Shown: one piece after another, positions 1 through 34,969 of the stretch
Layout of the letters: every line of letters begins with the position of its first letter
Numbering within the stretch: position 1 is the first letter of the stretch
Notes under the pieces: generated by a model
What the model saw: the letters and a program-made list of their open reading frames with translations, nothing else
Databases searched by the model: none
What the model was told of the DNA's origin: nothing
From: Pseudooceanicola lipolyticus
GTDB lineage: Bacteria; Pseudomonadota; Alphaproteobacteria; Rhodobacterales; Rhodobacteraceae
DNA: 34,969 nt
NCBI RefSeq assembly: GCF_002786325.1
Contig: NZ_PGTB01000030.1
Span: forward strand, 1 to 34,969
Direction of reading: 5' to 3'
Program-made: the position numbers and the translations under genes

Positions 1-1
1 G

Positions 2-262
2 GCAACGCCCGCGGGCGGCGAAGGCTGGCCGGCGATGTTGGAGCGCGTCGGCGCGGCGGTCGATCAGGCGCTGCAGGCCGCCGGAGATCGGCTGCCGGTG
101 CTGGTGGCCCATTCCGGCGTGATCCGGGCGGTGCGGCAGTTGGGTGGCGGCACCCCGCATGGCGCTTCGCCGCCCAATACCACGCCGCTGCTCTTTGCCC
201 CCGCGGCCAACGGCTGGCAGGAAACAACACTGACGGAAAAGGACCTCCCATGGATTGCGTGA
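2..262 (+). CDS. Histidine phosphatase family protein, C-terminal fragment (cut by window edge)
   Basis: An open frame enters from the left edge and runs 86 codons to a TGA. It holds a GGEGWPAMLERV stretch, like the GES/GEG..F..RV segment of cobalamin-pathway and phosphoglycerate-mutase-like phosphatases, and then VAHSGVIRAV, the second conserved histidine motif of the histidine phosphatase superfamily. The N-terminal RHG motif with the phosphorylated histidine lies outside the window, so activity and substrate (alpha-ribazole phosphate, a sugar phosphate or other) cannot be decided. The stop overlaps the next gene by 13 bases, which suggests co-transcription with the HAD phosphatase that follows. 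Confidence 0.75.
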   Translation, partial: ATPAGGEGWPAMLERVGAAVDQALQAAGDRLPVLVAHSGVIRAVRQLGGGTPHGASPPNTTPLLFAPAANGWQETTLTEKDLPWIA

Positions 263-696
263 TCTTTGACATCGACGGGACGCTGGCGGAATTCGATTCC
301 GCCCGCCTGGGCCACCTGGTGCATGGCGAAGACAAGCATTGGGAGGCATTCCACCGCGAGATGCGCCAGGCGCCGGTAATCGAACCGGTCGCCCGCCTGC
401 TGGCCAAATTGCAGGCCCAGGGCGAACGTATCGTGCTGTGCTCGGGCCGGCCCGAAGGCTGGCGCGACCACACCCTGGCCTGGCTGGCACAGGCCGGGAT
501 CGATGCCGATGCGGTCTATCTGCGCGGCCGTGACGAAGACCGCGCCAGCGATCCCGATGTCAAGCGCGCGGCGCTGAACCGGATCCGCGCCGATGGTTAC
601 CGGCCCTGGCTGGTGGTGGATGACCGCAGCGCGGTGGTCGCGTTCTGGCGCGAGGCCGGCCTGACCTGCCTGCAATGCGCGCCGGGGGATTTCTGA
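250..696 (+). CDS. Small HAD-superfamily phosphatase, polynucleotide 3'-phosphatase-like
   Basis: The 148-residue protein shows all four HAD motifs: DIDGT (residues 7-11, nucleophile D7 and acid D9), CSGRPEGWR with S65, a lysine at K105 in DPDVKRAAL, and VVDDR (D124, D125). The CSGRP element and the LRGRDEDRASD segment before the lysine resemble the stand-alone phosphatase domain of T4-type polynucleotide kinase, so a nucleic-acid 3'-phosphate or small phosphoester is a plausible substrate. There is no kinase domain and no signal peptide, so it should be cytoplasmic. It overlaps the histidine phosphatase gene by 13 bases. The family call is firm, the substrate is inference. Confidence 0.8.
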   Translation: MDCVIFDIDGTLAEFDSARLGHLVHGEDKHWEAFHREMRQAPVIEPVARLLAKLQAQGERIVLCSGRPEGWRDHTLAWLAQAGIDADAVYLRGRDEDRASDPDVKRAALNRIRADGYRPWLVVDDRSAVVAFWREAGLTCLQCAPGDF

Positions 697-720
697 CCCC
701 CGGCAGCCTCTGGCCAACCC

Positions 721-1665
721 CTAGCGGCCCAGCCGGGCCAGCGCGGATTCCATCCGCCGGTAGACCTCGCCCGGGTCGGTGCAACCGTTCAGCCAGGTGC
801 AATTGTCCTTCTTGCCGGTCTGACGCAGCCAATCCACCACGGTCATGCCGGTGGTCAGCTCGCCGGCACACTCCACGTCCACCGGGCACAACCGCCCGGT
901 GAACAGCTCGGGCCACAGCAGCGCCGCCACCGCCACCGCATCATGCAGCGGACGCGAGGCGGTGCCGTATTTGGCGTTTCCGTAGCGTTCGAAAAACTCC
1001 ATCATGCCAGCGCAGGCGCGCATCACCTCGCTGCCATGCGCCGCCAGCGCCGCCGACCAGTTGACCGGCGCCGGGGTGGCATGGGTGCAGTCCAGCGGCA
1101 CGGCGGTCACCGGCACCCCGGAATTCAGCACGATGCGCGCCGCCTCGGGATCGACCAGGATGTTGTATTCCGCCGCCGGGCTCATGTTGCCGCCCTCGAA
1201 GAACCCGCCACCCATGAACACGATCTGGTCGATCCGTTCGGCGATGTCGGGGGCACGGCGCAGCGCCAGCGCGATATTGGTCTGCGGCCCCAGCACGATC
1301 AGGGTGATCTTTTCGGGATGGCCGAGCAGGGTTTCCACCAGGTAGTCCACCGCATGGCCCGGCGCCGCGCCCTGCCGGGCCGGTACCCAGTCCCAGCCGT
1401 CGATACCCGTTTCACCGTGAATCTCGGGCACCGGGCGCGGGTCGCGCAGCAGCGGCCGGGCCGAGCCGGCGTAAACCGGCACCTCGCCCCGGCCGGCCAG
1501 TTCGACAATGCGCCGCGCATTGTCGGTGGTCTGCGCCAGACCCATATTGCCCGCCACCGTGGTCAGGGCCAGCACCTCCAGTTCGGGCGCGGCCAGCGCC
1601 AGGAGAATCGCAAAGGCATCGTCCTGGCCGGGGTCGGTGTCGATAATCACGGGGCGGGGGGCCAT
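721..1665 (-). CDS. Inosine/uridine-preferring nucleoside hydrolase
   Basis: The 314-residue product belongs to the IunH/RihA family, which cleaves the N-glycosidic bond of nucleosides to base plus ribose. It begins MAPRPVIIDTDPGQDDAFAI, whose DTDPGxDD motif binds the catalytic calcium. FMGGGF, AEYNILVDPEAA (the N-E-D active-site segment) and LHDAVAVAALL complete the signature. The frame is open for 29 further codons upstream, but the ATG at 1665 has AAAGGA about 7 bases before it and gives the family length, so I chose it. No signal peptide is seen. It is divergent from the oxygenase operon with about 160 bp between them, so the two probably share a control region. Confidence 0.9.
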   Translation of the reverse strand: MAPRPVIIDTDPGQDDAFAILLALAAPELEVLALTTVAGNMGLAQTTDNARRIVELAGRGEVPVYAGSARPLLRDPRPVPEIHGETGIDGWDWVPARQGAAPGHAVDYLVETLLGHPEKITLIVLGPQTNIALALRRAPDIAERIDQIVFMGGGFFEGGNMSPAAEYNILVDPEAARIVLNSGVPVTAVPLDCTHATPAPVNWSAALAAHGSEVMRACAGMMEFFERYGNAKYGTASRPLHDAVAVAALLWPELFTGRLCPVDVECAGELTTGMTVVDWLRQTGKKDNCTWLNGCTDPGEVYRRMESALARLGR

Positions 1666-1791
1666 CGGCGGTCCTTTCGGTTGGAAGCAGGGGTAAAACC
1701 GGCGGTTTCTGCACAAATTATGGGCAAAACCCCCGGTTTCCGGAGAATTCATCCCGGCTACAAAAGCTTCTTGCTTTTCTCAAGGTCAATA

Positions 1792-1815
1792 CTGCACTCT
1801 GTATACAATGTGCAG
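1792..1815. promoter_or_regulatory. 24-bp dyad overlapping a likely -10 box; candidate GntR-family operator
   Basis: CTGCAC and GTGCAG arms flank a perfect TGTATACA core with a common centre at 1803.5; 10 of 12 positions in each half pair. The core contains TATACA, a plausible -10 element for the oxygenase gene that starts at 1827. TGTATACA resembles operators of FCD-type GntR regulators, and one is encoded at the end of this operon (6686-7360). Repression by blocking the promoter is inference. Confidence 0.55.
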
Positions 1816-1826
1816 AATGGAGACGC

Positions 1827-2804
1827 ATGATGAAAGGTGATTTCGACAACATTCCGATCGTCAGCCTTGCCGGGCTGGCCGAGGACGCGGCGCCGGAAGA
1901 GCGCGCCAAGACGGTTGCCGCGCTGAAAGAGGCGCTGGAAACCTCCGGCTTTGCCTATCTCGCCGATCATGGTGTTTCCGAGGATCTGGTGGAAAAGATG
2001 CGCCAGATGAACATGGCCTTCCACGACCTGCCGATGGAAGAGAAGATGGCGCTGAAGATCAACGGCTTCCATCGCGGCTATATGCCGATGTCCTCGTCCA
2101 CCATCGTCACCTCTTCGGTCGCCAAGGTGACCAAGCCCAACCGCTCGGAAAGCCTGATGGTGATGCATGAGGTCCCCGAGGATGCGCCCTATGCCGGCGA
2201 ACCGCTGCAGGGCCCCAACCAGTTCCCCGCTTCGCTGCCCGAAGTGGCCGAAACCGCGCGCGCCTATATGACCGAGATGACCGGGCTGGGCGAACGCATC
2301 GCCGGCGGCTTGGCCGAGGCGCTGGGGCTGGAACGCGACTGGTTCAAGCAGTATTTCGACAATCCCACCCTGTTCCTGCGCCTGCTGCATTACCCCGAAC
2401 AGCCCGACGAGGAAGAGCTGTTCGGCTCGGCTCCGCATACCGATTACGGTTTTGTCACCCTGCTGAAGCAGGACAATGTCGGCGGGCTGGAAGTGCGCAA
2501 CAAGCGCAACGAATGGATCCCCGCACCGCCGATCGACGGCACCTTCGTGATGAATGTGGGCGATATCCTGGCCAAGTGGTCGAACGGGCGGTTCGTGTCG
2601 ACCCCGCACCGCGTCCGCAACCTCAGCCGCCGCGACCGCTATTCGCAGCCCTTCTTCTACGACCCGTCGATGAGCGCGCTGGTCGAATGCCCCCCCGCCA
2701 TGCTGGAGGCGGGCGAGACACCGCAGATGGAGCCGGTCCTCTATGGGGACTATCTGCTGGAACGGCTCAACAAGAACTACGACTATCGCAAGAAAGCGTC
2801 CTGA
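1827..2804 (+). CDS. Isopenicillin N synthase-like 2-oxoglutarate/Fe(II)-dependent oxygenase
   Basis: A 325-residue member of the IPNS/flavonol-synthase-like non-haem iron oxygenases. An N-terminal DIOX_N region begins with IPIVSLAGL and GFAYLADHGV. The iron triad is H204 and D206 (APHTDYGFVTLL) with H261 (STPHRVRN), and R271xS273 (RYSQPFF) is the 2-oxoglutarate carboxylate clamp. It should couple 2-oxoglutarate decarboxylation to oxidation of a small molecule in the cytosol. GGAGA precedes the tandem ATG codons. It is the first gene of an operon with a polyamine-type ABC importer and a GntR regulator, so the imported compound is its likely substrate. The exact compound is unknown; a nucleobase or amine derivative would fit the divergent nucleoside hydrolase. 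Confidence 0.9.
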   Translation: MMKGDFDNIPIVSLAGLAEDAAPEERAKTVAALKEALETSGFAYLADHGVSEDLVEKMRQMNMAFHDLPMEEKMALKINGFHRGYMPMSSSTIVTSSVAKVTKPNRSESLMVMHEVPEDAPYAGEPLQGPNQFPASLPEVAETARAYMTEMTGLGERIAGGLAEALGLERDWFKQYFDNPTLFLRLLHYPEQPDEEELFGSAPHTDYGFVTLLKQDNVGGLEVRNKRNEWIPAPPIDGTFVMNVGDILAKWSNGRFVSTPHRVRNLSRRDRYSQPFFYDPSMSALVECPPAMLEAGETPQMEPVLYGDYLLERLNKNYDYRKKAS

Positions 2805-2858
2805 TCGCCTTCCCCTCCGAAGGCACCCATCAGGCACCGAAAACAGGGAAAGAACTCA

Positions 2859-3905
2859 ATGACCGATTTCAACCGACGTAACATGCTCAAGGCCCTGGTG
2901 GCGCTTGGCGGGGCCACCGTTCTGGGTGTGCCCGGCGTGCGCGCCCAGGCCGAACAGCTGGTGATCACGACCTATGGCGGATCGTGGGAAAAATTCTGGC
3001 GCGACATCCTGATCCCCGCCTTCACCGAGGAATCCGGGGTCGAGCCGCAGCTCGATATCGGCCTGGGCCGGGTCTATACCACCAACCTGCGCGCTGCCGG
3101 CAAGGACAACCCGCCCTATAGCTGCCTGATGACCAACGAGATCTACTCGACGGTGCTGCGCGACGAGGGCTATTTCGAAAAGCTCGATCTCGACCTGGTG
3201 CCGAACTATGCCGATCTGTACCCGGTGGCGACCGAGGCCTCGGACGGCTGGGCCGCTGTCGGCCTGATCTCTCCCATCGGTATCGGCTATCGCACCGATA
3301 TGGTGTCCGAGGCGCCGACCTCGTGGAAGGATCTCTGGGACAATCCCGAACTGATGGGGCGGCTGGGCCTCTACAACATCCAGAACTCGGCCGGCAAAAT
3401 GTTCCTGATGCTGACCTCGATGATCTACGGCTCGGGCATCGACGACCTGGAAACCGGCTTTGCCAAGCTGAAAGAGCTGGGCCCGGTCTATCAGACCGAT
3501 TTCAACATGAGCACCGCCATGGCCACCGGCGAGATCGCCGTTGCGCCGTTCGACTTCGGGGAAATCGCCCGCCTGCGCAACCAGGGCCTGCCGGTGGAAT
3601 GCATTATTCCCGAAGAGGGCTTGATGATGTGGGACCAGACCTTCAACATCTGCGCCAACAGCCCGGCGCGCGAACAGGCCTATGAATACCTGAACTTCGT
3701 CCTCGGCCCCCAGGGCCAGGATCTGCTGATGCGCGAATTCTTCGTGTCGCCGGTCAACAAGACGGTGGATGTGCCCGAGGACCTGCAGCGCGACGTGCCG
3801 GTGTCGGGCGCCGCGATGGAGCAGTTCATCAAGTGGGACTGGAAACTGATGAACAGCAAAGCCGAGGAACTCGCGCGCCGCTGGAACGAGATCTTCGGCG
3901 CCTGA
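2859..3905 (+). CDS. ABC transporter periplasmic substrate-binding protein, PotD-like
   Basis: A 348-residue extracellular solute-binding protein of the spermidine/putrescine type. The N-terminus has a twin-arginine-like NRRNMLK followed by a hydrophobic stretch and a VRAQA cleavage region near residue 30, so export possibly by the Tat system is likely. Mature sequence starts LVITTYGGSWEKFWRD, typical of PotD/IdhA-type binding proteins. Later segments such as VAPFDFGEIARLRNQGLPVE fit the family. It lies 54 bp after the oxygenase gene and is followed by an intrinsic terminator, which would make it the most abundant component of the importer. Ligand is not predictable; the PotD family binds many amines and other small molecules. 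Confidence 0.88.
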   Translation: MTDFNRRNMLKALVALGGATVLGVPGVRAQAEQLVITTYGGSWEKFWRDILIPAFTEESGVEPQLDIGLGRVYTTNLRAAGKDNPPYSCLMTNEIYSTVLRDEGYFEKLDLDLVPNYADLYPVATEASDGWAAVGLISPIGIGYRTDMVSEAPTSWKDLWDNPELMGRLGLYNIQNSAGKMFLMLTSMIYGSGIDDLETGFAKLKELGPVYQTDFNMSTAMATGEIAVAPFDFGEIARLRNQGLPVECIIPEEGLMMWDQTFNICANSPAREQAYEYLNFVLGPQGQDLLMREFFVSPVNKTVDVPEDLQRDVPVSGAAMEQFIKWDWKLMNSKAEELARRWNEIFGA

Positions 3906-3938
3906 CCGGCGCCGAACCTGATACCTCCCCTGAAACTT

Positions 3939-3969
3939 CCCGCACCGTCTTGCCACGGTGCGGGCTTTT
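3939..3969 (+). terminator. Intrinsic terminator/attenuator inside the ABC operon
   Basis: A perfect 10-bp stem, CCCGCACCGT and ACGGTGCGGG, with a 6-base loop is followed by CTTTT. It sits between the binding-protein gene and the ATPase gene. Partial termination here would raise binding protein over membrane components, a common arrangement in ABC import operons. It also argues against the GTG at 3958 as ATPase start, since that codon lies in the stem. Confidence 0.85.
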
Positions 3970-3993
3970 GATCAAAGGACTGGCGCGTTCCCC

Positions 3994-5061
3994 ATGACGG
4001 AAGTTTCGCTTCGCTCGCTCGTGAAATCCTATGGCAGGTCGACCGCGCTGAAAGGGATCTCGCTGAATATCGGCCAAGGCGAATTCGTGTCGCTGCTGGG
4101 CCCGTCGGGCTGCGGCAAATCGACGACGCTGAAATGTATCGCCGGCTTCGAAGAGGTCACCGAAGGCAAGATCTTCTTCGACAACACCGATATCTCGCGC
4201 AAGCTGCCGGAAGACCGCGATATCGGCATGGTGTTCCAGTCCTACGCCCTGTTTCCACATATGACGGTGGCCCAGAACCTGGCCTTCGGGCTGCAGATGC
4301 GGCGGGTGCCCAAGGCCGAGATCGCCACGCGCGTCGCCCGCGCGATGGATATGGTCCAGCTGACCCAATATGCCGAACGCTTCCCCAAGGCGCTGTCGGG
4401 CGGCCAGCAACAGCGCGTTGCACTGGCGCGGGCGCTGGTGATCGAACCGGCGATCCTGCTGCTGGACGAGCCGCTGGCCAACCTCGATGCCAAGCTGCGC
4501 GACGAAATGCGCGGCTTTATCCGCGACCTGCAGAAACGGGTCGGCATCACCACCATCTACGTCACCCATGACCAGGGCGAAGCGATGACGATGTCCGACC
4601 GCGTGGTGGTGATGTTCGACGGCGAAATCGCCCAGGCCGCGCCGCCGGAAGAAGTCTACAACCACCCCGCCTCGGAACGGGTGGCGCGGTTTGTCGGCAA
4701 TGCCAATATCCTCGACCTGCCGGTCACGGCCAAGGACGCCGCCGGCAGCGACCTGGCGCTGCCCGACGGCAACCGCCTGCGCATCGACAGCCCGGCGCCC
4801 TGGGCCAATGGCCGGCTGCGGGTGATGGCCCGGCCCGAACAGATCGGCCTGACCGATCCCGGTGCCGGCCATCTGGGTGGCCAGATCGCCAAGCGCTATT
4901 TCAGCGGCGGCCATGTCGAATACCATGTCGACAGCGATTGCGGCCCGCTGATCGTACTGGGTCCGACCACGCAGACCGTGACCGAGGGCGCCAATGTGGG
5001 TCTGGCGCTGGACCCGGCCCGCCTGTGGCCGATCCCCGAGCCGAAGGGAAAGGCGCAATGA
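3994..5061 (+). CDS. ABC importer ATPase, PotA-like
   Basis: The 355-residue protein has Walker A GPSGCGKST (residues 36-44), Q-loop FQSYALFPHMT (Q81), signature LSGGQQQR (133-140), Walker B ILLLDEP (153-159) and switch histidine H191. A C-terminal TOBE-type region of about 110 residues follows (VARFVGNANIL, then VMARPEQIGL). This is the CUT1/PotA ATPase architecture, so it drives the importer formed by the neighbouring permeases. I use ATG 3994 because the earlier in-frame GTG lies in the terminator stem. Its stop overlaps the next start as ATGA, which indicates translational coupling. Confidence 0.92.
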   Translation: MTEVSLRSLVKSYGRSTALKGISLNIGQGEFVSLLGPSGCGKSTTLKCIAGFEEVTEGKIFFDNTDISRKLPEDRDIGMVFQSYALFPHMTVAQNLAFGLQMRRVPKAEIATRVARAMDMVQLTQYAERFPKALSGGQQQRVALARALVIEPAILLLDEPLANLDAKLRDEMRGFIRDLQKRVGITTIYVTHDQGEAMTMSDRVVVMFDGEIAQAAPPEEVYNHPASERVARFVGNANILDLPVTAKDAAGSDLALPDGNRLRIDSPAPWANGRLRVMARPEQIGLTDPGAGHLGGQIAKRYFSGGHVEYHVDSDCGPLIVLGPTTQTVTEGANVGLALDPARLWPIPEPKGKAQ

Positions 5062-5897
5062 AACGGATACGCGCCACCCTGCTGCTGGCCCCCGCCGCGG
5101 CGCTGATCTTCCTGTTCATCCTGCTGCCCTATATCACCGTTCTGGTGATGAGTTTCCGCGCCCCGGCCGAGGGCCAGCCCTATGGCGAGGGCTTCAGCGT
5201 CGAAGGCTACGCGCATTTCTTTGCCGAAAGCTATTACGCCACTTCACTGCCGCAGACCCTGTTCCTGGGCGTGGTGACAACGCTGGTCTGCCTGATCCTG
5301 GCCTATCCGGTGGCGCTGCACATCGCCTTCGCCTCCAAGCGCTGGCGCGGCCTGCTCTATGGCATCGTGCTGTCGCCGCTGCTGGTCGGCATCGTGGTGC
5401 GCAGCTATGGCTGGACCATCCTGCTGGGCAATTCCGGCGTGATCAATTCGACCCTGCGCAACCTGGGCCTGATCGACCGGCCGCTGCCGCTGATGTATAA
5501 TGATTTCGGCGTGATCCTGGCGCTTGCCCATGTCTTCCTGCCCTTCATGGTGCTGCCGCTGCTGTCCTCGCTGCAGGCGATGGATCCGGCGGTGACCCAG
5601 GCCGCGCGCTCGTTGGGGGCCAGCCGCTTCACCATCTTCCGGCGGGTGACCTTCCCGGTATCGATGCCCGGCGTGCAATCGGGCTGCATCCTGGTCTTCG
5701 TGCTGGCGATTTCCTCCTATGTCACCCCGGCGCTGGTCGGCGGCATGCGGGTCAAGACCACGACGCTGTTGGTCGTCGACGCACTGATCGACCAGTTCCA
5801 ATGGCCCTTCGGATCGGCGATGGCGCTGATCCTGGCGGTCAGCGCCGGCATCGTGGTGCTGATCTTTGCGCGCCTGACCCGAATGAAGTGGACCTGA
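5058..5897 (+). CDS. ABC importer permease, PotB-like
   Basis: A 279-residue inner-membrane protein. The first transmembrane segment is residues 7-31, after which a periplasmic loop rich in polar residues is seen (RAPAEGQPYGEGFSVEGYAHFF). The EAA loop that docks to the ATPase is around residues 181-200 (QAARSLGASRFTIFRRVTFP). About six membrane spans can be drawn, the usual PotB number. It starts inside the ATPase stop (ATGA) and is followed after 3 bases by the second permease. An in-frame ORF extends further upstream, but this lies wholly in the ATPase gene and is not used. Confidence 0.9.
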   Translation: MKRIRATLLLAPAAALIFLFILLPYITVLVMSFRAPAEGQPYGEGFSVEGYAHFFAESYYATSLPQTLFLGVVTTLVCLILAYPVALHIAFASKRWRGLLYGIVLSPLLVGIVVRSYGWTILLGNSGVINSTLRNLGLIDRPLPLMYNDFGVILALAHVFLPFMVLPLLSSLQAMDPAVTQAARSLGASRFTIFRRVTFPVSMPGVQSGCILVFVLAISSYVTPALVGGMRVKTTTLLVVDALIDQFQWPFGSAMALILAVSAGIVVLIFARLTRMKWT

Positions 5898-5900
5898 GCC

Positions 5901-6677
5901 ATGCAGATCGCCACCCCGCTGCTCGGCCTGATGCGTATCCTGGTCTATATCTTCCTGCTGGCGCCCATCGCCATCGTGGTGCTGGCTTCGCTGAATGCCG
6001 GCAATTTCCTGACCTTCCCGCCGCAGGGGCTCAGCCTGCGCTGGTTCTGGACCTTCCTGCAGAATGACGTGTTCATCAACGCGATCATCTATTCGGCAGT
6101 GCTGGCCGCCGGCGCCACCGCGGTATCGCTGGTGATCGGCACCATGGCGGCGCTGTATTTCGTCCGCCACGCTGCGCGCGAGGCCGAGGCGGTGCGCGTC
6201 GGCATGCTGCTGCCGCTGATCCTGCCCGAGATCCTGACCGCCATCGCGCTGCTGTTCTTCTTCTACGAGATCGGCATCGGCACCGAACACAAGATCGCGC
6301 TGTTCACCGGCCATGTGCTTATGACGCTGCCCTTCGTGTTCCTGAACGTGACCACCTCGCTCCAGGGCCGCGATGAATCGATCGAGCTGGCGGCGCGCAC
6401 GCTGGGCGCCTCGCGCTATACCGCCTTCCGCCGGGTCACCCTGCCGCTGATCGCGCCGGGCTTGGCAACCGGCGGGATTTTTGCCTTTATCATCAGCTTT
6501 GATACTTTTGGAATTTCATTCATCTTGAAAGGGGCCGGATCGGCGCCGCTGCCGATCCAGCTATATGATTATTTGCGTTTCAATTTCACTCCCGAGGCCG
6601 CCGCGGTGTCGACCGTTTCGATCCTTCTGACCCTGATGCTGGTCACCCTGTCCGACCTGCTGTTCGGGCGGGAATAG
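5901..6677 (+). CDS. ABC importer permease, PotC-like
   Basis: A 258-residue membrane protein with an N-terminal span (residues 7-30), the PotC-like PQGLSLRWFW segment at 41-50 and an EAA loop at about 162-182 (ELAARTLGASRYTAFRRVTLP). It forms the second half of the translocation pore with the PotB-like protein. It begins 3 bases after the preceding stop. One local oddity: bases 6478-6595 (around GIFAFIISFDTFGISFILK) use AT-rich codons unlike the GC-ending codons elsewhere in the operon, without breaking the frame. Confidence 0.9.
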   Translation: MQIATPLLGLMRILVYIFLLAPIAIVVLASLNAGNFLTFPPQGLSLRWFWTFLQNDVFINAIIYSAVLAAGATAVSLVIGTMAALYFVRHAAREAEAVRVGMLLPLILPEILTAIALLFFFYEIGIGTEHKIALFTGHVLMTLPFVFLNVTTSLQGRDESIELAARTLGASRYTAFRRVTLPLIAPGLATGGIFAFIISFDTFGISFILKGAGSAPLPIQLYDYLRFNFTPEAAAVSTVSILLTLMLVTLSDLLFGRE

Positions 6678-6685
6678 GCGCGGCC

Positions 6686-7360
6686 ATGGCGGATCTGGAC
6701 GAGCAGCTGAGCCTGCGGCCCATCGGGCTGGAAGTGGCCGACCGCATGGAAGCGGCAATCGTGCGCGAGGTCTTCGCGCCGGGCGAGAAGCTGCGGGAAC
6801 TCGACATCTGCGCCCGCTTCGGTATCTCACGCTCGCCGTTGCGCGAGGCGTTCCAGGTGCTGGAAGGGCGCGGCCTGGTCGAACGCCGGCCGCGGCTGGG
6901 CACCCGCGTCACTGAGATGTCGGTGGAAAATCTCGACGAGATCACCACCTGTCGCATCCCGCTCGAGGCCACCTGCAGCCGGCTTCTGGCCAGCCGCGAC
7001 GACCACCGGGCCGTCGCCACTGAACTGGAGGTGCCGCTGGTCTCGATGCGCCACGCATATAAGCGCGGCGATTTCGTCGCCGGGTTCGAGGCCAATGTGC
7101 AGATGACCGCGCTGATGCATGCGCGCTGCGGCAATTCGGTGTTGCAACGGCTGTTGGATCAGCTCGACAAATCGGCGCTGCGCTATCGCTTTCGCGCCTA
7201 TCGCAGTGCCACCAGCGTGCTGGACGACATGATCGAGGGCAACACCGCGATGGTCGACGCGATCCGCTCGGGCGATGGCGACCGCGCCGCCCAGGTCACC
7301 GCCGACCTGGTGGAAAAGGCCTGGCAAACCACGCGCACGCTGTTCCTGGAATCAACCTGA
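6686..7360 (+). CDS. GntR-family transcriptional regulator, FadR/FCD subfamily
   Basis: A 224-residue regulator. Residues 15-80 form a GntR winged helix (VREVFAPGEKLRELD, FGISRSPLREAFQVLEGRGLVERRPRLG is spread over 45-72). The helical C-terminal part (about 85-215) fits the FCD ligand domain, including the ALMHARCGNSVLQRLL helix that normally supplies metal or ligand contacts. It is the last gene of the oxygenase/ABC operon, 8 bases after the permease, so it probably senses the imported compound or a product and controls the operon through the dyad at 1792-1815. Autoregulation is inference. Confidence 0.88.
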   Translation: MADLDEQLSLRPIGLEVADRMEAAIVREVFAPGEKLRELDICARFGISRSPLREAFQVLEGRGLVERRPRLGTRVTEMSVENLDEITTCRIPLEATCSRLLASRDDHRAVATELEVPLVSMRHAYKRGDFVAGFEANVQMTALMHARCGNSVLQRLLDQLDKSALRYRFRAYRSATSVLDDMIEGNTAMVDAIRSGDGDRAAQVTADLVEKAWQTTRTLFLEST

Positions 7361-7381
7361 CAGGGGTGCCGCGCCGCCCGT

Positions 7382-8152
7382 TCAGGGCTGGGCAAAGGGC
7401 GCGATGGTCACGCCATTCTCTTCCAGCGCGGCACGCAAGCCGCGGGCAATCTCGACCGCGCCGGGGGTGTCACCATGGATGCACAGCGTTGCAGGCTCCA
7501 CCGGCAGCCGCTTGCCGCCGCTGGTGGGAATATGCCCGTTCAGCACCATCTCCAGCACCTGGTCGCGGCTTTGGACCGGGTCGTGGATCACCGCGCCGGG
7601 CTGGCTGCGCGGGGTCAATTCGCCGGCATCGGTATAGCTGCGGTCGGCATAGATTTCGCAGGCCACCGCCAAACCCGCTTTTTGGGCGGCGGTAAAGGTC
7701 TCGGAATAGGGCAGCGACACAAAGATCAAGCCGGGGTCGACCGCCCTGACCGCGCGCACGCACAGCGCCGCAAGATCGGGATCGGTCGCCGCCATGTTGC
7801 CAAGCGCGCCATGGGTTTTCACATAGCGCATGCTGTGGCCTTCCACCGCGCACATGCCCTGCATGGCGGCGATCTGATAGATCAGCTGCGCCTCCAGATC
7901 CTCGGGCCGTTCGCCGGAGATCCGCCGCCGGCCAAAGCCGTAGAGATCCATGAAGGACGGATGCGCGCCCACCACGACCCCCGCCGCCCGGGCCAGCCGG
8001 ATGGTGTTGCGCATCACCGCCGGATCGCCGGCATGGAAGCCGCAGGCCACGTTGGCCGACGAGATCAGCGCCATCATCGCCGCGTCATCGCCGATGGTAT
8101 AGGCGCCAAAGCTCTCGCCCATGTCGCAATTCAGGTCCAGGCTGCGGGTCAC
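7382..8152 (-). CDS. pxpA: 5-oxoprolinase subunit A (LamB/YcsF family)
   Basis: This 256-residue protein carries the family signature SLDLNCDMGESFGAYTIGDD near the N-terminus, SANVACGFHAGDP (30-44) and GVVVGAHPSFMDLYGFGRR. PxpABC hydrolyses 5-oxo-L-proline (pyroglutamate) to glutamate with ATP. I place the start at GTG 8152, where GGAGG lies 6 bases upstream and the product gets the normal family length. ATG codons at 8176 and 8284 would add residues with no family similarity. It diverges from pxpBC across about 165 bp and converges on the GntR gene. Confidence 0.9.
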   Translation of the reverse strand: MTRSLDLNCDMGESFGAYTIGDDAAMMALISSANVACGFHAGDPAVMRNTIRLARAAGVVVGAHPSFMDLYGFGRRRISGERPEDLEAQLIYQIAAMQGMCAVEGHSMRYVKTHGALGNMAATDPDLAALCVRAVRAVDPGLIFVSLPYSETFTAAQKAGLAVACEIYADRSYTDAGELTPRSQPGAVIHDPVQSRDQVLEMVLNGHIPTSGGKRLPVEPATLCIHGDTPGAVEIARGLRAALEENGVTIAPFAQP

Positions 8153-8317
8153 GTCGGGCCTCCGTTTCTGGCGCATGCGGCGGTCGAACTCTTCAGTGTC
8201 ACCGCTTTCGCCGGCGCCGCAAGGGCGGGCTTGCTCTTTTGCTTCAGCTACGACTGGTATAGCCAAAGGGCAAGGGCGCACCATGCGCTATCGCCCAGGC
8301 ACCGGCTTGAAAGACCC

Positions 8318-9079
8318 ATGACGGCAGAGACCACAGCACCCGAGGACAAACGCCGCGCGCGCTTTCCCATCTTCCGGCCGCTGGGCGACCGGGCGCTAAC
8401 CGTTTCCTTTGGCGACAGCATCGATGCCGAGACCAATGAAACCGTCATCCGCATCGCCGATTCCCTGCGCGAACACCCCTTTGACGGCTTTGCCGAGGCG
8501 GTGCCGACCTATTGCGCGCTGCTGATTATCTATGACCCGCTGGTGATTTCGGGCGACGATGTGGAACACCTGGTTGCGGCCCGGATCAGCGAGGTGCGGC
8601 ATCAGGCGCGGGCGCGCCGCCGCTGGACCGTTCCGGTGCATTACGGCGGACCCGCCGCGCTGGATCTCGACAGCCTGGCCGCCGAAAAGGACATGACCCC
8701 GCAGGAGTTGATCGCGCTGCATTCCGGCGCCGAATACAGGGTCTACATGATCGGTTTCGCGCCCGGTTTCACCTATCTGGGCGGCCTGCCGGAACGGCTG
8801 CACGCGCCGCGCCTACCGCAACCGCGGCAGATGATCCCCGCCGGCGCCATCGGCATCGGCGGACAGCAGGCCTCGGTCAATTCGGTCGCCGGGCCGTCGG
8901 GCTGGCGCTTCATCGGCAGCACCCCGGTGCGCGCCTTCGACCCGGCGCGCAAGGCGCCCTTCCTGTTCGCGGCCGGCGATCTGGTGCGGTTCCATCCGGT
9001 CGCCGCCGCCGAGGCGGCCGAACTCTCGGCCCGCGTGGCCCGGGGCGACACCGTGATCCGTCCCGAGCAGGTGGCGTAA
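8318..9079 (+). CDS. pxpB: 5-oxoprolinase subunit B (KipI/PxpB family)
   Basis: The 253-residue product has the allophanate-hydrolase-subunit-1 fold signature: YRVYMIGFAPGFTYLGGLP (140-158), the PRLPQPRQMIPAGAIGIGG segment and SVNSVAGPSGWRFIGSTP (187-203). Its first part has FRPLGDRALTVSFGD, the usual PxpB opening. Together with PxpC it forms the ATP-dependent kinase-like half of 5-oxoprolinase. A much longer in-frame ORF runs upstream to 7475, but that part is antisense to pxpA and does not resemble the family, so I start at ATG 8318. The stop TAA overlaps the pxpC ATG by one base. Confidence 0.9.
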   Translation: MTAETTAPEDKRRARFPIFRPLGDRALTVSFGDSIDAETNETVIRIADSLREHPFDGFAEAVPTYCALLIIYDPLVISGDDVEHLVAARISEVRHQARARRRWTVPVHYGGPAALDLDSLAAEKDMTPQELIALHSGAEYRVYMIGFAPGFTYLGGLPERLHAPRLPQPRQMIPAGAIGIGGQQASVNSVAGPSGWRFIGSTPVRAFDPARKAPFLFAAGDLVRFHPVAAAEAAELSARVARGDTVIRPEQVA

Positions 9080-10107
9080 TGCTCGAGGTGCTCTCGGTCG
9101 GCCCAATGCTCTCGGTGCAGGATCAAGGGCGGCAGGGCTATCGCAGAAGCGGCGTGTCACCCTCCGGGCCGATGGACCCGCCGTCGCTGGCGCTGGCCAA
9201 CCGGCTGTGCGGCAATCCCGACCGGGCGGCGGCGCTGGAATTCGCGGTGCTGGGCGGGAAGTTCCGGGCCGAGCGCCCGCTGCGCATTGCCGTCACCGGC
9301 GGCGATTGCGACCTGCGCCTGGGCACAACCGCGGTGGCGGTGAACGAAACCCACCGGCTGGAGGCCGGCGAAACCCTCAGCATCGGCGCGCTGCGCGGCA
9401 CCGCCTGGGGCTATCTTGCGCTGTCCGGCGGAATCGACACGCCCCTGGTTCTGGGCGCGCGCGCCACCCATCTGCGCTTTGGCCTCGGAGGGCTGGAGGG
9501 CCGGGTGCTGAAACCCGGCGACCGGCTGCCACTGGGGCCCGAAACCGGGCCGGGCCCGCTGCTGCGCCCCGCCATACCGCCCGCCGTCGCCACCGCCGAC
9601 ACCCCGATCCGCCTGGTGCTGGGCCCGCAGGACGCCCATTTCGCCCCCGAGGTGCTGGACCTGCTGACGTCGGAACCCTTCGTGGTCAGCGCCAAGCGTG
9701 ACCGCATGGCCGCGGTGCTCGACGGTCCGAACCTGCCGGCGATCGGCGGGCATGACATCATTTCCGACGGTGCCGTGCCCGGCGCCATCCAGGTGCCGGG
9801 CTCGGGCAAGGCAACGGTGCTGATGGCCGAATGCCAGACCACCGGCGGCTATCCCAAGATCGCCACGGTGATCTCGGCCGACTTGCCGCGCCTGGCGCAG
9901 TTCCCCACCGGCACGGCCTTTCGCTTTGCCGTGGTCGATCGCAACACCGCCGAACAGGCGGCGCGGGCGCAGGCCACCGCGCTGCAGGCGCTGCTGGACG
10001 GGCTGCAGGTCAAGCCCGGCGGCACCCTGACCTCGGAATACCTGCTGTCGCGCGATCTGGTCGGCGGCATCTATGACCCCGAAGCGGTGATCCCGCAAAA
10101 ACCTTGA
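9079..10107 (+). CDS. pxpC: 5-oxoprolinase subunit C (biotin-dependent carboxyltransferase-like, PxpC)
   Basis: This 342-residue protein belongs to the allophanate-hydrolase-subunit-2 family. Diagnostic segments are SVQDQGRQGYRRSGVSPSGPMD near the start (interrupted motif: VQDxGRxGYxxxGVxxSGxMD), ANRLCGNPDRAAALEFAVLG, and ECQTTGGYPKIATVISADLPRLAQ near residues 253-276. It is translationally coupled to pxpB. With PxpA and PxpB it should convert 5-oxoproline to glutamate, recovering damaged or cyclised glutamine and glutamate. The C-terminus ends with a short tail after the conserved part. Confidence 0.9.
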   Translation: MLEVLSVGPMLSVQDQGRQGYRRSGVSPSGPMDPPSLALANRLCGNPDRAAALEFAVLGGKFRAERPLRIAVTGGDCDLRLGTTAVAVNETHRLEAGETLSIGALRGTAWGYLALSGGIDTPLVLGARATHLRFGLGGLEGRVLKPGDRLPLGPETGPGPLLRPAIPPAVATADTPIRLVLGPQDAHFAPEVLDLLTSEPFVVSAKRDRMAAVLDGPNLPAIGGHDIISDGAVPGAIQVPGSGKATVLMAECQTTGGYPKIATVISADLPRLAQFPTGTAFRFAVVDRNTAEQAARAQATALQALLDGLQVKPGGTLTSEYLLSRDLVGGIYDPEAVIPQKP

Positions 10108-10238
10108 TCCGGCGCGTCGCCACGGCAGATTGAAATTCCATCGCCTGCGTGCAACTACCGGCGCGTGACCCTGGACCACCCAAGATGCACGGCTTCGCGG
10201 ATGCGGATCGCAGCTTGCAGTGAATGGAAGGACGCCCG

Positions 10239-11873
10239 ATGCCGGATCAAAACCCGCCCTGCCCCGGTCCCGCCCCCGAACACTACGACCTGCTGGTGAT
10301 CGGCGGCGGCGTGAACGGCGCCGGGATCGCCCGCGACGCCGCCGGGCGGGGATATGCGGTGTGCCTGTGCGAACAGGGCGATTTTGCCGGCGGCACCTCT
10401 TCGGCCTCGACCAAGCTGTTTCACGGCGGGCTGCGCTATCTGGAATATCTCGAATTCCGGCTGGTGCGCGAGGCGCTGATCGAACGCGAGGTGCTGTTGC
10501 GCGCGATGCCGCATATTTCCTGGCCGCTGCGCTTCGTGCTGCCCTATCACGCCGCGATGCGCTTTGATACGGCAACCCCGGTCTCGCGCCTGCTGTCGGT
10601 GTTGATGCCCTGGCAGCGCGGCCGCCGCCCGGCCTGGCTGGTGCGGCTGGGCCTCGCCCTCTATGACCGGCTCGGCCGGCGCGAGATCCTGCCGCCAACC
10701 CGCAATCTGGACCTGACCGCGGATGCGGCGGGCCGCCCGTTGAAACCCGAATTCCGCCGGGCCTTCGAATATTCCGACTGCTGGGTCGATGACGCCCGGC
10801 TGGTCATCCTCAACCTGCGCGATGCCCAGGCGCGCGGCGCCCGGATCGATGCCCGCAGCACGGTGCTGCGCGCGGTCTATGACCAGCAGCGCTGGCAGGT
10901 CGATATCCGCGACGCCGACGGGCAAACCCGCCGCGTCACCGCCGCAGTTATCGTCAACAGCGCCGGTCCCTGGGTCGACCAGGTGCTGCACAACGTGTTC
11001 GGCCAGAACGACGTACACAATATCCGGCTGGTGCGCGGCAGCCATATCGTGGTGCCGCGCAAGTTCGACCACGACCGCGCCTATTTCTTCCAGAATGCCG
11101 ACGGGCGGATCATCTTCGCGATCCCCTATGAATCCGATTACACCCTGATCGGCACCACCGACATGGACCATCCTGACCTGACCACCAAACCCGAGATCAC
11201 CGCCGAGGAACGCGATTATCTCTGCCGCATGGCCAGCATTTATTTCCGCGAGCCGGTGCGGCCCGAGGATATCGTCTGGACCTATTCCGGCCTGCGGCCG
11301 CTGTTCGACGATGGCGCCTCGGATGCAACCGAGGCAACCCGCGACTATGTGGTGCGCCCCGATCCGGCCCTGGGCAATGGCAGGCTGTTGAACATCTTCG
11401 GCGGCAAGCTGACCACCTATCGCCGGCTGGCCGAGGCGGTGCTGGATCAGGTCGAGGATATTCTCGGCCGCCGCGGCCCGGCCTGGACCGCCACCGCCCA
11501 CCTGCCGGGCGGCGACCTGCCCGTCGATCAGGTCGACGGGCTGATCGGCAGGGTGGCTGCCGACTATCCCTGGCTGGACGAATTCACCGCCCGGCGGCTG
11601 GTGCGCAGCTATGGCACCGAAGTACCGCTGGTGCTGGGCCCGCCCGGCAGTGCGCCGGCCGAGGGCGAGACATTCGGCGCCGGGCTGACCGACGCCGAGG
11701 TGCACCACCTGATCACCCGGGAATGGGCCCGTTCCGCCCAAGACATCGCCTTCCGCCGCACCAAGCTGGGGCTGCGCCTCAGCGAGGACCAGATCGCCCG
11801 GCTTGACGCCTATGTGGCGCAGGTGCTGGCCGACCCCGAACCGCGGCCCGCCCAGACCGCGCGCGAGCACTAG
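10239..11873 (+). CDS. glpD: FAD-dependent aerobic glycerol-3-phosphate dehydrogenase
   Basis: The 544-residue enzyme starts its FAD site with LLVIGGGVNGAGIARDAAGR (residues 18-37). The GlpD signature GTSSASTKLFHGGLRYLE lies at 52-69, and the C-terminal NIFGGKLTTYRRLAE segment is typical. GlpD oxidises sn-glycerol 3-phosphate to dihydroxyacetone phosphate at the inner membrane and passes electrons to quinone. ATG 10239 is preferred because GGAAGGA sits 6 bases upstream; ATG 10224 is also in frame. No glp transport, kinase or repressor gene is nearby, so it stands alone here. Its end faces the RND pump gene 25 bases away. Confidence 0.93.
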   Translation: MPDQNPPCPGPAPEHYDLLVIGGGVNGAGIARDAAGRGYAVCLCEQGDFAGGTSSASTKLFHGGLRYLEYLEFRLVREALIEREVLLRAMPHISWPLRFVLPYHAAMRFDTATPVSRLLSVLMPWQRGRRPAWLVRLGLALYDRLGRREILPPTRNLDLTADAAGRPLKPEFRRAFEYSDCWVDDARLVILNLRDAQARGARIDARSTVLRAVYDQQRWQVDIRDADGQTRRVTAAVIVNSAGPWVDQVLHNVFGQNDVHNIRLVRGSHIVVPRKFDHDRAYFFQNADGRIIFAIPYESDYTLIGTTDMDHPDLTTKPEITAEERDYLCRMASIYFREPVRPEDIVWTYSGLRPLFDDGASDATEATRDYVVRPDPALGNGRLLNIFGGKLTTYRRLAEAVLDQVEDILGRRGPAWTATAHLPGGDLPVDQVDGLIGRVAADYPWLDEFTARRLVRSYGTEVPLVLGPPGSAPAEGETFGAGLTDAEVHHLITREWARSAQDIAFRRTKLGLRLSEDQIARLDAYVAQVLADPEPRPAQTAREH

Positions 11874-11898
11874 CGGTTCGGATAGCCGCGCCCTGCCC

Positions 11899-14800
11899 TC
11901 AGCCGCTCAGCGCCGCCGCTTTCTCGGCCGCCAGGCGCTGTGCCGCCTTGCCGGGTGCCGCGCCCAGCGGCGCGATCAGCCGGTAGAAGACCGGCGTCAG
12001 GAACAGGGTGAACACCGTGGCAAAGCCCAACCCGCCGACAATCACCCAGCCGACCGCAATCCGCGCCTCGGCGCCGGCCCCCGAGGCCAGCACCAGCGGC
12101 ACGCCGCCGAACACGGTGGAGACCGCGGTCATCATCACCGGCCGGATCCGCAGCCGCACCGCGTCGCGGATGGCGCTGTCGACATCCTGCCCGCGTTCGC
12201 GCAGCTGGTTGGCGAATTCCACCACCAGGATCCCGTTCTTGGCCATGATCCCGATCAGGATCACCAGGCCGATCTGGCTGTAATAGTTCAGCGTGCCGCC
12301 GGTCAGCCAGATCGCCAGGATCGCTGCGCCCAGTCCGAAGGGCACCGTCAGCAGGATGACCAATGCGCTGGTGACGCTTTCGAACTGCGCCGCCAGCACC
12401 AGCAGCACCACCAGCAGCGCCATGCCGAACACCAGCAACGTGCCCGACTGGCTTTCCTCCAGCGTTGCCGCCTCGCCCAGGAATGCCAGCCGCATGCCGT
12501 CCGGCAGCACCTCGGCGGCAATCTCCGCCGCCCGCTCCGCCGCCTGCCCCAGGCTGATACCGGTGCCCAGGTTGGCGGCGCCGGCCACCGCGCGCGACCG
12601 CTCCTCGCGCGACAGCGTCGACGAGGTGGCGCCCTGGGTCAGCGTCACCGCCGAGGACAGCGGCACAAAGCCGCCGCCCTGCGCCCGGACATAGACATTC
12701 TCGATATCCGCCGGATCCTCGATCGGCTTGCCACCGGGCACCAGCCGCACATCGGTCTCTTCGCCATCGACGAAATATTCGGCCGCCACCACGCCCTGGG
12801 TCAGCGCGTTGATGGTGGTGGCGATGTCTGTCGGCGACAGGTCGAGCTGGGTCGCCATCTCGCGATCGATCTCGACGCTCAGCAGCGGCGTGTTCACGTC
12901 ATAGGACAGCCGCGGATTGGCAAAGGTCGGATCGGTCTCCATCGCCGCGATCAGCGCGTCGCCCGCCTGTGCCAGCTGCTCGTAATCGCGGCCTAGCACC
13001 GCGAACTGCAATCCGCGCCCGGCGCCGCGAATGCCCAGGCTGTTGGGCGACCCGGCCATCACCGAGATCCCCGGCAGGCGCGACAGCTGCGGCGTCAGCT
13101 CGGCGATGATCTCCTGCTGGCTGCGGCCGCGTTCGGCCCAGTTCGCCAGCCGCACGATGACAAAGGCGCTGGAACTCGATCCGGTGCCGATGATCGACTG
13201 CACTGCCGACACGTCGCCGCTGGCCACGTAGGGGTCCAGCACCGCCTCGATCTTCTGCACCTGCCCGTCGGTGAAATTCAGGCTGGACCCCGCCGGGGTA
13301 CTGGCGCGGATGAAAAACACGCCGCGATCCTCGGGCGGGGTCAATGCCGAGGTCAGCTGGCTGAAGGTGCCATAGGAGAAGATCGCAAAGGCCAGCGCCA
13401 GGCCGATCACCACCGCCGGCGCCGCCAGCGTCCAGTCGACAAGTTTCAGATACAGCGCCGCCGGCCCCCAGCGCCGCGGCGCCGCCTGTTCCTCAGTGTC
13501 CACGTCTCCCGGCCGGCCCGGATCCAGCACCGACGCCAGCACCGGCGCCAGCGTCAGCGCCACCAGCGAGGACAGCCCGACGCAGAAGGCCAGGACAAAG
13601 CCGAACTCGGCAAAGATTCCGCCCGCCTGTCCCGGCAGGAAGGAAATCGGCACGAACACCGCCGCCAGCGTCGCGGTGGTCGACACCACCGCAAAGAACA
13701 CCTCGTTGGTGCCGCTGGCCGCGGCGCTGCGCGCGCCCAGCCCCTGGCGGCGGCGGCGCACGATGTTCTCGATCACCACGATGGCGTCATCCACCACCAT
13801 GCCGGTGGCCAGCACCAGCGCCAGCAGGGTGATGGTGTTCACCGAAAACCCGGCCAGCCAGATCGCCGCGATCGCCCCGATCAGCGACACCGGGATCGTC
13901 AGCGTCGGGATCAGCACCGCCCGCCACGACCGCAGAAAGGCAAAGATCACCGCGACCACGATCAGAACCGCCATGCCGATCGAGGCGCTGACCTCGATGA
14001 TCGAGCGTTCGATGAACACCCCGTCATCCGAGGCGATGGTCAGCCGCACATCCGCCGGCAGGATCGGCTGCAACTCGGCCACTGCGGCGCGCACATCCTG
14101 CGAAATCGCCAGCGTGTTGCCCACCGACTGCCGGATCACGTTCAGCACCACCGCGCTCTGCCCGCCGACGCGGGCCAGGCTGTCGCGCTCTTTCGCGGTG
14201 TATTGCACCAGCGCCACGTCATCGACGCGGGTATGTGCGTCGATGCGCAGATCGGCAATGGTGTCCACCGTCACCGTCGGATCGGCACTGCGCAGCAGCA
14301 CCGATTGGCTGCCCGATTCCAGGTCGCCCATGGCGGTGTCGACGCGCAGCCCCGCCAGCGCCGCTTGCACATCGTTGAAATCCAGGTTGCGCCCGACCAA
14401 TGCGTTCAGGTTGACGCTGATGCGGAACTCGTTTTCCTGCTCGCCCCGGATCTGGATCTCGGCCACCCCGTCCACCCCGGTCAGGCGGTCGGAAATCAGG
14501 TTCTCGGCCAGGTCGGTCATCTCGTCCAGCGGCGCCTCGCCGATCAGCGCCAGCCGGATGATCGGATCGGCGTTGGAATCATTCTTGGTCAGCACCGGAT
14601 CGTCGATGCCATCGGGCAGCGACCGCACCGTGCTGGCCAGTATCTCGCGCGCATCGTTGGCGGCGGTGGCGATGTCGGTGCCGTCGGTCAGTTCAATCGT
14701 CAGCCGGCTGGAGCCATAGCTTGAAGTCGACGAGATCGATTTCATCCCGGCAAGCTCGGCCATCGAATCCTCGATCACCTTGGTCACCTCGGTGTCCATC

Positions 14801-14997
14801 GTCTCGGGTGCGGCGCCGTCCCAGTCCACCCGCACCGACAGCACCGGCTGATCGACATCGGGCATCTCGCGCACCTCGACCCCGGTCAGTGCCGCCAGAC
14901 CGGCAATGGCGATCAGCAGGTTGATCACACAGGCCAGGATCGGGCGCGACACGAACAGGTCGGCAACGCCGCGATGCAGATTGCGCACCCCCATCAC
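11899..14997 (-). CDS. RND-family efflux transporter, inner-membrane pump subunit
   Basis: The 1032-residue protein has the length and layout of the AcrB/MdtB/MexB group: a first transmembrane helix near residues 18-38, a large periplasmic loop, a 5-helix block around 335-485, a second loop, and a final block near 860-1015. The proton-relay aspartates are D403 and D404 in GMVVDDAIVVIENI, and the GIMAKNGILVVEFANQLRERG region carries the matching lysine. It exports drugs, detergents or metabolites using proton motive force. It overlaps the adaptor gene by 4 bases (ATGA). No outer-membrane TolC-type channel is encoded nearby. The substrate is not predictable. Confidence 0.93.
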   Translation of the reverse strand: MMGVRNLHRGVADLFVSRPILACVINLLIAIAGLAALTGVEVREMPDVDQPVLSVRVDWDGAAPETMDTEVTKVIEDSMAELAGMKSISSTSSYGSSRLTIELTDGTDIATAANDAREILASTVRSLPDGIDDPVLTKNDSNADPIIRLALIGEAPLDEMTDLAENLISDRLTGVDGVAEIQIRGEQENEFRISVNLNALVGRNLDFNDVQAALAGLRVDTAMGDLESGSQSVLLRSADPTVTVDTIADLRIDAHTRVDDVALVQYTAKERDSLARVGGQSAVVLNVIRQSVGNTLAISQDVRAAVAELQPILPADVRLTIASDDGVFIERSIIEVSASIGMAVLIVVAVIFAFLRSWRAVLIPTLTIPVSLIGAIAAIWLAGFSVNTITLLALVLATGMVVDDAIVVIENIVRRRRQGLGARSAAASGTNEVFFAVVSTTATLAAVFVPISFLPGQAGGIFAEFGFVLAFCVGLSSLVALTLAPVLASVLDPGRPGDVDTEEQAAPRRWGPAALYLKLVDWTLAAPAVVIGLALAFAIFSYGTFSQLTSALTPPEDRGVFFIRASTPAGSSLNFTDGQVQKIEAVLDPYVASGDVSAVQSIIGTGSSSSAFVIVRLANWAERGRSQQEIIAELTPQLSRLPGISVMAGSPNSLGIRGAGRGLQFAVLGRDYEQLAQAGDALIAAMETDPTFANPRLSYDVNTPLLSVEIDREMATQLDLSPTDIATTINALTQGVVAAEYFVDGEETDVRLVPGGKPIEDPADIENVYVRAQGGGFVPLSSAVTLTQGATSSTLSREERSRAVAGAANLGTGISLGQAAERAAEIAAEVLPDGMRLAFLGEAATLEESQSGTLLVFGMALLVVLLVLAAQFESVTSALVILLTVPFGLGAAILAIWLTGGTLNYYSQIGLVILIGIMAKNGILVVEFANQLRERGQDVDSAIRDAVRLRIRPVMMTAVSTVFGGVPLVLASGAGAEARIAVGWVIVGGLGFATVFTLFLTPVFYRLIAPLGAAPGKAAQRLAAEKAAALSG

Positions 14998-16193
14998 TCG
15001 GTCACCTTGATGCCGGTCTGCCCGCCCTGGTCGGCCGACAGGTCAATCGCAACCGGGCCCGATTCGTCCTGCGTGTCCGAAGGGAGGATGACGACCTCGG
15101 CGCCGGGGCGCAGTTTCTGCACCCCCTCGACCACCACAAGCGCGCCGTCGGCCAGCGCCGCGTCCAGCCACACCATGTCGTTCTGGCGGTGGCGGATGGC
15201 CACGCCAACCCGCTGTGCCCTGCCCTCCTCGACCAGCCAGACGCTGGCGCCGTCGCGCCCCCAGGTGATCGCATTGGCCGGAACCCGCGGCAGCGGCGGG
15301 TTTTCCGGGAACAGCATGGCGTTGAAAATCATCCCCGGCAGCATCAGGCCGGCGGCATTGTCGACCCGCGCCCGCACCTTGATGGTCCGCGTGGTGGAAT
15401 CGATCTGCCCGTCATAGCCGGCGACCAGCCCCTCGAACACCCGCCCCGGCAGCGACCCGGTGCTCAGCCGCACCGGCTGCCCCACCTCCAGCGCGCTGGC
15501 GGCGCGGTCAGGCAGGCCGAATTCGATGGTCAGCGCCGACTGGTCGGTGATCGTCACCACCTCGGCCCCGGTGGCCAGCACATCGCCCTGTTCCACATCG
15601 GTCAGCCCCAGGATGCCCGAGATCGGCGCACGCACGGTTTTCTGCGCCAGGTCATATTGCGCGCGGGCCAGTTCGGCCTCGGCGATCTCCACCGCCGTGA
15701 TCGCCTCGGTCAGCGACACCGCGGTGATCGCCCCGCTATTGGCCTGGCGCAGGGTCTCATAGCGCTCCTGCGTGGCGCGCGCCTGGGCCAGGCTGGCCTC
15801 GACCGCGCGCACCGCAATCCGCTCCAACTCGTCATCCAGCGACAGCAGCGGCGCGCCTGCCGCGATCTTTTGGTTGGGGCCGAAATGTATCTCGGTGACC
15901 TGGCCGGACACCTCGGTCTCGACCGTGACGCTGGACTTGGCCCGCGCCGTCCCGACCGAGCGGAACACGTCGTTATAGGGCTCGACCACCACCGGGGCGA
16001 CGGCCACCATCGTGCCGCCGCCGGCACGCCCCGCGCGCGGCTGTCCCGGCTGGGACGCCCGCGCCACCTCGGCCGGTTGCCCGGTCTCCAGCGGATTGCC
16101 AAAGGTCGCGACCCAGGCCGCGGCCACGATCGCCGCTCCGATCAGGATGGAAAGAAACTGCTTCACGATAGCGCCCCATTGATGCCTGTGCAC
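14994..16193 (-). CDS. RND efflux periplasmic adaptor (membrane fusion protein)
   Basis: A 399-residue HlyD/AcrA-type adaptor. An N-terminal membrane anchor (FLSILIGAAIVAAAWVATFG) is followed by a barrel-sandwich lipoyl domain (ETEVSGQVTEIHFGPNQKI, then TVRAPISGILGLTDVEQGD) around a coiled-coil hairpin (about residues 120-170), and a beta-barrel region (RAVEFGLPD-like and STTRTIKVRARVDN). It bridges the pump to an outer-membrane channel. I take GTG 16193 as start because GGGAGG is 5-6 bases upstream; a second GTG nine codons later (16166) lacks a comparable site. The pump gene follows with ATGA overlap. Confidence 0.9.
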   Translation of the reverse strand: MHRHQWGAIVKQFLSILIGAAIVAAAWVATFGNPLETGQPAEVARASQPGQPRAGRAGGGTMVAVAPVVVEPYNDVFRSVGTARAKSSVTVETEVSGQVTEIHFGPNQKIAAGAPLLSLDDELERIAVRAVEASLAQARATQERYETLRQANSGAITAVSLTEAITAVEIAEAELARAQYDLAQKTVRAPISGILGLTDVEQGDVLATGAEVVTITDQSALTIEFGLPDRAASALEVGQPVRLSTGSLPGRVFEGLVAGYDGQIDSTTRTIKVRARVDNAAGLMLPGMIFNAMLFPENPPLPRVPANAITWGRDGASVWLVEEGRAQRVGVAIRHRQNDMVWLDAALADGALVVVEGVQKLRPGAEVVILPSDTQDESGPVAIDLSADQGGQTGIKVTE

Positions 16194-16238
16194 AACGTCC
16201 TCCCGCCGCGCTGTGACCTCATTCGCAATCTAACGCAT

Positions 16239-16271
16239 GTGAAGTAAATTTCCGTCGGAAATCACCTTCAC
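16239..16271. promoter_or_regulatory. 33-bp dyad, candidate repressor operator for the RND operon
   Basis: Outer arms GTGAAG and CTTCAC and inner arms ATTTCC and GGAAAT share one centre at 16255; 12 of 15 positions per half are complementary. It lies 46 bp before the adaptor start, in the 200-bp gap after the siderophore-interacting gene. Length and symmetry fit a TetR-like operator, but no such regulator is encoded in the window. Confidence 0.5.
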
Positions 16272-16393
16272 CGCGTGCAGAAATTTCACCCTGCCCGCCT
16301 TGCACTTTTCTCGCGGGCAGAAAAGCGGCGGTTCGGCCCTGCCGGCAGGCGCCGAAAGGTGGCGCCCGCCCGGTCGCGGCCGGCCCTGCTGAA

Positions 16394-17143
16394 TCAGTCC
16401 AGCGCCTTGTCGCTGCCATCGGCCTTGCCAATGGTCCAATAGCCCGCCGCCTTCAGATGGTGCAGCGGGTGGCCATGATGCCCGGTCACGCGGTTGCGCA
16501 GCGCCCGGGCCACCGCCGCCTCGGCGGCGATCCAGACAAAGCCCTTGCCCGCGGGCCAGTCGATCTGATCAAGCCCTTCGAGCAGCGGCGCCGGGTCAGC
16601 GGCTTGCGACACCGGGCGATGCACCCAAAAATCGCGATGCCGCGCCGCTGTTTCGACCGACTGCTGATCCTCCGGCCCGGGCACCGCCACCAGCGTCAGC
16701 ACCTCCACATCTTCGGGCAGTTCCTCGACCCGTCGGGCAATCGCCGGCAGCGCGGTTTCATCGCCGATCAGCAGGTACCAATCGAACACCGGCGCCACCA
16801 CCGCCGACCCGCGCGGCCCGCCGATGCGCAGGTGGTCGCCGGGCTTGGCCTGCAGCGCCCAGGCGGTGGCCGGACCGGCTTCGTGAACAGCAAAATCCAC
16901 CGTGAGGCGGCGTGCCGCGCAGTCGAAGGCACGCGGGGTATAATCCCGCGTCACCGGCGCCTCGGCCCCGGCGTCGTCGATAAACAGCTTGATGTGATCG
17001 TCGGGCGACAGGCTGCTGAAATCGGACAGGTCTTCGCCGGTCAGTTCGATGCGGATCATATGCGGGGTCAGCGAGGTCACTTCACTCACGGTCAGTTCGC
17101 GAAATTTCAATTCGTGCCGATGGCGTAAAATGATCTGGTCCAT
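16394..17143 (-). CDS. Siderophore-interacting protein (FAD-dependent ferric reductase, ViuB-like)
   Basis: The 249-residue product fits the siderophore-interacting protein family. Its FAD-binding barrel includes RDYTPRAFDCAARRLTVDF (RxYT flavin motif) and AWALQAKPGDHLRIGGPRGS. The NAD(P)H-type half has DWYLLIGDETALPAIARRVEE and the C-terminal GYWTIGKAD, also typical. It should release iron from imported ferric siderophores by reduction in the cytosol. ATG 17143 has GAAAGGA about 6 bases upstream; the frame is open for 19 further codons. No siderophore receptor or ABC importer is adjacent, and no obvious Fur box was recognised in its leader. Confidence 0.88.
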   Translation of the reverse strand: MDQIILRHRHELKFRELTVSEVTSLTPHMIRIELTGEDLSDFSSLSPDDHIKLFIDDAGAEAPVTRDYTPRAFDCAARRLTVDFAVHEAGPATAWALQAKPGDHLRIGGPRGSAVVAPVFDWYLLIGDETALPAIARRVEELPEDVEVLTLVAVPGPEDQQSVETAARHRDFWVHRPVSQAADPAPLLEGLDQIDWPAGKGFVWIAAEAAVARALRNRVTGHHGHPLHHLKAAGYWTIGKADGSDKALD

Positions 17144-17608
17144 GATTTTCCTTTCAGAAACGGGCTTGCTGAAAGTGGCTGGCCTCGGTTGCTGCCCCAA
17201 TTGGCAAATATTCGCGGCAAGCGCCAGTCAATCGGTGTTGTAAAACCGCTTCTGGCGCATAAACCGGAATCTGACGGCGCAGATCGTAGACCGCGAATTT
17301 CCGTAGACGGCGCTTTATCGCCATTCTTACGCTCAAACCGCCGGCGCCCGTGACTTGTAAAAACGTCCAATAATCCCGCCTGCGTCGGGTACTCGTGACG
17401 ACGCTGCCGGATCGAAGGCCGCTTTGTTGCGTAACGTTCAAGCAGGCGAAGCCGGCCTGCTGGCCTTCGCTGAGATTCTGATTCGGGTCCGAGGTGGCCC
17501 GAGTTTGGTTCTATTGGCCCTGTGCCTTGGTCAAATCCCGGTCGCGGGTCACCATGTGCCTGCTCTCCTGATACTGTTATGTGACCGTCCTCCCCTCTGA
17601 TCTTAGGA
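17144..17608. other. Intergenic region between repC and the siderophore-interacting gene
   Basis: No gene recognised. A hairpin with GCGAA/TTCGC outer and GGCC/GGCC inner pairs lies at 17446-17470 without a T-run. On the minus strand a 14-codon ORF (17555-17511, starting MVTRDRDLTKA) has AGGAGA 8 bases upstream and could be the start of a gene lost from this place. A 95-codon open frame on the minus strand (17441-17154) shows no family resemblance and overlaps the promoter area of the next gene. Confidence 0.5.
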
Positions 17609-18901
17609 CTAAGCGGCCAGCGCGGTCAGCCGGCCATAGAAGCTGCGCTCGAGGTGCAAGGCCCCTGCCCCGGCCTTGTCGATCATGCCGCGCAGATAGC
17701 TGCCGGGTGATGCGACCTCACCGGCACAGTGCTTCTCGAACACCAGTGCCAACGCCGCCGTTGCCACCTGTTTGCCAAGCTGGTCCTGCGCAAGGTTCCA
17801 GACCTGTTCCGAAACGCCGATCATCGGCCGGAGCTGGCCGGCCACCCGATGGAGATCGCCCCAATTCTTTTGGAACCCGCCCAGATTGTGCGCCCAGGAC
17901 GTGAATTCCGGACAGGCTTGCAGGATGGTTGTCAGATCCAGCGCTGTTTGCGTGTTGCGGAGCTTGGCACCCCGGTCTTGAAGCGCCCTATCCACCCCCT
18001 TGCCCGGTTCGGCATTGGGCACAACGCCCGTTGCTTCCTCGTTTTCACGGAGATTACCGATTACTTGATCAAGTTGTTTTGTAGTTAGTATGTGGGGTTC
18101 GGAACTGACCACCCTGGGGGTCATTTTCTGGGTTCGTTCGGAGACTTGTTCTTCGGTTCCAACGGTGTTTTCCACAATGTTGCCCGCGTCGATCGCCTGG
18201 AGATAGGCGGTCTCGACTTGCTCCTGAAGCTCCCTAAAACAGGCCAGACAGCGTTCGAGTTGCTCAGACGCTGTGTTGCGGCATGGCATGTGATCGAGAA
18301 GTGCCTCAAAGCGGCTGGTGAACTGCACCCAGGGGCCCTTCAGCACGCCGCTGACGGCCGCTTCGAGGCGTGCGCGGATCGTCCGCCGTGCTACGGTGAT
18401 CTGGCGCTTCAACCGTTGGCAGAGTTCGCGCTCGGCCCGGAGATGGGCATACAGAGCCTCGAACTCTTCGGTGCGGGCCGCAAGCGGTGACAGATCGAAG
18501 CCATAGGCTTCCACGATACGCCCTTTTGCGTCCCTGCGCCCCCAGCGTTTACCATTGGGGCTGTCTCTGAAGGCGATCACACCGATCTCGGCCAAGCGCC
18601 GCGCGTGGCGCTTCAACGTGGAGAGCGAATAGCCCGTCTGTGTCATCAGATAGGCGTTCGACGCCCAGACAATCGGGCGCTGCCCCTCCTCCCAGTCCTG
18701 GCCTTGAGTGAAGGCCCCGAGCGTGTCGAGGAGCATCATGTCGCCTGCCTTGAGACCGATGTGCGCCCCCACGCGCTTTACCGCCACGAAAGCCCGCGTC
18801 TTGGGGATATTTACCCGTTCACCGGCTTGGGCGTGCTGCTCTGCAACCGCGGAACCCACGGTTGCTTTCCGCCAACCCGAAGCCGGATTGATTTTGGGCA
18901 T
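17609..18901 (-). CDS. repC: Replication initiator RepC of a repABC replicon
   Basis: The 430-residue protein matches plasmid RepC of alphaproteobacteria. It opens with ASGWRKATVG, has VAVKRVGAHIGLKAGDMMLLDTLGAF and a winged-helix region near 75-115 (SNAYLMTQTGYSLSTLKRHARRL), then FRDSPNGKRWGRRD and EAYGFDLSPLAAR. RepC binds the origin, which in this family lies inside repC itself. ATG 18901 has GGGAAGG just before it and follows a perfect palindrome; ATG 18967 is in frame and would add 22 unlike residues. Third gene of repABC; its level is normally limited by an antisense RNA. Base composition is visibly less GC-rich than the left arm. Confidence 0.93.
   Translation of the reverse strand: MPKINPASGWRKATVGSAVAEQHAQAGERVNIPKTRAFVAVKRVGAHIGLKAGDMMLLDTLGAFTQGQDWEEGQRPIVWASNAYLMTQTGYSLSTLKRHARRLAEIGVIAFRDSPNGKRWGRRDAKGRIVEAYGFDLSPLAARTEEFEALYAHLRAERELCQRLKRQITVARRTIRARLEAAVSGVLKGPWVQFTSRFEALLDHMPCRNTASEQLERCLACFRELQEQVETAYLQAIDAGNIVENTVGTEEQVSERTQKMTPRVVSSEPHILTTKQLDQVIGNLRENEEATGVVPNAEPGKGVDRALQDRGAKLRNTQTALDLTTILQACPEFTSWAHNLGGFQKNWGDLHRVAGQLRPMIGVSEQVWNLAQDQLGKQVATAALALVFEKHCAGEVASPGSYLRGMIDKAGAGALHLERSFYGRLTALAA
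18030..18105. other. AT-rich stretch inside repC, candidate oriV
   Basis: The segment around TTACTTGATCAAGTTGTTTT and TAGTTAGTATG is the most AT-rich run inside repC. In studied repABC plasmids the origin lies in an AT-rich part of repC, so this is the best candidate. No iteron array was seen. Confidence 0.35.
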
Positions 18902-18913
18902 ACCTTCCCTGTT

Positions 18914-18933
18914 CTGAGACAGGTCTGTCTCAG
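18914..18933. promoter_or_regulatory. Perfect 20-bp palindrome directly before repC
   Basis: CTGAGACAG and CTGTCTCAG are exact inverted copies separated by two bases. The palindrome ends 12 bases before the chosen repC ATG, next to its Shine-Dalgarno sequence. In the mRNA it would form a 7-8 bp hairpin that could occlude ribosome binding, as expected for antisense-controlled repC translation. It could also be a protein site. Confidence 0.6.
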
Positions 18934-19016
18934 TTGCTCTCTGTGGAGCACCATCGCAATTTTTCATCCTGTGTCAGCAGACAAAGAAATCCCGTTCGCT
19001 CAGAAGCGTTTTTTTC

Positions 19017-19045
19017 TTGTATGGCGATTCGGTGGCTGCTAGTTT
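19017..19045 (+). promoter_or_regulatory. Candidate promoter of the antisense RNA
   Basis: TTGTAT (19017-19022) and TAGTTT (19040-19045) are separated by exactly 17 bases, opposite in direction to repABC and about 38 bp ahead of the intrinsic terminator at 19084. The -10 match is moderate. Confidence 0.5.
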
Positions 19046-19050
19046 CTAGG

Positions 19051-19115
19051 TGTCTAATCTAAGAATTGCGCTCTGCGCAGCAGCCCTCGAAACTTCGGTT
19101 TCGGGGGTTTTCTTT
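19051..19115 (+). ncRNA. Counter-transcribed RNA (ctRNA, incompatibility RNA) between repB and repC
   Basis: A promoter-like pair and an intrinsic terminator on the plus strand bracket about 65 bases in the repB-repC gap, antisense to the repABC message. The transcript would hold a small hairpin (TGCGC TCT GCGCA, 19068-19080 region) and the terminator stem. Size, place and direction match the ctRNA that lowers repC expression and sets copy number in repABC plasmids. The 5' end is estimated from the promoter. Confidence 0.65.
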
Positions 19116-19119
19116 GTTT
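19084..19119 (+). terminator. Intrinsic terminator of the antisense RNA
   Basis: A 10-bp stem, CCCTCGAAAC with GTTTCGGGGG (one G-T pair), closes a TTCG tetraloop and is followed by TTTTCTTTGTTT on the plus strand. The run of T follows only on the plus strand, which fixes the direction as opposite to repABC. Confidence 0.85.
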
Positions 19120-19143
19120 ACCTTTCCTCCTTTCTGCTCGCCC

Positions 19144-20115
19144 TCAGTTGTCATCCTCCGAGGTTACGTTTGTAAACTCGGCAAAGGATTTCTTGATGAT
19201 CTCCGCGAGATTGCCCTCAAGCCAGTTCGCGAATTCAGCGTTTCCACCAGATTTCTTGACCGACAAGGAAAGGCTCCCTCGCCCGGACTTGATAACAACG
19301 CCCTCCATAGGCGTGATTTCTCTCGGACTAACGGGCGCTTTTGCCCCGCGCTTGCGCGCTTCCTTGACCAGCGCCTCCAACCGTTCATCCGAAGTCAACG
19401 CGGCGTTGAACGCGGTCAGCAGTTCGAGCGCAATCTTCTCAGTGAGCTTCCCTTCCAGAAACAGATCCGCCAGGTCGGTCCATCTAGGTCGCCCTGATTT
19501 GGGCGCTGCCCCAATCAGGTCCCCAACTTTGGTCGGGATATTCTGTGTCACCTTGGTGAGATGAGAGTGCCCGGAAGCGGACAGGTTCAAGACTTGACGC
19601 ACGGTAGTGCTGTCATGGCCCGCGGCCTGGATCGCCTCGGCGAAGCGGGCTTTTTCATAGAAAGACAAATTGCGACGCGCGGCGTTCTCAAGCCCCTTGG
19701 CCAACAGAGCCGTGGCGTCATCGACATCCTGGACGTTGGCGCGCACCTTGATGCCCAGCTCTCGACATGCCCTCAAACGGCGACGACCGTAAATCGACTC
19801 GAACCGACCCTCCGCCGATTTGGACCGACGAACCAAGATTGGCACCTGTTGGCCGCCCTCGCGGATACTGTTCTTGAGCGTTTCAAAGCCCTCGCCGTCA
19901 TCTTCTGAGTTTACAGTTGTAAACTCATCCAGCCGGTCCTTGGGCCCCCAGTCATCTATCAGGTTGGGATCAATCTCGCGGATAGATGTGAGAGACCCCT
20001 GCAACGCTCCCAAGGCGGGTGCGCTTGTCTTGGGAGCTTTTTCCGGCGACGAACTACTGGAACGGGCGATGGTGTTGGCGATGCCCGACATATCGCGAAG
20101 CGTCTTGCGTGCCAT
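19144..20115 (-). CDS. repB: Plasmid partition protein RepB (ParB family)
   Basis: A 323-residue ParB/Spo0J-like protein. Conserved boxes: REGGQQVPILVRR (residues 85-97), the CTP/arginine-patch segment YGRRRLRACRELG (109-121), ENAARRNLSFYEKARFAEA (143-161), and a helix-turn-helix near 168-190 (DSTTVRQVLNLSASGHSHL). It should bind parS and load partition complexes with RepA. Start ATG overlaps the repA stop by one base (TAATG). Odd: residues 64-73 (EFTTVNSEDD) and 313-322 (EFTNVTSEDD) are near copies, and both are encoded by DNA resembling the parS palindrome. Confidence 0.93.
   Translation of the reverse strand: MARKTLRDMSGIANTIARSSSSSPEKAPKTSAPALGALQGSLTSIREIDPNLIDDWGPKDRLDEFTTVNSEDDGEGFETLKNSIREGGQQVPILVRRSKSAEGRFESIYGRRRLRACRELGIKVRANVQDVDDATALLAKGLENAARRNLSFYEKARFAEAIQAAGHDSTTVRQVLNLSASGHSHLTKVTQNIPTKVGDLIGAAPKSGRPRWTDLADLFLEGKLTEKIALELLTAFNAALTSDERLEALVKEARKRGAKAPVSPREITPMEGVVIKSGRGSLSLSVKKSGGNAEFANWLEGNLAEIIKKSFAEFTNVTSEDDN
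19150..19179 (-). repeat. parS-like segment in repB, copy 2 (degenerate)
   Basis: Encodes EFTNVTSEDD just before the repB stop. Minus-strand GTTTACA half-site is intact, while the other half is altered. It shares 25 of 30 bases with the copy at 19897-19926, so a duplication followed by drift is likely. Confidence 0.6.
19897..19926 (-). repeat. parS-like segment in repB, copy 1
   Basis: Contains GTTTACAGTTGTAAAC on the plus strand (19909-19924), one base off the perfect palindrome upstream of repA. It encodes EFTTVNSEDD. It shares 25 of 30 bases with the segment at 19150-19179. Confidence 0.75.
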
Positions 20116-21299
20116 TATTTACGCCTCCAAGACTGATGAATCATGGCTTCCACCTCGTGGCCGACGGCATCCATCGACCCTTTCGCGCGGTCGTAGGTCG
20201 CACGCGTCATCTCCGAGCGTACGACCTCGTAGATAGACTGCTTGAGCATGGTCGCGTCGCCTATGGCGGTACTTTTGACGGCAGTTGCGGACATGACCCT
20301 GTCCTGGAACAGTGCCCGCATGAATGAGGTTAACTGTTGGGAGGGCACATCCGTTGGCTCATCACGAGTGATCAGGAACTTGAAGTGATCGTATTGCAGA
20401 GTCGCTCCTGCATCCTCGATCACCCCCATATAGGCGCCGGCAAGCTCCAGGAACTGCGCTGTCGACGAGACGTCCAGCATCGACGGGGTTAGGGGGACGA
20501 TCAGGGAGCTCGCGGCAGCCATACCTGCAATGGTTAGAAACCCGAGTTGCGGCGGACTATCCATCAGGACCAGATCGAACTCATCCTCGACTTGCGACAA
20601 CGCGTTGCGAATGCGTGTGAAGAAGGGCTGATCTGGGTTCGAATGCACCGCGGATTCAGTCTCAAACTCTGACAGCAAGAGGCGCGCTGGCGCAATCGAG
20701 AGCCCGGGGAAATAAGTTGGCACCACGACATCCGCCATGCTGACGGGCTCATCGTAGCGGATCGCGTCATAGACCGTCAGCCCATCAAACTCGATCTCTG
20801 GACTGATGCCGCACATAGAGGTGAGCGACCCCTGGGGGTCCAGGTCTACGACCAGAACGCGATAGCCCCGAAGCGCAAAATAATGCGCCAAGTGGATGCT
20901 TGTCGTGCTCTTGCTGCTTCCGCCCTTGAAGTTCATCAACTGCCAAACCTGCAGCTTCTCATCCCCGGAACGCCGCGGAAGGTAGCGCCCCTTTTTACGA
21001 GAGGACTTTTCGAGAATTTCGCGCGCGTCCCAGATTTCCTGCGCCGTATAATAACGCCGTCCACCGCGCACATCCTCGGGCTCGGGGATCGTACCTTCAG
21101 CATGCAGCTTTCGCATGAACTGACCGGAGACCCCCAGCAGATCGGCGGCTTCGGGCGCTGAAAATGAGCGTAGCGTTTTCGTGCTATCTGGTGCAAAAGC
21201 AGACAGAAGATGCTCTCTGATGGCTGCGTTCAGCCGCTCAGAAATGTCTGTCGCAAGCGCCGAAGGCTTCTCGTTTGCCAGTGGTGTCACAGGAATCAT
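20115..21299 (-). CDS. repA: Plasmid partition ATPase RepA (ParA family)
   Basis: The 394-residue protein has a MerR-like DNA-binding part (FSAPEAADLLGVSGQFMRKL, about residues 46-65), then the ParA ATPase: deviant Walker A KGGSSKST (125-132), VVDLDPQGS (150-158) and VLMDSPPQLGFLTIAG. RepA drives plasmid segregation with RepB/parS and represses the repABC promoter. It heads the operon. The Shine-Dalgarno is weak (GGGG 8 bases before the ATG) and those G residues can pair with CCCC in the leader. The gene for RepB follows with one-base overlap. Confidence 0.94.
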   Translation of the reverse strand: MIPVTPLANEKPSALATDISERLNAAIREHLLSAFAPDSTKTLRSFSAPEAADLLGVSGQFMRKLHAEGTIPEPEDVRGGRRYYTAQEIWDAREILEKSSRKKGRYLPRRSGDEKLQVWQLMNFKGGSSKSTTSIHLAHYFALRGYRVLVVDLDPQGSLTSMCGISPEIEFDGLTVYDAIRYDEPVSMADVVVPTYFPGLSIAPARLLLSEFETESAVHSNPDQPFFTRIRNALSQVEDEFDLVLMDSPPQLGFLTIAGMAAASSLIVPLTPSMLDVSSTAQFLELAGAYMGVIEDAGATLQYDHFKFLITRDEPTDVPSQQLTSFMRALFQDRVMSATAVKSTAIGDATMLKQSIYEVVRSEMTRATYDRAKGSMDAVGHEVEAMIHQSWRRK

Positions 21300-21306
21300 C
21301 TAGTTG

Positions 21307-21347
21307 CCCCAAATTCGAAAATGTGGCTTTTTTCGCGCCACTTGGGG
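21307..21347. promoter_or_regulatory. Leader inverted repeats next to the repA start
   Basis: CCCCAA (21307-21312) pairs with TTGGGG (21342-21347), and GTGGC (21323-21327) with GCCAC (21337-21341). On the repABC message the first pair would tie up the only G-rich ribosome-binding candidate of repA. Confidence 0.4.
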
Positions 21348-21390
21348 ATAAGAACCGCGATTCACGGCGCTAAGTCAAGTTTATTCCTTT

Positions 21391-21423
21391 ATATAGTGTC
21401 TGTTAAACAACTAGAGACTATAT
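21391..21423. promoter_or_regulatory. Inverted repeat upstream of repA, candidate RepA operator
   Basis: ATATAGTGTCT and AGAGACTATAT are 11-bp arms with a single mismatch, spaced 11 bases. The position, about 90 bp before repA and 22 bp from parS, fits autorepression of the repABC promoter. A clear -35/-10 pair on the minus strand was not found. Confidence 0.45.
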
Positions 21424-21445
21424 GCACTGACTGCCTGATGTGGAT

Positions 21446-21461
21446 GTTTACAGCTGTAAAC
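21446..21461. other. parS centromere-like palindrome
   Basis: GTTTACAGCTGTAAAC is a perfect 16-bp palindrome upstream of repA. It matches the GTTnnnnGCnnnnAAC form of repABC parS sites that RepB binds. Two imperfect relatives lie in repB. Confidence 0.85.
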
Positions 21462-22014
21462 GGGCCGGCTGCGGCCAGGCCCAAGCGGCCCGTGTGCCGC
21501 GCGACGTTGTATCGAACCTTGCAAATGACCGCCTGCATGAAGGAGCCACCCTGGTACACGCTCCTGCCGAGGATGCCGTAGAACCCAAGGCCTCGGATGA
21601 TGATCGTCAGGCAGTCCGCTCCGGACTTCTGGGATTGCCTCTTTCAAGCGATGCCACCTTCGACACACTTGTGGTTCAGGAAGCCACCGGCGGCGCGGCG
21701 CGCCAAGGCCATCATCACCGACCTTGAGCAAGGGTCGGTGGTAAGCTCATCAATCAACCCCTCTAATCCACCGCCTGACGCCACACGGCCCTAGGCGGTA
21801 GCGCAAGCTGCCCAAAAAGGCACAACAGTCCCGCCGAACTGCGTAGTGCTTGATCCGCTGGCAATTGAAACCGCGTGGGCCGACACGCTCTGCTTTTCGC
21901 AGGCAGCACAGCGGGATAGAACTGCCGGACCCAGGCTGGAACCGGTGCCATCAAGGCAACGGGCCCAGTCAGATAATTGCTATGATGTCGTTGTTGCTGT
22001 CGAGGGAGCGCGAC
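21462..22014. other. Region between parS and the LysR gene, no recognised gene
   Basis: About 550 bases. A plus-strand frame from 21440 to 21727 (95 codons) has acidic, protein-like composition in its second half (for example DVVSNLANDRLHEGATLVHA) but begins inside parS and matches nothing I know. The overlapping minus-strand frame is equally unassigned. It may be a decayed gene. The last 50 bases should hold the LysR promoter. Confidence 0.4.
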
Positions 22015-22986
22015 ATGATGGCCCGAACGTTCGGAAATGATGACTTGCGAAACCTTCAGTCCACGACCACGCGCCAATACAGCATTCTAGTTCACCTGCT
22101 GACAGTCAAAAGCGTCACCGAGACCGCGCATCATTTCGAGACGTCACAGCCGGCTGTCAGCCGGTTGCTGGCAGAGATGCGGCTTCGCTTTTGTGACGGG
22201 CTGCTGGTTCGCAGCGGCGAGAGAATGGTCATTACCGACCGTGGGCGAGCAATTCGTGCCGAGTTGAGCGCGATCCTGGACCGTCTATCGTGTCTGATCG
22301 AAACCACGGACAGTTTCGAGCCGGAAGCCGCGGACGTGACCTTCACGCTCGGCTTTGCCGATTCCAACATGGTCAGCTTGATCCCTCTGCTCGTGGGCGC
22401 CATCACCGGATCGGCCGCGAAGATCAAACTTCAGTTGCGCACGCTCGACGCCTCTTTGGACGTGGTGAGGGCCCTGGAAAACAGGGATTTGGATGCGGTG
22501 GTTGATTGCGTCACCAAGCACACGCGCGATTCATACGAGACCTTGCGGTATTCATCGCTTGGAACGGATGACGTGGTCTTGCTGGCGCGGAAGGATCATG
22601 CAGTGATCGCGTCGCCGCCGCAGACAAGCGCGGAGTACCTGGCGCTGAAGCATGTTGCCCCTTACCCGGTTGCAAGTTTCGAACTGGGGCCGATAGACGG
22701 CACGCTCCGAGCCTTGAAAAGCGCCCGTCACATCAGCTGCTTTATTCCTGAATACAGCCTGATTCCCAACGTCCTGATCGGGTCGGACTTGGTGTTCACG
22801 ACGTGCCGGCGCTTCGCGGAAGACTATGCGAAGCACTTGCCGTTGGCGGTGGTCCCCGCGCCCGATTTCTTTCCGAGGATGGAATTTCGGATGCTGTGGC
22901 ACGAGGTGACACAAGGCAATCCAGCGACGATCTGGCTGCGACGGCAGATTCAGAATGCCGCAAAAGCAGGCAATTTCGAATTTTGA
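22015..22986 (+). CDS. LysR-family transcriptional regulator
   Basis: The 323-residue protein has a LysR helix-turn-helix at about residues 33-55 (SVTETAHHFETSQPAVSRLLAEMR) followed by DGLLVRSGERMVITDRGRAI, and a periplasmic-binding-like effector domain (FTLGFADSNMVSLIPLLV onwards). GAGGGAG is 6 bases before the ATG, which favours this start over the longer open frame beginning at 21850. It lies directly upstream of, and parallel to, the BMP transporter operon. An activator or repressor responding to the imported compound is the likely role. The ligand is unknown. Confidence 0.9.
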   Translation: MMARTFGNDDLRNLQSTTTRQYSILVHLLTVKSVTETAHHFETSQPAVSRLLAEMRLRFCDGLLVRSGERMVITDRGRAIRAELSAILDRLSCLIETTDSFEPEAADVTFTLGFADSNMVSLIPLLVGAITGSAAKIKLQLRTLDASLDVVRALENRDLDAVVDCVTKHTRDSYETLRYSSLGTDDVVLLARKDHAVIASPPQTSAEYLALKHVAPYPVASFELGPIDGTLRALKSARHISCFIPEYSLIPNVLIGSDLVFTTCRRFAEDYAKHLPLAVVPAPDFFPRMEFRMLWHEVTQGNPATIWLRRQIQNAAKAGNFEF

Positions 22987-23047
22987 TAGTGTCTCAGGTG
23001 TTATTATTTGTGCGATATTGTAACGGAGTGCCCCATATCCGTTTCGA

Positions 23048-23060
23048 TATTCAGTGAATA
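23048..23060. promoter_or_regulatory. T-N11-A palindrome, candidate LysR box
   Basis: TATTCA-G-TGAATA is an exact palindrome with the T-N11-A spacing of LysR-type sites, 81 bp before the BMP binding-protein start and just after the LysR gene. Confidence 0.45.
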
Positions 23061-23140
23061 CGTTCTACGTCATTTCTGCCGGTCTGCTCTGTCCCTAGAA
23101 ACGTTCACCAATTGGACACTGCCGAACACAGGAGAACGAA

Positions 23141-24175
23141 ATGACGAAGTTGGAACTCAACCTAAAGCGCCGTGCGGTCCTGACCGGGCTTGGGGCAGGT
23201 CTTGCCGCAATGACCCTGCCAACAACCCTCTTGGCTGCCTCGCCGCGCAAGGTCGTGCTTTTGATGGCGGGCGGTATTGCCGACGGCGGCTGGAACACGC
23301 TGGCGTTTCGCGGGCTGGAGGAACTGGCGGCGATGGATGGCATCGAGACCGCCTATGTCGAGAACGTCACCCAGGCCCGCGCGCCGGAAATCGCCCGGGG
23401 CTATGCTGATGACGGCTTCGATCTCGTGATCGGGCACGGGTATGAATTCGGTGCTTTGATGGCCGAGATCGCGCCCGAGTATCCCGACCAGTCGTTCTTC
23501 GCCACAACCTACGCCCCAGGCGCAGATATCCCGGCCAACGTGCGCTATGCCGATCTGGCTTACGTCGCCGTGGCATATGCTGCAGGGGCGCTGGCGGCAC
23601 TGATTTCTGAAGAGGGTAGGGCGGTCGGTTTCGTCGGTGGCGGTGACAACCCGACGCAGCAATCGATGGGCCGCGCTTTTGCCGGTGGAGCCGAAGAAAC
23701 CGTTGCGGGCATTAAGGGGCTCGGCATCGTCACCGGTGATTATCACGACGCGGCAAAGGGCAAAGAGGCGGCGCTAACCATGATCGGCAACGGCGCCGAC
23801 GTGATCTGGCATGCCGCCGACGTGACCGGCCTGGGCGCGATTCAGGGGGTGGCCGAATCCGAGGGGGTGAAGGCCCTGGGGTGCTACGCCAACCAAACCT
23901 CGATTGCTCCACAAGAAATCGCCACCAGCTTTGCCATGAACCTCGGTTGGATGGTCGTGCAACTGGGCACAGCCATTGCGAATGGTTCGTTCGTGGGTGG
24001 GGAAGAATGGAAGCCGACCGTGGCCGAAATGTGGTCGGCGGTCTACGGCGAAGGCGACGATGCGGTGCCGGTCAACCCTGACTTGGTGTCCGAAGAATCC
24101 TATGCGGTCTTTACCGAGGTCATGGAAAAACTGTCGTCCGGAGAAATCGACGTGACCCGCTTTCTGCAAGGCTGA
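23141..24175 (+). CDS. BMP-family ABC transporter substrate-binding lipoprotein-like protein
   Basis: The 344-residue protein belongs to the basic-membrane-protein/PnrA family, whose characterised members bind purine nucleosides and related ligands. It has a Tat-like LKRRAVLTGLGAGLAAMTLP leader ending near TLLAASPRK. Family elements include ADGGWNTLAFRGLEEL, VIGHGYEFGALMAEIAPEYPDQ, AGALAALISEEGRAVGFVGG and DVIWHAADVTGLGAIQGVAE. There is no obvious lipobox cysteine, so a soluble periplasmic protein is expected. First gene of the plus-strand catabolic operon. Ligand could be a nucleoside, nucleobase or similar heterocycle. Confidence 0.9.
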   Translation: MTKLELNLKRRAVLTGLGAGLAAMTLPTTLLAASPRKVVLLMAGGIADGGWNTLAFRGLEELAAMDGIETAYVENVTQARAPEIARGYADDGFDLVIGHGYEFGALMAEIAPEYPDQSFFATTYAPGADIPANVRYADLAYVAVAYAAGALAALISEEGRAVGFVGGGDNPTQQSMGRAFAGGAEETVAGIKGLGIVTGDYHDAAKGKEAALTMIGNGADVIWHAADVTGLGAIQGVAESEGVKALGCYANQTSIAPQEIATSFAMNLGWMVVQLGTAIANGSFVGGEEWKPTVAEMWSAVYGEGDDAVPVNPDLVSEESYAVFTEVMEKLSSGEIDVTRFLQG

Positions 24176-24220
24176 CCTGGCGGAGCTTAGACATGCGGCA
24201 CGCTTCCGGTTGGCGGGCGC

Positions 24221-25855
24221 GTGCTGCGGCAGACAAGGCAAGACGGGCGGCGGCCCGGCAGATCGGGGGGCGTCCAATTGGTAGCCTGCGACAAAGGCGT
24301 TTCATCGTCATCGGCGCCGCCGGTGCTTGAGCTTCGCAATATCACCAAGCGTTTTCCCGGCGTGATCGCGAACGATCGGGCCTGCCTGACAGTGGGGGCC
24401 GGCGAAGTACACGCGATCCTTGGGGAAAACGGGGCCGGCAAGAGCACGCTGATGCGCATCCTGTACGGTGCATACCAACCGGACGAAGGTGCGGTATTGA
24501 TCGACGGCGAAGCGCGGCAATTGACTTCGCAACGTCAGGCTATCGCTTGTGGCATCGGCATGATCCACCAGGAATTCATGCTGGTTCAACCGATGACGGT
24601 GGTCGAAAACGTGATCCTTGGGCTGGATGGCGATATCGGCCTGCGCCTGGACGAGGCGGCGCAGCGGATTTCGGCATTGTCCGACCATCATGGATTGGGG
24701 ATCGACCCCCATGCCCGCGTCGCCGACCTGCCGGTCGGTGTGCAGCAGCGTGTCGAGATCCTGAAGCTCTTGTTCCGCGATGCGCGAATTCTGGTGCTGG
24801 ACGAGCCGACGGCGATCCTGACACCGCAGGAGGCGGCTTCACTTCTCGATACATTGCGCAAACTTGCTTTGCAGGGGCGGGCGATCATCATCGTTACGCA
24901 CAAGCTGAACGAGGTAATGGCCGTTGCCGACCGGGTCACAATCATGCGCGACGGGCAGACGGTTCGCAGCATCGACCCGGCGCAAAGCAACGAAGGCGAA
25001 CTTGCCCGCCTGATGGTCGGACGCCCGGTTGGGCGCACTGTCGTTCGCCCCAAAATCCAGCCGGGAGCGAGAATCCTGAGCGTCAATGGCCTGCGCGTGC
25101 TGGGTGCGACCGGAGGCGAGGCGGTGTGCGGCGTGGATCTGACCGTGCGCGAGGGCGAGATCGTCGGAATAGCCGGTGTCGAAGGCAACGGGCAGTCGCA
25201 ACTGGTTGAAGCCATCACCGGGCTCCGCCGCAGTTCTGGCGGATCGGTAATGATGGATGGCCGAAACGTGACCCACGCGACACCGCTTGAGCATGCCCGC
25301 AGGGGGCTGGTCTACGTGCCGGCCGATCGCCGTTATGTCGGCTCGATCGCCGCCCTGGGGATTGACGACAACGCGATGCTGGGCCGGCAGGAGGACTTTA
25401 CCCGCGGCTGGGGCTTGTTCCGGGATCGGCGGCGTATCCGGCGCCATGCACAGGAATTGGTCGAACGGTTCGACGTCAAAACGCCGCACATCCGCTTTCC
25501 GGCCGGCAAGCTGTCCGGGGGAAACCTGCAAAAGGTCATCATGGGGCGCGAGATACTGCGCGACCCGAGGCTCCTGGTGGTCGAACAGCCGACACGCGGA
25601 CTGGATATTGGGGCCATCGAATATATGTGGTCGCAACTTTTGGCGGTACGCGGGCAGGGCAAGGGGGTTCTACTGGTGTCGGCCGAACTGAATGAAATCA
25701 GGAGCTTGGCCGACCGTATTCTCGTCATCCACCGAGGACGTTTCCTTGGCGAGCTGACACCAGAAGACGCGGATGATGAACTTCTTGGTCTGATGATGGC
25801 CGGCATGGCCGCCAAGCCGGGAACCGGGCCGATGCCTGACCGGCCGAGGAACTGA
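24221..25855 (+). CDS. Two-domain ABC importer ATPase (RbsA/NupA-like)
   Basis: Two nucleotide-binding domains in 544 residues. The first has Walker A GENGAGKST (68-76), signature LPVGVQQR (170-177) and Walker B LVLDEP (191-196). The second has a degenerate Walker A GVEGNGQSQ (319-327), LSGGNLQKV (431-439) and VVEQPTRGLD (453-462). This asymmetric layout is normal for RbsA/YufO-type ATPases that work with BMP binding proteins. The start is uncertain: GTG 24221 opens the frame, TTG 24278 has GGGGGG 7 bases upstream, and the conserved part begins near residue 35. It is 45 bp after the binding-protein gene. Confidence 0.9.
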   Translation: MLRQTRQDGRRPGRSGGVQLVACDKGVSSSSAPPVLELRNITKRFPGVIANDRACLTVGAGEVHAILGENGAGKSTLMRILYGAYQPDEGAVLIDGEARQLTSQRQAIACGIGMIHQEFMLVQPMTVVENVILGLDGDIGLRLDEAAQRISALSDHHGLGIDPHARVADLPVGVQQRVEILKLLFRDARILVLDEPTAILTPQEAASLLDTLRKLALQGRAIIIVTHKLNEVMAVADRVTIMRDGQTVRSIDPAQSNEGELARLMVGRPVGRTVVRPKIQPGARILSVNGLRVLGATGGEAVCGVDLTVREGEIVGIAGVEGNGQSQLVEAITGLRRSSGGSVMMDGRNVTHATPLEHARRGLVYVPADRRYVGSIAALGIDDNAMLGRQEDFTRGWGLFRDRRRIRRHAQELVERFDVKTPHIRFPAGKLSGGNLQKVIMGREILRDPRLLVVEQPTRGLDIGAIEYMWSQLLAVRGQGKGVLLVSAELNEIRSLADRILVIHRGRFLGELTPEDADDELLGLMMAGMAAKPGTGPMPDRPRN

Positions 25856-25861
25856 CGATTG

Positions 25862-26965
25862 ATGCCTATACTTAGAAAACGCATGGCGCCCAGCGATACG
25901 CTGCTGACGATCGTCGGCATCAACGCCGTCGTGATGCTTTGCGCCTTGGCGATCGGGGCGATCCTTTTCTTGCCCTATACGGACAACCCGTTCGCCGCAT
26001 ATGCCACGCTGGTTGAATCCAGCCTGGGTTCGTGGCGGGGCATCGGCATCACGCTGAACAGAGCCGCGCCTCTGATCCTGATCGGGCTGGGCACCTGCGT
26101 CGCCTGGCGGTCGGGTTTCGGATACCTGGGGTTCGAAGGCTGCCTGACCATCGGTGCGGCGGGCGCAGCCTGGTATGCGCTGCGCCCTTTCAATGCCGAG
26201 ATCGCCGGTATGGCAGGGTTTCTTGTCTTCCTGGCGGGGGCCATGACCGTCAGCTTTGGCGCGGGGGGGCTTTGGGCCGGCGGCGTCGGCTTTCTACGCA
26301 GCCGTTTCGGTGGCAACGAAGTTCTGATCTCGCTGATGTCGAATTATGTGGCTGCGTTCTTCGTGCAGTACCTCGTGTCCGGTCCGATGCGCGCCGAAGG
26401 CAGCTTGCCTCAGACACCGCGGTTTCCACTTGGCACCTGGCTGCCAACGATCCTGCCAGGGACGCGCGGGCAGGCCTCGATCCTGATCGCGTTGGTGGCG
26501 GTCTTTTTCGTGTGGCTGCTGATGCGGCGGATGCGGCTGGGTTATGAATTGCAGGCCACGGGGCTGAATCCGCAAGCGGCACGGTATGGTGGTATCCAAG
26601 TAGGGGCCCGCTATGTCCTGGCAGCGTTTCTGGCGGGCGGTCTGGGCGCTTTGGCCGGGCTGGTCGAGGTGCTTGGCACGCAGCACCGACTGCTCGACGG
26701 GCTCAGCGGTGGTGTCGGCTTTATCGGTATCGTCGTCGCCCTGCTGGCGCGGCTGAATCCGCTGGCGGTCGTCCCGGTGGCGATCCTATATGCCGCGCTG
26801 TCGGTGGGGGGGGACGCGCTGCAACGGCGGATCGGTGCGCCGACCTCGATCATCTTTATTCTGCAAAGCCTCATCGTGCTGTTCCTCATGGCCAGCGAAT
26901 TGCTGCGGCACTGGACGCTCGACCTGTCAGGGCTGCGTGGCAAGAAAGGAACCGGCAATGTTTGA
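25862..26965 (+). CDS. ABC importer permease, BPD_transp_2 family (NupP-like)
   Basis: A 367-residue membrane protein with about eight to ten hydrophobic spans. Segments such as LILIGLGTCVAWRSGFGYLG, GNEVLISLMSNYVAAFFVQYL and GFIGIVVALLARLNPLAVVPVAI are typical of permeases paired with BMP proteins. GAGGA lies 11 bases before ATG 25862; a TTG one codon earlier is an alternative. It overlaps the next permease by 8 bases. Confidence 0.9.
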   Translation: MPILRKRMAPSDTLLTIVGINAVVMLCALAIGAILFLPYTDNPFAAYATLVESSLGSWRGIGITLNRAAPLILIGLGTCVAWRSGFGYLGFEGCLTIGAAGAAWYALRPFNAEIAGMAGFLVFLAGAMTVSFGAGGLWAGGVGFLRSRFGGNEVLISLMSNYVAAFFVQYLVSGPMRAEGSLPQTPRFPLGTWLPTILPGTRGQASILIALVAVFFVWLLMRRMRLGYELQATGLNPQAARYGGIQVGARYVLAAFLAGGLGALAGLVEVLGTQHRLLDGLSGGVGFIGIVVALLARLNPLAVVPVAILYAALSVGGDALQRRIGAPTSIIFILQSLIVLFLMASELLRHWTLDLSGLRGKKGTGNV

Positions 26966-27896
26966 CGACACGGCATTGATGGCTTTCCTGGTTACCTGGA
27001 TGGCCGCCAGCCTTCGCTTTGCGGGACCGCTGCTGATGGCTGCATTGGGCGAAACCTTTGCCGAGCGCGCGGGCGTTCTGAACGTCGGGATCGAAGGTAC
27101 GTTCCTGATCGGCGCGCTTGTGGCTTTTCTGGCCACGCAAACCAGCGGCATGCCGACGGTCGGCTTTCTGGCGGCATTGGGAGTCGGGGCGCTGGCGAAC
27201 CTATTCCTGGCCTGGATGTATGTGACGGTTGGAGCGAACCAGGTCGTGGTCGGCATCGTCTTCAACATCTTTGCCATCGGGGCCGCCAGCTACGGCTATC
27301 AGTTGGCCGCGGGCGAGGCCGCCACGGCAGAATTGGTTCCGATGTTCCCCAAGCTGGACATTCCCGTCTTGTCGGATGTGCCGGTCATCGGGCAGGTGTT
27401 GTTGTCGCACTCGGTCCTGTTCTACCTGACGCTAGCGCTGATGGTCCTGGCCGATCTGGTCTTGTTTCGTACCCGGTTCGGGCTGAACATCCGAGCCGTC
27501 GGCGAAAATCCACACGCTGCGGCGAATGCGGGCATTTCGGTCTCGCGCATTCGTTATCAGGCCGTGTTGCTGTCGGGGGCCGCGGCAGGTGGGGCAGGGG
27601 CCTATCTGGTATTGGCAGAGGTCGGGCTCTTTCGGGATACGATCGTCGCCGGTCAGGGCTTTATCGCCATGGCCATCGTGATCTTCGGCCGGTGGCGCCC
27701 GCTCTATGCAGCCTTTGCCGCAATGGCCTTCGGCGCGGCCCAGGCGCTGCAACTGTCACTGCAATTGTTCGAGATGAACATACCACCGCAGCTTCTGCTG
27801 TCATTGCCCTACGTGCTGACGATTGTCGCGGTGTCGGGATTGATCGGCCGTGCCAACCAGCCCGGCGCGCTGATGCAACATTACAAGGGAGATTGA
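26958..27896 (+). CDS. ABC importer permease, BPD_transp_2 family (NupQ-like)
   Basis: A 312-residue membrane protein with the family hallmarks GETFAERAGVLNVGIEGTFL near residues 31-50, VGANQVVVGIVFNIFAIG, RAVGENPHAAANAGISVSRI and GFIAMAIVIFGRWRPL. It pairs with the preceding permease to form the importer channel. AAGGA is 7 bases before the ATG, which sits inside the end of the previous gene. The stop is 2 bases before the aminohydrolase start, so one transcript is likely. Confidence 0.92.
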   Translation: MFDDTALMAFLVTWMAASLRFAGPLLMAALGETFAERAGVLNVGIEGTFLIGALVAFLATQTSGMPTVGFLAALGVGALANLFLAWMYVTVGANQVVVGIVFNIFAIGAASYGYQLAAGEAATAELVPMFPKLDIPVLSDVPVIGQVLLSHSVLFYLTLALMVLADLVLFRTRFGLNIRAVGENPHAAANAGISVSRIRYQAVLLSGAAAGGAGAYLVLAEVGLFRDTIVAGQGFIAMAIVIFGRWRPLYAAFAAMAFGAAQALQLSLQLFEMNIPPQLLLSLPYVLTIVAVSGLIGRANQPGALMQHYKGD

Positions 27897-27898
27897 CC

Positions 27899-29290
27899 AT
27901 GAAAGTTCTAACGCATCTTTGCGCCGTGACGATGAACCCAGACAGGGACATCATCGAGGATGCCTGTATCTGTATCGAAGGGGACCGGATCGTCGCCGTT
28001 TGCCCCACCGCCGAAATGCCTGAGCCCTTTCGCACGGCCGAACATGTCGATTGCTCGGGCAAGGTCGTCGTGCCGGGCATGATCAACACGCATACGCACC
28101 TGTTCCAGACCTTGCTGAAGGGTCTAGGCGATGACATGGACCTCAAGAAGTGGTTTTCCTGCATGACCGGTCCTGCAGCCGTGCATCTGACAACCGAGGA
28201 CATGGCCACAGCCGCGCTGCATGGTTGCGTTGAATCGCTGATGTCCGGTGTCACGACACTGGTGGAATACCAATACGTGAACACCCAAGACGACATGATC
28301 GACGCGGTCTACGACAGCTTTGACCAGACCGGCATTCGCGGGTTCGTCTGCCGCGGTTTCATGACGACGGGCGAAGATCATGGCGTGCCGCCGGCCTTGA
28401 TCGAAAAGACCGAGCACGTGATCGAGCATACAAGGGCCGCGGCGCGGCGCCACAACCGGCCCGGTGGCCGGGTGCAGATCGGCATCGCGCCTTGCATGTG
28501 CTGGACGGTCGACCCCGATGCCTATCGGGCGGTGCGCAAACTGGCGGACGAGGAAGGTCTGTTCATCACGGCGCATCTGTCCGAAAATGCCTTTGAAGTC
28601 GAGCGCGCCAAGGAATCCTTTGGCACCACGACAGCCCAGTTCTTTGACGAAATCGGCTTTCTGGGGCCCGACGTTCTGGCTGTGCATTGCGTACATTGCA
28701 ACAGCCGAGACATCCGGTTGATGAAGATGCGCGATGTGAAGGTATCGCACAACCCGTGCAGTATGCTCTACGTCGGGCTCGGCGTCGCTCCGATCCCGGA
28801 AATGCTGGCCGCCGGGCTGACTGTGTCACTGGGCAGCGATGGTCCCGCCAGCAACAACAACCACAGCATCTTTCACGTCATGAAGTTCGCCGCGCTCGTG
28901 CCGAAGGGCGTGCACGAGGATCCAACGATCATGACCGCAGAAAAAGCGTTGGAGATGGCGACAATCGACGGTGCGCGCGCCGTTGGGCTGGAAGATGAAA
29001 TCGGTTCGCTTGAGCCGGGTAAGAAGGCGGACTTGGCCATCATGGACCTGTCCGAAAGCATCTGGGCCACTCCGCTGCATCGCGTGCCTTCGGCCATCGT
29101 CTATTCCGCGCTTGGCCACGAGGTCACCGATGTCATGGTCGACGGGACATTCGTCATCCGCAACCGCCAGCACACCGTGCTGAATATCAAGGAGCTGCGA
29201 GCGGCGTCGCAGAAGGCGGCGGATGGCCTGGCCGGGCGCGCGGGCGTGGACCATTTCAAGACGCGACCGTGGCGTTCGGTAACGGCCTGA
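27899..29290 (+). CDS. TRZ/ATZ-family metal-dependent aminohydrolase (deaminase)
   Basis: A 463-residue amidohydrolase-superfamily enzyme. Metal and catalytic residues visible are H65 and H67 (NTHTHLFQ), H226 and E229 (TAHLSEN), H263 (AVHCVH), H284 (VSHNP) and D314 (LGSDGPASNN). The closest families are s-triazine, guanine, 8-oxoguanine and adenosine-type deaminases (TrzA, AtzB, SsnA, MtaD). Hydrolytic loss of an amino or other leaving group from a heterocyclic ring is expected. The start follows AAGGGAGA and is 2 bases after the permease stop. The linked nucleoside-type importer suggests a nucleobase-like substrate. Exact specificity is not readable. Confidence 0.88.
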   Translation: MKVLTHLCAVTMNPDRDIIEDACICIEGDRIVAVCPTAEMPEPFRTAEHVDCSGKVVVPGMINTHTHLFQTLLKGLGDDMDLKKWFSCMTGPAAVHLTTEDMATAALHGCVESLMSGVTTLVEYQYVNTQDDMIDAVYDSFDQTGIRGFVCRGFMTTGEDHGVPPALIEKTEHVIEHTRAAARRHNRPGGRVQIGIAPCMCWTVDPDAYRAVRKLADEEGLFITAHLSENAFEVERAKESFGTTTAQFFDEIGFLGPDVLAVHCVHCNSRDIRLMKMRDVKVSHNPCSMLYVGLGVAPIPEMLAAGLTVSLGSDGPASNNNHSIFHVMKFAALVPKGVHEDPTIMTAEKALEMATIDGARAVGLEDEIGSLEPGKKADLAIMDLSESIWATPLHRVPSAIVYSALGHEVTDVMVDGTFVIRNRQHTVLNIKELRAASQKAADGLAGRAGVDHFKTRPWRSVTA

Positions 29291-29312
29291 ATACAAGCAT
29301 ATCGGAGATGTC

Positions 29313-30086
29313 ATGCAACGCAACATTGGCCAGTTGACCTGGACCGAGGTCGAGGCGCTCGACCTCGCCAAGGACGGCGCCCTGGTTCTGCCGATCGGGT
29401 CGATCGAACAACATGGGCCCCATCTATCGACCGATTGTGACCTGGTCTTCGCCGACCGCTTTCTTGACCTGGCCCTCGAACGCCTTGACCAGCATACAAA
29501 AGTCTGGCGGTTGCCAATTTTGCCGATCTCGAAGTCGAACGAACACGTCGGCTTTGCCGGAACGTGGTATTTGTCGGCAGAAACCCTGATGGCCACCCTG
29601 CGGGACATTGCCAGATGCGCGGTCAACAACGGATTTCGCAGGCTTGTGCTGTGGAATTGCCATGGCGGCAATCGTGCGCTGCTCGAAGTTGCCGCCCGCG
29701 ATCTGCGCATCGAAACCGGACTGATGACATTCCAGGTGTTTGCCTCAGGCGTAATGCCGGATCCCCTTGATCCGCTCGATGCAAGAGAACCGGTTTATGG
29801 CATTCACGCCGGCGAATGGGAGACAAGCGTCATGCTGGCGCTTGCACCGGATCGCGTTCGACTGGATCGGCGCAATTGCGAATTTCCCAAGTTCAGCTCG
29901 GAGACGCTTGCTCTGGAATTGACTAGCGCTACGGTCGGCTGGACCTCGCGCGATTTCCAGATCTCCGGAACTTGGGGTGACGCGGCCGCGGCGACGACCG
30001 AGCGGGGCCAACAGCGGTTGACGCCCTTGATCGACCGGCTGGCGGCGATCCTGACCGAAATTGCGGGGTTCGAAATGGGGGCCTGA
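29313..30086 (+). CDS. Creatininase-family amidohydrolase
   Basis: The 257-residue product has the creatininase signature: LPIGSIEQHGPHLSTDCD with metal ligands E32, H34 and D43, NCHGGN (H117) and HAGEWETS (165-172). The family opens cyclic amides such as creatinine or acts on formamide groups in cofactor pathways. In this operon, following an aminohydrolase and an importer, ring opening of a deaminated heterocycle is the most natural role, but that is inference. GGAGA precedes the ATG. It is the last plus-strand gene and converges on the amidase. Confidence 0.9.
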   Translation: MQRNIGQLTWTEVEALDLAKDGALVLPIGSIEQHGPHLSTDCDLVFADRFLDLALERLDQHTKVWRLPILPISKSNEHVGFAGTWYLSAETLMATLRDIARCAVNNGFRRLVLWNCHGGNRALLEVAARDLRIETGLMTFQVFASGVMPDPLDPLDAREPVYGIHAGEWETSVMLALAPDRVRLDRRNCEFPKFSSETLALELTSATVGWTSRDFQISGTWGDAAAATTERGQQRLTPLIDRLAAILTEIAGFEMGA

Positions 30087-30096
30087 GACAGGCGCC

Positions 30097-30126
30097 TGCG
30101 CCGCGGACCGTGACGGCCGCGGCGCA
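30097..30126. terminator. Strong hairpin between convergent operons
   Basis: TGCGCCGCGG and CCGCGGCGCA are perfect 10-bp arms, with an inner CCGT-G-ACGG pairing. It lies between the creatininase and amidase stops. No T-run follows on either strand, so termination strength is uncertain. Confidence 0.5.
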
Positions 30127-30146
30127 AACCTGGGATAACGGGGTCT

Positions 30147-31286
30147 TCAGCGGGTGGACTTGGCCATGTCGACCGCCATTGCGATCAATCCCGCGTCGCT
30201 GCCGCGCGGGCCGATCAGTGACAAGCCGATCGGCAATCCGGTCGCCGAGCGCAGCGGGATCGTGACCTGGGGTAACCCGGCGTGACCCGACAGACAGAGT
30301 AGGGTCAGCGCCCGGTTCCGGTAGGCTTCCATGCCCTGACCATCCAGCGTGAGCAGGGGCGCCGGTCCAGGGGCGGTGGGAACCCGTATAATCCCTCCGT
30401 TCAGGGCCGCGTCGATGGCGCCGGTGATTTCGGCCCGCATCGACTGGGCGGCAGAGATGTCTTGTGGTGCAAGCGCCATCGCCCCGGCAAAACGCTCGCG
30501 TACGCCGGGGCCAAAGGCGGGTTCGTGTTCTTTGATCCATGCGCCAAACACCTGCGCGACCTCGGCACCCTGACAGACGCGGAAAGTGGGCAGAAGCGCC
30601 TCGCGCAAGCGAAGCGACAGCAGCGGTGCAGGATCGCCCTGCCGCAACGGCGCCAGCGCAGAGAGTGTTTCGGCATCCGCGAAGTCCCACATGTCGGCGG
30701 GCACACGCGGTTCACCGCGCGGGGGCGCGGCTTCGGGCGCCAGCAATTCGGCCAGATGTTGTAGCGTTGCGCCGTCGCGGGTCATGAAGCCGGGCACATC
30801 GTAGCTGGGGGCCAGGGGCAACAAGCCGCGCGCATCCAGAAGCCCATGCGTCGGTCGCCACCCCCAGAGCCCGCAGAAGGCGGCTGGGATTCGCACCGAT
30901 CCACCGGTGTCGGTGCCCAGTCCGATATCGGCCAGCCCCGCAGCAACGGCCGAGGCCGATCCCGAGGACGACCCGCCTGGCACCCGGCCGGGCCCGGCCG
31001 GGTTCTCCGGCGTACCGTAGCGGGCATTCTGTCCCATCAGGGAATAGGCCAGCTCGTCCATCTGGGTCTTGCCGACCAGGTGCGTACCCAACTTTATCAG
31101 GTGAGAGACCAGGGGCGCCGTGTCCTGCGCGGGGTTGTGGGTGTCGGCCCATTCGGGATTGCCGGCCCCGGTGACATGGCCGGCAATATCGAAGTTGTCC
31201 TTTACCGCCAGCCGCAGGCTGGCCAGCGGTCCAATCCCATCCCCAATTGGCGGATCGAACCTTGTAACGAAGGCATCCGCGCTCAT
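30147..31286 (-). CDS. Amidase-signature hydrolase (HpxY/AtzE-like context)
   Basis: A 379-residue amidase with the Ser-cisSer-Lys triad: K29 (AVKDNFDI), S106 (PGGSSSGSA) and S130 (GTDTGGSVRIPA). It is shorter than allophanate hydrolase AtzF and lacks that enzyme's second domain. It should hydrolyse a linear amide or ureide to ammonia and an acid. It is translationally coupled (ATGA) to the upstream HpxZ-like gene, the same partner found beside HpxY and AtzE amidases in oxalurate and cyanurate pathways. The substrate is therefore likely a small nitrogen-rich acid amide. Confidence 0.88.
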   Translation of the reverse strand: MSADAFVTRFDPPIGDGIGPLASLRLAVKDNFDIAGHVTGAGNPEWADTHNPAQDTAPLVSHLIKLGTHLVGKTQMDELAYSLMGQNARYGTPENPAGPGRVPGGSSSGSASAVAAGLADIGLGTDTGGSVRIPAAFCGLWGWRPTHGLLDARGLLPLAPSYDVPGFMTRDGATLQHLAELLAPEAAPPRGEPRVPADMWDFADAETLSALAPLRQGDPAPLLSLRLREALLPTFRVCQGAEVAQVFGAWIKEHEPAFGPGVRERFAGAMALAPQDISAAQSMRAEITGAIDAALNGGIIRVPTAPGPAPLLTLDGQGMEAYRNRALTLLCLSGHAGLPQVTIPLRSATGLPIGLSLIGPRGSDAGLIAMAVDMAKSTR

Positions 31287-31672
31287 GAGACTTCAGCCAT
31301 CAGCGAGACATGCGCCGAGACGATGCGCCACCCGTCTTCCGTCCTGAGCCAGGTCTGGCTTTGCCGTCCGGTGCGCGTGCTTCCTTCGCGCCGGAATTCC
31401 AAGTTGCAAATGCCCATGTCGTCGCCAAAGGTCACGATTTCGCGGCGGATCACCTGTCGCTGGGGCGAGCCGCCGGTGCGGCCCTTCCGAAATGTGCGGA
31501 TCTCGTCGATGCCATAGAGGTTTTCGCCGACGCCATAACGCAGAACCTGCGGCGTGTCCCAGAACAGCGCGTCCAGCGTGTCGAGGTCATTCGCCATCAG
31601 CGCCGCCTCGTAGGTGTCGCAAGCGATGGTGAGGTCAGAGAGCGGGGCGGCAGCATTCACCTGTCTGGTCAC
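31283..31672 (-). CDS. hpxZ: HpxZ/AtzH-like protein (DUF3225)
   Basis: The 129-residue protein matches the HpxZ/AtzH group of the SnoaL/NTF2-like fold: DTLDALFWDTPQVLRYGVGE, NLYGIDEIRTFRKGR and TWLRTEDGWRIVSAHVSL. In Klebsiella-type hpx clusters it accompanies oxalurate breakdown, and AtzH accompanies cyanurate degradation; its reaction in the oxalurate case is not settled. I take GTG 31672, which overlaps the upstream stop as GTGA and has GGAG 8 bases before it. Earlier in-frame codons lie in the preceding gene. It overlaps the amidase start by 4 bases. Confidence 0.85.
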   Translation of the reverse strand: MTRQVNAAAPLSDLTIACDTYEAALMANDLDTLDALFWDTPQVLRYGVGENLYGIDEIRTFRKGRTGGSPQRQVIRREIVTFGDDMGICNLEFRREGSTRTGRQSQTWLRTEDGWRIVSAHVSLMAEVS

Positions 31673-32457
31673 GTATCTTTCTCCATGGCGGTCAGTATGG
31701 CCTCGCCCGAGGTCACGAAACCGAAGCATTGACGTACATTGTAAAGCGTGGCCTGCATGCAGAAGGCCGGCGAGGTGGTCGCGCTGCAATCCTCCAGCAG
31801 GAGGACGTCGTAGCCGAGGAAATTGGCGTCATGTAGGGAACAGGCGACGCATTGGTCGGCGTTCACCCCGGCAAACAGCACGGTCCGCACGTCGAGGTTG
31901 CGCAGGATGCTGTCCAACTCGGTATCCTGGAAGCCCGACATGCGGAATTTGGACACCGCGATATCATTGGCCTCCGGGCTCAGTTCCGCGACCACGGAGG
32001 CGGCCCAGCTGCCCTCTTCAAGTACATGCGCGCCGTTGGAGGGCAGGGGTTTCCCGATGCCGGTCGAACGCCCGTCCGGGTCGTAGACATGCAGCACCGC
32101 AGGCGGAAGGTTCATCCGGTCGGGACGGTTGCCCCAGTTCAGCCAGATCACCGGCACGCCAGCGGCGCGCAAGGCCGGTAGAAGTCTTTGGAGCGGAGCA
32201 ATCGGCGCCCGCGCGGGTTCGACATCAACGCCGATATGCGCGAGCCAGCCATCGCGGTGGCAAAAGTCGTTCTGCATGTCGACCACGATGATCGCTGTTT
32301 GCGACAGGTCAAAGGTCACCCGACGCGCCTGGTCGACGACCGTTACCGGCCGGCTCTGCGCCGGCTGGCGGGTCATGTCGACGCTATCCGCGTTGACCCG
32401 CCACGCATTGCGCGGCGAGGCGCCAAGGCTGATCTGGTCGTTTTCGGGATCAGACAT
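31669..32457 (-). CDS. Isochorismatase-like cysteine hydrolase (RutB/biuret hydrolase-like)
   Basis: A 262-residue cysteine hydrolase with triad D60 (VVDMQNDF), K170 (AVSKFRMSGF) and C203 (GVNADQCVACSLHDA). DTELDSILRNLDVRTVLFAG and YDVLLLEDCSATTS are typical of ureidoacrylate amidohydrolase RutB, biuret hydrolase and N-carbamoylsarcosine amidase. It should cleave a carbamoyl or ureido group with release of ammonia and carbon dioxide. A 40-residue N-terminal extension precedes the core. ATG 32457 overlaps the cupin gene by 8 bases, and the stop overlaps hpxZ (GTGA). Confidence 0.88.
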   Translation of the reverse strand: MSDPENDQISLGASPRNAWRVNADSVDMTRQPAQSRPVTVVDQARRVTFDLSQTAIIVVDMQNDFCHRDGWLAHIGVDVEPARAPIAPLQRLLPALRAAGVPVIWLNWGNRPDRMNLPPAVLHVYDPDGRSTGIGKPLPSNGAHVLEEGSWAASVVAELSPEANDIAVSKFRMSGFQDTELDSILRNLDVRTVLFAGVNADQCVACSLHDANFLGYDVLLLEDCSATTSPAFCMQATLYNVRQCFGFVTSGEAILTAMEKDT

Positions 32458-32884
32458 TGGCTTTTCCGGTAAGCACGGCGATATCTTCAGCGTCCAGCGC
32501 AACCCGCTGGCCAGAGCGGATCAGCTGGGAAAAGTCTTGGTCCGGGGTCATCACCGTCAGAGTATACAATTTACCGGCCCCGGTGTTTTCGACCACGTGC
32601 ACCGACCCCGGGTTCAACAAAAGCGCGTCACCCGTTTTGATCGGCAGGCTGGTGCCGTCGGACGAGGCGATGCCCTCGCCGGATATCACGTAGAAGAATT
32701 CATGCGCATCCGAATGGCTGTTCGGCGGTGTCTTGCCGTCCTTCGTGAAGATTTCGACGACATAAATGTTGTTTGAGGTCGAGTTCTGCGGATCGAACAG
32801 AGTGACGAAATAGTTCGTATCGTCTTCGGCGATCTTCCAGACCTCGGCTTGTTCGATCTGCTCGAAGGAGAAGGACGGTGTCAT
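32450..32884 (-). CDS. Single-domain cupin protein
   Basis: The 144-residue protein has a cupin barrel with motif 1 PPNSHSDAHEFFYVISGEG (metal candidates H, H and E) and motif 2 LLLNPGSVHVVENTG (H). Such small cupins are ureidoglycolate/ureidoglycine-type enzymes, metal-dependent isomerases or sensors; the sequence alone does not choose. It is the second gene of a tight operon, coupled by ATGA to a 39-codon ORF and by an 8-base overlap to the hydrolase. It probably handles an intermediate of the same pathway. Confidence 0.85.
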   Translation of the reverse strand: MTPSFSFEQIEQAEVWKIAEDDTNYFVTLFDPQNSTSNNIYVVEIFTKDGKTPPNSHSDAHEFFYVISGEGIASSDGTSLPIKTGDALLLNPGSVHVVENTGAGKLYTLTVMTPDQDFSQLIRSGQRVALDAEDIAVLTGKANV

Positions 32885-33000
32885 GCCAGAGTGCCCCCGA
32901 ACCGAGAGCCGGACAATTCTTGATCGGCCAGCCCGGGAAGGGGTGCTTCAACACTCAACGGGACGGCGCGGTGTCCGGTTTGGAACTCAGGCTTTGTCAT
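32881..33000 (-). CDS. 39-residue ORF translationally coupled to the cupin
   Basis: Begins MTKPEFQTGHRAVPL and ends GSRFGGTLA. Its stop overlaps the cupin start as ATGA, and GGGAAAG lies just upstream of its ATG, so translation is plausible. It has no membrane segment or signal peptide and I recognise no family. It is too short and unlike AtzG/HpxX, the small partner usually found with such amidases. It may be a leader peptide that couples or gates expression of the operon, or a small functional subunit. Confidence 0.55.
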   Translation of the reverse strand: MTKPEFQTGHRAVPLSVEAPLPGLADQELSGSRFGGTLA

Positions 33001-33079
33001 TTGGCTTTCCCGTCTGCGGATATTTTGTGTTGGATAGCCACTTTCTACTGGCCGGGATTCCCGCTGGAAATGTCGGGGA

Positions 33080-33100
33080 ATTGATACGCGTGATATCAAT
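33080..33100. promoter_or_regulatory. Inverted repeat upstream of the minus-strand operon
   Basis: ATTGATA and TATCAAT are exact 7-bp arms spaced 7 bases, 80 bp before the 39-codon ORF. It is a good operator candidate for the minus-strand operon, perhaps for the LysR protein encoded at 22015, but it is not the same sequence as the palindrome at 23048. Confidence 0.45.
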
Positions 33101-33210
33101 ACAGATATAGTTGCGGACGGCACCATTCACCCTGGCCGGCAAGCCGCCGGTTGCACCGTTCAGACGCATATCGAACGATACCCTTGCCGTGTCGTTGGAA
33201 CGCTCTGGCC

Positions 33211-33775
33211 GGCACCGTCAAGTTAACGCGTCGGCCTGCGTCACGTGCAACAGGGCGGCAAGACTGACACTCGCCTGTATCACCGCCATCGGTTCCCGCC
33301 CGAGGTGATTTCCGATGCCGTCTGGCTGTATTTTGGTTCCCCGTTAGCCTGCGGATGGTCGAAAACCTGCTGGCCGAGCGTGGCAACATCCGTGTCGCAG
33401 CAGACGGTGCGGGCGTGGGCCGAAAAATACGGATAAGCTTCGGTCATACCCGATGGCGAAACGCGAGATCATGCCGAGGGGGAGAGCATCGCGCGCGGGC
33501 CTGAACAACAGGGCCGAAAACTCGCATCAACCGTCACGACGGCGCAAGCGCATCATGAAACGCGTCAAATCACTTCGACACTTGCAGCGCTTCGTTTCCA
33601 TCCATGACCCGATTGCCAATCCGTTCGATCTCCCCCGACATGAAATGACATCCGGGGATTTTCGCGAAGGCCGCGCCACGGCCATGGATGCGTGACGCGA
33701 CATCGCAAATCTCGGAGCCGCGTGAAAATCGCACTCAGCCCCAAGTTGGTCCCGGTTGGTTAAGTTTACAGCGCC
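33211..33775 (+). mobile_element. IS6-family insertion sequence, internally deleted relic
   Basis: The ends GGCACCGTCAAGTTAAC (33211-33227) and, inverted, GGCGCTGTAAACTTAAC (33759-33775) match at 13 of 17 bases. Between them lie the start and end of an IS6-type transposase without its catalytic middle, in about 565 bp rather than the usual 0.8 kb. Flanks GCTCTGGC (33202-33209) and GCGCTGGC (33777-33784) match at 7 of 8 bases and may be a worn 8-bp target duplication. Confidence 0.75.
33272..33695 (+). pseudogene. IS6-family transposase pseudogene
   Basis: The first part reads HRHRFPPEVISDAVWLYF, then shifts frame into FPVSLRMVENLLAERGN, then shifts back to VSQQTVRAWAEKYG and a stop: the conserved N-terminal helix-turn-helix of IS6 transposases with two frameshifts. 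From 33453 a second piece carries the C-terminus (NNRAENSHQPSRRRKR, MKRVKSLRHLQRFVSIHDPI, NPFDLPRHEMTSGDFR). The DDE catalytic core between the two pieces is absent. It cannot make active transposase. Confidence 0.8.
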
Positions 33776-34317
33776 CGCGCTGGCGCTGCTTCCGCTGAAG
33801 CTCGTCCAGGTCACCTCCGGGACTTTGAACTCGGGCGAAAGTTGCGCGGGGTTTCGGCGCGACAGGCTGACATGCAGGCGCAAGCGGGCGATATGAAAGA
33901 CAGCATGGTTGCCAAGCTTGTGGACGATCGGCATGCCGAGTGGGAGGAGATGGTGTAGGGGGCAGCGCAGCTTCTCGATCCTCCAAGAAAGAGCGAAATG
34001 GCGGCCGGGGCCGAGTACCTGCTGGTAGTCAGTAAGTGGTTTCTGGTGGCTCTATCTCGAAACGCTCTGGCCGTACTCGACGATGAAGTAGGGCAGGGGA
34101 TTTTGACGGCTGATCCGGGGGGGCGAGCACGGCGAGAACTTCGACCAGCCTGCTTCCTCACCGCTGATCTTCCAGATGATGCAACGCAACGTTCAAACGA
34201 GTTGATAGGGTAAGATTACTGGACATATTTAGAGCAACTAGTCCAGGGCGAAAATTGTCCAAATAGTCGCCTAAAAGCGCCGTGGGTTCCGCTGATGGTC
34301 ACAGTTGGACCTCATCA
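33776..34317. other. Degenerate region between two insertion-sequence relics
   Basis: No gene recognised on either strand. Short open frames (for example 33998-34213 plus) show no family resemblance. CTGGAC at 34219-34224 and GTCCAG at 34241-34246 form an inverted pair of unknown meaning. Confidence 0.4.
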
Positions 34318-34650
34318 AACTTCTGTATTCACAGACCCTGCAGGGGACGAGGTTCGTCGGTCGTGATCCGCTCGGACGCCCGTGTCATTTGATCAGGTGG
34401 TACCGCGACTGTTTCCGGCCCGTTTGCACCGTCCGGCGCCGAACACGACCTCAATGTCGACCAACATGATCGGCTGAAAAACGGCTTCGGCAACGGCACG
34501 CGAAAAATCAGCTGCGTCATGCGTCTTAAGCAGCTCCCTGCGGGACGTTTAGGTCTCGGCCATCGAAGCTCCGTTCGAGGTCGGCTCAAGTTGGCAAACT
34601 CCATTGCCTTCTTACTCCGCAAATGAGTGGGTGATTTCCACCCGGTCCTC
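34318..34650 (-). pseudogene. IS256-family transposase relic (N-terminal part)
   Basis: On the minus strand from 34563 the frame reads MAET, a stop, then TSRRELLKTHDAADFSRAVAEAVFQPIM and VDIEVVFGAGRCKRAG, interrupted here for length: the N-terminus of IS256-type transposases. It degenerates after 34393. The GTGGAAATCACCCACT stretch upstream (about 34627-34645) looks like the end of such an element. The catalytic part is missing. Confidence 0.65.
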
Positions 34651-34719
34651 GGACACAAACTGTATAAGTCTTCAAGGTCGGCGGCTCCCGCTGGCAAACC
34701 ACAACAGAAGGCTTTGAAC

Positions 34720-34929
34720 ATGCGCCTGCATCTGGGGTGTCAGTTGAGCTACGTATTACCAGCGCCAACACCCATGATCCTTCTGTTGAACGTCCACTAC
34801 TCACGTGCAAGCGATCTGGAGCAGCCGGACGTCTTGACTAGCGATCCTCCGGTGCCGATTGAGAACTACCGCGACGGTTTCGGCAATTGCCGTGACCTGC
34901 CCCCCGCGAAATCCCTCATCATGATGTAG
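34720..34929 (+). pseudogene. Truncated transglutaminase-like protein, N-terminal 69 residues
   Basis: MRLHLGCQLSYVLPAPTPMI and LLNVHYSRASDLEQPD are the start of bacterial transglutaminase-like proteins, which also have PIENYRDGFGN next. After GFGN the family sequence is lost and a TAG closes the frame at 34929. The Cys-His-Asp catalytic domain is absent. AGAAGG is 8 bases before the ATG. The stop falls where an insertion element seems to begin, so disruption by that element is likely. Confidence 0.7.
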
Positions 34930-34969
34930 AGTCTGCCCAACCTTGAAGGAGCAGACGAATGCGAAAGAG
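34925..34969 (+). mobile_element. Probable left end of an IS3-family element (cut by window edge)
   Basis: TGTAGAGTCTGCCC may be the terminal repeat; it is followed by AAGGAG and, 7 bases on, ATGCGAAAGAG (start 34959), which reads MRK, the usual first residues of IS3-family OrfA. Only three complete codons are visible. Confidence 0.45.

Follow-up and report, generated by a model that had tools for sequence, protein, structure and literature searches.

A plasmid-borne set of importer and hydrolase genes in Pseudooceanicola lipolyticus with a putative role in N-heterocycle catabolism

What task, and what substrate, might join eleven genes for a regulator, an importer, a cupin and several hydrolases that adjoin the replication genes of a repABC-type plasmid in Pseudooceanicola lipolyticus? 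The stretch analysed here (the window) comprises 34,969 nucleotides of contig NZ_PGTB01000030.1, from a draft assembly of 439 contigs with 5.68% contamination, in which the contig's membership in this genome is an assumption. An earlier note on this DNA described two convergent operons with one LysR regulator as a candidate catabolic island for a nitrogen-rich heterocycle, and Pfam matches together with the layout of the frames bear out the description, all of the named families being present (Table 1).

Layout of the locus and a dyad common to both operons

The plus-strand operon comprises LysR, the four genes of a BMP-type importer, a TRZ/ATZ deaminase and a creatininase-family hydrolase, and its end lies 60 bp from the end of the amidase gene of the convergent minus-strand operon, which holds cupin, RutB-like hydrolase, HpxZ/AtzH and amidase genes. 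The amidase, HpxZ and isochorismatase genes overlap one another, with no separate AtzG-type frame between them. The regulatory part of this second operon extends beyond position 33000, to 33108, and the short frame that may lead it has no convincing relative in the relatives' loci compared.

Table 1. Features of the eleven-gene set and its probable regulatory sites, in window positions
Feature	Position	Strand	Remarks
LysR-type regulator	22015..22986	+	Pfam HTH_1 + LysR_substrate; 67% identity to LysR of Oricola locus
Dyad ATATC-N6-GATAT, upstream of BMP, probable LysR-type site	23035..23050	.	One of two in window
BMP-family substrate-binding protein	23141..24175	+	PF02608; pocket residues compared with AtzT
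ABC transporter ATPase, two ABC domains	about 24299..25855	+	PF00005, 2 stretches; start uncertain, frame opens 24221
Permease 1	25862..26965	+	PF02653
Permease 2	about 26958..27896	+	PF02653; start inferred
TRZ/ATZ-type amidohydrolase (deaminase)	27899..29290	+	PF01979; catalytic motifs present
Creatininase-family metallohydrolase	29313..30086	+	PF02633, 212 bits
Amidase-signature hydrolase, PRK08310 type	30147..31286	-	PF01425; NCBIfam NF006169 422 bits, cut-off 391
HpxZ/AtzH-like protein	31283..about 31672	-	PF11533; NF033625 (equivalog) 163 bits, cut-off 135; start inferred
Isochorismatase-family RutB-like cysteine hydrolase	31669..32457	-	PF00857; Asp-Lys-Cys triad kept
Small cupin	32450..32884	-	PF07883; <=1.5 kb from isochorismatase-family gene in 13/29 other loci
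39-codon open frame, doubtful gene, may lead operon 2	32881..33000	-	Start 92 bp from dyad
Dyad ATATC-N6-GATAT, upstream of operon 2, probable LysR-type site	33093..33108	.	Second of two in window

One copy of the dyad ATATC-N6-GATAT lies upstream of each operon; for this pattern, which was chosen post hoc after inspecting the sequence, 0.01 occurrences were expected and none of 100 shuffles contained two. The copies are spaced almost equally, 92 bp from the start of the 39-codon frame and 90 bp from that of the BMP gene. The dyad also occurs in LysR–BMP gaps of relatives, among them Oricola and Cognatishimia loci, being identical in L005 and L009 and having one mismatch in L006, and in L059 a second LysR-type dyad is found before creatininase and between cupin and LysR. 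When the two upstream regions were compared by k-mers, the 20 shuffles were not exceeded at k = 12, 15 or 18, and at k = 21 a single stretch in the start-codon region reached 16 of 21 against 15 for the best of 20 shuffles; the dyad, defined post hoc, alone stands out. Scans of the window gave two promoters versus 3.5 expected from shuffles, and 15 terminators versus 12.1.

Recurrence in other bacteria

Whether the two operons are found together elsewhere, which the earlier note set as a check, has a divided answer: the core recurs, through a fusion in Pantoea and in other lineages, but the full eleven-gene set was found in this window only. All five Pantoea plasmids carry importer, cupin, RutB-like hydrolase and TRZ deaminase genes in one run, with the creatininase-family gene beside the fused run, beyond LysR, and in Pararobbsia the two halves are divergent neighbours. 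Among 29 other loci with a RutB-like gene, creatininase lay within 10 kb in eight of the 13 that are cupin-linked versus none of the 16 cupin-less ones (Fisher p 3e-4), a contrast that includes the Pararobbsia locus (L008), which came from a creatininase-anchored scan and was found because of its creatininase; without L060, which is closely related to the Pantoea locus L010, it is 7/12 versus 0/16 (Fisher 7e-4). These 29 loci comprise 18 from a class sample (including L048, a paralogue from the genome of the window itself), four from a phylum sample, Pararobbsia and six of 22 plasmid records, viz. Pantoea (one of five), Rhizobium (one of five), Paraburkholderia (one of seven), Roseomonas, Streptomyces and Variovorax, Rubrobacter and Deinococcus being left out. 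Neighbouring genes were identified with tblastn (1e-8) from a few queries, TRZ presence being judged with the window TRZ alone, and absences are weaker in L008, L039, L048 and L051, where the flank is short on one side.

Outside the window, amidase and HpxZ genes accompany BMP in L057, which has no TRZ, and a distant TRZ in L061, which has no BMP; distant TRZ genes are also present in L008 and L059. A TRZ-first search of 398 genomes turned up no genome besides this one and a Pantoea-like one, so that a single outside lineage supports close TRZ linkage. L005, L006 and L009 have the LysR–BMP–creatininase half with an AMP-binding ligase in place of TRZ, and no cupin or isochorismatase in the flanks compared. 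A ggt-family gene is carried by the relatives L013, L015, L042 and L062. Because the operons have a regulator-type dyad in common, are fused in Pantoea and are echoed in other lineages by the recurrence of cupin, RutB-like hydrolase and creatininase, they very probably form one regulatory and functional unit.

Enzymes, importer and the closest known pathways

The RutB-like cysteine hydrolase has RutB as its best match among solved structures, and its triad of Asp60, Lys170 and Cys203 matches the Asp-Lys-Cys of BiuH and TrtA. The substrate-binding position BiuH Lys145 (TrtA Lys132) is Met in the window and Lys in none of the 32 aligned clade members, window included; BiuH Lys145 variants are effectively inactive (PMC5806882), and the missing equivalent speaks against a biuret or triuret hydrolase. 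The protein also scores below the cut-offs of the BiuH model (125 bits versus 370) and of TIGR03614 for RutB (140.3 versus 377.95). A conserved carboxylate-binding Arg at the position of BiuH Gln215 was considered and rejected, this residue being Arg in the window and Gln or Lys in many relatives.

AtzH catalysis requires Tyr22 and Arg46 (PMC6219798), and equivalents of both, and of Arg73, are found in the HpxZ/AtzH-like protein (alignment with 6bjt, equivalents counted by hand), which passes the HpxZ equivalog cut-off. The neighbouring amidase falls below the AtzE cut-off (188 bits versus 461) and passes that of PRK08310. The window TRZ keeps its catalytic motifs, falls short of all 25 NCBIfam cut-offs shown and lies below that of the 8-oxoguanine deaminase NF006055 (305.5 bits versus 532).

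The creatininase-family protein has creatininase among its nearest solved structures. Tyr121, Glu122, Trp154 and Trp174 of Pseudomonas putida creatininase, which have functional roles there, are replaced by Gly, Gly, Phe and Ile in the window (the alignment is gapped around 154–174), and the protein falls below the cut-offs of TIGR04448 (83.7 bits versus 235) and of the MftE model (113.5 versus 172). The missing creatininase-specific residues and the NCBIfam score speak against a true creatininase, and, since those four residues differ, ring opening by this protein is at most presumptive. Carriage of the gene by phages was also considered, with no match at 1e-30 in 50,697 records.

The earlier note's 'nucleoside-type' importer is not supported; the binding pocket differs from that of AtzT: the polar contacts Ser97, Glu165, Asn218 and Asn220 are Gly, Thr, Asp and Thr in the window BMP, and Tyr45 and Trp194 are Trp and Tyr, which speaks against an AtzT-type guanine/hydroxyatrazine pocket. 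Measured against biuret hydrolase, RutB, creatininase, 8-oxoguanine deaminase and AtzT, these proteins fall short in the features tested, and the terms 'ring hydrolase' and 'nucleoside importer' are therefore no more than family labels.

The earlier note saw a likeness to the oxalurate, cyanurate and Rut pathways with a match to none; the open-licence literature yielded no characterised pathway joining these families. The cyanuric-acid locus of pADP-1 likewise has a LysR gene, a run of BMP, ABC, two permease and amidohydrolase genes, and an adjoining operon with an AtzH/HpxZ protein, at identities of 29% (BMP), 39% (ABC), 34–38% (permeases) and 48% (AtzH). However, it possesses atzDGEHF, whereas the window cluster is without AtzD, AtzG, a full AtzE and AtzF and has cupin, isochorismatase-family and creatininase-family genes in addition; blastp at 1e-3 gives no match between the pADP-1 amidohydrolase and the window TRZ. 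The Hpx (oxalurate) cluster, in which ggt/hpxW accompanies AtzG-, AtzE- and AtzH-type genes (PMC6219798), resembles the window in its HpxZ, there above cut-off, with an adjoining amidase-signature enzyme, but the window cluster has no hpxW, AtzG- or AtzE-type gene and its amidase is of the PRK08310 type. The triuret/biuret pathway (TrtA, TrtB, BiuH and AtzF), with which an AtzH-type protein has also been named (PMC12625717), has an isochorismatase-family hydrolase and a BMP importer in common with the window, which differs in lacking the Lys145 equivalent and in its extra TRZ, creatininase-family and cupin genes. As for the Rut pyrimidine pathway, the structural match and conserved triad of the cysteine hydrolase contrast with a score far below the TIGR03614 cut-off, and none of the window frames scanned matches RutA.

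The absence of allantoinase, cyanuric acid hydrolase, RutA and HpxW, also claimed previously, is confirmed, with no Pfam match among the window's larger frames scanned, and no Rieske gene was found among the window frames scanned. Elsewhere in the genome there are gamma-glutamyltransferase-family (HpxW-type) matches and allophanate hydrolase matches above cut-off; the AtzD family gave none, a weak result since no control genome gave a match, and neither did uricase, for which controls were positive in two of 14.

Candidate substrates and a possible route

The gene set, its recurrence, the dyad in common and the conserved catalytic residues are supported by the data. Given the enzyme families present, hydrolytic catabolism of an N-heterocycle or ureide is likely, and to this extent the earlier proposal of N-heterocycle catabolism is sustained, its ring opening by the creatininase-family protein staying conjectural. 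To the fuller proposal we give an even chance, namely that one LysR-controlled unit takes up a planar N-heterocycle bearing amino or imino groups and breaks it down by hydrolysis, the likeliest candidate being a purine-type base or an oxidised purine fragment. With the reactions, their order and the substrate all read from the enzyme families, the BMP/ABC system would import the N-heterocycle, the TRZ/ATZ enzyme would turn a ring C-NH2 or C=NH into C=O, and the creatininase-family metalloenzyme would hydrolyse a cyclic amide or formamide; the RutB-like cysteine hydrolase would then free ammonia from the exposed ureide to give an N-carboxylate, which the HpxZ/AtzH-like protein would take off, and the amidase would cut the last amide.

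A purine-type substrate is tentatively favoured, at somewhat below an even chance, because the additional genes of two fuller relatives, L059 and L061 (NMT1 importer genes, a Rieske oxygenase, PRK12393-type deaminases and, in L061, also a 2OG dioxygenase), are of kinds that PMC7373994 lists next to xanthine/urate (NMT1-motif) riboswitches. The window departs from those gene sets in that its TRZ, only 26–31% identical to the PRK12393-type deaminases of these relatives, represents a different subfamily, and 20 kb separate its 2OG dioxygenase from the cluster. Direct xanthine-riboswitch evidence was sought and none was found beside any cluster: RF03054 had no match in the window, the riboswitch occurred in two of 25 genomes or records, beside a cluster in neither, and Rfam scans of 20 sources returned tRNAs only. 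An explicit form of the purine reading, improbable as it stands, would be a hydrolytic, uricase-independent route for oxidised purines, in which the TRZ deaminase is joined by a creatininase-family enzyme that has a purine-derived ring as its substrate and by a RutB-like ureide hydrolase of a new clade, partnered by the cupin, while HpxZ and the amidase finish the breakdown.

A creatinine- or hydantoin-type substrate is unlikely. Here TRZ would deaminate a 2-imino-imidazolidinone, either creatinine-like or formed by guanine oxidation, the creatininase-family protein would open the hydantoin so produced and the isochorismatase-family enzyme would remove a carbamoyl group, as N-carbamoylsarcosine amidase does. 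The minimal Pantoea set of importer, TRZ, creatininase-family, isochorismatase-family and cupin genes would suffice for this, and the structural neighbours of the creatininase-family protein agree with it, but the missing creatininase-specific residues and the TIGR04448 score argue against it, and HpxZ and the amidase would be left without an obvious task. Less probable is the uptake of a pterin, of lumazine or of a similar uracil-fused ring, followed by its deamination and ring opening and then by ureide and amide cleavage; the order of these last three steps is that of the lumichrome pathway, where LumH, LumI and LumM carry 7-carboxylumichrome through ring opening, ureide hydrolysis (a 24-kDa enzyme) and amide-type hydrolysis (a 52-kDa enzyme) (PMC12746152), and the same BMP clade also occurs with a 5-FTHF cyclo-ligase family gene, yet neither the window frames scanned nor the annotated relatives showed a recognisable enzyme specific to pterins or flavins.

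That two unrelated operons lie side by side on the plasmid is very improbable: the LysR–BMP–creatininase half does occur without the other (L005, L006 and L009), and 21 of the 29 other loci have the isochorismatase gene without creatininase within 10 kb, but the common dyad, the Pantoea fusion, the divergent neighbours in Pararobbsia and the recurrence with cupin all speak for a unit. Least probable is a biuret/triuret or cyanurate-type pathway, in which the RutB-like enzyme would hydrolyse biuret or triuret and so supply the allophanate hydrolase of this genome: BMP importers are found in nitrifier trtA/biuH clusters (PMC12625717) and pADP-1 has atzDGEHF alongside LysR and a BMP importer, but the Lys145 position, the BiuH score, the negative (weak) AtzD search and the lack of AtzG and AtzE in the cluster weigh against it.

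Under the preferred reading, proteins known by family label only (creatininase family, cysteine hydrolase, cupin, HpxZ, PRK08310 amidase and BMP importer) are tied into one testable regulon, the relatives of which span Alpha-, Beta- and Gammaproteobacteria, and the BMP protein offers a direct handle on the substrate. Should this be a hydantoin or pteridine, a function would be provided for this group of 'creatininase family' proteins. If it is an oxidised purine, the cluster would suggest what follows the purine-oxidation genes beside xanthine riboswitches; for the NMT1/Rieske/2OG/PRK12393 gene sets, PMC7373994 reports that genes for degrading oxidised purines were not seen, and the route outlined above, if true, would in L061 and L059 be their missing downstream pathway.

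Gene content and replicon of the island

The island comprises eleven genes in two convergent runs: operon 1, on the plus strand, encodes a LysR regulator, the importer's substrate-binding protein (BMP), an ABC ATPase, two permeases, a TRZ/ATZ-type amidohydrolase (TRZ) and a creatininase-family hydrolase, and operon 2, on the minus strand, encodes an amidase, an HpxZ/AtzH protein, a RutB-like isochorismatase-family hydrolase and a cupin. All the families named in an earlier note were found, arranged as it had claimed, and its proposal that the two operons belong together is well supported, both by a shared dyad and by neighbours elsewhere. A repABC-type replication and partition module lies directly upstream, and the contig carrying the island is a plasmid or chromid; the source genome is a 5.23 Mb assembly in 439 contigs with 5.68% contamination, the window being one entire contig. 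Adjoining operon 2 is a short frame resembling the start of an IS6-type transposase, which we presume to be an IS remnant.

The window holds a second possible nitrogen-catabolic stretch, with genes for an inosine-uridine-type nucleoside hydrolase, a 2OG-Fe(II) dioxygenase (30-36% identical to those of the compared loci L042, L061 and L007), an ABC importer, a GntR regulator, and CT_C_D and CT_A_B proteins, presumably related to 5-oxoprolinase or urea carboxylase. An AcrB-type RND efflux pump with a HlyD-type adaptor and a siderophore-interacting protein are also encoded.

Positions of features in the window and in compared loci
Source	Feature	Position	Strand
Window	Second possible nitrogen-catabolic stretch	724-10104	
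Window	RND efflux and siderophore-interacting genes	11902-17143	
Window	Replication and partition module	17612-21299	
Window	RepC	17612-18967	minus
Window	RepB/ParB	19147-20115	minus
Window	ParA-like	20118-21299	minus
Window	First ATATC-N6-GATAT	23035-23050	
Window	39-codon open frame	32881-33000	
Window	Second ATATC-N6-GATAT	33093-33108	
Window	IS6-like short frame	33245-33436	
Oricola (L005)	AMP-binding ligase	8467-9981	
Tritonibacter (L006)	AMP-binding ligase	6510-8021	
Cognatishimia (L009)	AMP-binding ligase	8493-10004	
Pseudosulfitobacter plasmid (L058)	5-FTHF cyclo-ligase family gene	9055-9825	
Pantoea-type L010	GTTGCCT-N3-AGGCA	6885	
L059	GTTGCCT-N3-AGGCAAC, upstream of creatininase	6233	
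L059	GTTGCCT-N3-AGGCAAC, between cupin and LysR	10900	
Roseomonas mucosa (L012)	CocE/S15 hydrolase	17452-19107	
L045	CocE/S15 hydrolase	10514-12181	
L061	CocE/S15 hydrolase	10779-12422	
Own genome, contig C35 (L048)	Second isochorismatase region	2150-8817	

Linkage and shared, probably regulatory, dyads

On five Pantoea plasmids the genes form a single run, BMP-ABC-permease-permease-cupin-isochorismatase-TRZ, with LysR divergent and a creatininase-family gene beyond it; in L010 and L011 the proteins of this run are 52-68% identical to those of the window and the creatininase 39-40%. These five records were the only ones among 72,556 plasmids to match TRZ at 1e-80, and in a phylum-level sample of 398 genomes a TRZ orthologue occurred in two, the source genome and G1003, both of which have the isochorismatase. 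In Pararobbsia (L008), cupin-isochorismatase is divergent from LysR-ABC-permease-permease-creatininase-BMP-TRZ, and R. mucosa has isochorismatase-cupin-creatininase with another ABC importer, amidase and HpxZ. The creatininase-family gene is uncommon, with a match at 1e-50 in one of 295 genomes of the family, the source genome itself. Around the isochorismatase gene, 29 loci other than the window were compared, drawn from a class-level sample (matches at 1e-70 in 16 of 385 genomes, own genome counted), the phylum-level sample (at 1e-85 in five, own counted), six of 22 plasmid records, and L008 from a creatininase-anchored scan. A creatininase-family gene lay within 10 kb in 8/13 loci with a cupin within 1.5 kb, versus 0/16 without (Fisher p = 3e-4, or 7e-4 once the second Pantoea-like locus is left out). 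Several loci have a CocE/S15 peptidase-family hydrolase next to the isochorismatase gene, and the source genome has a second isochorismatase-family gene, 47% identical, neighboured by ABC/permease genes, a BMP-like match and a TetR-like gene.

Across the window's 34,969 bases there are exactly two copies of the dyad ATATC-N6-GATAT, one 90 bp ahead of the BMP start and the other 208 bp ahead of the cupin gene; 100 shuffles gave a mean of 0.01 and none reached two, a post hoc statistic, as the pattern was picked after the upstream regions were compared. Genome-wide there are 10 sites, versus one for the pattern read backwards. Starting 92 bp from the second site, between it and the cupin gene, is a 39-codon open frame with no convincing relative among the loci fetched. 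Exact dyads were found in five of 75 loci scanned: in the LysR-BMP gap of L005 and L009, in L016 (which duplicates part of the window), and inside called frames in L042 and L046. L006 has a one-mismatch dyad before BMP, a match that arose in 28/200 shuffles of that locus; the LysR proteins of L005, L006 and L009 are 57-67% identical to that of the window. L059 carries another LysR-type gene, 63% identical to that of Pantoea, and a different dyad both before creatininase and between cupin and LysR, so that creatininase and cupin-isochorismatase appear to be co-regulated there too. The near-identical GTTGCCT-N3-AGGCA, recurring with this other LysR lineage, sits between LysR and BMP in each of the six Pantoea-type loci read (L010, L011, L060, L063, L064 and L065) and was not found in the window.

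Catalytic and binding residues

The creatininase-family protein has counterparts of Glu34, His36, Asp45 and His120 of the P. putida enzyme and lacks those of Tyr121, Glu122, Trp154 and Trp174; it scores higher with the MftE than with the creatininase model, under both cut-offs. The TRZ protein carries its family motifs and passes no NCBIfam cut-off among the 25 matches listed, of 62 families matched. In the isochorismatase-family protein the Asp-Lys-Cys triad is kept, with Met at the position of the essential Lys145 of BiuH; Lys stands there in none of 32 aligned members, window included, and Met in 13/13 cupin-linked loci. HpxZ is above its family cut-off and retains residues matching AtzH Tyr22, Arg46 and Arg73. 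The proposed substrate of AtzH is 1,3-dicarboxyurea, with allophanate as product (PMC6219798), and TrtA yields N-carboxylated carboxybiuret (PMC7948467), so that pairing a ureide hydrolase with HpxZ would make chemical sense.

Of the residues with which AtzT contacts guanine, the four polar ones are exchanged for others in the window BMP and the two stacking aromatics are still aromatic. Equivalents of Trp45, Thr165 and Tyr194 are common to all seven importers compared (window, Pantoea, Oricola, Tritonibacter, Cognatishimia, Pararobbsia and Pseudosulfitobacter), and of Asp218 to six, so the ligands are probably identical or similar even for importers that accompany differing enzyme sets.

Candidate substrates and relation to known clusters

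Gene company hints at a purine-like substrate. One stretch of L061 encodes an NMT1 binding protein and a second NMT1 protein; a 2OG dioxygenase, a Rieske oxygenase and an FAD_binding_4 oxidase; an MFS transporter, a porin, and an ABC ATPase and permease; and a deaminase, isochorismatase, creatininase, amidase, cupin, HpxZ and S15 peptidase-family protein. In L059 a PRK12393-type deaminase scoring 642 bits against a cut-off of 543, to which the L061 deaminase is 57% identical, is accompanied by Rieske, isochorismatase, cupin, creatininase, an FAD oxidase and an NMT1 importer. Genes reported beside the xanthine/urate riboswitch include NMT1, 2OG, Rieske and PRK12393-type genes, and the paper listing them notes that oxidised-purine degradation genes were not seen there (PMC7373994). 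The riboswitch was found in two of 25 genomes or records searched, about 136 kb from the cluster on the same contig in G1003 and on another contig in G956; Rfam scans of 20 sources, including the window, returned four tRNAs and nothing else. A substrate of hydantoin or creatinine type, or one of pteridine type, is less likely; lumichrome breakdown also proceeds by ring opening, ureide hydrolysis and amide-type hydrolysis (PMC12746152).

The module is mix-and-match. L005, L006 and L009 have the LysR-BMP-ABC-permease-permease-creatininase half, with the same importer type, an AMP-binding ligase where TRZ would lie, adjoining a creatininase-family gene (72-78% identical), and no cupin or isochorismatase in the flanks examined; the L006 ligase was assigned by similarity to that of L005, and those of L005 and L009 fall under NCBIfam cut-offs among the matches listed. 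On the Pseudosulfitobacter plasmid the same BMP importer clade is separated from LysR by the 5-FTHF cyclo-ligase family gene. In L013, L015 and L062 the isochorismatase keeps company with amidase, TetR, ggt and a BMP importer of another kind, creatininase being absent, and Paraburkholderia groups it with BMP, amidase, AtzE and HpxZ. Among the loci compared, amidase, HpxZ, TRZ and BMP were together in the window only (L057 lacks TRZ, and L061 BMP). The earlier note held that the island matches none of the oxalurate, cyanurate and Rut pathways; it fell outside each characterised pathway testable here, save for HpxZ/AtzH as a protein family, the pADP-1 cyanurate locus being nearest in layout. Among known catabolic clusters for ureides and N-heterocycles this one represents a new variant, its substrate and reactions being putative.
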